From: Chaetoceros tenuissimus
Taxonomy: Eukaryota; Bacillariophyta; Thalassiosirophyceae; Chaetocerotales; Chaetocerotaceae
Reading direction: 5' to 3'
NCBI GenBank assembly: GCA_021927905.1
Contig: BLLK01000052.1
Coordinates: 250,501 to 314,500, forward strand
Length of the DNA: 64,000 bases
Part shown: one piece after another, positions 1 to 64,000 of the stretch
How the letters are laid out: each line of letters begins with the position of its first letter
Position numbering within the stretch: position 1 is the stretch's first letter
Program-made: the position numbers and the translations under genes
Notes under the pieces: generated by a model
Seen by the model: only the letters and a program-made list of their open reading frames with translations
Told to the model about the DNA's origin: nothing
Databases searched by the model: none

Positions 1-1972
1 CAAATTCTTGAATAGCAACTAAGGTCTCTACAACGACAACCAGAGCACGGATCTTTTCGTCTTGATCAAAGGTATACGCACATGCATTCAATACAGCGTT
101 AAATGTGTAGATGCTTGGTTTTACTGCTTCAACTTTTTGCTCTCGATATAAAGTTATCATTTGTTTTGATATTTCTTGTGCCTTTGTTGCTTTATCTGCC
201 GCATCACTTCTTGCATATGCAGATATCACAGAAGTGTAGGAAATGACGTCTGGTTGAATAGTAGATTTATTCTTTGACTGTTCCAATCGGTACAAAAGGG
301 CCTCAGCTTTGTCTGTACAGCTTGTTCTAGCATTTGCATATGCCTTTAGAATAGTATTGTATGTAATTATATTTGGCTTGACGTTTTCAAATGCACTTTC
401 TTCCATAGTTTGTAGTAAATCCTCTATACATAATATAGAATCTTCGTCGCCCTGTGCCGAATATGCATTGATTAAACTATTGTACACCACACGATCTGGT
501 CTATCACCACTATGGTGTTGATGAAATGCAATCATTTGATCCAATATTCCATGTGCTTGTTTTCCAGAATCAGATCTCGCAGCAATTGCATCTATAACAG
601 TGGAATAGGAAAACGAGTCAGGTTTTACATGCAAACTACCTTGCTGATGCAATATTTCCATCTTATCTAGCAGTTTGATGGCCTTCTTATGCCCTTGCAA
701 ATCTCTTTTTGATTTAGCATATGCATTGAGAACAATATTGAATGACGTAGTAGATGCTTCAATTCCATATTTAGAATCCATAGAAGTCAAAGTGGAATAA
801 GCCTTGGGTATAGCATCTTTTCTATGACTTTTGGTATAGCTTGAAATCAACGTATTGATTGTCACTTTATCTGGGTAAGTCTGCACCTGTGGTATATGTT
901 GATACGTTTCATGCAAGGTAATCATTTTATCCAATAACATTTCAACTTTGTTTCTTGCATTTTTAGGATCTGCTTTGAGCCAACAGTTCATGACTGCATT
1001 AAATGTATCAGTGGTTGGGTAGACTAGCGAATGCGTTCGTGCGTTGCCACTTGTATCGGATAAGGTATATTCCACATTCTCTACAATTTTGTTTAGTATA
1101 GATGTCGCTTCTTTTGCATATTCTACTCGAATTGATTTTGCAAGTATTGAAAATACTTGATTGTAAGTATTGATATCGGGCTGAAATATAGAATCCTTTA
1201 GCGCCTTTTCTTCAATGTTTTGCAAAAGTTCCAAGGCATCGTTTGCATCCTGCTTTCGTTGTGAAGATGATGCATGGACTCGATTCGCCAATGCATACAA
1301 GTAATAATTATAAGATTGTATCGAAGAAAAATATGCCGCTGCACAATTTTGATCTTGATTGCTTTCGTACTCTTCCATGAGTTTCAATAGACTTTTCATT
1401 TGTTCACATGCATCTGTTGATCGAGATCGAACCCATGATTTGAAGACTAGATTAAAGCTTCTGGCATTAGGCTTTGCTATGTCCAAGTCTATCCATCGAT
1501 GTAAAAATTCCGTACATTTTAAGGGATCTTCATTCATGAATGCTTCCAAGACATAATTTCCTATTTGCGGTGTCAGATATTCATGCTCAGTATCAAGTTG
1601 ACAGTGTTGTAGTAATATATTGAATAATCGAAGCGTCTGGTCGCCACTATTGACAGATTTACTCCAAGCCTTCATTAAAGACGGGATCTTCCGTATCTTA
1701 TCTTTTGACAAAGGTTCCTTTTGATCATTCATTCTATTACCTAATATTTTATCAGTGGTTCGTTGAAGCCAAACTCTCTCTCTTGAATCCTTGTTGTAAT
1801 ATGCATCATATTGACTATGTGTTTCTTGTAAATGAAGCTGGTAGTATGTGATACGAGCCGATGTCGGTGTAAAGGCGAGAGTACTTGACGACTGCTGACC
1901 TATCGTTATGATCAGTAGTAATATTATCACATGTTCAAAAAGAAAGAACAAATAACTTTTCCGAGTAATCAT
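1..1972 (-). CDS. Pentatricopeptide repeat (PPR) protein, probably plastid-targeted; 3' end beyond window
   Basis: An uninterrupted minus-strand frame runs from the ATG at 1972 to the window edge, about 657 codons with no stop. It is rich in PPR-type helical repeats, recognisable by recurring segments such as TYNTILKAYANA, VVYNSLINAYS, VISYTSVISAYAR and YTFNAVLNACAY, spaced roughly 35-50 residues apart. PPR proteins bind organelle RNA and act in processing, stability or translation. The N-terminus is a hydrophobic signal peptide (LLLIITIG core) followed by TLA|FTP, so a Phe falls right after the predicted cleavage site, as in the bipartite plastid presequences of diatoms. No intron is needed. 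The start is the first ATG and directly precedes the signal peptide. The family call is firm; plastid location is inferred. Confidence 0.85.
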   Translation of the reverse strand, partial: MITRKSYLFFLFEHVIILLLIITIGQQSSSTLAFTPTSARITYYQLHLQETHSQYDAYYNKDSRERVWLQRTTDKILGNRMNDQKEPLSKDKIRKIPSLMKAWSKSVNSGDQTLRLFNILLQHCQLDTEHEYLTPQIGNYVLEAFMNEDPLKCTEFLHRWIDLDIAKPNARSFNLVFKSWVRSRSTDACEQMKSLLKLMEEYESNQDQNCAAAYFSSIQSYNYYLYALANRVHASSSQRKQDANDALELLQNIEEKALKDSIFQPDINTYNQVFSILAKSIRVEYAKEATSILNKIVENVEYTLSDTSGNARTHSLVYPTTDTFNAVMNCWLKADPKNARNKVEMLLDKMITLHETYQHIPQVQTYPDKVTINTLISSYTKSHRKDAIPKAYSTLTSMDSKYGIEASTTSFNIVLNAYAKSKRDLQGHKKAIKLLDKMEILHQQGSLHVKPDSFSYSTVIDAIAARSDSGKQAHGILDQMIAFHQHHSGDRPDRVVYNSLINAYSAQGDEDSILCIEDLLQTMEESAFENVKPNIITYNTILKAYANARTSCTDKAEALLYRLEQSKNKSTIQPDVISYTSVISAYARSDAADKATKAQEISKQMITLYREQKVEAVKPSIYTFNAVLNACAYTFDQDEKIRALVVVVETLVAIQEF

Positions 1973-2463
1973 TGATGAGAAAGATGGGACTCAGGGTCTC
2001 TTAAACTTGTGTTTGACTAGCTTTAGCGCCTTTACTCTGAGCTTCTAATGTAATTCAAGATGCTGCCTGTTCGTCAAGTTCAACATGCATATATTGATAC
2101 AATAGTGCTTATGGTGAAGTAATTGTTGTTGAAGATCTTCTTCCAGAAGTTTTGCTTTTTTTCTTCTTGATTGATGAGCTTCTTCGTCGTGGAAATACGT
2201 CACTTGTACGTACGTATTTATATGTGTACTTACATAACTTTTGAAATAAGAGACACTCTACTCTTTCTAATTCCCAAGTTGAAAGAGATAGTGGATGCAA
2301 TGACGCGATGTCCAAGTGTCAAGCTAGGCTTCGCATCTTCCTTTGTATCTTTTTGCTCGATGATGTGTGCAAAAGATACAAAGAAATCAATACATGTTGC
2401 TTATGCATTAGAACGTTCTAGAGAAAGGGACTAGTAAAAACTATACGTCCATTATCTGCTAAT
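1973..2463. promoter_or_regulatory. Divergent intergenic region between PPR and GST genes
   Basis: These 490 bases separate two divergently transcribed genes and should hold both promoters. Short open frames occur on both strands, but none resembles a known protein and their codon use is not convincing. I see no RNA gene or repeat. Confidence 0.4.
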
Positions 2464-3186
2464 ATGTTGAAACTATATGGACACTACGGATCTCAGCCAT
2501 TTCGAGCAGTGGCATGGCTTCTCAAAATAAAGGCAAAACCATTTGAAGTTGTCAAAATCAATCCTTTAGCCGGTGAAGCACGAACAAAAGAATACAGATC
2601 TAAATTTCCGTTAGGATTGATTCCAGCATTGGAGGATACTGATCATACTCCTCCTTTTACACTTTCGGAAGGATCCGCTATACTGATTTATCTATGTGAG
2701 AAATATGGTTGGAACGATTTCTATCCTTGTTCTTTATCGACCAATAGTGACGAAGATAATATTACTGCCATGAAACGACGAGCAAAAATTATAGAGTATG
2801 TGTCACATCATAATGAATCTACAAGAAAAATGACGCATAATGTTATATTCCCAACAGTGAAATGGATATTTGGTAATGATGTACATTCTAGGCACGATGT
2901 AAATGATGTGAAACCAATCGTTCGAAATATAGCCAAACGCTTTCAACACAAGTTTCTTTTGAATAAACCTAGTGGAGATTATATTGTAGAGGGAGATCAT
3001 CCTACAATCGTAGATTTGATGGCGTATGAAGATTTAGCTCAAGTGGAAATGATGCTGGGAATACAATATACTGAATGGGACGAGTTGCAACCTCTACATA
3101 GATGGATACAGAAAATGTCAGAATTGCCCTACCATGATGATGTCCATCGTACAGTGTACAAAATTGGAGATTTGTATAAAAGTTAG
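2464..3186 (+). CDS. Glutathione S-transferase, theta-like
   Basis: A 240-residue single-exon protein with the two-domain cytosolic GST layout. The N-terminal thioredoxin-like domain (residues about 1-80) starts MLKLYGHYGSQPFRAV and contains the glutathione-binding segment LSEGSAILIYL, with a Pro preceding LGLIPALED-type strands. The C-terminal all-helical domain includes DHPTIVDLMAYEDLAQ, the usual helix-6 N-capping region (positions about 178-193). Theta-class enzymes conjugate glutathione to electrophiles or act as peroxidases, usually in the cytosol; the catalytic residue in theta GSTs is a Ser near the N-terminus, and here Ser10 is the likely candidate. Length fits the family. The substrate cannot be told from sequence. 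Confidence 0.88.
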   Translation: MLKLYGHYGSQPFRAVAWLLKIKAKPFEVVKINPLAGEARTKEYRSKFPLGLIPALEDTDHTPPFTLSEGSAILIYLCEKYGWNDFYPCSLSTNSDEDNITAMKRRAKIIEYVSHHNESTRKMTHNVIFPTVKWIFGNDVHSRHDVNDVKPIVRNIAKRFQHKFLLNKPSGDYIVEGDHPTIVDLMAYEDLAQVEMMLGIQYTEWDELQPLHRWIQKMSELPYHDDVHRTVYKIGDLYKS

Positions 3187-3424
3187 TTGTAAATACTCTG
3201 TTTATCAAGTTGAAGATTTCCATAAAGCAAAGTCTATATTGCATGTATGTATATAAATAGCTAGATCTTGTTCATTCATGCGAAAAATATAGGATGAGAG
3301 AAATAGGAGACTATCTGCTGTTAATTTATCTTGAAGATGAAATATAGCAGCGTGAAGAGTAGGAAACACAATAGTCCAAACGCAAGAATTCTTGACAGGA
3401 GATCTCCAGGTGTCAACTTTGTCT

Positions 3425-3450
3425 GAAAGGAAGGAGGGAGGAAAGGAAGG
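3425..3450. repeat. Short pure-purine tract upstream of RING gene
   Basis: A 26-base run of only G and A lies about 30-55 bases before the ATG of the RING gene at 3479. It may be a promoter-proximal GA element or simple low-complexity sequence. Confidence 0.6.
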
Positions 3451-3478
3451 TGAGGGTAGGGCCTATAGAACACAATGA

Positions 3479-3844
3479 ATGGGAGACCTAAGCTACAAAA
3501 AGAGGGATATAGAATCCCAGCAACGTAAGGCTGACGAGCATTCGACCATTTCCACCACAGATGTCAGTCAAGAAGAACAATGGAACGATGACTCTGCAAT
3601 GGTTCAGAGCAACAATTCGATCACAAAAATGCAACCAAAAGATGTAATTTGTCCAATTTGCCATGAACAATTTGAGTATGGCGATACCTTGGCTACTTCG
3701 AGAAACAATGATTGCTGTCATACTGCATTTCACAGCGATTGTTTTATATCTTGGTTGATGACAGATCATAAAGATTGTCCAATTTGCAGAAGTATATTCA
3801 TTGTTGATAATCCAGAGGAGGACGAGGATGAAGTTCCAGCTTAA
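3479..3844 (+). CDS. Small RING-H2 finger protein (putative E3 ubiquitin ligase)
   Basis: A 121-residue protein with a hydrophilic, probably disordered N-terminal half and one RING-H2 domain at residues about 59-103. The zinc ligands are visible as CPICHEQF, then a Cys/His cluster CCHTAFHSDC, then CPICR. The aromatic FISWL preceding the last pair matches E2-binding RINGs. There is no transmembrane helix, unlike the RING proteins later in the window, although the finger resembles theirs closely. A second ATG four bases upstream (3475) is out of frame. The substrate is unknown. Confidence 0.85.
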   Translation: MGDLSYKKRDIESQQRKADEHSTISTTDVSQEEQWNDDSAMVQSNNSITKMQPKDVICPICHEQFEYGDTLATSRNNDCCHTAFHSDCFISWLMTDHKDCPICRSIFIVDNPEEDEDEVPA

Positions 3845-4517
3845 TGGTTCTATTATATGAAAGAATACATACTAGATTTAAAAATACATTCTAATATATT
3901 TGTTTGAGTAAATTGTACTCCATATGCAAAATTGAGATTATCGACGTCTACCATATGAACATTTTCATTTGTTGAGTGAAGGACGAGAGCGACACTGATG
4001 GCTTGATGATGACTTTACCTGAAAGTCGAGACTTTGAGGTAGTCATGGGAACATCTGCTTCCTGCTTCAAGCATCTGTCGAGCATGTGTCCTGAGGAATT
4101 TCTATAGAAGCAGTAACACAACGACACTTTGCTCTCCTTACAACAAAATTACAGGAACGGTAAAGGAATGCATGAGATTCGATTCAAAAAGTCCTCATTG
4201 AAGAAGAAGCAGTGCAGATGCCGGCCGTTTTAGATCAAGCTACAAACTAGAAATTAGATCTACAACAAATCATAAGAAATTCATCATCCTGCCTTTATTA
4301 CACACTGAATGCTGAAAGCAGCTAAACTCAAATACAAATCCATTTCCAACTATAAAAGGGCATGTCTTTTTGAGAAACATGTCAAGATACGACTCAAGAT
4401 AGTTTACTAAGTGCAACTCTTCATGTCCACTCAAAACGGCAAAGATACGCTCTCTAGTTTTATCAACACACACACACTGCATTTCATTCCAATAGCAAAC
4501 CTAGAACTAATCGAATC
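3845..4517. other. Intergenic, nothing recognised
   Basis: About 670 bases with no convincing coding frame, RNA gene or repeat. A 70-codon minus-strand frame (4270-4482) has no family resemblance and is judged spurious. Confidence 0.4.
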
Positions 4518-5243
4518 ATGACTTCTACAGACAATAAAGATCCAGCAATAGATTCAGAAGAAGAAGACGAAGATTATGTCCCAGAAGAAGATCCAAATCA
4601 CGAAGAAGATATAACAGATACAGTAACACAAGATGACATTCAAGCAAAACCAACATTACCAAGTCATAAACAAAAGGCAGTAGACGATGCCTTCCAAGAA
4701 TTATTTGGCAGAGCTTACACAGAACCTACTCCTTCCAATATAAATAAAAAGAAGAAGAAAAAGACAAAAAAGCGTAAAAAGATTTTGGCGGAAATATTTG
4801 GTGGAAGTGGCATCGCTATGGAAGTAATGAAAAGTAGTAAAAAAGTGAAACGAATGGAACAAGATTCAAAACGAACTGGAGATTTAATTGCAGAAACGCA
4901 ACAAGTCAAGAAGGAAACGATTAAATTTGCAGGACAAATGATGCAAGTAGATGTGAAATCAAACGCTAATGGCAGTGAGAAACCCGTATCGGAAAAGGGA
5001 ATTGATGCATTATTGAGTCAAATCAAGGGACCACAAAAGGTGACTACTATTGATAAAACCAATATGGATTGGGATAATTTCAAAGATAAGACTGGTCTAG
5101 AAGAAGAGCTCAAGAAAAAGGCGGAAGGAAAGGATGCATATCTTGTCAAGAAGGACTTTTTGACTCGTGTGGATCATCGTAGGTTTGAACAAGAGCGAGA
5201 TGAACGAGAGCGGAAACGAGCTGCCACAAATAGTAGTAAATAA
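4518..5243 (+). CDS. BCNT / SWC5 / CFDP1-like chromatin remodelling subunit
   Basis: A 241-residue, highly charged protein. Residues 1-70 are acidic (Glu/Asp-rich), followed by a Lys-rich tract (about 76-92) that could serve as a nuclear signal. The C-terminal 75 residues carry the BCNT signature: a WDNFKDKTGLEEEL block followed by KKDFLTRVDHRRFEQERD. In yeast and metazoa this domain belongs to Swc5/CFDP1, a subunit of the SWR1/SRCAP complex that exchanges H2A for H2A.Z; the acidic N-terminus binds the histone dimer. Single exon, usual family length. The identification rests on the C-terminal block and is strong. Confidence 0.9.
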   Translation: MTSTDNKDPAIDSEEEDEDYVPEEDPNHEEDITDTVTQDDIQAKPTLPSHKQKAVDDAFQELFGRAYTEPTPSNINKKKKKKTKKRKKILAEIFGGSGIAMEVMKSSKKVKRMEQDSKRTGDLIAETQQVKKETIKFAGQMMQVDVKSNANGSEKPVSEKGIDALLSQIKGPQKVTTIDKTNMDWDNFKDKTGLEEELKKKAEGKDAYLVKKDFLTRVDHRRFEQERDERERKRAATNSSK

Positions 5244-5612
5244 AAGATAAATGAAGGGTATTGTATATAACTTTTGTTTGCAGTGAGAGCTTAATCACAT
5301 GAAGAAGAAGAAGAAACATGAAAATATTTTTTTTATCAAAAGGAAGTTGCAACTAGCTAGGTACCTAGATTTTCAAGGAAAGGCCTTTTTAATAACCATT
5401 TTTAACCGTCACAATATTTACATATTCAAATGGCCAACGTCTTTTGTTGAGTTTGCATGGGTACAAATTCTCAAATCGTTGAAGAATTTTTGAGGTGCGC
5501 AAGCGGCGGTTTGCTTTGTGACGAAGCCAACGTCTTTTCATCAGTAAAGTCTAGAAAACATTCTGACTAATTCATCATACGTATAAGAATAAGTCCATAG
5601 ACAATTAAAGAA
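5244..5612. promoter_or_regulatory. Upstream region of first TPR paralogue, shared with the second
   Basis: This gap carries AAGGCCTTTTTAA followed by AACCGTCACAAT (about 5379-5416) and a TTGCATGGGTAC block. The same blocks, in the same order, lie before the second TPR gene (about 7355-7460). Conservation of non-coding sequence suggests a duplicated promoter. Confidence 0.55.
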
Positions 5613-6971
5613 ATGGTATTAACATCCAGAAATAAAGAGAAGACCGAGAAGGCAACAAAACTAGCTTGCCGACAAGAGGACGATGACTCTTCTTTATCAA
5701 CGACTTGGTGCGTCTCGATGGGAGATGAAGCCTTTCGCAAGCAAGATTACAAAAAAGCCATTGCAAAATACATTGAATCAGTTCGAAGTATTCTTCCATC
5801 TCCACATGCAGAAGTCAATTCTGTACAACTGACGACCGAGACAATGAGACAATACTGTGTTGCAACGAATACCTTATTGAAGCTATATGCGGTTTATTGT
5901 AAAAATAATGAGGAAGAAGATGCCAAAAAGAGTTTACATTCTGCAAAGGCTCTCATTGAGAAGGTACTTTCTAATCAAAATGATGAGAATATGAAAAATA
6001 GAGACTCTTTTCTAATTCGAGTTTCAGCACTGACTCTGTATTCTGAAATTATGGAGGCTCAAGGGGATATATATTATGCCAATCAAGAGTATACAAAGGC
6101 AGATAAAATATATAATGAGGCATTGAATACGAGACAGCGATCTATAGACGCTATAGACGTGATTGAAGCTCAAGAAATGCTCGAGAAGGATGTTGAACGA
6201 GACTCTGACAATCAATTTGAACAACTTCCTTTGCAAATGAAGCAGAAGAACTCTTCATCTCTCCTTGGATCCTTTGATGAATCAACAGCACTCCATAGTT
6301 CAACATCACTCCGGGGCAACAGCAAAACAAATGAAGACCCTCATGATGTACAAGTAGTAAAAGGCCGAACTTCTCCATCTGACGATCAATCAACAAATGA
6401 TACCGCCTCCTCTATTCATGTCAGCACAGAATCAAGCGACCCTCAAGACAGTAATAACAAGAAACCAACTGCAGAAGAAATATATGCGTTCTTTTTAAAA
6501 GCTGACCCTGTCCCTAATCAAGAGTATGAAGCTGGATTTAACGATCTACGCCAATTTATGTCCAGATCGATAGCTTCTAGGTCCCGAGTTGCAAAACTGG
6601 AAAAAGCCATGAAGCTAGAACGGAGGAGCCTCAAACTCGAAAGAAGTGAAGGAAAGAATACTTCAGAGGCAAATTCTTCGAAGCGACAAAGAAATGAAGG
6701 AATGAATACTTCAGATGGAAATTCTTCGAAGCGACAAAGAATTGAAGGAATGAATACTTCAGATGCAAATTCTTCGAAGCGACAAAGAATTGAAGGAATG
6801 AATACTACAGGTGCAAATTCTTCAAGGCGAGAAAGTCAATTGTCCTTGAATCAAGTATCGCTAAGTAGTGATGAAGTATCTATACATTCCTCAAGATCCA
6901 ACACTCCAAACTATATTGATAAAGTAGGGCGAGGCTGGACGCCGCTACCTTATAAAACTCGGAAGAAGTGA
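5613..6971 (+). CDS. TPR-containing protein, truncated paralogue with C-terminal repeat tail
   Basis: A 452-residue protein. Residues about 30-190 match the N-terminus of the neighbouring 523-residue TPR protein (7514-9085): both have ADEAFRxQDY..AIAKYIESVR and a nearly identical NNEEEDAKKSLHSAKALIEK segment. The TPR array found in the neighbour is absent. In its place come a Ser/Asn-rich linker, a short EEIYAFFLKADP block and three to four imperfect repeats of about 20 residues (EGMNTSDANSSKRQRI type, about 345-410). The end is RGWTPLPYKTRKK. A second copy of the tail lies past the stop in another frame. Probably a degenerating or neofunctionalised duplicate; function unknown. Confidence 0.65.
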   Translation: MVLTSRNKEKTEKATKLACRQEDDDSSLSTTWCVSMGDEAFRKQDYKKAIAKYIESVRSILPSPHAEVNSVQLTTETMRQYCVATNTLLKLYAVYCKNNEEEDAKKSLHSAKALIEKVLSNQNDENMKNRDSFLIRVSALTLYSEIMEAQGDIYYANQEYTKADKIYNEALNTRQRSIDAIDVIEAQEMLEKDVERDSDNQFEQLPLQMKQKNSSSLLGSFDESTALHSSTSLRGNSKTNEDPHDVQVVKGRTSPSDDQSTNDTASSIHVSTESSDPQDSNNKKPTAEEIYAFFLKADPVPNQEYEAGFNDLRQFMSRSIASRSRVAKLEKAMKLERRSLKLERSEGKNTSEANSSKRQRNEGMNTSDGNSSKRQRIEGMNTSDANSSKRQRIEGMNTTGANSSRRESQLSLNQVSLSSDEVSIHSSRSNTPNYIDKVGRGWTPLPYKTRKK

Positions 6972-7149
6972 AGGAAAGAATACTACAGGTTCAAATTCTA
7001 CAAGGCGACAAAGTCAAATATCCTTGAATCAAGTGTCGCTAAGAAGTGATGAAGTATCTATACATTCCTCAAGATCCAACACTCCAAACGCTATTGATCA
7101 AGTCCAGCCTCTACCTTATAAACGAGCCGCTGCGAATAGTAGAAAATAA
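6972..7149 (+). pseudogene. Duplicated 3' coding tail of the first TPR paralogue, out of frame
   Basis: Directly after the stop at 6971, about 145 bases repeat the gene's own last segment (6826-6960). In a frame shifted by one the segment stays open, reading GKNTTGSNSTRRQSQISL and continuing to AANSRK and a TAA at 7147. The ancestral C-terminus therefore probably lay here. A frame change in the repeated CTTATAAAACTCGG junction gave the shorter product. Confidence 0.6.
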
Positions 7150-7513
7150 TAATGACATAAAGAATTTTGTATGGGGGGATAACAATTTTTTTAAAATTGG
7201 ATCAAAATTTTGCCTTTTTTCAATCACTCTATTGCAGCAATAGATTTCATTATTACAAAAATACTCTAGTCTTTTATTATTATTCGAAAAAAACGACGGG
7301 TAAAGTCGCTGCTAAATAGCTAGCTATTTGAGACAACATGGCTATCAATCAAGAAAAGGCCTTTTTAACATTCCTTTTACCCGTCACAATCGCCAAAACA
7401 TTTTCATAGCTTTCTTGCTTTCTTCTTTTGAGTGTTGTTTTCAGTCTGCATGGGTACTTCTTTTGCATTCTCATTATCTTCAACATCACATACAATTCAC
7501 AGAAACATAAAAC

Positions 7514-9085
7514 ATGGTATTGACACCTCGAAATAAAGCCAAGGCCAAGGCCAAGGCAACAAAGCCTTCTCGTCCAGACGACGACTCTTCCCTCATCAAA
7601 CATACATCTGCAACATGTGTCTCAATGGCAGATGAAGCCTTTCGCAACCAAGATTACCAAACTGCCATTGCAAAATACATTGAATCTGTCCGAATGATTC
7701 TTCCATCTCAAGATTTTAGTAATGTGGATATGACGACAGAGACAATGAGGCAATACTGTGTTGCAACGAGTACTTTATTGAAACTATATGCAGTTTATTG
7801 TAAAAATAATGAGGAAGAAGATGCCAAAAAGAGTTTACATTCTGCAAAGGCTCTAATTGAGAAGGTACTTTCTAATCAAAATGATGAGAATATACGAAAT
7901 AGAGACTCGTATCTTATACAGGTATCGGCGTTAACATTGTATTCTCAAATCATGGAGGCTCAAGGGGATATATATTATGCCAATCAAGATTATACACATG
8001 CAGATGAAACGTATCAGGAAGCATTGAAGTTAAAACAAGAATCTATGGAAATGATTGAAGCTCAAGAAAACTTCGAGATGAAGAAAGATTCAGATATAGA
8101 CATGGCAAACTTATTGAAAAAGAGTGGTGAAGTGTTGTTCTTTCGAGGTAATTATGTACCTAGTGCATCTGCATTGAGCGAATCATTGTCTATACGTTTG
8201 CAAGCTGGAAAAGATTACAGTGACAAATCGGTTATATCTATTCTAAATACCTCGATTCAAGTTCACAAGGAATTGCATGAATACTCAGAGGCGATTCACT
8301 ACATGAATCTTTTGGAAGACAAGAGCAACATTGAGAAAACGTTTGACTTTCTCATCCAAAAGTCTCAATTGTATGCATTGAATCTAGACTTTCAAGTTGC
8401 AATGGATACAGCAACTGATGCATTGGAACTTTCAAACTCACAAGGAAAGAATTATAATGAGCGTATGCTTTCTCGTGCAACTGCAACTACTCAAATTGCA
8501 AATGTATTGGAGGCACGAGGTTCGTTGACCGATGCAATCTTGTGGCATCAGCGAGCTCGACAAATTCGTGTTGATATTTTGTCCAACACACATCAAGACG
8601 TTTTGCAAAACTCAAAGAGTATAGCCAGTATTTATATGAAGAGGGATGAATATAATAAAGCAAAAGAAATTTACAAACAGATACGAGATGATTTGTTAAA
8701 GGCGCATGGGACAAAACATTTATCTGTGGCTGAATTAATGGATGATTTGGGAAATGTCTATTATGAACAACATCATTTTTCTACTGCCTTGAAATGTTTT
8801 CAAAAAGGATTGGAGATACGTAAACAATGTGCAGGAGCAGATACCACGAACGATCTAGAAATAGCTCAAAACATGGAACGAATAGCGTGTTGTTTATTAC
8901 GACATGGAAAACGTTTTGAAGCTATGGAACTGTTTGCTGAAGCGATGGATATCTTGAGAAAGAACCATTATTGTCAAAAGCATCCCAAGATTAAGAAGCT
9001 CGTCCAAAACATGACTGCCAATGAAGATGAGTATTGCGACTATGATGCAGAAGGATCTACTATTGCAACATCAGTTTTGAGTTAG
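7514..9085 (+). CDS. Tetratricopeptide repeat protein, kinesin-light-chain-like
   Basis: A 523-residue single-exon protein made largely of TPR helices. The clearest repeats are at residues about 29-60 (ADEAFRNQDYQTAIAKYIES), 150-185 (YANQDYTHADETYQEAL), 350-380 (LEARGSLTDAILWHQRA), 390-425 (IYMKRDEYNKAKEIYKQI) and 430-470 (LGNVYYEQHHFSTALKCFQ). The last group, with repeats of about 42 residues, is of the kinesin-light-chain/NPHP3 type. Such arrays bind partner peptides; no catalytic domain is attached. The N-terminus is Lys/Ala-rich. It is the fuller of two tandem paralogues, and local identity to the first copy is much higher between 7788 and 7900 than elsewhere. Confidence 0.8.
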   Translation: MVLTPRNKAKAKAKATKPSRPDDDSSLIKHTSATCVSMADEAFRNQDYQTAIAKYIESVRMILPSQDFSNVDMTTETMRQYCVATSTLLKLYAVYCKNNEEEDAKKSLHSAKALIEKVLSNQNDENIRNRDSYLIQVSALTLYSQIMEAQGDIYYANQDYTHADETYQEALKLKQESMEMIEAQENFEMKKDSDIDMANLLKKSGEVLFFRGNYVPSASALSESLSIRLQAGKDYSDKSVISILNTSIQVHKELHEYSEAIHYMNLLEDKSNIEKTFDFLIQKSQLYALNLDFQVAMDTATDALELSNSQGKNYNERMLSRATATTQIANVLEARGSLTDAILWHQRARQIRVDILSNTHQDVLQNSKSIASIYMKRDEYNKAKEIYKQIRDDLLKAHGTKHLSVAELMDDLGNVYYEQHHFSTALKCFQKGLEIRKQCAGADTTNDLEIAQNMERIACCLLRHGKRFEAMELFAEAMDILRKNHYCQKHPKIKKLVQNMTANEDEYCDYDAEGSTIATSVLS

Positions 9086-9214
9086 CAATCGAAACGAAGT
9101 TTCAAATGGAATTCAATTCTACTGTAAGAATAAATAAGATACAAATACGTGTTATAATTAAAAGATAATCACTTTCTACATTCTTGAACAAAAGTACATT
9201 CTACGATGAAGGTT

Positions 9215-10873
9215 CTAAATGATCCAGAACCTCTTTTTTCTTGCTACTTGTTCCTTGACTTCCTCCTTGACAAACTTGATTGTATTGTTTCTTCGTAATT
9301 CAGTTCCAAATGACTCAACTGGTGGCCTCATGGTAGGTTGACGTTTCAACACAGGTTCAACAACATTTCTTCCATTGATTTGTGCTTTCAACCAATCGGC
9401 ACACAAACTAAAACGACTACCCGTACTCAAAAGCTTTGTGAAATATAGAGATCTCCAAAGAACAAACGCAGGCTTTCCAGTAAGTGCTCTTTCATCTCCG
9501 TTACTTCCATTCACTGGTTTACCAATCATTTCCCATACTGGAAAGGAAGATGAGCTGGAAGGAACTAGTAATTGTGCAATGGCATTATCTGATCCCAAAC
9601 AACATAGACTTCCAGCATGATTATAAACAAAAGGCGAGTTCTTTCCATCACGAATAGCTCTTCCAATATGCTTTCCTTGCTGTGCTGCTACTTGAGCAGT
9701 TGGAGCATATCCAGACAATGCTGCATCACCAATTGCATAAACATTTTCAGCTCCCTTTACCTTTAGGTTTTCATCCACAATCAATCCACGCATATCTTTC
9801 TGTCCCAAACTCTTTGCTAATTTCTTTACTAGAGGTCGAGCACCAATACCAGCAGCCCATACCAATGCACCAGTTTCCTCTACAGATGCTTGCGAAAGAG
9901 CTCTTGCCTTTTCTTCAGCTGTGGCATTTCTTGGTGTACTTGGTGCTAAAGTTACACTTTGTTCATCAACCTTTGTTACCGCAGTAGCAGTTCTCACATC
10001 TACACCTTTTTCAATCAGATGATCTCTTGCGATATTTGCCAATGACTCTTCAAACGGCCCAAGTACTCTTGGCATTGCCTCCACCAATACAATTTGAATC
10101 TTATCCGCAATATCATCTCCATATCTTCTTGCTACATCGTTTCGAGCAAAGTCTGCAATCTCAGCAGCAAGTTCTACTCCTGTTGGGCCTCCCCCAATTA
10201 CGAAAACTTTTAACAGTCGTTCAATTTCCTTCTTGTAAGTATCTCCTTTTGTATGACGAATCAAAGCAACTGCCTTTTCCAAATTATTCAATAGTTTCGC
10301 ATGTAATTTCACAGAGTCTTCTGCTTCTTTCAAAAACAATGCATGTTCTTGTACACCTGGAATTCCAAAGGTGTTTGGCATAGCTCCAACGGCTACCACA
10401 AGTTTATCATATGATAAATGCAATTCAGTCCCTTCACTATCAGTTGTAGCAATCACAGTTTGATTCTTTGTATCAATGAATCTCGCATCGGCTCTGACAA
10501 ACGTTGCCGAATGAGAGGAACCAGCTGCAGATTCCACAAGAGCACGAAGAGGTTCACATGCTGAACGTAATGTAATGGTTCCAACCGAACTTGACGCCAA
10601 GAGAGGTGTGTAGAGGAAATGAGGTCTTGGACTCACAACCACAATGGATTTATTTGGCGATGCACATTTTCTCAAGGCGGAAAGTGCTCCCCAGCCACTG
10701 CCAAGAATGACAATGCGTTCTTTTTCTTCTTCCTTTTCTGGAAGGGAAGAAGGACGAGGAGGAAAGTAGTCGTTTCAGTCATCGTTCATGGTTGTGATTG
10801 CTGTCCATGCTGTTAGGCTTGTTGCACCCACTGCAGGTAGCATTCTCTTGGCTGCAAATTTTAGAAATCCCAT
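9215..10873 (-). CDS. Type II NAD(P)H:quinone oxidoreductase (NDH-2 / AIFM2-like), likely one 5' intron
   Basis: A two-dinucleotide-binding flavoprotein. The FAD motif is RIVILGSGWGALSAL and the NAD(P) motif is VFVIGGGPTGVELAAE; the C-terminal FAD block is NVYAIGDAALSG, followed by AQQGKHIGRAI. NDH-2 enzymes pass electrons from NAD(P)H to quinone on organelle membranes. The main frame (10737-9215) has no ATG ahead of the FAD motif. An ATG at 10873 opens MGFLKFAAKRMLPAV, a presequence-like helix, but in the same frame a TGA follows. I therefore propose a 90-bp intron from 10827 (GTGCAA) to 10738 (pyrimidine-rich tract ending TTCCAG), which gives a 522-residue product. An acceptor five bases downstream, paired with the donor at 10831, also keeps frame. 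Mitochondrial targeting is inferred. Confidence 0.82.
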
Positions 10874-11742
10874 TGTATTGAATTACTTTTGGTTATGGTT
10901 TTGGTATCAAAAATTGGGCCCCAAATAATAGAGTATGACCTTATTTTTAATACTTATGGAACAAATGGAATACAGTTTATGTGTAAATGAGAAAGAAAGT
11001 GATGGGTGAAAACGAAGAAGAACGAAAATTTGCATTGAATTTCAAACCACGACTCCCATTGGTTGTGAATACATTTTCCAATTGAATACGTACGGTACTT
11101 TATCCACGTCATCGTGCGTTGAGAGTCAGTAAAGCTATTTTAACCAACAATTAGCATGACGCTTCTCTTTGTGGCGCGCTAAAAAGTAGTTTTCAATAGG
11201 AACGACGACGTGATTTTTTTAATTTTGGAAAGATTTGAATAGGGAGATTATTTAATAATAAATATAAAAAATTCATCGGTAGAAAACACATATATTCTTT
11301 ATTTTTAAGATATTATTGCTGCGGAAGAGTGCCATCACTGGAGACTCCAATTCAAGAGAAGAACAATCTAAGTCATTCAGCTATCATTTTTAAACAAATA
11401 TAGAAACATCGAAGACGAATCTTTCCTTATTTCAATTATTATACCTAGAAGATTTAGGTGGAGAAATATCGCAGAGTGCTTTTCTCTATGGTAAGGTGAT
11501 AATGGTAGTAGAGCTGTAAACAAAGTTATTCTCTTTAATCATATCATGCTGCAAAAGACATGATGTGTGGATTAGATTATGCCTTAATTCTATATTTACT
11601 TATGATATCTTAACAAAACTTATTCCTCTATCTTTATCAAAGACGGAATGATGCCTATGATGTCTCCAACTAGTATTGACAAAGCGGTTTATGGCATATC
11701 TTGTGTTCTGTTGTCACTTTTGAGTCAAGTATAGTAATGTAT
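10874..11742. promoter_or_regulatory. Intergenic region upstream of NDH-2 and downstream of P4H
   Basis: About 870 AT-rich bases. Possible regulatory sites are CCACGTCATCG near 11104, an ACGTCA-type bZIP core, and GTGGCGCGCTAAA near 11172, E2F-like. I see no open frame of interest and no RNA gene. Confidence 0.35.
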
Positions 11743-12504
11743 TCATAACTCCGATTGCATCTTCTTTCGACCATGCACCCAATATACTGCTACTTGCCTC
11801 TCGCCATTGGTTAACTCTGTAACCCCGTGAAATAATTCATCCGCTTTCCATGTGAGCGTTGTTCCAGCTTTCGATGGGGCATACGTTTCTTTACCATCGT
11901 TACCCTCAACATAGTAATGCAGCCTACCTCCTTCATAATCTGTTTCAGGATCATTGACAAGTAAAACCACGGCACAAACACGAGATCTCATGGGACCTCT
12001 GGATTCTAAATCTCGATCGACAACATCCACATGTGCACCATAAAAACTCCCCTTGAGATACGTCACAGCTTGTATCGGCTCAAATGGCCTTTCAAAAATC
12101 TCGTATCCCCAACCGTTTTCATCATTTGCTTTCTTGCATAGGTTGGTGAATCGTTCAAATATCCATTTATGTTCTGCTACATTAGCATAAATCAAGTCAA
12201 ACCTATCTTGCTTCCATACATTAGTGACAGAGGATATGCCTTTTGACTTCCATTGACTGAGCTTCTTTATTTCAAGTAATTCATCTTGTGTAAAGGAGTC
12301 AATGTGAGTCATGACAGCTGACTCTTTCGAAAAGGTAATTGGGATGCCAGATGCTAGACGCAAGTGCTTTAGATTTTCATCGTCTAGTACTTTTCCTTCT
12401 TCTTTCGTTGTTGGTTCGTCTTGTATTTCTATCGTCGATGCAACTACAAGCAATGGAATACATGATAGTATGTTGAAAAGTAGATGTAAGAGAATTAGCT
12501 GCAT
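11743..12504 (-). CDS. 2OG-Fe(II) oxygenase, prolyl 4-hydroxylase alpha-like, secretory
   Basis: A 253-residue protein beginning at the ATG at 12504, chosen because it opens a signal peptide (MQLILLHLLFNILSC..LLVVAS); an upstream frame extension has no ATG. The double-stranded beta-helix occupies about residues 145-248. Iron ligands are H158 and D160 (GAHVD) and H226 (LFHGV), and R236 (ERQVAVYW) is the expected 2-oxoglutarate-binding base ten residues after the distal His. These enzymes hydroxylate proline in secreted or ER proteins using O2, ascorbate and 2-oxoglutarate. The set of catalytic residues is complete. Its substrate could be a secreted or cell-wall protein. Confidence 0.85.
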   Translation of the reverse strand: MQLILLHLLFNILSCIPLLVVASTIEIQDEPTTKEEGKVLDDENLKHLRLASGIPITFSKESAVMTHIDSFTQDELLEIKKLSQWKSKGISSVTNVWKQDRFDLIYANVAEHKWIFERFTNLCKKANDENGWGYEIFERPFEPIQAVTYLKGSFYGAHVDVVDRDLESRGPMRSRVCAVVLLVNDPETDYEGGRLHYYVEGNDGKETYAPSKAGTTLTWKADELFHGVTELTNGERQVAVYWVHGRKKMQSEL

Positions 12505-12976
12505 GTTAATCCTATGGCATGAAAAATTATGACCGCGAGAATAATAAACACGCACCACATTATGAAGGTTGTTCTTTCTTTCATTTTATTCTCTATGCAC
12601 CGTGCACCTCCGGTCCCTGCTTCCTGCTTCCCACTCTCCTGAAAATGAAATTGTTACGTATGTATATGCTGGCACAAAAGATTCTAATTTCTCCGGTTCC
12701 GGCTTTGATTTTGACATTTTTAGGCTTCCAGCTCAAAAATTATCGGAAACATTTTGACTAAATAGAGTATTTTTGTTATTTCATCTATCTACTTTCACTT
12801 CTTTCATCATGAAACGAGATATATGATCCTTTGCCATGCTTTTCATTAATTTATTTCTTATTTCTCTTCTCATACATGTAAACTACTTTATTCCTTTTTG
12901 CTGCATCATAAAAGGCATCAATACCTCTTGCCATCAAATCCTAAGAAACAAAGTTACACTTTCGCATTACGTCAAC

Positions 12977-14519
12977 TTATGCATCCGCAGCAAGGCATTT
13001 TCCGCAACTTTTGGTACATGCATCGTGCAACATTCCTCCATCAAAATCTTCAGTACAATAGTTTGCAATACGCTGCTCCATTTTGGACTTGTTTTTGGTA
13101 AGCCAGCTACAGTCCACAGTGTTTCCAGTTTTAACGAGAGTAAAGGTATAGGAAGCGTCATCCTCGCACTCACAAAAGTTACAGGTAAGTGGACACAAAG
13201 TTTTGACCTCATGGCGGTAGCAATAGTTGTTCTTGCGAGTCTCTTCATTGTTTTTGGTCAACCAGTCACATCCTACTACTTCATCGTTGTCGAGAACAAA
13301 AGTTCCGACCTCATCATCAGCACAGATATCTTCCTCTTCTTTAGTCTCAGTTGGGAAATCACTCGGTGAACTTGTTGGTGATGCTGTTGGTGATACAGTC
13401 GGTTCCTTAGAAGGTGCCATTGTTGGAGGAGCAAAACAACGATTTGCATCGGCATTGAACGAAGTGCCCTCTAAACAATCGCAATAAGGTTTGCCGTTTG
13501 AGTTCAAAAACTCTTGAAAGGTATTCTCACATCTACAAGATACGTCATTAGGTCCCATGGAGATGCACTTTCCACCATTTCCGCAGTTTACAAATAAGCA
13601 AGGGTCAGATGGTAGAGGAGTAGCACAGAGACTGGTGGCATCATCGCAATAACCAGATTGGCAATCTGAACCTGCTCCACATGAATCATCAATGTTTCCA
13701 TCATGGCAATCATTACTACTGGTATCGCAATATCCAGAGACACACTGATCGTTTGCATCACAATCTGACCCATTGGATCCATCATGACACCGTTTTGTAT
13801 CCACTGCTACATCATCATCGTAGAATGCACAGAATCCATTAGTGCATTGATCATTAGCAGTGCAAGCATCTTCATCATTACCTGAAGTACAACCAAGACC
13901 ACTTGCACTGAAAAATTCAAAATATGTGTCAGTCAACAAAAATAGAAATAGGAATGTTAAGAGTGCACGTAAGTGCTGAGTCTACTCACCAAACAGCACC
14001 GCTTGTGTGAGCGCAATCAAAATCTCCAGTACAAACAGCACAGTTTCCACTGTTACAAAATCCGTGGGCACATCTACAAGCAAATGGAAATAAAGGATGG
14101 TTAGCGACAGAAACAATTCAAAAGTCCAAAGATGATAGATGCATTTGAGAATCTTACCCTCCTGTACCTATGTCACTTGTACAAGCCTCTCCAATTGCTT
14201 TATCTATAATGAAAAAATTGGTTTCAAAATTCTGATTGATGGAAGATAGCAAAAGGAAATTCTTCAAATTAATCTTACCTCCCCAGTAACAAGCCGTTTC
14301 CATACCAGTAGGAGTGTAACTGGTGAACCCAGAGGCACAATTTGCACTGATTCCCCAATCTAAGAAATATTTTGAAGGAATAGATGATAATGAGTAACAA
14401 ATCAATATATGAATGTATTCAAACAGCATAAAAATCTACTTACAACCATGACCTGCGTTCACCTCAAGAATACTGGAGCTGAGAAACAAAGTTGCTGCGT
14501 AGAGGATGTTGAGTTTCAT
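12977..14519 (-). CDS. Secreted cysteine-rich protein with EGF-like and ShK-like modules (five exons)
   Basis: I infer five exons: 14519-14444, 14359-14279, 14203-14158, 14073-13990 and 13907-12977. All introns are GT-AG (GTAAGT, GTAAGA, GTAAGA, GTGAGT) and the joined frame stays open for 405 residues. Exon 1 encodes a signal peptide (MKLNILYAATLFLSSS..NA). Next come Cys-rich modules of the form CxxNDQCxSGYCD repeated about four times, as in dickkopf/colipase-like domains. An EGF-like domain (DPCLFVNCGNGGKCIS) follows, then a Ser/Thr/Pro linker and two ShK-like modules (CDWLTKN..CPLTCNFC; CSWLTKN..CTKSCGKC). It is probably a secreted or wall protein; the function is unknown. Splice sites are consistent with each other. 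Confidence 0.8.
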
Positions 14520-15199
14520 GTTGATTTCAAAGAAATGTTTGATATTTGATAATTGTAAGATATGCGTTGAGTTTTTCAGAACTGAAAATAATGAAAGGAA
14601 GCCTCCAAGTGAGATGAGCAATTAATTTGAGAAAGAATTGATTTGTTGATTTGCCAAACCTGGGAAATGGGCTTCCCGCTTGACACCTATGACTTTTTGA
14701 CAAATGACTAAAAAATTCCTTCTTCAAATATTCTTATTTGTTTTCTTCAAAAAGAACATCTCTTTTTTTGTGACTATTTTTTCCAAGGACTGATAAGTAT
14801 TTTCCCTGGACCGACCCAAACATCATTTTTTGAAACGATTGAAAGGGAACTAAAGTTGCTCTTTTGTATTCCAGCTGGAAATACTTAAACTTCAACAGAC
14901 AGATTGTGCAGAGAAAATCACTGACGTCTGAAAATTCTTCTTTAATAATGACTTTTTTCCCTGGACTGACCGGAATGTTGAAGACCTCTCCCTGGACCGA
15001 CAGGAATTTGTCGAGGAATTCAGACCTTCATGCAGATGGTTTTTCCTTTTTCCCTGGACCGATCCACCGAAGAACGATTGAATTCCTCGGAGAATCGTTT
15101 CAATCTACGTGTAAGGCTGACGGGTTTGAGTTTTAGATATGATACTACGTACTTTTGCAAATTTGGAAACCAAGAAGATTTTCACCAATAATTGAAATA
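14520..15199. promoter_or_regulatory. Divergent promoter region with four copies of a TCCCTGGACYGA motif
   Basis: Between the divergent Cys-rich and multicopper oxidase genes, the motif TTCCCTGGACCGACC or a close variant (TCCCTGGACTGACC, TCCCTGGACCGACA, TCCCTGGACCGATC) occurs at about 14802, 14957, 14989 and 15050. A weaker relative, TTCCAAGGACTGA, lies near 14781. Spacing is irregular and orientation constant, which fits a transcription factor site cluster rather than a tandem repeat. Confidence 0.55.
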
Positions 15200-17708
15200 A
15201 TGAATCAACCAGTTCAGCGATTTTTCGACCTCCTATTTTTGCTTCTATGCAATTTGCCATTAGAAACATTAGGTCTAGAATTGAAACAAACCTCGAGGTT
15301 CTTTGACTTTGATGTCAAAGTAAAGTATGCCGAACTGTCAATCAATTCAAATAAGGAAGCCAATTCAACAAAAAGAAACACATGGCCAATACAAGACGAG
15401 AATCTACCGAAATACCTTTCCATTGCAGTTATGAGTGATGTTGATGTCTCTGATATAAGCTACATTCTCATGGGAAAGCCAATTCATATCTTAGAAAACG
15501 ATGAACTAAACATCAAGGTTACGAATCATCTTCAATCTACTGGACTTAGCATTCACTTTCATGGATTCGAAATGGAGAATGCTATCCAGTACGATGGCGT
15601 TGTTGGTCTCACTCAATGTGCCATTTCTCCTCAAACATCTTTTTTGTACACGTTTCAAGTGCAAGAATCGCCAGGTACTTACTGGTATCATACTCACTCA
15701 GGTCCACTTGGTGTCGAAGCGCATAATATGATGAAAGCACCTTTGATTATTCATCCTAATACAGCCGACTCTAGAGTATTGGTGGATAGATTGAATAGTA
15801 AAGATACTACTAGTCAATCTCCTCCATATCGAAACCTTTTGTCCTGGGATAATGAGCGCATCCTCTTCTTTTCAGATGGATTTGTAAAGACTGAGAGTAA
15901 GCTAAGTACCTATGCAGCTGGAGGTCTCTTAGCTCCTGCCAATAGAAATGAGGATGGCTTCACTGTAGCTCATGTAGAATATGATTTCGGTACTCTAAAT
16001 GGGCAGCTTCGTCATATAATACATGCTGTTGCTGGACGAAAGTATAAGTTGCGATTACTAAACGGTGGTTCGCACTTTGCGTATAGGATATCCATCGATA
16101 GCATTCCAATGCAAATCATAGCTACTGATGCTAGTCCAGTAAAGAGAAATACCACCAATACTATTGTCGATGAAGTAATCATTCATGTTGGTGAGAGGTT
16201 TGATGTCGAAATTGACATTCTACAAGAGCCAGGTACAAGAATATGGATCCGAGCTGATACTCTTGAACATAGAGATTCCTTGGGAAAGACGAATGGCGTT
16301 CGAGGCATTCTAAATGTTGTCTCGTCAGATGAAGAGATTGAAAATATCATCGATGATAATTTTGTTGATCCAGAAGAAGATATCATCAATCCACCCATAC
16401 CAGTAGAGGAACTTGTCACCATGAACTGTTACAGTAAGCATGAGATTAAAGCAGCACAAGAAACAGGAAAAGGAGGATGTCAAAGTATTGATACTTTGCA
16501 AGTAGACATACGCAAAGAGGATAATAGAAGAGTACATTCCCTTCGACAAGCAAATGCAACTGTAGACTTTGACATGTCTAGTCCTCCCTTGCAAGCTCAC
16601 TTTGCTAGAATCCACGATGATGAGTCGAAAGGCTCAGCCAATTGGGTTCAATTTGTAGGAAGTTCATCTCATGTCTTGCGACCGGACTTCGATCCTAGCC
16701 GAGACTTGCATCTCCATACAAATATGATGCACGTTCCAGAATATTCAAGTGTGATTATCATATGGAGAAGTAGAACTGCCATGGACCAGTAAGTTTCTCT
16801 TTTACATTTTTTATATATGTGTATGTTTTTATATAATGCAATTTCTCATTCAATCTCTAGTTCAATGCACCTCCATGGCTATAAAATGGAGATTCTTGAA
16901 ACCTATGCGGCAGATAGAGAAGCCAATTGTCAAGGAATGAAATGCGATCTACACAATGGATTCAACTTACAAGAACTTCAAAATATCAGTTTCGGTTCTC
17001 GTCCCATGAAAGATACATTCATCATTCCTCCTGGTGGTGCTGTTGCTACGAGAATTCAAACTCGCGATGCGTCCATGTATTTCGCGCATTGTCACATCAA
17101 TATGCATCGAGAAGATGGAATGGCATTCATGTAAGTTGAATACTTTGTTTCTATTGAGTCCTAGAATATTTATCAACACATGTCTCTAACTTTATTCCAT
17201 TGTTCATCCTTTCTATAGTCTCAATGTAGGAAACTATAGTCCTCCTTCGGATGGCAGTTGGTTACCTCCTGACTTTCCAAAGTGTGATACTCCATTTTTG
17301 GAGTCTCAAAGAGAAGTACAACCTAGTTGCAATTGTACTCATGATTCATCCTACAAGTGTTCGACATCTTTTACTTGTAGCAAGAAGCATAGTGATGAAA
17401 CTATACCAAACATTGCAGTAGGTTCCTCTTCTTCTACTACTCTGGTCGTACTATTCATTCTTGTTACAATGATGATGAGTATAGGCATCATTTATATAAT
17501 ACAGCTTAGGATCAAACAAGATAAAGTGAGTACCATCGCCAAACAAGATGAGGAAACATTATGTGAAGAGTATGACAATGTCGACATTGAAAGAAATGAG
17601 AAAGATACAAGTCAAAGATTTTCAACCACTCCTAAACGGCAAAAGTCATCTCCGTATAAAAAGCTACCAAAACAATTGAGTGCAAGAAATAGTGGTATTT
17701 CTTCATAA
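15200..17708 (+). CDS. Multicopper oxidase (laccase/ferroxidase type), membrane-anchored, three exons
   Basis: Exons are 15200-16788, 16861-17130 and 17219-17708, joined by GTAAGT-AG introns of 72 and 88 bp, and give 782 residues. The start is the ATG that opens a signal peptide (MNQPVQRFFDLLFLLLC). All four copper-binding blocks are present: IHFHGFEM, YWYHTHSG, HSMHLHGYKMEIL and HCHINMHREDGMAF, the last providing the type 1 site with a Met axial ligand. A C-terminal transmembrane helix (LVVLFILVTMMMSIGIIYII) and a cytosolic basic tail anchor it with the oxidase outside. Such enzymes oxidise phenols or Fe(II) while reducing O2 to water. Fet3-like ferroxidases have the same anchoring, so a role in iron uptake is possible, but no iron permease is nearby. 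Confidence 0.9.
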
Positions 17709-17975
17709 ATATTTATATATATATATTAATTGAATGGAAACGTTTGTATTGCGTGAATCATTTATCGTAATTTAGAGTAAATTCGAATACAATCTTTTTG
17801 AAATGAACATTTCAATTTACGTAGCAAAAAGAAAATAGGTTTTGAGCACCATATACAACTATAGCCATCATCAAGCATCAGCATCACAAAACAAATATGA
17901 AAAGTGAAAAAGTTCACTATTGAATCAACATCATTAGAACAAAGAGATTTCTCAGTAATAGACACAACAAGAGTA

Positions 17976-20006
17976 ATGACATCGATACATCAAGAGCTGC
18001 AAAAGGTGGGACTCAGCAGCATCTCTCCAGCTTGGCTTCAAGCCTGTCAATCCAAGTTCAACACAACAGACGATATCTTGTATCAAATCATAAACCACGA
18101 CTTGCGATCTGTCATTCGCTCTTCTTCTTCCTCTACAAGTAACAACAGTAATGCTATTGAATTACGAAATGTCATTCAAAATTCTCTCCAAAAAAAGGCG
18201 ACTCTACCAAACTCTTTTCAACACTTGATTCAACTGGAAGAAATTTTAGATGTATCTTTAAACGCTGAAATGAGATTATCACTCGGTCCCTCATCTTTGA
18301 GTAGTCCACCAGTTGGCAATCAACAAAATAGATGTTTGAAATTAAGTTTCAGTGATGGGTATTACAGCAATGGATCGACACAGGATGATTCACAAGAAGG
18401 ACAGGTCATGATGACCGCCATGGAAATTTCTCCTATCCCCAATATAAGTGTTCATTCTCAGCCTGGTATCAAATGTATTTTGTCGGGTCCCATTGATGTC
18501 AGAAATGGTGTGCTCCAGTTGCATACGGGAAATTGTACGGTTATAGGTGGTTGTATACCTGATTTGATACAGGTGCAGAAAGATGCCATGGATCAAGCCA
18601 AGAGATTGAAAGGTGTAGGTATTGATCCGACCTATCGGGCTTTGGTGTATAATCCTGAACGAGATTTAGATGATGAAAATGATGAAGGGGAAGGGGAAAG
18701 TCGGGATGTTGTTGCGACTGTTACTCCGACTCCTGTACCGAGAGTAGAGAATCAAGGAGCTATGAGTAGCAGTAGTACTGCTAGGGCTTCATTATTGTAT
18801 CAAGATCATCAGAATCAAGTCCGACCTGCAGATAGAATGGATGTCGATGGGGAACAGCAGCAGCATGCGAACGTACAACAAAGAGCACCAAGAGCAAGAT
18901 CAATTTCTCCTACGCCAAATGTACAGCAGAATATGAATGGAAATAGAAGTACTGCTTCTAGTAATCGCTCTGCATCTACTAATGCTGCAAATGCGTCAAT
19001 GGCCATGTCAAATCCATATCATAGGCAGCAACAGTCTATTTCTAGAACTTCTCAAACAAGTACATCGTCTACAAGTAGTGCTAATAAGAACCCATATACT
19101 AGTACTAGCGGAGTGAATACTTTGTCAGCTACTTCAAGTAATAGTCATCAACAAGCTAGTGTCTCGAATCCATATGCAAATCGTAACATGGCAACGTCCT
19201 CGAGCAGACCTAATTCCGGTGCTAGTTCTACCAGAGAAACTGCAATTGCTACATCAAATACTATTGTGAATAATGAACCTTCACCTATGGAGATTGACCA
19301 AGAAGTTGTGCCTGGAGCTTCTAATAATAATTCTACGTCAAGAGCACGCTCGAAATCTCCACAACCTCCTACCTCTCAACTATCAACTGCTTCTTCTAAG
19401 TCATACAAGACACCAACGAGAGTACAGAGAACAGTGCCTTCCAAAGCTATCCAACAGCATCTATCTCCTACAGCACTATCCGAAAGCATGTCCTTTGGAG
19501 AACTCAAAACATTACTCTCTCAACTCATTGCAGATCCAATACTCTATCAACAATATCAAGAGAAACTGTTTCTCATTCCTGCTAAATATGCAAGTGATGG
19601 ATTCAAAGCTGGAGATTTTTTAGGATTTGATGTGAAAAAAGTGACACCAGCCGAACGTCAACTCTATCAAATTAAATATGGATATCATTTGAAAATTCGT
19701 TTGATGGGTAGTAATGCTTCCAAGGGAAAAGTATCGGTTGTGCTTCGGAATCAAGTTTTACGGCCTTACTTTCCCTATGATGCGTCTACCATGAGAGGTT
19801 TGTTCAAAAAGGATAGAAAAGGAGCGAATAAAGTTGCGAATGATATTGGAAAGTCTGTCATTGATGGATTGAAGCGTTTGCATTCTTGTACATTCAAATT
19901 GTTGTATAGCAGTGATGAGTTCTTTGGTGGTGGGGATAAAGGGAAGATTCAAGAGTTGGATGGGAAAGAGCCAATTTTGGAATTGTGTAAATTTGAGGAG
20001 ATGTAA
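17976..20006 (+). CDS. RMI1: RMI1-like subunit of the BLM-TopoIII-RMI dissolvasome
   Basis: A 676-residue protein from the ATG at 17976; the open frame extends upstream but without ATG. Residues about 1-30 (ELQKVGLSSISPAWLQAC) match the RMI1 N-terminal helical segment. The OB fold that binds topoisomerase III lies at about 140-210, with PGIKCILSGPIDVRNGVLQL and NCTVIGGCIPDLIQVQK. RMI1 stimulates double Holliday junction dissolution. A long Ser/Asn/Thr-rich disordered region (about 270-490) precedes an unassigned conserved-looking C-terminal domain of about 170 residues (MSFGELKTLLSQLI to the end), which may bind DNA or partner proteins. The symbol is given because the OB signature is distinctive. 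Confidence 0.82.
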   Translation: MTSIHQELQKVGLSSISPAWLQACQSKFNTTDDILYQIINHDLRSVIRSSSSSTSNNSNAIELRNVIQNSLQKKATLPNSFQHLIQLEEILDVSLNAEMRLSLGPSSLSSPPVGNQQNRCLKLSFSDGYYSNGSTQDDSQEGQVMMTAMEISPIPNISVHSQPGIKCILSGPIDVRNGVLQLHTGNCTVIGGCIPDLIQVQKDAMDQAKRLKGVGIDPTYRALVYNPERDLDDENDEGEGESRDVVATVTPTPVPRVENQGAMSSSSTARASLLYQDHQNQVRPADRMDVDGEQQQHANVQQRAPRARSISPTPNVQQNMNGNRSTASSNRSASTNAANASMAMSNPYHRQQQSISRTSQTSTSSTSSANKNPYTSTSGVNTLSATSSNSHQQASVSNPYANRNMATSSSRPNSGASSTRETAIATSNTIVNNEPSPMEIDQEVVPGASNNNSTSRARSKSPQPPTSQLSTASSKSYKTPTRVQRTVPSKAIQQHLSPTALSESMSFGELKTLLSQLIADPILYQQYQEKLFLIPAKYASDGFKAGDFLGFDVKKVTPAERQLYQIKYGYHLKIRLMGSNASKGKVSVVLRNQVLRPYFPYDASTMRGLFKKDRKGANKVANDIGKSVIDGLKRLHSCTFKLLYSSDEFFGGGDKGKIQELDGKEPILELCKFEEM

Positions 20007-20230
20007 TATGTAGTATGTAAAAAAGATTTCATTCTTGGATAGAGTAAACGACTATTTTCATACATCTTTTGTCGTTGTATTATTAGAGTAGTCATATATC
20101 AGCAAATATTTGTACTATGTAGACGAATAGATGTGACTTATTTTCTTCTTTGTTTGAGTCTTTTGGGCTTCTCATTTTTCTGACATGAGGCGCTCTGCTT
20201 CCAACATTAATATATGTTCGCGTTTTTTTT

Positions 20231-20253
20231 GGCAACCGACCCACAGGTGTGGA
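20231..20253 (+). repeat. Left terminal inverted repeat of the transposon
   Basis: Begins GGCAACCGACCCACAG and ends GTGTGGA; the mate is at 23988-24010. Confidence 0.75.
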
Positions 20254-20997
20254 GTTTTTTTAAAATATAAATATGATTTTAGCTTTATGACACGAGTCGT
20301 CGAAAATTGTCACTGAAAAATATTTCAACGTACGGGAGGGAGGCCATGACAAAAACAATTGAACTCATGGAATCTTTCTTCGATGTTGATTCAATCAACA
20401 AGATACCATGAGCCAATGCATTTTATTTTACGATATATCTATATTATGCACAAATCTTTTCTCCTCAAAATGACTTGACTGGGCTGTCGGTATTCACAAT
20501 CTCCTCGAGAAACAATCTGACAATGCCACACATGACGACAAGTGAGTCTAGCTTTTTGTATCCACCAACACCAATAGAGAGAATCAGTAGTAGACAGCAG
20601 TGGCTTTTAAGCAGAAAGGTTCCTGATAGAGTCCATATCTTTCCTCCGTATCTTTCCTTGTGCAACTAGGATCAGAGGTCATATCTTCATGCTAGCATCT
20701 CGTATCCTTCTAGGTCTCTGAAATATGGACACGACGAAATCATTTTAGGAGCATATTCAGTAACTGTTCATGAATGTTATGCATTGCATAGCGGAAGAGA
20801 GTCGGAAAAAGCGACTTGGATTATGCAATGAGTGAGAAGTTCGTTATGTTCATGTACTCGCTGTTGTTCAATGGCATTTCAATTTTTGACCGTTGCTGTA
20901 CTTCTCATAAAAATCTCTGGAATAGGCCTAGAAGCGGAAAAAAATGAAGGAAAAGAAATAATGAGTGTTTCATGATTACATGCTCTTATTATTTGAT

Positions 20998-23758
20998 TTA
21001 AAAATAGCACTGGTGAGTGTCACAATACCGCTGTGGTTGGTTTCTCGGTCTTCTTGTAGAACCGCCTCTACATCCATCCGATTTACCTTTCTTACAATTC
21101 TTACATTTCCTTTCTTGACGAACACAAATCTTATCTGGTCCACGTACTGGTAGCACCAAATTTCTTTCATGCCGAGGTGCTTGATATGAAATATGATTCG
21201 CTGCTTGAATCATATTCACTTGATATAAACCAGCAAATTGCGGAAATGCTGGATGAACAAAATTGAGATGATTTACTCTTTTCATTGTCTGTCGCTCTTT
21301 AGGTGCATCCTGTTTCTGGATCGTTCCAAAGTTATCCGTAACAAACTTATCCAGAGTAGATTCTTCGGCATTAACATCCTCTGTATTCATGTCTACATCA
21401 GAAGACGCTTCTGCTGTTGGCTTTTCATATCCTTGTTTTTGATGAGCAGTAAGTATATTAACCGAATGTAAGAGCGTCTCGTCCCTAGCCATCAATCTTG
21501 AAGCTTTTTGCAATGTTTCATAATGTTTACGACGCTTGCGATAGATGCGATTGTACGCTTTAGTCTTGGGAAAGACCTTCACGCCATCGACATGTTTTAA
21601 AATAAGCCGAGTCATTAGCTCATCAACTTTGTCCATGTTCTTATGAATCTTGGTTGCTTCGGTAAACAACTTTTGATACAAGCACTTACATTCGTACTCT
21701 GTCGACCATGGTCTTGGGTGTACTACCATTCCACATGCTTTAGATAAGTATTTTGCCGTAGGTGTCATTTTATCATCTCTAACCTTGACAGTGTCATTTA
21801 TTTCTTTTTCGAGTTCTTTACCAACGAGTGATACGAAACCAAACTTTTCTTCTGTAGGTGCAAAGTCAGAAGCACAAATCCACGTTGGATACAAAAGCTC
21901 ATTATGATTCCGTTCATACACCTTAACATGGGCATCTATCATCCATGTATTATAATGTCCAATCTTAGGAAAGTTCGAAAGATTCTTTTGACATGCACGC
22001 AAATTTGAGCGATGTCAATGTTCTGCTAATATTGCATCAGCTATTTCTGGCCCACATGCCGACGGTCCAAATGCATTATTAATATGTGAATGTGATCCCT
22101 CTAGAGCATTTGTATCTCGTTTACATCTCAATAGCGGAACTTGTAGGAGCAAATCATACTTTGTCCATGTCTGCATCGAAAAATTCATCATCTTCATTTT
22201 GTATGATACTTTCAACGCATTCACTATTATCATTATTATAGTCATTAGCTTTGCCTTGTTCAGTCTCATACAATTTGTCATACTCTTTTTGCTTCTTTCC
22301 TAGCGATGGAAACAGTTCTATCAGCCATCCGCTTTGAAGTGGATTATCTACATATATCCACGACGGTCCACTAAAACCGTACTGATTAAACGTGTCCACC
22401 ATATTTTCAAGTGGTCTTGCGTAATTATCCTTAGCATCACTTGGTGAAGCAAATTGAGCGCGTGCCACACCATATTCATTCTTAATAGTAACAAGACAAT
22501 CTACAAGCTTCTGTCCATTAAAACATCCAAGTCGTTTCATGGCTCTATAAGTGGCATCTGCATAGCCAACTTTTATTCCATGCTTCTTTGTTTCAGCATC
22601 TAAGTGAGAGCGAATCTCATTGTGCATTTCAAGATAAGTACTCCTGAATACTCTTCTACCAGGTACATATCCATCATATTCTGTCTTATCACGAAAATGT
22701 GAAAATTTGCGGAGATGTCTCTCGCTCAAGTCAGCTCTATCATCACGACTATGCTCATGTAAAATTGCTCTTTTGCAATGTTCTACTGCATGCATTTCTT
22801 CAATAATGTCACGGAACCTTGTAAATGAAACATTTGCATCTCGTATTGGTCTCATTAGATCTACAATCTTCATATCAAAAGCGCATCCTTTTGTTAGAAA
22901 TGCTGGGAACGAAAAAGAAAGTCGCCGTGGCAATTGCTTCACGGAGTCTTTATCATAGGACATGAATGTATATGGTTCCCGCTTTTCTTGCATGCACTCA
23001 TGACATTTATATCTACGTCCAGCTATGCAATACCAATCCGCAATGTCAATAACTTTCCTACATGGTGTCTTCTCAAGATCTAGATATCCATGCACACCAA
23101 TACGCTTGTTGCTCTTGCACGTTGGACATATGGGGTCGATTCCATACTGTTCATCTGGGAGCCACATAAGAATGTCTCTATAATATCCAACTAGGTTGAA
23201 TTCAATCCCTAAATTTTGGCATATGTATTCAGCTGTATCTTTACGAATCCAGAAATTATGCATTTTTAAATAGGAAAGTAACCACTTTTCTTCGCTTTTG
23301 ATAGGATCAGCTGTATTGCATTCAACAGCGAGTCTTTCAACTATGCTTTTTGCATATTTATGCATGACACTAATTTTGATATCATCGAAGTAGCTTGAAT
23401 CTTCTTCAAAAGAAGAGCCATCACCATCGTCATCACCATCATCTTGATTTAATTCGTCTTCAGTTCTAGTGCTTTCTTTCACATCGTAGTAGTCATCATT
23501 ATTTGTATGAGTTGGTCTACGGACTTCATAGTTTGCATCACGTCTACGGAACTCATTCCACATTCTCTCTATCATCACTCGAGGTGATTCAATAATATTC
23601 CTAATGGTTCCATGCTGAACAAAATTAGCTAGACCTCTAGCAAGTACTCTTGTCTCAGTCGCTTTCTTATAGGTTTTTGCTGCCTTTGCTGCTGACGTAG
23701 TTTTGCCCTTGTTTGAGTTTAGGGTTTTAGAAACATATTTACGTTTGGATTTTGCCAT
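20998..23758 (-). pseudogene. Broken DDE transposase of the DNA transposon
   Basis: The main frame runs from the ATG at 23758 to a stop at 22154 (534 residues). Downstream sequence continues the same protein in another frame through TNALEGSHSHINNAFG, then past an in-frame TGA (just after ILAEH, before HRSNLRACQ) to 20998. So one frameshift and one nonsense change are visible. Features: a basic N-terminus; an acidic linker; a Cys zinc-binding block (CPTCKSNK, then CHECMQ) at about 212-265; and a likely RNase H-fold core with YADATYRAMKRL (first Asp), IYVDNPLQSGW (second Asp) and the TNALEGSH segment (Glu). The C-terminal end has a Cys-rich knuckle (CVRQERKCKNCKKG). Catalytic assignments are by pattern only. 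Confidence 0.7.
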
Positions 23759-23911
23759 GTTATAGTAAATAAAGACAAGTGAAATGCACTAAAGGTATCA
23801 GGTGTTAATTAGGTTCAGTCAAGTTCAGTGTTCATCTCGTCGTGGCTCAAGGTGCAGCACCTTTTAGTACATACTATATTAGTACCTACACGTTGAATTA
23901 AAATAACACTG

Positions 23912-23959
23912 AAATAGCTATTAAAAAGCAGGTGTCTACAAGCTTTTTAATAGCTATTT
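23912..23959. repeat. Perfect 18-bp hairpin inside the transposon right end
   Basis: AAATAGCTATTAAAAAGC at 23912-23929 is followed after 12 bases by its exact reverse complement at 23942-23959. It lies between the transposase start and the right terminal repeat. Confidence 0.85.
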
Positions 23960-23987
23960 TGACATTATTTACATATTTTTAAAAGGG

Positions 23988-24010
23988 TCCACACCAGCAG
24001 GCCGGTTGCC
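23988..24010 (-). repeat. Right terminal inverted repeat of the transposon
   Basis: Reads TCCACACC inward of GGTTGCC on the plus strand, the inverted mate of 20231-20253 with four mismatches. Confidence 0.75.
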
Positions 24011-24355
24011 GATTTTTTATTCGTACACTTGTGTTGTAATCATAAATATTTTCCGGTCACGTACGGCAGAATCGGTCTACATTTGGAACGTCGTAGAAAC
24101 TCCGTAAGTACGTATAAATAATACTATAACTGCCAGTAACGTCTACAATCAGAACCCTTTTGCGTTCGCGCCAAAACAAAAAAATGAACACAACATCCGT
24201 TGAACTAAATGAGAAATGAATGTAATTACATCTATCGACTCCAGTTCGGAACTCCTATCTCGATAACTAGAAATATTTCTTAGGACCTTTTTCAGATATA
24301 GATTCCTGAAGATACCAGTAGACACTAGTAAAAAAGGGTCCTAAGAGAAATCGAC
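24011..24355. promoter_or_regulatory. Upstream region with a stem-loop just before the ATG at 24356
   Basis: CTTAGGACCTTTTT (24279-24292) pairs with AAAAAGGGTCCTAAG (24331-24345), with one bulged G, leaving a loop of about 38 bases. The second arm ends ten bases before the start codon, so the stem may fall in the 5' leader. Nothing else is recognised. Confidence 0.5.
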
Positions 24356-25819
24356 ATGGACAGAGTTATAAATGATTTTCGAAAGGTATGCGACACGTTC
24401 GTTACTACCGAGAAGTGGTATTATGCTGTGAAGACAACGGAAATGGAAAAGAATAGTCTTGCTTATGCTATTGGATTGAAAACAGTGGAAGATTTGAATA
24501 TAGTCTTGAATTGTGCAGGTGTATTGAAGAAAATTGGGAAGAAAAAAGACTGTATAGAACATGATCATGAAAAGTTGCAAGAAAAGCTCTACAATACGTC
24601 ATTCAACGAATCCAAATCCCAGTGCATGGATGATGGTGGTAAAAGGCGGCATTTGTTTCTATGCTTAGGTGGTAAAGATAATCCGTTGATCAAAAAGCCT
24701 AGCGACCAGAAGAAAGGAATGAAAGCGCCAAGTGTAAACAAAAAAGCAGAATGGACAAAATGGAGCGATAGACTTAAGAAAAGCATTAGGGAGTATGCTG
24801 CTAATAGCAGCCCTCAAATAGTATCAAGTGCCAGCAGTCCAGTAAAGGTGGCGTCTTTAAAAGGAGTGCAAGAAGAAGACACGGATGTGGAGGATATGGA
24901 TGTGGAGGATGAGATTCAATCTCCTCGGGTGACTCGGTCCTCATTGCGCAAAATAAGTAGTAGTAATAAAGTAAGTCCAGATAAAATGGACTTCACTTTT
25001 ATTACAACTGCACCGCAAGTGCAAGCACACCTACAAAGCCCAAAAAGGAAAGAACTTATGTCACAGCTGCTTAGCAAATATCGCAATGCTGGTATAGCAG
25101 ACGTAGAACTGCAAGAGTTGGATGTTCCACCGGATGTAAAGGCACCAATTGAAATGTTTGGAATCCCTTTCGTGCCCCATCTCATCAGAGTATTATTAAA
25201 GTCATTTGTGAAAACAAGTGAATTGTATCCGAATTTGGATCTATTAAGATTCAATAACCCAAATGATTCGCAACGTGTGCTTATACCATTGACGCAACCA
25301 ATATCAAAAGAAAGTTATCGGAGAGGCGGATCAAAAACTCAGATTTTAAATATGGCTCCCGCCGGCTCTCTATCGGAAGATGACCTTCAAGATATCGAAA
25401 GCACTGTTAGAGACTTCAGTAAAGCATGGAGAGCAGGAAACTTTCCAAGCACTCCAAAATTTCATACTATTGAAAAGCATCTTGTTCGAGACTACCTTCG
25501 GAGATTCCGAGGGTTGAAAGAATATGAGGAATCATTCATGGAGCGGTCGCACCAAATTTTTTCAAACTACGAAAGTAAATCAAGATGTGAAACAAGTTAC
25601 TTTAAAAAAGCAATCCTTCATAACAAATGGGATCGACGTGATGAGCATCCGAAGGTAAAAAAAGCATTGAAAACTTATGAGTTGAAAAGAAAAAAGCGTA
25701 GTGATGATGACCCAAGAACTGAAAAAGCAAAGAGACGAAGAAAAGCTAAAAAAGAGGAAACAATAGAAAAGAGAAGCTTGCTAAAAATTGAGTGTAATAA
25801 TGATTTGGAAGATGAATAA
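24356..25819 (+). CDS. Unassigned basic protein, possibly transposon-derived
   Basis: A 487-residue single-exon protein that I do not recognise. The N-terminal 120 residues are mixed alpha/beta-like, with a CLGGKDNP block. A Ser-rich acidic linker (about 150-205) follows. The second half has FGIPFVPHLIRVLLKSF and KFHTIEKHLVRDYLRRFRG, then YEESFMERSHQ; this K-x-H...H...G...E...E..H spacing resembles C-terminal parts of several transposon-encoded proteins. The last 70 residues are Lys/Arg-rich, a likely nuclear signal. It lies 345 bases outside the nearby transposon end. It may be a remnant or domesticated piece of another element, or an ordinary nuclear protein. Confidence 0.55.
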   Translation: MDRVINDFRKVCDTFVTTEKWYYAVKTTEMEKNSLAYAIGLKTVEDLNIVLNCAGVLKKIGKKKDCIEHDHEKLQEKLYNTSFNESKSQCMDDGGKRRHLFLCLGGKDNPLIKKPSDQKKGMKAPSVNKKAEWTKWSDRLKKSIREYAANSSPQIVSSASSPVKVASLKGVQEEDTDVEDMDVEDEIQSPRVTRSSLRKISSSNKVSPDKMDFTFITTAPQVQAHLQSPKRKELMSQLLSKYRNAGIADVELQELDVPPDVKAPIEMFGIPFVPHLIRVLLKSFVKTSELYPNLDLLRFNNPNDSQRVLIPLTQPISKESYRRGGSKTQILNMAPAGSLSEDDLQDIESTVRDFSKAWRAGNFPSTPKFHTIEKHLVRDYLRRFRGLKEYEESFMERSHQIFSNYESKSRCETSYFKKAILHNKWDRRDEHPKVKKALKTYELKRKKRSDDDPRTEKAKRRRKAKKEETIEKRSLLKIECNNDLEDE

Positions 25820-25963
25820 ACAAAAACATCTTTTTTTTAAAGTTTTGTGAGTATAATTTTTATAGGACATTTGCTATACTTATTTAGCTATTTGACAGAT
25901 TTTGAGGGATTTAGCTTAGTTAGAGGTTCCAACGGTCTGCCGTACGTGGGTGTTACTCTAACA

Positions 25964-27859
25964 ATGGAAGTACAATTATCAGCAACTCTCAGGGTATCAC
26001 TTCCCGAATCTATCGATGTATTCATTAGTGCTCGGTTTGATGGGGGTGCAAAAGAAAAGAAGGCAAGAGAGTTGTACGAAGGCCTCAAGAGAAGAAATAA
26101 GCTTAAACCATTCATGGTTGATGCTGTAACGGGTGATGACTTTGGTAACTGGACGGATAGAGCACTTCACCGCGCGCATGAAAGCAATGGTTACTGTCTG
26201 TTTCGAGGATTATGGTCAAAGGACTGGAAATCCATATTGTACCTTCACAGAGGTAAGGTCTGCCAGGAATCAAGGCAAGCCTATCATTCCAGTACGTATA
26301 TGCCAAGAATGGCCACCGAAACCAAAAGACTATGATGGTAAAGATCTTGGAGCTGCCCAGAATAGCTCAGTCTTTGATCTTGGTGTAGGATATGGCTCTG
26401 ATTGGTCAAGTAAGCAATGGAATGCAAACGACGAGTGTGCAAAGGAAGTTGAACAAGCATTCTTAAGAAAGTTTGGTAAAACAAAATGTATTCAACCTCA
26501 AGAGATCCAGTCTGCTAAAGCTGCGAACGTTGATTTTGATTTATCTGCAAGTGAAATTCAGACGCTACTTGTTGCAAAGAAGAGCAATAGACCAATGAGT
26601 AAAAAGAAGAAATTGATATTAGTCTGCATTACTTTTCTTGTGCTTATCGGAATAGCTATAGGAGTACCATTAGGACTCCTCCTTAAGGTACGGGAACAGT
26701 CGTCATTCATGAACAGAATTATTATGTATCTCTTACATACAATCTCTTGTTAGAAGAGGAAGAATATGTCATATTACTTAAACGGAGCTGGTAATGATGA
26801 TTTATTTGGATCTGCGATTGCAATGTCTTCTAATGGTGGCACTGTTGTGATAGGATCACCAGAGACATATGATGAAGAAGGAAAAGGCTACGTAAAGGTT
26901 TATTCCTACGATGTTGACGGCTGGGAGCTCAAAGGATTTAAATTTGAAGGTGATCTTGCTGGTGATGAGTTTGGAAAGTCAGTTTCTATATCGTACAATG
27001 GAAATATTATCGCTATAGGGTCTCCAAGGTATGGTAGAGATTTTGGTGGAAGGGTATATGTATACGTGTTTGATAAATTGATGCCTCATGGAAGCTCATG
27101 GGCGATCCAATAAATGGTGGAGGTGCAAATGAGTACTTTGGAACAATAGTTGATTTATCATCAGATGGTATGACGATCGCTGTGGGAGCACCAGGAAATA
27201 GAGCTGACTCAGGCTATGTTGAAATTTACACATTTGATGGGGTTTCTTCCTCTTGGAAATTGCAAGGGGAAAAGATTTCGGGCGATTCATTAGACTACTT
27301 CGGGAAAACTTTATCACTTCGAAAAAATGGGAAGAAAATATTTATTGGAAGTGGAAACAAAGTAGTGGAAATGTACAAGTTGAAAGATGAAGGTTATTGG
27401 AATAGATGGCAAGATAAAGATATCGAATGTACTTCAGTACCAACTAGTCTTTCCACTACCAACAATGTTACTGCTGCTAGCATCATAGAAGGTGAGGTAA
27501 CGTTATTTTATACTGAAGAAGGAAAACGAGAAAGCATTCGTTTTCCTTCTTTGAACACCTTTGGGTTTTTTGTTTCATTATCTTCAAATGGTGCAACTCT
27601 TGCAGTAGGAGTTCCTGTAAATGATACTAATCTCATGCCTGGACATGTGCAAGTGTACAATTACAATGGATCTACTTGGAACCTGAAAGGAAATGCAATC
27701 CAAGGCAAAACACTAGGTGATTCTTTTGGTTATTCCATATCATTATCATCCACTGGTGATAGAGTCGCCATTGGAGCACCAACTAATAGTGTAGCTGGTA
27801 CTAATTCAGGAGAGGTTCGAATTTACTCTTATGATGGTTCAAAATGGGAACTTATGTAA
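25964..27859 (+). pseudogene. TIR - transmembrane - beta-propeller protein (apparently frameshifted)
   Basis: The ATG at 25964 opens a TIR domain: VFISARFDGG (beta-A and box 1), GLKRRNKLKPFMVD, ALHRAH, then in a second frame FEDYGQRTGNPYCTFTEV and KPIIPVRIC. The Glu in CTFTEV occupies the position of the catalytic Glu of NAD-cleaving TIRs. After a charged stretch comes a helix KKKLILVCITFLVLIGIAIG, so the TIR should be cytosolic. A 66-bp GT-AG intron (26688-26753) then leads to FG-GAP-like propeller blades of the form DxFGxSVSxSxxGxxxxIGSP and GYVxIYTFDG..WKLxG. Two frame changes (near 26200 and 27075) interrupt it, so it is a pseudogene or contains assembly indels. Two related genes follow without TIR. 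Confidence 0.7.
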
Positions 27860-28305
27860 AAGCAGCCCGCAAGTTCTCCATTGCATACATATAATATATG
27901 ATACATGCTTCATAAATAATTTATGGTATAGTTCCTTTGTTTTTATTCTTCTTTCAACAAACTGCAGTTTCATAATGAGCGACGTTCATCATAATTCGTA
28001 ACTGCAATAAAGGCGTGCTTTCCAAATACATAGTGCGTAAATAAAGATACAATCATTGTCGATAATATTTTCATTTTGTGAGACGTCTCTAGCTCAGCCG
28101 TGTCAATAGATTTTTAGCCTATCAATATAATACAAAGTTAGCCGAGAGGGTTCTCATTATTTCTTAAAGAAGGCTTCTTCACTCTTCTTGCTTGTGCTTT
28201 TACGATCTTTTACGATCACTACTCCAACTATATTCTGGAGTTAATAAATCTAGTTCGAAGGAATATAGCAAGAAAACAATTACACATAGGAGAGTTTAAT
28301 GAAAA
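27860..28305. promoter_or_regulatory. Upstream region of second propeller gene, duplicated before the third
   Basis: The block AGCCGTGTCAATAGATTTTT through GTTAGCCGAGAGG (28095-28150) recurs before the third gene (31102-31150), followed in both by a TTCTCAT box and a GAAGGCTTCTTCA segment. Confidence 0.6.
28147..28160 (+). promoter_or_regulatory. TTCTCAT box
   Basis: AGGGTTCTCATTAT, 159 bases before the ATG at 28306. Confidence 0.5.
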
Positions 28306-30568
28306 ATGAAGGACAATGGGAAAGATAAGGAGGAGGTCCAAGATTCATTGCCGATAGAAGGAACACAAGAAATCGAATCAAATGATTATCTTCTATCACC
28401 GAAGAAATCTGAACCCTCACTACTGACATCAATAGAAACAGAAAATAATGATCATTTAGCACAATCAAGCCATGATGGCTACTCTGCTCCAGAAAATGTT
28501 AATCAAACAAGTGATGAACACATTTCTCCTACTGGTAACGAGGAAGAAGATCATGATAAATATGAATCATCTTTCTCCAATCCACAACATTCAGTTCTTC
28601 AGACAAATTGCATCGAAGAAAATGAAAGAAGATCTCTCTTTGAGGCTATTGGTCATAATGAGCATGTCGTGGAAGACGAAGAAGACGAAGAAGATGAGAG
28701 TAGGTCTACTTTTCTTTCGTGTCTGCAAAGGCATAAAGTTACTCTTGGACTACTTTGCTTCGTTTTACTCATTGGCGTCTTAATTGGTTATGCGGCTGGT
28801 AAAGTTTCTAGAAATCTAAACCGAGATATATTAGGTAGTAATTCTCCATCTTACATGGTAAGAGCTTTGTAGGCTAGTTATGAAAATAGCCTTTCATTTC
28901 ATTCTACTCCTCTCATAGTACATATTTTTCTACATCAGCCAATCACAAGACCTACTCAATCTCTTAGTAGTCTTCCTTCTATTGGTATTTCGGAGAGTCC
29001 ATCAGAGAAAACAAGCACAAGTCCGTCATTTGGTCCTTCCTCAGCGCCATCTTATAGTAGCATGAGCCCATCGCTTACTCAATCCAACTTACCAACATAT
29101 CATAGTTCTTTTCAGCCTTCCATCAACACGTCATCTAATCCTTCTTCGATGCCAACATCTAGTAGCAGTAACAATCCTTCTTCTGTACCTTCCTATATTA
29201 GTGTCAAAGCTTCCTCAATGCCTTCTATTGAGCCATCTCAAACATCATTTCCAAGTTTTTCTGAAAGGCCATCATCTATGGTTAGTCATCTTCACGTTCT
29301 ATTGTTATATCTATTTTGGGAATTTCAATTTACCAGCCTTATTATAAATTCTTTGACAGCCGACTTGGAGACCACCAAACTTGATTGGAGAAATAATTTC
29401 TCAAACCAAGTGGAACGACTTTGCAGGAACTTCTATTTCACTCTCCGCTGACGGTAAAACGCTTGCCGTAGGCGCACATGGACAATATCAATCCTTTGGA
29501 AAAGTGTATGTTTACTTTTATAATGGATTAACCTGGCAGCCAAAAGGAAATAACATCATTGGATATAAAGAAATCAATGACAATTTTGGAGATTCTGTTT
29601 CTATATCTGCTGTTGGCAATACTCTTGCAGTTTCGGCACCTCATAGATATTGGGCAGCTCCTGGGTATGTTTTCGTCTATATCTTTGATGACTTTGATTG
29701 GAAGCTTAGTCATACTTCACATGGATCGAAGACTACTGGGATAAGTTCATATGGATTTTCAGTATTGTTATCTAATGATGGTAATGTTCTTGCTGTAGCG
29801 GAGCCTTATACTCCCGCATATGAAGGAACGATCGGTTTAATTCATGTATATCATTACAACAAGTTCCAATGGGAGCAGAAGGGAGATACCATTTATAAAT
29901 TTACTCGTGATGATATGAGGACAGATTCCAAACAATCTATTTCTTTATCACCAGACGGAAACACTATAGCTGTCGGATCTCCTTATAACAATGGTGATGT
30001 ACCTGAAAGTGGTCAAGTTCATGTTTTTTATTTTGATGGTTCTCAATGGCAGTACAAAGGTAATAGTATAAATGGTGAGCAGGAAAGAGAGCTTTTCGGT
30101 TTGTCTGTTTCACTTTCCTTTGATGGTAATGTGGTTGCGATTGGTGCACAAGGCTTTGATTTTCATGAAGGTAGAACATACAGCAATGGAAGAGCCCGAG
30201 TTTATGAATTTGATGGACTGGCATGGAATCCGAAAGGGAAAGAGAATCATAAGATTGACGGGATCAACTCGCACTGGAAGCAGAACGAGATATATTGGTT
30301 TGGTAAGCATGTTTTATTATCATCTGATGGTAACACTGTTGCTACCCATTCCCATTTCAAAGATGGTAACACTGTTACTACCCATTCCAATTTCAAAGTC
30401 CACGTATTCTCTTACAATTTTTCTACGTCTAAATGGGACCTTGTAGAATTATTTGATCGAGATACTTGGATTGAATCGTTTTCTTTATCTTCCGATGGCA
30501 AGATTCTTGCAGTCGGCGAAAATACTCAAGGAATTGGAAAAGCAAAAGTTTATCAACTTCAGCTTTAG
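28306..30568 (+). CDS. Type II membrane protein with extracellular beta-propeller (copy 2)
   Basis: Three exons: 28306-28857, 28939-29280 and 29360-30568, with GT-AG introns of 81 and 79 bp, give about 700 residues. Residues 1-142 are acidic and Ser-rich with no known domain. A helix at about 145-164 (TLGLLCFVLLIGVLIGYAAG) lacks a preceding signal peptide, so the C-terminal side should face outward. Exon 2 encodes a Ser/Pro/Thr-rich stalk. Exon 3 encodes six or seven FG-GAP-like blades (NDFAGTSISLSADGKTLAVG, DNFGDSVSISAVGNTLAVS and so on). Such propellers mediate extracellular binding in other families. Introns delimit tail-helix, stalk and propeller as modules. Ligand and function are unknown. 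Confidence 0.8.
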
Positions 30569-30593
30569 AACTATCCAGTAAAGCACACGGAGT

Positions 30594-30622
30594 AGGGTTA
30601 GGACCCTAACCCTAACCCTAAG
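30594..30622. repeat. Head-to-head interstitial telomeric repeat
   Basis: TAGGGTTAGG is followed at once by ACCCTAACCCTAACCCTAA. The first is one to two TTAGGG-type repeats, the second three complementary CCCTAA repeats. It starts about 25 bases after the stop of copy 2. Confidence 0.85.
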
Positions 30623-30639
30623 GTAATTAATGAGTGATT

Positions 30640-30885
30640 ATATTCCAGTCTCTACTTCCTTATCATCTGAAGGCAAGAAGTGCTAAGAATGACGATGACG
30701 AGGAGTCAGATCAAGTCTTTTTATATTCTTATCATGACCCTTATTACACCTTAGAACAAACAATTGATGCTCCTGGTATCAATTTCGCTCGCTTGACTCC
30801 CGATGGAACGAAGTTGACAGTATTTGGTGGAAATTATGTAAAATTTTTCAAATTTGAAGGTAACAGTGACCGATGGTTAGCATAG
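30640..30885 (+). pseudogene. Propeller gene fragment
   Basis: After the telomeric repeat, about 245 bases encode propeller-like pieces (VSTSLSSEGKK, FLYSYHDPYY, LTPDGTKLTVFGG, VKFFKFEG) with a stop and frame change. No start, helix or stalk is attached; it is a relic of a further family member. Confidence 0.55.
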
Positions 30886-31304
30886 TTCATAACTAAAATC
30901 AATAATTCATAATAAGTATCACGAAAACAAGCTATTTTACTCCTGCTTGCCAACAAGGTGAGAGAAAGAGATGGAGGCGAAAAAGATGTTGAAGCCTTAA
31001 AGCAGTAAAATTCTCAATGTTTTCCTATTCGTGGCTTCATTAATAAATTCTCGATTCTTTTGTCCCAATTTCATTTTCATTTTAGTTCTATTTCTCTTTT
31101 AGCCGTGTCAATAGATTTTTAGCCTATCAGTATACAAAGTTAGCCGAGAGGCTTCTCATTTTTTCTTTGGAAAGAAGGCTTCTTCATTCCTCTTCACACA
31201 AACTCTTCTACGATCACTACAACGCAATTCTTGGGATCTTTTTGGAGTTATGAATCGATTTTGAAGGAATGAAAAGAAGAGAAAGATAACCCATAGGATA
31301 TTCA
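30886..31304. promoter_or_regulatory. Upstream region of third propeller gene
   Basis: The second half (31102-31300) is a diverged copy of 28095-28305. The TTCTCAT box is at 31149-31161 as GAGGCTTCTCATT, about 150 bases before the ATG. Confidence 0.55.
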
Positions 31305-33404
31305 ATGAAAATGAAGGAAAATAGGAATGATAAGGAGGAGGTCCAAGATTCGTTACCGATAGAAGGAACACAAGAAATCGAATCAAATGATTATCTTCTA
31401 TCACCGAAGAAATCTGAACCCTCACTACTGACATCAATAGAAACAGAAAATAATGATCATTTAGCACAATCAAGCCATGATGGCTACTCTGCTCCAGAAA
31501 ATGTTAATAAAACAAGTGATAAACACATTTCTCCTACCGGTAACGAGGAAAAAGATCATTATAAATATGAATCATCTTTCTCCAATCCGCAACATTCCAT
31601 TCTTCAAACAAATTGCATCGAAGAAAATGAAAGAAGATCTCTCTTTGAGGCTGCTGGTCAAAATGAGAATGTCGAGGAAGACGATGAGAGTAGGTCCACT
31701 TTCCTTTCATGTTTGCGAAGGCATAAAGTTACTCTTGGACTACTTTGTTTCGTTTTACTCATAGGTGTCTCAATTGGCATTACGGTTGGACAAGTTTCTA
31801 GAAATCTAAATCGAGATATAGTGGAGAACAATTCTCCATCTTCCATGGTAAGAGCTTTGTAGAATGAAAATAACTTTTCACTTGCTTCATTCTACTCTTC
31901 TCATAATACAAATTTTAAATATCAGCCAAGTGCAAGACCTTCTCAATCTCTTAGTACTCTACCTTCTATTGGTCTTTCGCAGAGTCCATCAAAAATAACA
32001 AGTTCAACTCCGTCACTCGGTTCTTCCTCTGTACCATCTCATAGTAGCATGAGGCCATCGACAATTTCATCCAACTTACCAACGTACCATAGTTCATATC
32101 AGCCTTCGATCTTTACTTCGTCTGATCCATCTTTTATTCAGTAGTGAAAACCCGTCATCTGGTCCTTCTCAAATCCCATCATTTAGTCCATCATCAATGG
32201 TGAGAAATATAATCCATGTTCTTTTTTTTTCTAACTTTATCTAACTCGAATGAAATTTCGGAACTAGCCATCTTCGATCGTAATTGGAAGCATCGCCAGC
32301 CCAAACTCTTTGGATCGTTTTGCATACTCTACAGCACTTTCTGCTGATGGTAAAACTCTTGCTGTAGGTGCACCAGAAACAAGTGATGGGTATTTGGGAC
32401 CTGGAAACGTTTATGTATACTATTATGATGGGTTTATATGGATGCCAAAAGGACAAACTCTTGGTGGAGAGAGACTTGAACAATTTGGTTCTTCTGTTTC
32501 ATTATCTGGTGACGGAAATACACTTGCAGTAGGGGCGCCAAATTGTTGTTCTAGGTCTGGGTATATTAATGTGTACTCTTTCGACGAGCCTATTTGGAAG
32601 CTGAGACACAGTGTAAACGAAAAGAACAGCAATAGATATGGATATCCTGTATTATTATCGTTCGATGGAAATGTTTTGGCTGTAGGGCAACTAGAATATC
32701 AAGAATACCAGGCTACTCTCGGGCAAGTTCATGCGTATTCTTACTCAAATGATTCCTATTTGACAAATAAAGGATGGGCAATTACATGTCCAACTCGTGA
32801 TGACTTGCCCACATATAACAAAGACAATTTTTCCTTATCTCCTGATGGGAATACTATAGCTATTGGATCCAATCGAAATGATGGGACTGTACCTGTATCT
32901 GGACAAGTCCACATATATTATTTTAATGGCTATCAGTGGGAGTTGAAAGGAAATATAGTAAATGGTCAACAAAGATTTGAAATGTTCGGATATTCCGTTT
33001 CACTTTCATTTGATGGAAATGTAGTTGCAATTGGAGCACCTGAACATAGATGTGACGCAGGTAATTCTGGACAGGTTCAAATTTACGAATACAACGGGCA
33101 AGAATGGCAGTTGAAAGGTAATACTATACAAGGTCATACTATACAAGGTCGTAATCTTCGGCAAATTGGTAAATTCGTTTCCTTGTCAACTGATGGGAAC
33201 ATAGTTGCTTTCAGTTCTCACATGTATCCACCTCAAATCCATATCTACACTTATCATCAAGCTTCTTGGCAACTTACGGACCTTGTCGATTGTGAGGAGA
33301 CAGTTACATCAGTTTCTTTATCATCTGATTTCATGACTCTTGCAGTTGGTTATGAAAAAGAAGATATCGGAAGAGTGAAAGTATATCAAGTTGATTTGAA
33401 GTAG
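31305..33404 (+). CDS. Type II membrane protein with extracellular beta-propeller (copy 3)
   Basis: Close paralogue of 28306-30568 with the same plan: acidic tail, helix TLGLLCFVLLIGVSIGITVG, Ser/Pro stalk and six to seven FG-GAP-like blades (DRFAYSTALSADGKTLAVG, EQFGSSVSLSGDGNTLAVG). Exon 1 is 31305-31847, the stalk exon 31926-32199 and the propeller exon 32268-33404. The stalk exon is one base out of phase. Either it carries an indel near 32143, or a further 58-bp intron (GTACCATAG to TTTTATTCAG) is removed, which restores the frame as TSENPSSGPSQ. The cytosolic tail is almost identical to copy 2, while the propeller is much more divergent. Confidence 0.7.
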
Positions 33405-33725
33405 TGGAAGTTGTAGGGAACAAACATCGTCACTTGAAACATTATTCCTTCGACAGTGATGAGACTACCTTACCAGATTAGTTTACCAATGGCATTGGTC
33501 GTGCAGATATAAGAGTCTTGCAGTTTATTCGCAATTGAAAATTGACAATACAAAGTGTATTCCGTGGAGAATAGAGAACTTGTATATATTAGCATCTGCA
33601 TAAACTCTGTCTGGTGAAGAACGATATTTCATTAATTCAGAGGTTACTCGTTATTCATCTACAAGTAACTCATCATCCTATTCTCTCCCCTTCATTCTAA
33701 CCTTAATTCATAAGCCAATATTTCT
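33405..33725. other. Intergenic between convergent genes
   Basis: About 320 bases shared by the two 3' ends. Nothing recognised. Confidence 0.4.
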
Positions 33726-34635
33726 CTATACATCAAACTTTTCCAAATCCCCTCTCCACCTTAAATCCCCACCATACTTTCCAGCAAAGGTATCATACCC
33801 TCCACCAAACTTGGCCTTGGTAGTAAACGCAGCATCATACGCCAGTTCATCCTCTACATCATTCTCAATACAAAAACTAAGAAACTGTTTCGATCTCAAT
33901 CTTCTAGCTGATAAAGCACCTACGAATAAAGCCATGGTTGCTACAGTAGAAATAATGATGAGTTGATCCTGTTGTTGTGTTTGCTGCTGTGTATTGTTAG
34001 TGGTAGATTTGGTCTGTCGTGTCTAATAGAGTGTAAGGCTATAATTTCAAAATCAAATTTCAAATGTAAGTAAGCTGGAGAGAACGTACCTGATTGTCAC
34101 TTCCCTCAATTACTGTCTTTGGTTTCTTCAACTCTTTCTCAACAGGAGGAGGGGGAGGAACGACTAAAGCCTCTTTACCAGCTACATCCACCTCTTGTCC
34201 ATTCTTATCATACACCTTGGTCGGTACTGGAATTTCACCAGCTGTAGATTTCATTTCTTCTGGTTTGTAAAATAATACTTGAGCCGCAGTCTGCTGTTGC
34301 TTGGCTGGTTCCTGTTGTGCAGTCTGCATCTTAGTCTCTTGAGAACTAGAGGCAGCGGTTAATGCAGCCTGTACACTCTCTGCACTCTCTTTACTGAGTG
34401 AAAGAACATGCTGACCAGCTTCATTCTTTATAATGGAAGCTTCCAAAATTAATTTTGATTCTTGATTGGTTAATTCGAGAGGTTGAAGAATGATTTGTTG
34501 TTCGAGTTTCTTTTGAGTGTTGACGGCAGTCCTTTGCTTTTTGAGTTTTTGATTCTTTTTTCCTTTTGGTACGAGACGAAGTTTTGCTTCTGTTGATAAG
34601 AGAGCTGCTAGTAGGAGAATTATTATCGTCTTCAT
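33726..34635 (-). CDS. Small type I membrane protein, two exons, family unknown
   Basis: Exon 1 is 34635-34090 and exon 2 34022-33726, joined in phase 0 by a 67-bp GT-AG intron (GTACGT donor), giving 280 residues. The N-terminus is a signal peptide (MKTIIILLLAALLSTEA). The luminal part is Lys- and Gln-rich with a PPPPP run at about residue 160. Exon 2 contains one helix, LIIISTVATMALFVGAL, then a short cytosolic tail with RRLRSKQ and aromatic residues. I do not recognise the family. The gene is divergent from the LNR gene at 35017, and its first codons and promoter were copied to about 38848-39045. Confidence 0.65.
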
Positions 34636-35016
34636 TGTTAGTATATGGTAAGGTAATTAAATAATATAATGCAGTGCTATTAGAACAGAGTTGCTCTTTC
34701 GTTCACTCCAACTAGTTCTTACGATGAATCGTGGTGCACGATGTTGCTCGTTTAGTTGATGCAAACCGACTGTTTGATGTGAGTCTTGTTTTTGACCGTT
34801 TTTGAATAGTTCGCGGTTCATTGGGGGTGGAGGGGTGGACTCGGATACAATAAATAAATTATGTTTGTGGTACTTACTGGGCAACAATGAATGGCAGCGT
34901 TGAGGTAGATCTTTTTTTGCACTATCATGTATCATGTGATATCAGAAGAAGATTACACCCAAAAACAATAAGAACAATCCAAAAAGTATATCCATAGAAC
35001 AAACTTACGAAGCAGA
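34636..35016. promoter_or_regulatory. Divergent promoter between membrane protein and LNR gene
   Basis: About 380 bases. Most of it recurs, in pieces, at 38758-39045. Contains GTGCACGATGTTGCTCGTTT and a G-rich GGGGGTGGAGGGGTGG tract (34823-34838). Confidence 0.5.
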
Positions 35017-35677
35017 ATGGCAACCTCTTATCCTAATTGTACAGTTGAGAATCAATATTATATTGGAGATGGACAATGTCACGGTGGAGAATACAACACG
35101 GAAGAATGCGGTTTTGATGGGGGAGCAAGACTGTACTATTGCAGAATATCCTGATTGCAGAGTTGATTCTCCTCATTACATTGGAGATGGTGAATGTGAG
35201 GGTGGAGCATACAACACGGAAGAATGCAGTTTCGACGGAGGAGATTGTTTAGAGTTTAATACAAAGTATCCTGATTGTAAAGTTGATTATCCAATATATA
35301 TTGGAGATGGCTTGTGTTTTGATAATATTGAAAGCTACAACACTGAAGAATGTGGTTTCGACTGTGGTGACTGTGATGAGTATAATTTATACAAATTTTG
35401 GATTGAAAAGTATCCAGATTGTAGAGTAGATGACTATTCCAAGCTTGGAGATGTTGAATGCCATAAAAATTACAACATGAAAGCATGTGGGTGGGATGGT
35501 GGAGACTGTCAATCTCCAAAGAAATATGGAATCATTTTTGGTGCCACTGCTGCCACTGCCATTGGTCTTATCATTGGGTATTTGTTATTCAGGACTTTCT
35601 ATCTTGTACCTCGTCGACAAAGGCAAAGCAACATTGAAGACGAAAAAGTTAATGATGTCACAGAGGAGCAGCTTTAG
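35017..35677 (+). pseudogene. LNR-TM protein, four Lin-12/Notch repeats, one frameshift
   Basis: The ATG at 35017 has the same context (AGCAGAATGGCA) as the intact paralogue at 36782. Repeat 1 (YPNCTVENQYYIGDGQC..ECGFDGG) is in the ATG frame. An apparent insertion of four bases at about 35129 (GGGGGAGCAAGACTG) moves the rest to another frame, where three more repeats follow (YPDCRVDSPHYIGDGEC, YPDCKVDYPIYIGDGLC, YPDCRVDDYSKLGDVEC). Then come a helix (GIIFGATAATAIGLIIGYLLF) and a short charged tail. LNR modules are Ca-binding disulfide domains known from Notch. Either a recent pseudogene or an assembly indel. Confidence 0.7.
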
Positions 35678-36184
35678 AGCGCGCGGCTTGATTGAAACTT
35701 TTTTATATGAATTTTAATACGCACGTCTAAGGGCAGGCACTGCTTGACTAGTCAATTTATGTTTCTGCACAATACTTATTTGTAAAATAATGGTTCCAAG
35801 AAGAATATTATCTTTATGAGCGAGGAGTTGTTGAATTCTCTAATTTATATCTTATTCCTCAATTGGAGAGGGTACACATAGAAACCCACAGAAGATTTTG
35901 GGAATATTCTCCCTTTTGGTTTAATAATAGAGAAAATGAAGAGGCATTTCATGAATTCAACACATTCACAAGATCATCTCGAAACAATTTTTATGATTGA
36001 AACTGTTACGAAAAATAACGGCAAATAATACGTCAAACAACGGAGACTATCATTACGAGCATAGCGCAGATTTATAATCACCTAAACATTACAATACTTT
36101 GCTTCGCATTTCTATAGATGAATTTTTGTAAGGTGCCTTTTATATTTTAGGAGCGAGTATAATACTTCTACATAAATCTCCATA

Positions 36185-36262
36185 CGAAGAGTCTCTACCA
36201 TAATATCATGCTTCTTTTGTTGCAGAATGGATAGCTGCGCTTCTAAATCTGCTTTCTTGTGA
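36185..36262 (-). pseudogene. Relic of the linker of a TM-RING gene
   Basis: On the minus strand the sequence resembles the coding linker of the LNR-TM-RING gene (43921-44000), with the pattern LEVQxSILQQKKHxIMVETL, but contains stops. It is a short displaced fragment. Confidence 0.45.
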
Positions 36263-36635
36263 ACAGCTTGTTTTCATGTTTTCACAAAGATGAATTTTCT
36301 TTTTTTTTTGAATTATAAGGCGTCCATAGTACCTCTTATTATAACACAATGAGCTTAAGAAACCTTTTGTATGAGTACGTAGCATTGTAATTTTCTTTTT
36401 CCAGTGCCATGATGAATTTTATTTCCAAGAAAGGGATGAGCTTTCATGATATTTTCGTAATAAAGAGCAGCCAAGAAGAAATTTAGAAAAATATTATAAA
36501 ACAGCAAAAACAAGCTAGCTCGTATATTGTCAGAAATATTCTGTCTTGGAAAAGTAATCTTTTTTGAATTTGTGATACAGGTTGAGAGGTATGTCATAAA
36601 TAACCTCTTTTCTAACCGTCACGATTGAATGGAAG

Positions 36636-36650
36636 TAGGCTTCTCATTAC
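36636..36650 (+). promoter_or_regulatory. TTCTCAT box
   Basis: TAGGCTTCTCATTAC, about 145 bases before the ATG at 36782, preceded at 36613 by AACCGTCACGA. Confidence 0.5.
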
Positions 36651-36781
36651 AATGCAAGCTTTCTTGACCGTCATTTCGAAGACTTTAGACATTTTTCGTT
36701 TCCCACCTTTGCAGGAAGTTGAGGTGGATCTTTTTCTATGCGACGTGTATCAGGTCATAGAACAAAACATTACAAAGCAGA

Positions 36782-37807
36782 ATGGCATCCATTTATCCAA
36801 ATTGCACAGCTTATTATCCATCTCTAATTGGAGATGACTATTGTGATGGAGGAGCATATAATACTAAAGAATGCGGGTGGGATGGTGGAGATTGTCTAGA
36901 GTTCAACCCAAAGTATCCCAATTGCAAAATTGAGCCCGTAGAATATATTGGGGATGGTGTGTGTGATGGTTGGGAGTACAACACAGAAGAATGCGAATGG
37001 GATGGTGGCGATTGTATTGATTTCAATACAAAGTATCCCAACTGCACTGTTGATGAAACTTGGGCAATTGGAAATGGCTATTGTGATGGTGGAAAATACA
37101 ACACAAAAGAATGCGGTTGGGACGGAGGTGACTGTTTAGAGGTTAATGAAAACTATCCCGATTGTAGTGTTGATTCTCCTGATCGTATTGGAGATGGCTG
37201 GTGTGATCTTGAATACAGTTGGGAAGAGTGTGGTTGGGACGGAGGAGATTGCTTCATCCCAGAATATCCCGATTGTAGAGTTGATTATCCTCAATGGATT
37301 GCAGATGATGAGTGTAAGGGAGGAGCATACAACACGGAAGCATGTGGTTGGGACGGAGGAGACTGCATTGAGTTCAATATCAAGTATCCAAATTGCAAAG
37401 TTGATTATCCAATATACATTGGAGATGGCAGGTGTAATAGTGACGAATACAATATTGAAGAATGCGGGTTCGATGGAGGTGATTGTATTGAGTATAATTT
37501 CTACAAATTCTGGACTGATAAGTATCCAGATTGTAGAGTAGATGACTATTCCAAGCTTGGAGATGGTAAATGCTACAAAAAATATAGCACAAAAGCATGT
37601 GGGTGGGATGGTGGAGACTGCCAATCTCCACAGAAATATGGAATCATTTTTGGTGCCACTGCCATGGGTCTCATCATTGGATATTTGTTATTCAGAACCT
37701 TCTATCTGGTACCTCGCCGACAAAGGCAAAGCATCGAAAAGGGTATACAAGAAAACCCCGTACAAGAAAACCCCGAAAATGTTAATGTCTCAGAGGAGCA
37801 GCCATAG
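36782..37807 (+). CDS. Membrane protein with seven Lin-12/Notch repeats
   Basis: A 341-residue single-exon protein. Seven repeats of about 40 residues follow the pattern YPxCxVDxxxxIGDGxCDGGxYNTEECGWDGGDC, with the Cys, Asp and Trp/Phe positions of LNR modules. They begin almost at residue 1 (MASIYPNCT). The helix GIIFGATAMGLIIGYLLFRTF (about 287-307) and a basic PRRQRQ then acidic tail close the protein. No N-terminal signal peptide is visible, which is odd for disulfide modules: the protein would have to insert with the N-terminus outside without a cleaved signal, or an upstream exon is missed. The two neighbouring relatives share this. Function unknown; a calcium-dependent surface role is plausible. 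Confidence 0.8.
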   Translation: MASIYPNCTAYYPSLIGDDYCDGGAYNTKECGWDGGDCLEFNPKYPNCKIEPVEYIGDGVCDGWEYNTEECEWDGGDCIDFNTKYPNCTVDETWAIGNGYCDGGKYNTKECGWDGGDCLEVNENYPDCSVDSPDRIGDGWCDLEYSWEECGWDGGDCFIPEYPDCRVDYPQWIADDECKGGAYNTEACGWDGGDCIEFNIKYPNCKVDYPIYIGDGRCNSDEYNIEECGFDGGDCIEYNFYKFWTDKYPDCRVDDYSKLGDGKCYKKYSTKACGWDGGDCQSPQKYGIIFGATAMGLIIGYLLFRTFYLVPRRQRQSIEKGIQENPVQENPENVNVSEEQP

Positions 37808-39371
37808 AGCGGCTTGATTGAAACTTTTTTATATGAATTGTAATACACACGTCTACTAAGGAAAGGCAGTGCTCGACTTCTCCATTTATGTCTCTGCACA
37901 ATACTTCTTTGTAAAATAATGGTCCCAAGAAGATTATTATTTCTATAAGTAGTGGTTGTTGATTTCTCTTTTCCATAATTGATATCTTTAGATATACAAA
38001 TATTGTATAATATTTTTTCTAAACGTAACAAATCAAAATTAGAATTGTCATGGTAGTTCCTACATTTTCAAAGTGAGCATTGTATGATTTTGAACACGGA
38101 AAATGAAAAAAAGAAGTTCATGGCCGGTGCTTTTTCTTCAAGCATGAATTCTGAACTAATACGTACACAGTGTGATCCATGCCGCTTTCCAGCCATTCTT
38201 TTTACACATTTTAACTGGGAAAAATCTTTTTCAAAAGCTACCATACTATTGCTTTGCATTTTCTATTTTGTTTGTTTTCCTACTGGGTTCTACGCACTAT
38301 CAATGCAGCTGTCAAGAAAACCCGTCCATCACGAATCATAGGAGGTAGACTTCTCATCATTCTAAGTTTGGACATTTCCCTGTAAGAGAATCATCAATTC
38401 CTTCACAAAGTAGTCTTATTTCTCATGTCTAGCTAAGGATTACTAGCTTTCTTGACCGCCATTTGGAAGACTTTAGACATTCCTTCTTCTCTGTAGTGAT
38501 GCTTCCCACCACCCTTCATGCAGGAATTTGCAACCTGCTGCTGCTTTCACAAAGCAACTTGCTCCTGCTTTTACTTTATCACATACCTTCCTCCTTCTCT
38601 ACTTTTACCTCGACACCTTGGAACAACTGCTCCTTCGGAAAAAAGTATATAGAACAAACCTTACACATAATCATGAATATTGGTATGCTCACATATGTTT
38701 TCCTAGTGGCAAATTGGCAGCAAACAACTGGCTCTTTTGTACACCACCCTAACTATCCAAGAAGAATGCACCCGAACAAAACTAGGAACAATCCAAAAAG
38801 TACAGCCATGGAACAAAACTTTCAAAGCAGAATGGTTGATACGAGAGCTGTCAGTAGGAGAATTATTATCGTCTTCATTGTTAGTATTGAATATGGTAAT
38901 GTAATGCAGTGCTATTAGAGTCCAGTAGCTCTTTAGTTCACTCCAACTAGTTCTTGCCAGTGAATCGTGGTGCACGATGTTGCTCGTTTTGAGTTGATGC
39001 AAACCGACTGTTTGATGTGAGTCTTGTTTTTGACCGTTTTTTTGAAAATGTTCGCGGTTCTTTAGGGGGGTAAAAGGGGGTTGGAAAGGAAACTTTGAAT
39101 AAATTATGAATAACCTCTATTCAGCAAACAAAAGCACGTCGACGTCGTCGATGTATTCATATGTAGTCGTAGCTTCTTTTTTGCTTCACGTTCTTTCTTG
39201 ATTTGCGGATTGACATTGTCTGCAATCAATTTTCTAATCATCAACGCTTCCACCATCCAGTTTTCTTGCTTCTTGATGCTTGAGGTTAAACATTGGAAAA
39301 AGAAGCTAGTACTCCTAGCTACTGCCTCGTGGTTCTACTAGGCTACCTGGTTCTTAGAAAACACTAACATC
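37808..39371. other. Intergenic with mosaic duplicated pieces
   Basis: About 1.56 kb. It contains a GCTTTCTTGACCGCCATTT block (38446) also present before the seven-LNR gene (36657), a TTCTCAT-like box (TAGACTTCTCATCAT, 38346), and the mosaic at 38758-39045. A 151-codon frame at 38463-38918 crosses these non-coding duplicates and is judged spurious. Confidence 0.5.
38758..39045. repeat. Mosaic copy of the 34.6-35.0 kb region
   Basis: 38758-38835 matches the leader of the LNR gene (34951-35020) up to its AGCAGAATGG start. It then joins directly to 38848-39045, which matches 34610-34810, the first codons and promoter of the minus-strand membrane protein. Both pieces keep plus-strand orientation but their order is swapped. 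Confidence 0.65.
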
Positions 39372-40972
39372 ATGTCTGGTGCTTCTTCGTCTAGTATATA
39401 TGCATGGTCAGATAGTTTTGCAGCAATTACACCAAGAGTATCCGGTTCCATCAATATACTATTTTCATCCTTAATCATTTATATTATATTGAGAAGTCCG
39501 CAAGGATTGAACACTACCTATCATCGTCTCATCTTTGCTATTTCAGGTAAGAGAAGACGAAATAATTCTTGGATCACTAGTAGCTACTACGCCTGATTTT
39601 TTTTTTTACAATCCTTGATTTTGTTTTTACTAAGAGTCGTATCCTCCTCATGTGGTGTTTCTAGGGTAAAGTATCATGGGCGGCGTTGCAATAAGTAAGT
39701 CTCCAAAAACATACCATGCCAAACATATTATATCAACCTAATATTATTCTACAAATAGGTATGTCAACGTTGCTACTTCCTTATTCAGAATTCAACAAAA
39801 GAATATATATGTGGCCAGATACATGGACCATCATTGGAAACGTTAGAACATGTGAGCTACAAGGTTTTTTTATGCTCCTCGGAATGGGGGGTGTTATCTG
39901 GTATATGGTTTCCCTTTGTATATATTATACTTGCTCCTTGACTCTCCGATTGTCAAAAGAGACAATTGCAAAGAAGGTCGAATGGTTTCTACATTTACTA
40001 CCAAACGCAATTGGATGGATCTTTTCCATGAGTCTGCTTCAACAAGATATGATTAATCCACACATGTTTCATCCATACTGTGCGAATAATGTCTATCCTT
40101 ATAAGTGCTGGGGTACGGAGAAGAATAAATGTACTAGAGGAAGCTATGTACAAGCAAAACGTTCATCCGATGTCAGCTTGATGTTTCTAATTATTGCGGT
40201 GTCCGTCATTATCGTATCTTTATTCTTAATATCCGCGACTCTTGTGATCCATACATGCAAAAGTAGAAAAGCTTCTACGGAATCGAATCATGAACATCAG
40301 CCAACGTATCAACACTACAAGAAGATCAGTAAGGTTGTAGTTGTCCACTCCTTTCTCTACATTTTTTCCTACATCATTACGTCATTTCCATTGGTTTTGA
40401 ATCATATGTTGTTCGATGCCTATTTTTCTCCTCAGACGAAACGTTCATTGGTTTTAATGATTACACCATTGGCTGGGTTGCTGAACTTTCTCACGTTTGC
40501 ATGGGGTAAAGTATATGGATATAGACTTTTGCATCCTTCCATTTCTAGAAAAGACGCTTTTAAAAAAATGTTTGGGAATCAGGCACTTAGTGATGAATCT
40601 TTATTCTTTTCCAATCTTGAAATGGTAGACCGCAATGAACAAAATGAGGAAGAGATTGACGTGGATGATTATGAAAACATGCTGAAAGAAGAAATAAGAG
40701 ATGATGTTGTAGTAGAATTACCAAACGTTGCTGCCGCTGCTTCAAATAGCATCCAAAGAGAAGGACAACACGTATCAAGTAGTACTAATGCTTCTTCTTC
40801 TTCCAAGAATGACAATAGTGAAGGAATCAGCTTCGATATTTCATCACTTAAATCGCCAGCTGAGTTATCAAAGGCATCCAATTCGAAGAAGTCTCTTGAA
40901 GGAGGCTTTTTCTATACTGAACCAAATATTAGCATACAGGGTCTTTTTACCAGAAAAAATCACAAGAATTAA
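39372..40972 (+). CDS. Seven-transmembrane receptor (GPCR-like), three exons
   Basis: Exon 1 (39372-39546) encodes helix 1 and YHRLIFAIS, ending at a GTAAGA donor. Exon 2 is short (about 39665-39694, donor GTAAGT) and encodes IMGGVAIS, part of helix 2. Exon 3 (39759-40972) carries MSTLLLPYSEF, then four to five further helices and a long cytosolic tail. A disulfide-type Cys sits in VRTCELQGF, as in cAMP-receptor and secretin-like families. The tail contains ISSLKSPAELSKAS and GGFFYTEPNISIQG. The junction of exons 1 and 2 is unresolved: the best acceptor (TTTCTAG) gives an immediate TAA, so an indel or another acceptor is needed. The ligand is unknown. Confidence 0.7.
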
Positions 40973-41104
40973 CAGGTACATTGTTTGAATTCTCATGACC
41001 CGAGTCTGCTTTCATTTTGCAAGTTGTGGTTTATGAAGAATCATGTATTCGTTATCATGTAAAAAAACACGTTGGTTTGCGTACTACTCGTAGACGACTA
41101 ATAC

Positions 41105-41275
41105 GAGGTATTATGAAATAAAGACCAGTCAAGAAGAAATATAGAACAGCATTATAGACAATCTAAAATAAACTAGCTCGTAATGTTGCCATAGATATTT
41201 TGTGTTTAGAAAAGGTACTTTTTTTTGAATTTGTGATGTGAGAAGCACTAAGGTGTGTGTCATAAATAATAACCT
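41105..41275 (+). repeat. Dispersed upstream repeat
   Basis: Shares blocks CAAGAAGAAAT, AACTAGCTCGTA, TTTTTTGAATTTGTGAT and TGTCATAAATAA..CCTCT with 36440-36605. The second half also recurs at 42645-42715, where an AGAAGCACTAAGGTGTGTG block is identical. Confidence 0.65.
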
Positions 41276-42467
41276 CTTGGCAATATCTACAGCGGTGAAC
41301 GTTTCGCCGATTTTAATTGAGAGGAAGTAGAGGAAGGAAGGAAAGGAGAGAAAGAAGGAGGAAAAAGAGAAGACGAAAAAAGAAGAAGAAATTTCAATTC
41401 AAAGAACAATGATAATTTAGACGTCAAACGATTGCAGATTTTATGTTGAATACAATAATAAGTAGTAAAGTATCATAGTAAATGCTTTCGGCATGTTCAA
41501 AGTGTCCTTTTGAAATATTTTCGTTATTTCAATATCTATCATTGAATAACAGCGTTTTGATATGACGCTCATGCTATGTATACTTTGAGATCTATTTTCA
41601 TTATTCATTTGTGTGTACGTAATGTATGAATATATTTGGAATGGGAGAGCAATGTTTTTAATAGTGCATTAGTCATACGTTTTAAAATAATCATTGGATT
41701 CTAGTCATTGTACTACGCGGTGAAGTGAATCGACTATGAAGTCAATTGAAATAAACCGCAATGCCTACATTCGTATGAAGTAGAAACGAAAATGATGCTT
41801 TTCCTTTTGATAAATATCAAATATCTGCATTCATCAAGCAACAAGAAGCAATTTTTGGCTCGGCTTGGCTCGCTCGTCTTTCAGACCCGTTGTCTTCGCC
41901 CTTTTCTCATTTGCATATACATACTTTGATCCACACTTCGTTCTCCTCTGTATTTTCATATCCCTGTAATCATGTATACCATGTATCCTTTCCCTTAGTT
42001 TCATTTTAGCACCGGTGACAGAGCAAGTTGTACCCACCCGATCGTTGCTTCTTGCTACTATACTATTTTTCCTGTAGTCGAAGTAAAATCAAACATAGCA
42101 GCCAACTTTAGCTCTTTGTTCTCTACACTTAGCTCAAAGAATTTCCGATCGAGTTTCATATCCTCAAAACAAAGAAACGACATCCTCGTAGTCTAATAGT
42201 GAAGCAACAAGAATATAGGAAAAGCAGATAGCTGCGCTACTAGATAATGTTGTTCTCCTCTACTGGCCACTATTTGCTACTTTCGCGAACTCTTTCGAAC
42301 CACTTTTTCCATTTAGCTTCCCCAAATATCCTCCTGACTCATTATATATCATCATTGAAGCATTTCACGAAGAGGTAACATAGATATTCACATATAAACA
42401 TATATGCTCATGGTTCCGAGAAGCCTATGTTGACCAATCTCTTCTCGCATGTACAAGCCGTACTGAC

Positions 42468-42595
42468 TGTCATCCTGCTTTTTAAAACAAAGCTGCTCTC
42501 TGATAGGTTCTCGACTGGTGTCATCCTGCTTTTTAAAACAAAGCTGTGATTTGGTTGGCCAGATGGGCAGTGTCATCCTGCTTTTTAGAACTTTA
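42468..42595. repeat. Three spaced copies of a 28-base repeat
   Basis: Two exact copies beginning TGTCATCCTGCTTTTTAAAA (42468, 42519) and a partial third at 42571 are spaced 51-52 bases apart with unrelated sequence between. Confidence 0.8.
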
Positions 42596-42730
42596 AGCCC
42601 TTTTTGTTTTTAATAACTATTCACCGCTGTAGGCATTAGGGCAAAAAGGTACTTTTTTTTGAATTTGTGATGGGAGAAGCACTAAGGTGTGTGTCATAAA
42701 TAATAACCTCTATTCTAACCGTCACGAATG

Positions 42731-42745
42731 GAGGGTTCTCATTTT
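42731..42745 (+). promoter_or_regulatory. TTCTCAT box
   Basis: GAGGGTTCTCATTTT, 183 bases before the ATG at 42915, directly preceded by AACCGTCACGAATG. Confidence 0.5.
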
Positions 42746-42914
42746 TTACGAGTACATCGGGAACATTAATGGAAAAAGAAGCATTAGGAACCTTTTCTAT
42801 ATTCAAGTTTTGAAATGAGGCTAAAGTCTCGAAAGAGCAGCCCCATGCTACGATTGTCATAATTCAAGTTTTGAAAAGAGACTCGAACATAGCCTCTTTA
42901 TTTACAACAGCAGA

Positions 42915-44244
42915 ATGCCTTCATGGAGAGATTTTCCTGATTGTACATCTCGTGCTCACATTTCATTGGAGATGGAAAATGTCATCACTGGTATTATGTC
43001 AATACTGAAGAATGCGGATAGGTTGGTGGAGACTGTATTTTGTATAATCAAGGTTGTAGGGTTTATGAACCACAGAAGCTCCTCGGGGATGGTTATTGTG
43101 ACTATTATTATGAAAGATATAATTGGGACGGTAGAGATTGTGTTAGGTGGAACACTCAGTTCAAAGATAAATATCCACAGAAATGTAATATTCATATTTC
43201 TCTTGGAGATGGGAGATGGTAAATGTGATGAAACGAACAATAAGAAAGAATGTAGTTGGGACGATGGTGACTGCATTCAATTCCTCAATAAAAAGTATCC
43301 GAAATACAAATTTGTGAATCATGAAATGGTTGGGGATGGGCAATATGACAAGGGACACTACAATCAAAAGAACTGTGGATGGGACGGATTGTAAAGTTGA
43401 TGACTTTGAAAAGATCAGGGATGGAAGATGTAATGCAGATCTCATTGGCTATAATTCAGAAGTGTGTGGATGGGATGATGGAGACTGTCTAAGTAAATTG
43501 AGTCTTGGAGCAAGGTTTGCCCTCTTTGGATTTTTCGTTGTTATATACCTTGGGTTTTATATGTATTGCTCCAATGAGCAGTCTCCGATCAGTCAATACT
43601 TTCGTGATCGTCAAGAAAGACAAGAGGGGCTTCGTAATCATCGGATGCGCGAACTCGAGCGAAGAAGAAGGGCAATGATATTTCCAGTGCCGTCAGCTCT
43701 TGTAGAAGAGCCAAGAATGGATAGACATACACTGGTGGTCCTGACAAGTATAATTCATGAGAAAGTTGTTTCTTCCAAGAAGTCAAGTGACAATGATGAT
43801 GATTACAAGATCACTCTACTTCCACATGAGACGATCCTATCGGAACGATCAACAACAATCACAAATTGTTATGAGATACAATTACTTGTTGAGAAAGAGA
43901 ACAATCATGAGGTACTAGAGGACGACAGAGAAGAAGACTTAGAAGTGCAGCAATCTATACTGCAACAAAAGAAGCACAATATCGTGGTAGAAACTCTCTG
44001 TAGTATACGAGCTATGAATGATAACTGCATTCAAAGCTCTGTTGATAGCAATGTCGACGATCTATACTATAGTCCAAAAGTATGTCCAATTTGTTGCGAA
44101 GAATATGAAAAAGATGATGATATTGCATGGTCCAAGAATGAAGAATGTGTACATGCTTTTCGTACGGATTGTATTGTGCCTTGGTTAATGGAGCATAGTG
44201 ATTGTCCAATGTGTCGGAATGATTATCTTTGTTTGAAAAAATAA
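42915..44244 (+). pseudogene. LNR - TM - RING fusion protein, broken in the LNR part
   Basis: Starting from the ATG at 42915, four to five Lin-12/Notch repeats are readable only by changing frame (FPDCTSRAH; IGDGKCHHWYY..; LLGDGYCDYYYERYNWDG; CDETNNKKECSWDDGDC; CGWDDGDC). I count about three frameshifts and one in-frame TAG. From about 43390 the frame is open: a last repeat, a helix (FALFGFFVVIYLGFYMYC), a basic juxtamembrane segment, a linker with ILQQKKHNIVVETL, and a RING finger (CPICCEEYEKDD..CVHAFRTDC..CPMCR). One zinc-ligand His of the RING-H2 pattern is Arg here (HAFR). The architecture implies a surface-receptor E3 ligase; this copy is probably dead or badly assembled. Confidence 0.7.
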
Positions 44245-44526
44245 TAAAAATTTATAAAATGACTTCAGCTTGTCTGGGGGAGAGGGGGATAGGGGGTTTA
44301 ATAGGATACTTTTGATAATTAGTTGTACTGAACAGAACAACTCAGAAAACGAGTGACGTAGAGGACAGTTTGCCCGTAGTTTCTATTTCCGTTCTCCTTG
44401 GGCTGGCACCTATGAGCCCAACAATAAAAACAATTCATTCGTGATGATGATGTAAAGAACCACATAATTAAGAACAAGTGTTCAAGCACTTCTAGTTTAC
44501 TTTCAAAAACAAAGCCTTTATCCATC

Positions 44527-44835
44527 ATGGGGGAATCTCCTGAGAAGACATTAGCAATTACTTTTGTGGTATTTGCATTCGTCTATACTACAATTTACTT
44601 TGCATGTCATTATTACTGCTGCTCCGATCGTGATCGGTATGGGCTACACAGGATGCCAGATAGTATAGAGCGGTATCAGCAAAGATTGGATGCCCTGGAA
44701 CAACAGGCACAGAGAGGAGAAACAGAGGACGCAAACGTTAGCAGAAGCTCCAATGCATCCATCAATGGACGAGCAAGAGGAAGCACAAATCGTACAACAG
44801 ACACTCATCTTGGTACTTACACATCTTCTGCATAA
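44527..44835 (+). CDS. Small single-helix membrane protein (unit copy 1)
   Basis: A 102-residue protein: helix at about 8-30 (TLAITFVVFAFVYTTIYFAC), then Cys pairs, a predicted coiled segment (SIERYQQRLDALEQQAQ) and a Ser/Thr-rich end (GTYTSSA). The plan resembles the N-terminal half of the TM-RING proteins. Downstream non-coding sequence still carries their linker (KHNIIVES) and a RING stub, so it is likely a TM-RING gene truncated by an early stop. Copies: 52741-52430 (minus), 55276-55587, 58379-58690. Retention of an open frame in all four suggests that the short form may be expressed. Confidence 0.6.
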   Translation: MGESPEKTLAITFVVFAFVYTTIYFACHYYCCSDRDRYGLHRMPDSIERYQQRLDALEQQAQRGETEDANVSRSSNASINGRARGSTNRTTDTHLGTYTSSA

Positions 44836-46029
44836 GGGAGTTGTCTTGTCAGGAAAAATTTCTATCGAGATATTTGATACAGTATCTTGCCACATCATGA
44901 TGCTATCTTATTTCAAAGATCAATGAGGCTAACTTATCTCGAAACCAAATATGAAAAAGAATTAAGAATCCACAAGGAATCTCAAGGACGAGGCAGACTT
45001 TTCTTGAGCTTTCGAAATTCTATTCTGCTAAAACAAAAACATAATATCATCGTCGAGTCCTCTTTCTGCCATCTTAATAAACAGTTTCCCTTGTTTGAAT
45101 GAAGTTGTCAATGAGAATGAGGATTTTCATAACTCAAATCCTAATCTCTAACGTGCTAGTCACAAGGTGTTAACTAAAATGCTCACTGATAAATATTTCA
45201 ATTGGGAGATTACAGAGAAATACTCGAGGATGAGGAAGAACAATGCTAAAAACGAGGAAGAACAAAGGAAAGACTTCAAAGCGAGACAATCCTGCAAAAG
45301 AAGCATAGCATCATCGTTGTGCCCTACCGTAATATATGAGCTATGAATAGCAAATGCCACCTGAACTCTGTTGAAGGCAGTTGCGATGATCTTCATGATC
45401 CCTCAGGCTGCCCAATTTGTTTTGATGGGTACACCATAGGTAATATCATTGCGTAGACCAAGAATGAAGAGTATGCATATTCTTTTTATCTTCTTTGTTG
45501 ATTAGGCATTCTGATTGACCTAGTTCTCGACATGGATATGTTTGCTTTAGTAGAAGAGGAAATGAGCTGTTGCAGATTTCTTTTGTCGGTAGTGAGTAGT
45601 GTTGCCTTGTTTGATGTAAAAGAAACTGATGAAAATATCCTCAAATGAGAACTAGCTAACGGAGCATTTTACGAGATCTAATTTGTTTCTTATTCAGTAG
45701 CTATCATTCACCATCAAAAATGAATAACTCATGCTCTATAGGAGTAGTGTGGCGTTGATGTAAAAGAAACTGATGAAAATATCAATCCTAAAAAGTATAT
45801 TACTCATGATAATCAAATTTTACTAATTTAATTTGTGAGGAAAAGTTAGGGTTCTCATTCAACTAGGGAGGTGTCAGTGCCATAGGAATTCTTTGCATTC
45901 ATCCGCAGTTCCGCAAAAGTCTATCTAGTGTTACTCGTAATCTATTCTTGAAAAGGAGGTAGAGGTGCTTATATATAGAACTAGATGTAGGGATTGTTCT
46001 ATAACAAATTTATCTCCATTGAACAAAGC
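44836..46029 (+). pseudogene. Decayed RING linker and RING half, then promoter of TM-RING copy 1
   Basis: Frames resembling the RING linker appear twice (around 45040 and 45290), and a half RING (GCPICFDGYTIGNIIA then a stop) at about 45406-45453. From about 45500 on it is non-coding, with repeated AAAGAAACTGATGAAAATAT blocks (45627, 45762) and the TTCTCAT box at 45847. Confidence 0.55.
45847..45860 (+). promoter_or_regulatory. TTCTCAT box
   Basis: TAGGGTTCTCATTC, 183 bases before the ATG at 46030. Confidence 0.5.
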
Positions 46030-46650
46030 ATGATCACACCTAGTGCCTCTCCTCAAGACTGGGAAGCCTCGCAAGGTAGATTCAGAATGAGCGCGGGAAT
46101 GATAATTGCCTTCGTGATATTTTTTCTTCTACTGTTGCATTCTTGTTTCAGATTCTGCCATCATTATTGCCAAGGCAGGCAGCAACAACAATGTATTGTT
46201 GAAAATCGTCGAACAAAAATTCTTGATAATATTTCACAGATGAGCATCGTCCCCTACAAAATAGTGGCAAAAGATAAGGAGGTACAAATTGAATTTCACG
46301 ACTCTTCTATTGAAGACGAATAAATAGTTTGGAGATGGGGGTAAAGAGCAATGGAGAAAAACAGTTCGATGGTACTTCCATAAGCAACATTATCGTTCAA
46401 ACTATGATTCAGGAAAAAGCAAGAAGAATGGAAAATCCGAATCCAAATTGTGAAGTTGATCAAGTCCTATGTAACCAAAAGGAGTGTTCAATATGCAGTG
46501 AGAATACAAAAGCGGAGACAAAATTGCATGGTCAAGGAATGAACAATGTTTTCATTTGTTCCATATTGAGTGTATCGTACCATGGTTAATGAATCATTCT
46601 GATTGTCCAATGTGTCGTAATGACTTTCTTTGTTTTCAGAATGAGGCTTA
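46030..46650 (+). pseudogene. TM-RING protein, unit copy 1 (frameshifted)
   Basis: Same protein as 51234-50608: MITPSASPQDWEAS, helix MIIAFVIFFLLLLHSC, and a linker. Relative to the other copies a short loss at about 46320 causes a stop, and another small loss inside the finger (near 46498, CSICSENTKAE) destroys the frame of the RING. The DNA downstream still encodes the end of the finger (CPMCRNDFLCFQNEA). Confidence 0.75.
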
Positions 46651-46791
46651 AGAACAAAAGCGCAAGCTATTCTCATACGTCCATTGAAACTTGAACTAGA
46701 TAAATTAATATACAATTCATGATGCCCATTATTCAATCAATACAATTTATTCCTTACTACCTGAAAGATCCATCTATGCGGCAAGTGCTAT

Positions 46792-48370
46792 TTATTTTTC
46801 CATATCGAACTTTCTCTGTCCGCGAAAGAACTCAATAAACTCATTATAGCTTATAGAGCCATCTTTGTTTGCATCAACTACCTCAATCATTTTATCCACG
46901 TAGTCATCATGGCAAGTTTCTCCCAAGACATGGCAAAGATTTTCTTTGCTAATGAATCCAGTACTATCCGAATCAATACTGTCAAATGCGTCTCTTAACT
47001 GACTTTCTTCTAAATGTTGCTGCGCTTCCAAAGTAGCTGCAATGAATTCGTTGTTTAGAATACTTCCAGTTTGATGAATGTCTATACATGAAAAGATCTT
47101 TTCCAATGCTTCATCATTTAAATTCAAATGTTTGAGTTGCTTCTTGAACTCTTGTTTGGAAATGAAACCAGTGTTTTCACTATCAAAGGAACAGAATGCG
47201 TCACGTAAATGTTCGCAATCACATTGAGCACTACTTTCTTGAAGTCACCTGAATCAGCATAGGATACCAAGCTTTTCTCTACCTCGTCCATCAAACTTGG
47301 GTCTGGCTCTTTGGTAGAGAGTAGACTTATCTTTTTCAACCAAGTGTGATTCAAGGCCTCCTTTGCGGAGAGACGTTTCTCAGGAGACTTTTGCAATAAA
47401 GCCTTGACAAAGTCTTGCGCATCTTGGGTGATTGTGTTCCATACTTGGGAATCCATATTGTATTCGCATTCAACAATCTTATCTGCAACTTCCTTTTTTG
47501 TATCTCCCCAAAATGGTTTGGACCCCGAAAGCAACATGTAGGCAATGACACCTTGTGAAAACATGTCAACTTTATAGGTATATGACTTCCGTTTGATAAC
47601 TTCAGGTGCCATGGTATACACAGTTCCAACTCTATCGTTAATAATGGCATTTGGATCGAGGTATTTTGTCGAGAGTCCAAAATCAATGATTTTCACTTGT
47701 GCATCCGGTTCATTCGATTCAAACATGACATTTTCGAATTTCACTGCCGTAAGAATTAAATGTAAGTTATGTATGTCCTTGGTGTGGAATAAATGATAAC
47801 ATTTCTCATGGTACTAACAATCTCGGTTCATAATTTGATTGGAATGCATATAGGTCAAGGCATTCATCAGGGAAGAAATAATTTCAGCAGCCTGTTGTTC
47901 CGAGTATGGTCTACGAGAGTACAAATCCCCACCTGTACAAAGTTCCATAATGATGCTGATATTTTTCATCGTATGAAATGTTTCATAAGCTTTCAAGATG
48001 TTTGGATGATTGAGTGATTGGAAAATATCAATTTCATTTCTCATTTCTTGCAAGTAATCATCGTTGACAAGTCTTGTATCAATCATTTTGAGTACAAAGT
48101 ACTTTTCATCATGTGAAGAATCATTCTCCGCTACAGATTGCTTGATATGCTTTGAACTGGAAAAGCAACCGCAAAAGATGTTTGAAGCAATGTGAGACGA
48201 AGACTCCTTCTTGAGTTTCCGAGTAACGCGATATATGTTGGAAATGGAACCAAGGCCAATCACTGCATCTTTATTGTAAAAGTTCCATACATTCTTTCTT
48301 ACAATATCTCGATCTTGAATGTAGCGATTTTCAAAGCGTTTCAATTCACCTTTAGGAGGCTCATCTGGCT
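46792..48370 (-). pseudogene. CDPK copy 1, degraded
   Basis: Compared with the intact gene at 60672-62398, exon 2 (47743-46792) has lost about 25-30 bases around 47205, shifting the frame between the kinase and the EF-hands. In exon 1 (48370-47822) the catalytic HRD has become NRD (QIMNRD), the 5' splice site reads GTTAGT, and the true N-terminus is missing, replaced by the fragment array that starts at 48371. DFGLS, APE and EF-hands 2-4 are still readable. Confidence 0.8.
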
Positions 48371-49575
48371 GTGCATAATTTGATTGGAATGCATATAGGT
48401 CAAGGCATTCAACAGGGAAGAAATAATTTCAGCAGCCTGTCGTTCCGAGTATGGTCTGCGAGAGTACAAATCCCCACCTGTACAAAAGTTCCATAATGAT
48501 GCTGATATTTTTCCTTAGAAGACTCATTCTCCTCTACAGATTGCTTGATATGCTTGGAACTGGAAAAGCTACCGCAAAAGATGCTTGAAGCAATGTGAGA
48601 CGAAGACTCCTTCTTGAGTTTCCGAGTAACGCGATATATGTTGGAAATGGAACCAAGGCCAATCACTGCATCTTTATTGTAAAAGTTCCATACATTCTTT
48701 CTTCCAATATCTCGATCTTGAATGTAGCGATTTTCAAAGCGTTTCAATTCACCTTTAGGAGGCTCATCTGGCTGTGCATAATTTGATTGGAATGCATATA
48801 GGTCAAGGCATTCAACAGGGAAGAAATAATTTCAGCAGCCTGTCGTTCCGAGTATGGTCTGCGAGAGTACAAATCCCCACCTGTACAAAGTTCCATAATG
48901 ATGCTGATATTTTTCCTTAGAAGACTCATTCTCCTCTACAGATTGCTTGATATGCTTTGAACTGGAAAAGCAACCGCAAAAGATGCTTGAAGCAATGTGA
49001 GACGAAGACTCCTTCTTGAGTTTCCGAGTAGCGCGATATATGTTGGAAATGGAACCAAGGCCAATCACTGCATCTTTATTGTAAAAGTTCCATACATTCT
49101 TTCTTCCAATATCTCGATCTTGAATGTAGCGATTTTCAAAGCGTTTCAATTCACCTTTAGGAGGCTCATCTGGCTGTGCATAATTTGATTGTAATGCATA
49201 TAGGTCAAGGCATTCAACAGGGAAGAAATAATTTCAGCAGCCTGTCGTTCCGAGTATGGTCTGCGAGAGTACAAATCCCCACCTGTACAAAGTTCCATAA
49301 TGATGCTGATATTTTTCCTTAGAAGACTCATTCTCCTCTACAGATTGCTTGATATGCTTGGAACTGGAAAAGCTACCGCAAAAGATGCTTGAAGCAATGT
49401 GAGACGAAGACTCCTTCTTGAGTTTCCGAGTAACGCGATATATGTTGGAAATGGAACCAAGGCCAATCACTGCATCTTTATTGTAAAAGTTCCATACATT
49501 CTTTCTTCCAATATCTCGATCTTGAATGTAGCGATTTTCAAAGCGTTTCAATTCACCTTTAGGAGGCTCATCTGG
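48371..49575 (-). repeat. 402-bp tandem array of damaged CDPK exon 1 fragments (three units)
   Basis: Units start at 48371, 48774 and 49176, each beginning GTGCATAATTTGATTG and ending GGAGGCTCATCTGG. Read on the minus strand, each contains the kinase N-lobe start (KRFENRYIQDRD..GLGSISNIYR) joined, across a deletion of about 150 bases that removes the ATP-binding Lys and helix C, to KNISIIMELCTGGDLYS..QIMH. The unit junction cuts HRD after His. The units are nearly identical, so amplification was recent. Confidence 0.85.
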
Positions 49576-49692
49576 TCCACAGCCGTAAGTTTTAGATTTC
49601 GGATCTTTTGCACGAATCTCGCAACATGATTTGTAACTTGTAGTGCTATGAATTGAAGCAGGTATGGTGCTTCCTCTACTTTTAGCACTCAT
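49234..49692 (-). pseudogene. CDPK N-terminal exon with internal deletion, at inversion breakpoint
   Basis: The ATG at 49692 opens MSAKSRGSTIPASIHSTTSY, the true CDPK N-terminus, and continues through the Gly-rich loop (GLGSISNIYR). It then enters the same deletion as the array and ends out of frame (GTLYRWGFVLSQ). It overlaps the last array unit. Its C-terminal partner lies immediately upstream on the opposite strand (49800-50449), so the gene was split by an inversion. Confidence 0.75.
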
Positions 49693-49799
49693 TTGTAATT
49701 GTACTTGTAGTATATATCTCACTATTTTATTTATATAGATGTGGGTCAACTATTAATTGAAAACATTTGCAGATTCAAATGAATACAAATGAATTGTGA

Positions 49800-50449
49800 A
49801 GGACTTTGTCAAGGCTTTATTGCAAAAGTCTCCTGAGAAACGTCTCTCCGCAAAGGAGGCCTTGAATCACACTTGGTTGAAAAAGATAAGTCTACTCTCT
49901 ACCAAAGAGCCAGACCCAAGTTTGATGGACGAGGTAGAGAAAAGCTTGGTATCCTATGCTGATTCAGGTGACTTCAAGAAAGTAGTGCTCAATGTGATTG
50001 CGCATCGTACGACCTCGCAAGATATTAAACATTTACGTGACGCATTCTGTTCCTTTGATAGTGAAAACACTGGTTTCATTTCCAAACAAGAGTTCAAGAA
50101 GCAACTCAAACATTTGAATTTAAATGATGAAGCATTGGAAAAGATCTTTTCACGTATAGACATTCATCAAACTGGAAGTATTCTAAACAACGAATTCATT
50201 GCAGCTACTTTGGAAGCGCAGCAACATTTAGAAGAAAGTCAGTTAAGAGACGCATTTGACAGTATTGATTCGGATAGTACTGGATTCATTAGCAAAGAAA
50301 ATCTTTGCCATGTCTTGGGAGAAACTTGCCATGATGACTACGTGGATAAAATGATTGAGGTAGTTGATGCAAACAAAGATGGCTCTATAAGCTATAATGA
50401 GTTTATTGAGTTCTTTCGCGGACAGAGAAAGTTCGATATGGAAAAATAA
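49800..50449 (+). pseudogene. CDPK C-terminal fragment (kinase end and four EF-hands), inverted
   Basis: An open frame without its own start begins at the end of the kinase domain (DFVKALLQKSPEKRLSAKEA) and runs through the junction domain and four EF-hands (DSENTGFISKQE, DIHQTGSI, DSDSTGFISKEN, DANKDGSISYNE). The C-terminus is intact. No ATP-binding or catalytic lobe is attached. If transcribed it could yield a calmodulin-like protein from the internal Met in LMDEVEKS, but this is speculative. Confidence 0.75.
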
Positions 50450-50607
50450 ATAGCACTTGCCGCACAGATGGATCTTTCAGGTAGTAAGGAATAAATTGTA
50501 TTGATTGAATAATGACAAAGTAATGATAAATGGGCATCATGAATTGTATATTAATTTATCTAGTTCAAGTTTCAATGGACGTACGAGAATAAGTTGCGCT
50601 CTTGTTC

Positions 50608-51234
50608 TTAATAAGCTTCATTCTGAAAACAAAGAAAGTCATTCCGGCACTTTGGACAATCAGAATGATTCATTAACCATGGTACGATACACTCAATATG
50701 GAACAAATGAAAACATTGTTCATTCCTTGACCATGCAATTTTGTCTCCGCTTTTGTATTCATCGCTGCATATTGAACACTCCTTTTGGTTACATAGGACT
50801 TGACCAACTTCACAATTTGGATTCGGATTATCCATTCTTCTTGCTCTTTCCTGAATCATAGTTTGAAAGATAATATTGCGTATGGAAGTACCATCAAACT
50901 GTTTTTCTCCATTGCTCTTTACCCCCATCTCCAAACTATTTTTATATTCGTCTTCAATAGAAGAGTCGTGAAATTCAATTTGTACCTCCTCATCTTTTGC
51001 CTCTATTTTGTAGGGGATGCTCATCTGTGAAATATTATCAAGAATTTTTGTTCGACGATTTTCAACAATACATTGTTGTTGCTGCCTGCCTTGGCAATAA
51101 TGATGGCAGAATCTGAAACAAGAATGCAACAGTAGAAGAAAAAATATCACGAAGGCAATTATCATTCCCGCGCTCATTCTGAATCTACCTTGCGAGGCTT
51201 CCCAGTCTTGAGGAGAGGCACTAGGTGTGATCAT
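50608..51234 (-). CDS. TM-RING-H2 protein, unit copy 2 (intact)
   Basis: A 208-residue protein from the ATG at 51234 (MITPSASPQDWEASQ). One helix (about 24-42, MIIAFVIFFLLLLHSC) follows a short N-terminus without signal peptide; then come a Gln-rich basic segment, a linker and a C-terminal RING-H2 finger (CSICSDEYKSGDKIAW..CFHLFHIEC..CPKCR). The E2-facing IVPWL is present. All zinc ligands are kept. Membrane-anchored RING-H2 proteins act as E3 ubiquitin ligases for membrane or secretory-route substrates. The TTCTCAT box is 170-185 bases upstream (51404-51419, reverse strand). It is the best-preserved copy. Confidence 0.82.
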   Translation of the reverse strand: MITPSASPQDWEASQGRFRMSAGMIIAFVIFFLLLLHSCFRFCHHYCQGRQQQQCIVENRRTKILDNISQMSIPYKIEAKDEEVQIEFHDSSIEDEYKNSLEMGVKSNGEKQFDGTSIRNIIFQTMIQERARRMDNPNPNCEVGQVLCNQKECSICSDEYKSGDKIAWSRNEQCFHLFHIECIVPWLMNHSDCPKCRNDFLCFQNEAY

Positions 51235-52429
51235 GCTTTGTTCAATGGAGATAAATTTGTTATAGAACAATCCCTACATCTAGTTCTATATATAAGCACC
51301 TCTACCTCCTTTTCAAGAATAGATTACGAGTAACACTAGATAGACTTTTGCGGAACTGCGGATGAATGCAAAGAATTCCTATGGCACTGACACCTCCCTA
51401 GTTGAATGAGAACCCTAACTTTTCCTCACAAATTAAATTAGTAAAATTTGATTATCATGAGTAATATACATTTTAGGATTGATATTTTCATCAGTTTCTT
51501 TTACATCAACGCCACACTACTCCTATTGAGCATGAGTTATTCATTTTTGATAGTGAATGATAGCTATTGAATAAGAAACAAATTAGATCTCGTAAAATGC
51601 TCCGTTAGCTAGTTCTCATTTGAGGATATTTTCATCAGTTTCTTCTACATCAAGCAACGCCACACTACTCACTACCGACAAAAGAAATCTGCAACAGATC
51701 ACTTCATCTTCTACTAAAGCAAACATATCCATGTCGAGAACTAGGTCAATCAGAATGCCTAATCAACAAAGAAGATAAAAAAGAATATGCATACTCTTCA
51801 TTCTTGGACTACGCAATGATATTACCTATGGTGTACCCATCAAAACAAATTGGGCAGTCTGAGGGATTATGAAGATCATCGTACTGCCTTCAACAGAGTT
51901 AAGGTGGCATTTACTATTCATAGCTCATATATTACGGTAGGGCACAACGATGATGCTATGCTTCTTTTGCAGGATTGTCTCGCTTTGAAGTCTTTCCTTG
52001 TTCTTCCTCGTTTCTAGCATTGTTCTTCCTCATCCTCGAGTATTTCTCTGTAATCTCCCAATTGAAATACTTATCAAATAGTGAGCATTTTAGTTAATCA
52101 CCTTGTGACTAGCACGTTAGAGATTGGAATTTGAGTTATGAAAATCCTCATTCTCATTGACAACTTCATTCAAAGGGAGACTGTTTAAGATGCTCGAATG
52201 ACACAAAGAGACTCGACGATGATACTATGTTTTGTTTTAGCAGAATAGAATTTCGAAAGCTCGAGAAAAGTCTGCCTCGTCCTTGAGATTTCTTGTGAAT
52301 TCTTAATTCTTTTACATATTTGGTTTCGAGATAAGTTAGCCTCATTGATCTTTGAAATAAGATAGCAGCATGTGGCAAGATACTGTATCAAATATCTCGA
52401 TAGAAATTTTTCCTTACAAGACAACTCCC
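51235..52429 (-). pseudogene. Promoter of TM-RING copy 2 and decayed RING relic
   Basis: Inverted counterpart of 44836-46029: non-coding sequence with the TTCTCAT box at 51404-51419, then the half RING around 51840-51880 and the linker relic around 52190-52250. Confidence 0.55.
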
Positions 52430-52741
52430 TTATGCAGAAGATGTGTAAGTACCAAGATGAGTGTCTGTTGTACGATTTGTGCTTCCTCTTGCTCGTCCAT
52501 TGATGGATGCATTGGAGCTTCTGCTAACGTTTAGTACGTCCTCTGTTTCTCCTCTCTGCGCCTGTTGTTCCAGGGCATCCAATCTTTGCTGATATCGCTC
52601 TATACTATCTGGCATCCTGTGTTGCCCATACCGATCACGATCGGAGCAGCAGTAATAATGACATGCAAAGTAAATTGTAGTATAGACGAAGGCAAATACC
52701 ACAAAAGTAATTGCAAATGTCTTCCCAGGAGATTCCCCCAT
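52430..52741 (-). CDS. Small single-helix membrane protein (unit copy 2)
   Basis: 103 residues, identical in protein to copies 3 and 4, and differing from copy 1 mainly by GK for EK, an F for L, Q for L and an extra Val-Leu. Same helix and coiled segment. See copy 1 for the interpretation as a truncated TM-RING gene. Confidence 0.6.
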   Translation of the reverse strand: MGESPGKTFAITFVVFAFVYTTIYFACHYYCCSDRDRYGQHRMPDSIERYQQRLDALEQQAQRGETEDVLNVSRSSNASINGRARGSTNRTTDTHLGTYTSSA

Positions 52742-53592
52742 GATGGAAAAAGTTACAATAAGTGTTTCTATTTTTGGCAGGCAGTAAGCTAGAAGTGCTT
52801 GAACAATTGTTTCTTAATTATAGTCCTTACATGGAAAACCTTTTTGCAATTCGACATCTCACGAATGAGTTGTTTTATATACTTATCTGAGAGCTCAGGT
52901 GGAGTCAAGCAATGAGAACTACAAACAGACGACCCTACGGCGTAAGTACCGCACGTTCGTACTTGTGTTCTGATGAGTTTGCAATAATTTATGTGAAGTA
53001 TCCATTTGCCACCCTTCATCCCCCTATCGAGAGGAGGAAGCCAAGTAATTTTTTTAAATTTCTTTGATCTTTGCCTCAAGCAAAGATAATCATTTCGACA
53101 CATTTGACAATCATTATGTTCGACCAACAAAGGCACAATGCAATCCGTATGAAAGGCATTTGCACACTCATCATTCTTAGATCACGCGATATCACATATT
53201 CTTCGCAACAAATCTTTGGGATTATAAAGATCAGTGTCATTGCTTTCAGAGCAGATAGAGTTTAGGTTACATTTATTCATGGCTCGTATGCTACGAAGAG
53301 TCTCGACCATAATATCATGCTTCCTTTGCAGAATAGATTGCTGAGCTTTTAAATCTTCTTTGTCGTGCTCATTTTCAGTATTAAACTTTATCTCTTTCTG
53401 CTCCTTATCTCCATTCAAGTACATCAAACTAAGAAGAAAGCCTCAAATGACCTCATCTTCCTTTGACTTCGTAGAGGAGATGACTTTCTTATGAACAAGA
53501 GCGACTTGTGAGGACAAGAGGTTTTTAATTATTGAGATCATTTCTCGTAAAAAACCCTGTAGGTTAATATTTGGTTCAGCATAGAAAAAGCC
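52742..53592 (-). pseudogene. Relic of an LNR-RING C-terminus joined to a receptor tail
   Basis: Minus-strand pieces: a linker (ILQRKHDIMVETLRSIRAM), the start of a finger reduced to LRRICDIA and a stop, then CANAFHTDCIVPLLVEHNDC and CQMCRNDYLCL. At the outer end (53592-53540) lies part of the 7TM receptor tail (FFYAEPNINLQG). Same composition as 54339-54990 in mirror image. Confidence 0.65.
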
Positions 53593-53595
53593 TTT

Positions 53596-54249
53596 CGGCT
53601 TTTGTACCATAGTGGGACTGGGGAAGAAATTATTGGCGTATAAAATGCAGAAAAGAAGCGTTTGTATCTTCTCATGCGCTCAACGATGGGATGGGAGGAC
53701 GAAGATACTCCCATTGAAAACTATTTATTGCGAGAAAAGGTGGTTCACACTCCTATTTGTGATACATAGTCAAATTGCATCACGGAGCATTGTTGAATTT
53801 CATCCCTATGGTCTCGAACCAATTTTGATGGCTATCGTCTCTTCGGCAAATTTTTAAAATGACTTGATTCAGTTGGCGTTTGAGCAGACAGTGAATTTAA
53901 GCGATTATCGGTGGCTGAATAAGGGCAATAGTATACCTGATAATCTAATCCTTTTGAATATACTTGGATTCTCATAAATGCATCGAAAACAAAATATAAT
54001 TGATCCGCAAAACTATTCTAGACATAACTGAAATCAGGAAATATATTTATTTAGGATCTATCTTACAATTTAAACATAAGAATGAGTTCAAACTATTGTT
54101 TCGTGGCCGTGTTTTTAATTCTGTAATACAAATAACGAAAGCGAACAAAAAATGACTACGGTCATTGGAAATGAGGAATCTCCTTCTTTTTCCCTCCTTT
54201 TCTCCCCTTCTTCTTTATTATCCCAGTCCCACTATGGTACAAAAGCCGA
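53596..54249. mobile_element. Possible small non-autonomous element with 29-bp perfect inverted ends
   Basis: A 29-base sequence starting TTCGGCTTTTGTACCATAG (53599 region) has a perfect reverse complement ending at about 54249 (CTATGGTACAAAAGCCGAA). About 590 bases between them have no convincing gene. It sits exactly at the centre of the second large inverted repeat. It could be a MITE-like element or simply the innermost remnant of the palindrome arms. No target duplication is clear. Confidence 0.5.
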
Positions 54250-54338
54250 ATCTTCTTCTCGGAAGCTCGAAGAAAATGTGAAAGAATGTTTAGGGTTCTC
54301 ATCGACGCAAAAATGACGTCATCTCCGTCAACTGATAT
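54250..54338. repeat. Copy of the CDPK upstream region
   Basis: AGCTCGAAGAAAATGTGAAAGAATGTTTAGG.. through a TGACGTCA palindrome (54314-54321) matches 62530-62600 upstream of the intact CDPK, including a TTCTCAT box (54290-54302). Confidence 0.7.
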
Positions 54339-54990
54339 ATGGTTATCAGCTACGATCTTTCATCAATTAAAACGCCAGCTGATTTATCGCGGGCATCGAA
54401 GGAGTCGAAGAAGTCTCTGGGAGGAGGCTTTTTCTATGCTGAACCAAATATTAACCTACAGGGTTTTTTACGAGAAATGATCTCAATAATTAAAAACCTC
54501 TTGTCCTCACAAGTCGCTCTTGTTCATAAGAAAGTCATCTCCTCTACGAAGTCAAAGGAAGATGAGGTCATTTGAGGCTTTCTTCTTAGTTTGATGTACT
54601 TGAATGGAGATAAGGAGCAGAAAGAGATAAAGTTTAATACTGAAAATGAGCACGACAAAGAAGATTTAAAAGCTCAGCAATCTATTCTGCAAAGGAAGCA
54701 TGATATTATGGTCGAGACTCTTCGTAGCATACGAGCCATGAATAATGTAACCTAAACTCTATCTGCTCTGAAAGCAATGACACTGATCTTTATAATCCCA
54801 AAGATTTGTTGCGAAGAATATGTGATATCGCGTGATCTAAGAATGATGAGTGTGCAAATGCCTTTCATACGGATTGCATTGTGCCTTTGTTGGTCGAACA
54901 TAATGATTGTCAAATGTGTCGAAATGATTATCTTTGCTTGAGGCAAAGATCAAAGAAATTTAAAAAAATTACTTGGCTTCCTCCTCTCGA
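54339..54990 (+). pseudogene. Chimera of 7TM receptor tail and RING linker, then RING relic
   Basis: The frame ISYDLSSIKTPADLSRAS..GGGFFYAEPNINLQGF is the end of the 7TM receptor family tail (compare 40840-40950). It runs directly into VHKKVISSTKSKEDE, the juxtamembrane linker of the LNR-TM-RING gene. A large deletion between the two genes explains this. A decayed finger follows (54800-54950). Confidence 0.65.
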
Positions 54991-55275
54991 TAGGGGGATG
55001 AAGGGTGGCAAATGGATACTTCACATAAATTATTGCAAACTCATCAGAACACAAGTACGAACGTGCGGTACTTACGCCGTAGGGTCGTCTGTTTGTAGTT
55101 CTCATTGCTTGACTCCACCTGAGCTCTCAGATAAGTATATAAAACAACTCATTCGTGAGATGTCGAATTGCAAAAAGGTTTTCCATGTAAGGACTATAAT
55201 TAAGAAACAATTGTTCAAGCACTTCTAGCTTACTGCCTGCCAAAAATAGAAACACTTATTGTAACTTTTTCCATC

Positions 55276-55587
55276 ATGGGGGAATCTCCTGGGAAGACAT
55301 TTGCAATTACTTTTGTGGTATTTGCCTTCGTCTATACTACAATTTACTTTGCATGTCATTATTACTGCTGCTCCGATCGTGATCGGTATGGGCAACACAG
55401 GATGCCAGATAGTATAGAGCGATATCAGCAAAGATTGGATGCCCTGGAACAACAGGCGCAGAGAGGAGAAACAGAGGACGTACTAAACGTTAGCAGAAGC
55501 TCCAATGCATCCATCAATGGACGAGCAAGAGGAAGCACAAATCGTACAACAGACACTCATCTTGGTACTTACACATCTTCTGCATAA
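55276..55587 (+). CDS. Small single-helix membrane protein (unit copy 3)
   Basis: Protein-identical to copies 2 and 4 (103 residues). The region before it carries GTAGTTCTCATTG at 55095, a variant of the TTCTCAT box, 180 bases before the ATG. Confidence 0.6.
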   Translation: MGESPGKTFAITFVVFAFVYTTIYFACHYYCCSDRDRYGQHRMPDSIERYQQRLDALEQQAQRGETEDVLNVSRSSNASINGRARGSTNRTTDTHLGTYTSSA

Positions 55588-56852
55588 GGGAGTTGTCTTG
55601 TAAGGAAAAATTTCTATCGAGATATTTGATACAGTATCTTGCCACATGCTGCTATCTTATTTCAAAGATCAATGAGGCTAACTTATCTCGAAACCAAATA
55701 TGTAAAAGAATTAAGAATTCACAAGAAATCTCAAGGACGAGGCAGACTTTTCTCGAGCTTTCAAAATTCTATTCTGCTAAAACAAAACATAGTATCATCG
55801 TCGAGTCTCTTTGTGTCATTCGAGCATCTTAAACAGTCTCCCTTTGAATGAAGTTGTCAATGAGAATGAGGATTTTCATAACTCAAATTCCAATCTCTAA
55901 CGTGCTAGTCACAAGGTGATTAACTAAAATGCTCACTATTTGATAAGTATTTCAATTGGGAGATTACAGAGAAATACTCGAGGATGAGGAAGAACAATGC
56001 TAGAAACGAGGAAGAACAAAGGAAAGACTTCAAAGCGAGACAATCCTGCAAAAGAAGCATAGCATCATCGTTGTGCCTTGCCGTAATATATGAGCTATGA
56101 ATAGCAAATGCCACCTGAACTCTGTTGAAGGCAGTTGCGATGATCTTCATGATCCCTCAGGCTGCTGCCAAATTTGTTTTGATGGGTACACCATAGGTAA
56201 TATCATTGCGTAGTCCAAGAATGAAGAGTATGCATATTCTTTTTATCTTCTTTGTTGATTAGGCATTCTGATTGACCTAGTTCTCGACATGGATATGTTT
56301 GCTTTAGTAGAAGATGAAGTGATCTGTTGCAGATTTCTTTTGTCGGTAGTGAGTAGTGTTGCCTTGTTTGATGTAAAAGAAACTGATGAAAATATCCTCA
56401 AATGAGAACTAGCTAACGGAGCATTTTACGAGATCTAATTTGTTTCTTATTCAGTAGCTATCATTCACTATCAAAAATGAATAACTCATGCTCTATAGGA
56501 GTAGTGTGGCGTTGATGTAAAAGAAACTGATGAAAATATCCATCCTAAAAAGTATATTACTCATGATAATCAAATTTTACTAATTTAATTTGTGAGGAAA
56601 AGTTAGGGTTCTCATTCAACTAGGGAGGTGTCAGTGCTATAGGAATTCTTTGCATTCTCATCCGCAGTTCCGCGAAAGTCTATCTAGTGTTACTCGTAAT
56701 CTATTCTTGAAAAGGAGGTAGAGGTGCTGATATATAGAACTAGATGTAGGGATTGCTCTATAACAAATTTATCTCCATTGAAAAAAGCATGATCACACCT
56801 AGTGCCTCTCCTCAAGAAGACTGGGAAGCCTGCCTCGCAAGGTAGATTCAGA
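55588..56852 (+). pseudogene. Decayed RING relic and promoter of TM-RING copy 3
   Basis: Direct counterpart of 44836-46029. Half RING at about 56160-56210. The TTCTCAT box is at 56603-56617. The original ATG of the TM-RING gene survives at 56788, but its frame closes after about 18 codons. Confidence 0.55.
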
Positions 56853-57422
56853 ATGAGCGCGGGAATGATAGTTGCCTTCGTGATATTTTTTCTACTACTG
56901 TTGCACTGTTGTTTTAGATTCTGCCATCATTATTACCAAGGCAGGCAGCAACAACAATGTATTGTTGAAAATCGTCGAACAAAAATTCTTGATAATATTT
57001 CACAGATGAGCATCCCCTACAAAATAGAGGCAAAAGATGAGGAGGTACAAATTGAATTTCACAACTCTTCTATTGAAGACGAATATGAAAATAGTTTGGA
57101 GATGGGGGTAAAGAGCAATGGAGAAAAACAGTTTGATGGTACTTCCATAAGCAACATTATCGTTCAAACTATGATGATTCAGGAAAGCGCAAGAAGAATG
57201 GAAAATCCGAATCCAAATTGTGAAGTTGGTCAAGTCCTATGTAACCAAAAGGAGTGTTCAATATGCGGCGATGAATACAAAAGCGGAGACAAAATTGCAT
57301 GGTCAAGGAATGAACAATGTTTTCATTTGTTCCATATTGAGTGTATCGTACCATGGTTAATGAATCATTCTGATTGTCCAATGTGTCGTAATGACTTTCT
57401 TTGTTTTCAGAATGAGGCTTAA
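56853..57422 (+). CDS. TM-RING-H2 protein, unit copy 3 (shorter N-terminus)
   Basis: 189 residues from the in-frame ATG at 56853 (MSAGMIVAFVIFFLLLLHCC). The upstream ATG used by copy 2 is lost from the frame because of small insertions (GAA and CCTGC) in the DWEAS region. Helix, linker and RING-H2 finger (CSICGDEYKSGD..CFHLFHIEC..CPMCR) are complete, so it may still be functional with only a few residues before the helix. Confidence 0.7.
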   Translation: MSAGMIVAFVIFFLLLLHCCFRFCHHYYQGRQQQQCIVENRRTKILDNISQMSIPYKIEAKDEEVQIEFHNSSIEDEYENSLEMGVKSNGEKQFDGTSISNIIVQTMMIQESARRMENPNPNCEVGQVLCNQKECSICGDEYKSGDKIAWSRNEQCFHLFHIECIVPWLMNHSDCPMCRNDFLCFQNEA

Positions 57423-57580
57423 GAACGAAATCGCAAGCTATTCTCGTACGTCCATTGAAACTTGAACTAGATAAATTAATATACAATTCATGATGCCCAT
57501 TTATCATTACTTTGTCATTATTCGATCAATACAATTTATTCCTTACTACCTGAAAGATCCATCTGTGCGGCAAGTGCTAT

Positions 57581-57722
57581 TTATTTTTGCATATGGAACT
57601 TTCTCTGTCCGCGAAAGATCTCAATAAACTCATTATAGCTTATAGAGCCATCTTTGTTTGCATCAACTACCTCAATCATTTTATCCACGTAGTCATGATC
57701 ATGGCAAGTTTCTCCAAAGACG
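57581..57722 (-). pseudogene. CDPK fragment: last EF-hand only
   Basis: Encodes ETCHDHDYVDKMIEVVDANK then the rest of EF-hand 4, and a stop at 57581. It is cut at 57722 by the junction with unit copy 4. Confidence 0.75.
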
Positions 57723-58378
57723 TTAAACTTTAATACTGAAAATGAGCACGACAAAGAAGATTTGAAAGCTCAGCAATCTATTCTGCAAAGGAAGCATGAT
57801 ATTATGGTCGAGACTCTTCGTAGCATACGAGCCATGAATAAATGTAACCTAAACTCTACTGAAAGCAATGACACTGATATTTATATCCCAACGATTTGTT
57901 GCGAAGAATATGTCAAAGGCGATGATAGTATCGCATGATCTAAGAATGATGAGTGTACAAATGCCTTTCATACGGATTGCATTGTGCCTTGGTTTGTCGA
58001 ACATAATGATTGTCAAATGTGTCGAAATGATTATTTTTGCTTGAGGCAAAGATCAAAGAAATTTAAAAAAATTACTTGGCTTCCTCCTCTCGATAGGGGG
58101 ATGAAGGGTGGCAAATGAATACTTCACATAAATTATTGCAAACTCATCAGAACACGAGTACGAACGTACGGTACTTACGCCGTAGGGTCGTCTGTTTGTA
58201 GTTCTCATTGCTTCACTCCACCTGAGCTCTCAGATAAGTATATAAAACAACTCATTCGTGAGATGTCGAATTGTAAAAAGGTTTTCCATGTAAGGACTAT
58301 AATTAAGAAACAATTGTTCAAGCACTTCTAGCTTACTGCCTGCCAAAAATAGAAACACTTATTGTAACTTTTTCCATC
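57723..58378 (+). pseudogene. RING relic and upstream region of small TM copy 4
   Basis: Linker (ILQRKHDIMVETLRSIRAMN), then PTICCEEYVKGDDSIA and a stop, then CTNAFHTDCIVPWFVEHNDC and CQMCRNDY. It is the least decayed copy of the LNR-RING finger in the units, still with a stop and a missing His. From 58090 the DNA is non-coding. Confidence 0.6.
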
Positions 58379-58690
58379 ATGGGGGAATCTCCTGGGAAGA
58401 CATTTGCAATTACTTTTGTGGTATTTGCCTTCGTCTATACTACAATTTACTTTGCATGTCATTATTACTGCTGCTCCGATCGTGATCGGTATGGGCAACA
58501 CAGGATGCCAGATAGTATAGAGCGATATCAGCAAAGATTGGATGCCCTGGAACAACAGGCGCAGAGAGGAGAAACAGAGGACGTACTAAACGTTAGCAGA
58601 AGCTCCAATGCATCCATCAATGGACGAGCAAGAGGAAGCACAAATCGTACAACAGACACTCATCTTGGTACTTACACATCTTCTGCATAA
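58379..58690 (+). CDS. Small single-helix membrane protein (unit copy 4)
   Basis: Identical in protein sequence to copies 2 and 3 (103 residues). Same helix, coiled segment and Ser/Thr-rich end. Confidence 0.6.
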   Translation: MGESPGKTFAITFVVFAFVYTTIYFACHYYCCSDRDRYGQHRMPDSIERYQQRLDALEQQAQRGETEDVLNVSRSSNASINGRARGSTNRTTDTHLGTYTSSA

Positions 58691-59950
58691 GGGAGTTGTC
58701 TTGTAAGGAAAAATTTCTATCGAGATATTTGATACAGTATCTTGCCACATGCTGCTATCTTATTTCAAAGATCAATGAGGCTAACTTATCTCGAAACCAA
58801 ATATGTAAAAGAATTAAGAATTCACAAGAAATCTCAAGGACGAGGCAGACTTTTCTCGAGCTTTCGAAATTCTATTCTGCTAAAACAAAACATAGTATCA
58901 TCGTCGAGTCTCTTTGTGTCATTCGAGCATCTTAAACAGTCTCCCTTTGAATGAAGTTGTCAATGAGAATGAGGATTTTCATAACTCAAATTCCAATCTC
59001 TAACGTGCTAGTCACAAGGTGATTAACTAAAATGCTCACTATTTGATAAGTATTTCAATTGGGAGATTACAGAGAAATACTCGAGGATGAGGAAGAACAA
59101 TGCTAGAAACGAGGAAGAACAAGGAAAGACTTCAAAGCGAGACAATCCTGCAAAAGAAGCATAGCATCATCGTTGTGCCCTACCGTAATATATGAGCTAT
59201 GAATAGTAAATGCCACCTTAACTCTGTTGAAGGCAGTACGATGATCTTCATAATCCCTCAGACTGCCCAATTTGTTTTGATGGGTACACCATAGGTAATA
59301 TCATTGCGTAGTCCAAGAATGAAGAGTATGCATATTCTTTTTATCTTCTTTGTTGATTAGGCATTCTGATTGACCTAGTTCTCGACATGGATATGTTTGC
59401 TTTAGTAGAAGATGAAGTGATCTGTTGCAGATTTCTTTTGTCGGTAGTGAGTAGTGTTGCCTTGTTTGATGTAAAAGAAACTGATGAAAATATCCTCAAA
59501 TGAGAACTAGCTAACGGAGCATTTTACGAGATCTAATTTGTTTCTTATTCAGTAGCTATCATTCACTATCAAAAATGAATAACTCATGCTCTATAGGAGT
59601 AGTGTGGCGTTGATGTAAAAGAAACTGATGAAAATATCCATCCTAAAAAGTATATTACTCATGATAATCAAATTTTACTAATTTAATTTGTGAGGAAAAG
59701 TTAGGGTTCTCATTCAACTAGGGAGGTGTCAGTGCTATAGGAATTCTTTGCATTCTCATCCGCAGTTCCGCGAAAGTCTATCTAGTGTTACTCGTAATCT
59801 ATTCTTGAAAAGGAGGTAGAGGTGCTGATATATAGAACTAGATGTAGGGATTGCTCTATAACAAATTTATCTCCATTGAAAAAAGCATGATCACACCTAG
59901 TGCCTCTCCTCAAGAAGACTGGGAAGCCTGCCTCGCAAGGTAGATTCAGA
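58691..59950 (+). pseudogene. Decayed RING relic and promoter of TM-RING copy 4
   Basis: Direct counterpart of 55588-56852 with few differences. TTCTCAT box at 59701-59715; half RING around 59263-59310. Confidence 0.55.
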
Positions 59951-60520
59951 ATGAGCGCGGGAATGATAGTTGCCTTCGTGATATTTTTTCTACTACTGTT
60001 GCACTGTTGTTTTAGATTCTGCCATCATTATTACCAAGGCAGGCAGCAACAACAATGTATTGTTGAAAATCGTCGAACAAAAATTCTTGATAATATTTCA
60101 CAGATGAGCATCCCCTACAAAATAGAGGTAAAAGATGAGGAGGTACAAATTGAATTTCACAACTCTTCTATTGAAGACGAATATGAAAATAGTTTGGAGA
60201 TGGGGGTAAAGAGCAATGGAGAAAAACAGTTTGATGGTACTTCCATAAGCAACATTATCGTTCAAACTATGATGATTCAGGAAAGCGCAAGAAGAATGGA
60301 AAATCCGAATCCAAATTGTGAAGTTGGTCAAGTCCTATGTAACCAAAAGGAGTGTTCAATATGCGGCGATGAATACAAAAGCGGAGACAAAATTGCATGG
60401 TCAAGGAATGAACAATGTTTTCATTTGTTCCATATTGAGTGTATCGTACCATGGTTAATGAATCATTCTGATTGTCCAATGTGTCGTAATGACTTTCTTT
60501 GTTTTCAGAATCAGGTTTGA
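59951..60520 (+). CDS. TM-RING-H2 protein, unit copy 4 (shorter N-terminus)
   Basis: 189 residues, almost identical to copy 3; visible differences are Val for Ala in the linker (KIEVKD) and a QV end in place of EA. All RING-H2 ligands are present. The last codons mark the end of the direct repeat: beyond about 60515 the sequence departs from copies 1-3. Confidence 0.7.
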   Translation: MSAGMIVAFVIFFLLLLHCCFRFCHHYYQGRQQQQCIVENRRTKILDNISQMSIPYKIEVKDEEVQIEFHNSSIEDEYENSLEMGVKSNGEKQFDGTSISNIIVQTMMIQESARRMENPNPNCEVGQVLCNQKECSICGDEYKSGDKIAWSRNEQCFHLFHIECIVPWLMNHSDCPMCRNDFLCFQNQV

Positions 60521-60671
60521 GATCGAAAGAATGCTACGACAGTAAAATTTTAACCGATAAATTTACATAAATACACGAAGCTTATGAATCTTTCTCCCAC
60601 CGATATTATTTCCTCTCATAATACCTGAAAGAAAGAGGACAAAGTATGATTCTAGTACATCCAGTCACCTT

Positions 60672-62398
60672 TTATTGCTCCATGTCGAACTTTTTCTGTC
60701 CGCGGAAGAACTCAATAAACTCATTATAGCTTATAGAGCCATCTTTGTTCGCATCAACTACCTCCATCATTTTATCTACATATTCATCATGGCAAGTATC
60801 TCCCAGAACATGGCAAATATTTTCTTTGCTAATGAATCCAGTACTATCAGAATCCATATTGTCAAATGCGTCTCTCAATTGACTTTCTTCTATATGCTGT
60901 TGCGCTTCCAAAGTAGCTGCAATGAATTCATTGTATAGAATACTTCCAGTTTGATGAATGTCAATACGTGAAAACATCTTTTCCAATGCTTCATCATTTA
61001 AACTCAAATGTTTGAGTTGCTTCTTGAACTCTTGTTTAGAAATGAGACCGGTATTCTCACTGTCAAATGAACGGAATACATCACGCAAATGTTTAATATC
61101 CTGTGAAGTTGTACGATGTGCAATCACATTGAGCACTACTTTCTTGAAGTCACCTGAATCAGCATAGGATAACAAACTTTTCTCTACTTCGTCCATCAAA
61201 CTTGGGTCTGGCTCTTTGGTAGAGAGCAAACTAATCTTTTTCAACCAGGTATGATTCAAAGCATCTTTTGCAGAAAGACGCTTCTCAGGAATCTTTTCCA
61301 ACAGACACTTGACAAAGTCTTTCGCATCTTGTGTGATTATTTTCCATACTTGGGAATCCATATTGTATTCACATTCAACAATCTTATCTGCAACCTCCTT
61401 CTTTGTATCTCCCCAAAATGGTTTAGATCCCGAAAGCAACATGTAGGCAATAACACCTAGTGAAAACATGTCCACTTTGTAGGTATAAGGCTTCCGCTCG
61501 ATAACTTCCGGCGCCATGGTATACACAGTTCCGACTCTATCATTGATAATAGCATTTGGATCGAGGTACTTTGTCGAGAGCCCAAAATCAATGATTTTGA
61601 CTTGTGCATCCGGTTCATTCGATTCAAACATGACATTTTCGAATTTCACTGCGCAATACAGACAAAAGTATAAGTAAGACTGCTCACAAGTGTGAAATAG
61701 AAGATAATATTGATATTTTCATGGTACTTACAATCTCGATGCATAATTTGATTGGAATGCATATAGGTCAACGCATTCAACAGGGAAGAAATAATTTCAG
61801 CAGCCTGTCGTTCCGAGTATGGTCTACGAGAGTACAAATCCCCACCTGTACAAAGTTCCATAATGATGCTGATATTTTTCCTCGTATGAAATGTTTCATA
61901 ATCTTTCAAGATGTTTGGATGATTGAGTGATCGGAAAATATCAATTTCATTTCTCATTTCTTGCAAGTATTCATCGTTGACAAGTCTTGTATCAATCATT
62001 TTGAGTGCAAAGTACTTTTTAGCTTGTGAAGAATCATTTTCCTCTACAGATTGCTTGATATGCTTGGAACTGGAAAAGCAACCGCAAAAGATGCTTGAAG
62101 CAATGTGAGACGAAGACTCCTTCTTGAGTTTCCGAGTAACTCGATATATGTTGGAAATGGAACCAAGGCCAATCACTGCATCTTTATTGTAATAGTTCCA
62201 TACATTCTTTCTTCCAATATCTCGATCTTGAATGTAGCGATTTTCAAAGCGTTTCAATTCACCTTTAGGAGACTCATCTGGTCCACAGCCGCAAGTTTTA
62301 GATTTCGGATCTTTTGCACGAATCTCGCAACATGATTTGTAACTTGTAGTGCTATGAATTGAAGCAGGTATGGTGCTTCCTCTACTTTTAGCACTCAT
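60672..62398 (-). CDS. Calcium-dependent protein kinase (CDPK), intact, two exons
   Basis: Exon 1 (62398-61732) and exon 2 (61648-60672) join in phase 1 across an 83-bp GTAAGT-AG intron placed exactly within HRD|LKFEN, giving 547 residues. Ser/Thr kinase motifs: Gly-rich loop GLGSISNIY (77-85), ATP Lys133 (ALKMID), helix C Glu near 151, HRD 220-222, DFG 243-245 and MAPEV. The autoinhibitory junction and four EF-hands (DSENTGLISKQE, DIHQTGSILYNE, DSDSTGFISKEN, DANKDGSISYNE) follow. CDPKs convert cytosolic calcium signals to phosphorylation. There is no Gly2, so no N-myristoylation; an insert of about 40 Ser-rich residues (92-128) separates the Gly loop from the Lys. It is the parent of all damaged fragments to the left. 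Confidence 0.92.
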
Positions 62399-62713
62399 TT
62401 TTAATTGTACTTGTAGTATATATCTCACTATTTTATTTTATAGATGTGGGTCAACTGTTAATAATTGAAAACATTTGTAGATTCAAATGAATACAAATGA
62501 ATGGTGAAGGGAGAATCTTCTCGATTCTCGAAGAAAAATGTGAAAGAATGTTTAGGGTTCTCATCAACGCAAAGATGACGTCATCCACGTCAACTTACTT
62601 ACAAGACACGAAACGAAAAGTATCTTTTCTTTCGTATCTTTCACACATTGGCATATCCCTTACATCTTCTTTCATCTGTCCTTTTCTTTTGGGTAGATAC
62701 CTAACAAACATTA
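62399..62713. promoter_or_regulatory. Divergent promoter of CDPK and four-helix protein
   Basis: Contains GTTTAGGGTTCTCATC (62550-62565), about 160 bases before the ATG at 62714, and the palindrome TGACGTCA (62576-62583), a CRE/bZIP-type site. The central part is duplicated at 54250-54338. Confidence 0.55.
62576..62583. promoter_or_regulatory. TGACGTCA palindrome (CRE/bZIP-type site)
   Basis: A perfect 8-base palindrome, also present at 54314-54321 in the duplicated fragment. In diatoms TGACGT-type cores are known from CO2/cAMP-responsive promoters; relevance here is inferred. Confidence 0.45.
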
Positions 62714-63388
62714 ATGCAAAGAAGTGTAAAGCCAGATAAATCAACCATGAGTGAACAAGACCGTTTAATGTCAGGAATAGCAGCAGATGTCGATTTGCAA
62801 AGAGTAGGATCGGCCTTATTATCCAAGATTCTCAAAACACGTCTTCAACGTAAAGCTAGATCGATCATTACATCTTGTTTGGAATTTCTCTTGACAGATT
62901 TATCCATTGTGTATACAGCAGTGGGATATGAAGTACATAATGGGTTCACAAAATATCTCATGTTATTCAGTGTCGGTATGGCAGCCGTGTATGTAGTGAC
63001 ACTTGCGTTATTTCTATACATTCATGCTAGATGCTATGCTCCAAAGAAGGAAACTGCTCCGGATGCAGATGTGGAAGAAGCCTATGCAAAATCGAATACG
63101 GCACCGCCTTTTGTTGATGGTCTCATTGAACTCAAATATCCATTTAAATTCCGAGGTAAAGGTGTACTGTGGATGCTTCCGTACTTTGCATGGGCTGCAG
63201 GTGTATTTGTGGTATTGCTCATTGGGCTCTCTCTTTTACTTGTCAAAGATGAAGTTTCGAAGACGACAATGTCTGGTTTGGGAGCAGGGGCTTTACTCAT
63301 GTATCAGATCACCAGTGACTTTTCCGAGTATTGGGTATTGGCTCACAATCAACATGAAATTCAAGATGATCCTAGTCATATTGCATAG
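62714..63388 (+). CDS. Four-helix membrane protein, family unknown
   Basis: A 224-residue single-exon protein from the ATG at 62714; a second in-frame ATG at residue 12 is possible. Helices lie at about 58-75 (CLEFLLTDLSIVYTAVG), 81-104 (YLMLFSVGMAAVYVVTLALFLY), 153-178 (WMLPYFAWAAGVFVVLLIGL) and a weaker one at about 188-205 (SGLGAGALLMYQ). The first 50 residues are hydrophilic and basic. No family motif is recognised. It is outside the repeat units and divergent from the CDPK. Confidence 0.6.
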   Translation: MQRSVKPDKSTMSEQDRLMSGIAADVDLQRVGSALLSKILKTRLQRKARSIITSCLEFLLTDLSIVYTAVGYEVHNGFTKYLMLFSVGMAAVYVVTLALFLYIHARCYAPKKETAPDADVEEAYAKSNTAPPFVDGLIELKYPFKFRGKGVLWMLPYFAWAAGVFVVLLIGLSLLLVKDEVSKTTMSGLGAGALLMYQITSDFSEYWVLAHNQHEIQDDPSHIA

Positions 63389-63741
63389 TTTGACAACACA
63401 AACACAATCTTTCAAATAGTCGCTATTGATTGCAAATAATTTACAAACCAGAACTTTAAAGCTCGCTGATTTTTGTTGTTTTAAAAAAGAAACTATGAAT
63501 TGAAAATGCATTTCATAGGATTGTAGACGATGTAAATGCAAAAGTAACGTACACTTTTAGAGCTTAGCTAGCTACTAATATCACATCCCCAATATGATTC
63601 CCCGAGTAGACTTGCTTAGCTTTCGAATCCACCACTTTAATCAACGGCTATCCCCAACAGATTCAGCTACTATCCCCAATTATAATAGTTGTAATGCAGT
63701 ACTTCTTTCCTTTGTTTTCTCAAAAATGATTTGTCTTGGAG
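63389..63741. other. Intergenic between convergent genes
   Basis: About 350 bases; nothing recognised apart from two CTATCCCCAA blocks near 63647 and 63670. Confidence 0.4.
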
Positions 63742-63917
63742 CTACAGTCTAATAGATAATAACTCCCCAAGTTGTTTTAGAGCCAAGGCAATCTTGTACT
63801 TCCATAGCATCACATATCGTCCCTCTTCGAACATTTGTTGCTCTTTTAATTTATCGGCTCTAACTTTGATATCCATGAGTTTGATTGAAAAAAGACACTC
63901 GACTAGCTCTGATCTTT
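63742..63917 (-). CDS. Probable last exon of an unknown gene, 5' part beyond window
   Basis: On the minus strand, after a good acceptor (CATTGACTAG at 63918), an open segment reads LVECLFSIKLMDIKVRADKL, continues through EGRYVMLWKYKIALALKQLG, and ends at a TAG (63744-63742). The amphipathic, non-repetitive composition looks coding, and the opposite strand is less convincing. No family is recognised. Confidence 0.4.
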
Positions 63918-64000
63918 CTAGTCAATGCGAAAGATTAAACAAATGTATTTTTTAAAATTGCATATTATCTATAATTCATTGATAGTTTGCTCTCACCTTA

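What the first reader, a model, noticed from the sequence alone, without database searches (positions are those of the whole stretch)
25964..27859. TIR domain linked by one membrane helix to an extracellular beta-propeller
A TIR domain with the conserved Glu (CTFTEV) precedes a single helix and FG-GAP-like blades. The predicted topology puts the TIR inside and the propeller outside, the layout of a surface receptor with an NADase- or scaffold-type signalling domain. I know of no described receptor with this order in algae. Two frame changes mean this copy may be dead, but related intact genes in other strains or species would define a new receptor class.
Basis: partly seen in the sequence, partly recalled or inferred. 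Interest (0 to 1): 0.75.

Follow-up and report, generated by a model that had tools for sequence, protein, structure and literature searches.

The report
Broken algal TIR receptor-like gene
An alga-like genome, probably a diatom's, carries a gene that joins an immune-type TIR signalling domain to a propeller-shaped domain across a single membrane helix; the copy here has two reading-frame breaks, so it may be dead or wrongly assembled, but it suggests a receptor design like animal Toll receptors turned the other way round.

Summary
Read across the first frame break, the N-terminal region passes the Pfam TIR_2 cut-off narrowly (29.5 against 28 bits; neither half alone does). hhalign to 9 TIRs gives 89% (best of 300 shuffles 35%), and the catalytic-type Glu aligns with the Glu of the 7 TIRs in the main alignment. 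One hydrophobic helix follows, then a phase-0 GT-AG intron candidate that removes the one in-frame stop before the propeller, then seven FG-GAP_2-type blades, five clear and two weak. Two neighbouring genes share helix, phase-0 introns and propeller but have an acidic tail instead of the TIR. So this looks like a membrane-propeller unit with an exchanged cytoplasmic module. No relative was found, but no eukaryotic collection was available, so a 'new receptor class' is untested. Best reading: type II single-pass receptor-like protein, TIR inside, propeller outside, signalling when clustered; broken as assembled. New variant of a known kind, with reversed polarity relative to Toll/IL-1 receptors.

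The parts
25964..26188 (+). first half of the TIR domain (start codon, first beta strand IDVFISARF, first helix, BB-loop-like segment), frame 2
   Evidence: codon-usage frame; TIR match only together with the second half
26140..26260 (+). first frame break, inside the TIR domain (approximate)
   Evidence: best codon-usage frame changes between the 120-base windows starting at 26080 and 26140, with small margins; open frames overlap at 26130-26335; the TIR_2 match spans it
26187..26318 (+). second half of the TIR domain, with Glu96 of the read-through (codon 26250-26252), frame 0
26319..26612 (+). rest of the cytoplasmic region and basic juxtamembrane stretch (AKKSNRPMSKKKK)
   Evidence: sequence
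26613..26684 (+). single transmembrane helix (LILVCITFLVLIGIAIGVPLGLLL)
   Evidence: hydropathy; tblastn similarity to the helix of paralogue 2 at 31716-31790, 36% over 25 residues, E 0.007
26688..26753 (+). candidate phase-0 GT-AG intron, 66 bases, removing the one in-frame stop between helix and propeller
   Evidence: other splice pairs also keep the frame open; the paralogues' introns are phase 0 too
26754..27076 (+). FG-GAP_2 propeller, blade 1 and most of blade 2, frame 0
   Evidence: Pfam FG-GAP_2 35.9 bits for window 26754-27110
27040..27113 (+). second frame break, in blade 2 (approximate)
   Evidence: codon-usage frame change; open frames overlap at 27077-27113
27077..27859 (+). FG-GAP_2 propeller, end of blade 2 to blade 7, and stop codon, frame 2
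   Evidence: Pfam FG-GAP_2 49.7 bits; repeats
28303..30568 (+). paralogue 1: acidic cytoplasmic tail, helix, intron 28858-28938, Ser/Pro/Thr stalk, intron 29281-29359, seven-repeat propeller
31290..33401 (+). paralogue 2: same layout, introns 31848-31925 and 32200-32267; stalk has a frame break of its own near 32090-32130

Best explanation
A member of a local family of single-pass (type II, N inside) membrane proteins with an FG-GAP_2 seven-blade propeller outside, in which the cytoplasmic module is a TIR domain instead of the acidic tail of its two neighbours. Most likely mechanism: a ligand or surface contact bound by the propeller clusters the protein; the TIR domains are brought together and signal inside, as an NAD+-cleaving enzyme (the Glu is kept) or as a scaffold. 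Shown here: the domains, their order, the helix, the shared helix-propeller unit and the two frame breaks. Inferred: topology, splicing, oligomer signalling, NAD+ cleavage and a role in recognition or defence. This copy is broken as assembled, so it makes the full protein only if the breaks are assembly errors.
For: TIR_2 over cut-off across the break; hhalign 89%, best of 300 shuffles 35%; own TIR profile 9.6 bits against at most 7.2 in 5000 shuffles; Glu96 the only invariant column among 8 sequences; weak model with the order beta19-22, alpha29-45, alpha60-70, beta74-80, alpha91-102, beta107-112, 30 of the 50 PDB matches shown being by title entries of TIR proteins. Helix. FG-GAP_2 over cut-off in both propeller pieces, seven repeats. 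Phase-0 introns behind the helix also in paralogues 1 and 2, helices there too. Helix of paralogue 2 similar, E 0.007. Coding signal runs through the gene, changing frame twice.
Against: The TIR score is only 1.5 bits over the cut-off and needs a read-through. NCBIfam, PADLOC and PHROGs give no TIR match, nor does a single-sequence PDB search. The own-profile margin over shuffles is modest. In another alignment the Glu column is not invariant, as one bacterial TIR (L005) has Leu there. The single-sequence fold is worthless (pLDDT 39.8); the second has pLDDT 53.8, used an alignment of TIRs (which leans to the TIR fold), and its matches include non-TIR folds, one at rank 2; only 1 match reaches E 0.001. 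Lysines follow the helix too. No intact relative was seen. Two frame breaks.
Confidence: 0.6

Rival explanations
1. Real pseudogene: the architecture once worked, but this copy is decaying in a duplicating gene cluster.
For: Two breaks in 1.9 kb. Paralogue 2 has a break in its stalk and a gene near 43390 with Notch-like repeats (by eye) has one, while other genes show long unbroken ORFs, up to 701 aa, so a uniformly high error rate is unlikely.
Against: Apart from the breaks, the exon pieces hold no premature stop, and the predicted frame has the best codon usage in nearly every window. The comparison ORFs were picked because they are long and open.
Confidence: 0.45
2. The breaks are assembly errors (or a consensus of mixed copies or haplotypes) and the gene is intact in the organism.
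For: Only two small breaks and no further decay; breaks also seen in other repeated-family genes of the window, as expected if similar copies were mixed in assembly.
Against: Other long genes of the window are not broken.
Confidence: 0.45
3. Two adjoining genes: a TIR-helix protein ending at the stop after 26750, and a separate propeller gene starting at an ATG just downstream.
For: The open frame 26130-26753 ends at a stop there, and the next frame (26754-27113) reads KRKNM..., so an ATG follows closely.
Against: A 66-base GT-AG phase-0 intron removes the stop; in both paralogues a helix exon and a propeller exon can be joined through phase-0 introns, though splicing there is predicted too; only about a dozen bases would separate the genes.
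Confidence: 0.12
4. The N-terminal domain is another Rossmann/flavodoxin-like domain, not a TIR.
For: Borderline TIR_2 score; non-TIR folds (natriuretic peptide receptor, lumazine synthase) among the Foldseek matches.
Against: hhalign 89% to TIRs with a clear gap to shuffles, GD motif and Glu in the expected places; no other Pfam family below E 0.1 on the read-through.
Confidence: 0.1
5. Same protein but in an internal membrane, with the propeller in the lumen of a vacuole or silica-deposition vesicle: a structural or trafficking protein, not a surface receptor.
For: Topology inferred from sequence is the same for surface and lumen; targeting was not tested.
Against: A TIR domain usually goes with signalling (general knowledge).
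Confidence: 0.2

Closest known systems
Toll-like and IL-1 receptors of animals (PMC7075850, passages seen)
   Same: single-span membrane protein with an extracellular sensor and a cytosolic TIR
   Different: those have extracellular LRR or Ig sensors, N-terminal, and a cytosolic TIR, C-terminal; here the TIR is N-terminal and the sensor is a C-terminal propeller (type II, reversed order)
Neighbouring FG-GAP_2 membrane genes of this window (28303-30568, 31290-33401)
   Same: helix, phase-0 introns, seven-repeat propeller
   Different: acidic cytoplasmic tail in place of the TIR, and a Ser/Pro/Thr stalk which the TIR gene lacks
SARM1 and bacterial TIR NADases
   Same: TIR-type sequence with the Glu in the third-helix position
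   Different: SARM1 is a soluble ARM-SAM-TIR protein (recalled); NAD+ cleavage not tested here; the Trp that precedes the Glu in many TIRs (recalled) is not clearly kept
Plant and bacterial TIR-NBD-LRR/WD40/TPR proteins; oomycete ankyrin-TIR proteins (PMC9153377, passages seen)
   Same: TIR joined to a repeat domain; N-terminal TIR in the plant and bacterial class; TIRs reported in oomycetes, also stramenopiles
   Different: NBD present in the first group; no membrane helix between TIR and repeats is mentioned in the passages seen
Integrin-type FG-GAP propellers (PMC3192720, passages seen)
   Different: no DxDxDG loops in the propellers of the three genes; FG-GAP_2 rather than FG-GAP model; membrane helix on the N-terminal side

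Membership tests
TIR domain (Pfam TIR_2, PF13676) | score over the curated cut-off | tested here: met
   29.5 against 28 bits, on the read-through only; halves alone fail
TIR domain (Pfam TIR_2, PF13676) | flavodoxin-like alternating beta-alpha fold | tested here: inconclusive
   pLDDT 53.8 model has the order but its alignment leans to it; single-sequence model failed
NAD+-cleaving TIR (SARM1-like) | catalytic Glu in the third helix | tested here: met
   E96 aligns with Glu in 7 of 7 TIRs of one alignment and 3 of 4 of another
NAD+-cleaving TIR (SARM1-like) | NAD+ cleavage | not testable with these tools
   needs an enzyme assay
Toll/IL-1 receptor family | single membrane helix between sensor and TIR | tested here: met
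   hydropathy; orientation only inferred
Toll/IL-1 receptor family | N-terminal LRR or Ig ectodomain and C-terminal TIR | tested here: not met
   TIR N-terminal, FG-GAP_2 propeller C-terminal
FG-GAP_2 repeat (PF14312) | score over cut-off | tested here: met
   35.9 and 49.7 against 23 bits
integrin-type beta-propeller | DxDxDG-like calcium loops in several blades | tested here: not met
   no match to D.D.[DN]G in the propeller pieces of the three genes
integrin-type beta-propeller | seven blades | tested here: met
   seven repeats, two of them weak

The most novel reading that the evidence does not exclude
Diatoms (or their kin) have a class of type II surface receptors built on a common helix plus FG-GAP_2 propeller unit, bounded by phase-0 introns, whose cytoplasmic module is exchangeable (acidic tail or TIR); the TIR form is an independently evolved, reversed-polarity counterpart of Toll-like receptors that signals by NAD+ cleavage.
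Probability: 0.35. Interest if true: 0.75.

Novelty: new variant of a known kind. Interest (0 to 1): 0.5.

Why it matters
In the passages seen here, TIR receptors with an extracellular sensor are described from animals (PMC7075850), and the 2026 atlas of eukaryotic TIRs says that six wholly eukaryotic TIR clades are uncharacterised (PMC13142454, section 5). A TIR receptor with a propeller sensor in a diatom would give a concrete candidate for how phytoplankton perceive bacteria, viruses or partners, and would suggest that receptor-TIR coupling arose more than once. If only this broken copy exists, it is a relic and matters little.

Tried and rejected
Own genome: none held. Relatives of the TIR and propeller parts in viral contigs: 23 and 7 pattern matches, no relative; phages none; plasmids 5 records at E 6-8, taken as noise. 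Genome contigs: 100 pattern matches, one locus, L001, matching only the lysine-rich helix stretch (residues 198-236), rejected as a likely composition match. TIRs from the phylum of L001's genome (12 of 286 genomes with a match, 4 over the cut-off) served only as seeds and for comparison. A fold from one sequence was useless. A PDB search with the profile of alignment A2 lists TIR-type chains (94 matches, 60 shown), but 7 of its 8 rows are ordinary TIRs, so this says nothing about the query. Integrin-type calcium propeller: rejected. Intron as cause of the first frame break: by eye no GT-AG pair of plausible length between 26170 and 26230; not computed. The automatic intron search for paralogue 1 used wrong right-hand anchors and gave nothing usable; its introns were set by eye and checked for frame, those of paralogue 2. 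Literature (open-access PMC library; listings seen): 'TIR domain'+'diatom' 11 papers, none about diatom TIRs by title and start of abstract; with FG-GAP 0; with Bacillariophyta 0; 'FG-GAP'+'diatom' 4; others (20 of 141 listed; 2; 15 of 100; 12 of 1747; 15 of 1766) listed nothing on such a protein. This is not proof of absence.

Rows dropped: among 9488 ORFs of at least 80 aa from 281 loci, 12 TIRs were found. Eight lie in loci usable for folding; L064 was left out because its printed TIR region equals that of L028, leaving 7.

Full report
What the window is. 64 kb, about 38% GC, no tRNA found, no held genome. Predicted short introns, a protein-kinase gene, Notch-repeat proteins, RING proteins and FG-GAP_2 membrane proteins point to a eukaryote. 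'Alga' and 'diatom' are inference from recalled gene content; no call names the species.

The TIR. ORFs 25841-26335 (frame 2) and 26130-26753 (frame 0) each hold part of a TIR. Alone they do not pass: the first has no TIR match at E<=1, the second TIR_2 13.4 bits, E 0.11. Read through, TIR_2 gives 29.5 bits against a cut-off of 28, E 1.2e-6, residues 29-118. NCBIfam, PADLOC and PHROGs do not see a TIR, nor does phmmer against PDB sequences. To test the borderline score I made a TIR profile from sequences fetched here (12 TIRs among 9488 ORFs of 281 loci). On the whole read-through it gives 11.3 bits against at most 6.9 for 5000 shuffles (3448 reported), but its best single domain scores only 6.9. 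On the TIR part alone (residues 1-125) it gives 9.6 bits (best domain 9.4) against at most 7.2 (best domain 6.8) for 5000 shuffles, 3698 reported. hhalign against 9 TIRs gives probability 89%, E 2.3e-6, score 41.5, residues 18-116; of 300 shuffles the best has 35% and 28.9, the next 3% and 20.5. In an alignment with 7 TIRs of viral contigs the only invariant column is Glu96 (codon 26250-26252), the catalytic position of NAD+-cleaving TIRs (role recalled). In another alignment 3 of 4 bacterial TIRs have the Glu and one has Leu. A fold with the 8-row alignment has mean pLDDT 53.8, pTM 0.47 and the expected alternating order, Glu96 lying in the helix 91-102. Of the 50 PDB matches shown, 30 are by title entries of TIR proteins (SPARTA, SARM1, RPS4, MyD88, RUN1 and others); the rest include natriuretic peptide receptor (rank 2) and lumazine synthase. 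TM-scores on the query are 0.32-0.46 and one match reaches E 0.001. Because the alignment was of TIRs this is weak support. Without an alignment the fold failed.

Helix and intron. Residues 217-240 are strongly hydrophobic; the best 19-residue mean is 2.86, against at most 1.08 for windows starting outside residues 200-245 and 1.27 in the second propeller piece. Behind the helix lies an in-frame stop; a GT-AG intron of 66 bases, 26688-26753, phase 0, removes it and joins helix to propeller. Other splice pairs also keep the frame open, so the exact ends are inferred. In paralogue 1 the introns 28858-28938 and 29281-29359 and in paralogue 2 the introns 31848-31925 and 32200-32267 are phase 0 and lie between helix, stalk and propeller; all were set by eye and none is backed by transcripts.

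Propeller. FG-GAP_2 scores 35.9 and 49.7 bits in the two pieces (cut-off 23). A blade profile from the two paralogues finds seven repeats in each of them and seven places in the TIR gene, blades 4 and 5 of the latter weak (3.7 and -2.4 bits). No DxDxDG loop occurs in the pieces tested.

Neighbours. Genes 28303-30568 and 31290-33401 have an acidic N-terminal tail, one helix (best means 2.54 and 2.49), a Ser/Pro/Thr stalk and a seven-repeat propeller. The helix of the TIR gene resembles that of paralogue 2 (36% over 25 residues, E 0.007). The TIR gene thus looks like the same membrane-propeller unit with another cytoplasmic module and no stalk. Exon exchange at phase-0 introns is an inference.

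Frame breaks. A codon-usage score trained on 11 other ORFs (5374 codons) prefers frame 2, then 0, then 2, changing between the 120-base windows starting at 26080 and 26140 and those starting at 26980 and 27040. Margins are near zero around the first break (26140-26200) and the helix (26560-26620); the windows from 27820 run past the gene's end. Paralogue 2 has a break in its stalk, and a gene near 43390 with Notch-like repeats (by eye) has one, while other genes have unbroken ORFs up to 701 aa. This fits either decay in gene families or mixing of similar copies in assembly; I cannot decide.

Relatives and literature. No convincing relative in viral contigs, phages, plasmids or genome contigs; none of these is a eukaryotic collection. 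The atlas of eukaryotic TIRs (PMC13142454, section 5 and passages) names green algae and dinoflagellates among holders of SARM1-like TIRs, says TIR_2 hits TIRs of nearly every subclade, mentions a possible membrane helix in an amoeba TIR protein (TirC), and has no occurrence of 'diatom', 'stramenopil' or 'propeller' in its main text. PMC7075850, PMC9153377, PMC8613185 and PMC3192720 were seen as passages only. The searches named in Tried and rejected listed no such receptor.

Mechanism. Most likely: N inside, propeller outside, clustering by ligand, TIR-TIR contact, then NAD+ cleavage or scaffolding. N-inside rests on the absence of a signal-like N-terminus, the basic stretch before the helix (AKKSNRPMSKKKK) and the stalk-bearing relatives; the lysines after the helix argue against. 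All of the signalling step is inference.

Verdict. Observation confirmed; the receptor layout is plausible and partly supported; the claim of a class is untested. Interest 0.5.

Noticed in passing
43918-62281: A block with RING and protein-kinase genes (EF-hand-like tail by eye) is repeated several times in direct and inverted orientation at 88-98% identity, with about 400-base tandem units at 48115-49575.
   Followed up: partly
34940-37969: Genes with Notch-type LNR repeats (PF00066), one with six repeats passing the threshold, another with a membrane helix by eye.
   Followed up: no
43380-43400: A gene with Notch-like repeats (by eye) followed by a RING finger (43318-44241) has a frame break inside a repeat.
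   Followed up: partly
32090-32130: The stalk of FG-GAP_2 paralogue 2 has a frame break, unlike that of paralogue 1.
   Followed up: partly
22157-23788: Minus-strand ORF with DUF6729 (67.1 bits), possibly a mobile-element relic (a guess), beside ORF 21001-22014 without a family match.
   Followed up: no
24332-25816: An open 495-aa ORF just upstream of the TIR gene without any Pfam match at E<=1.
   Followed up: no
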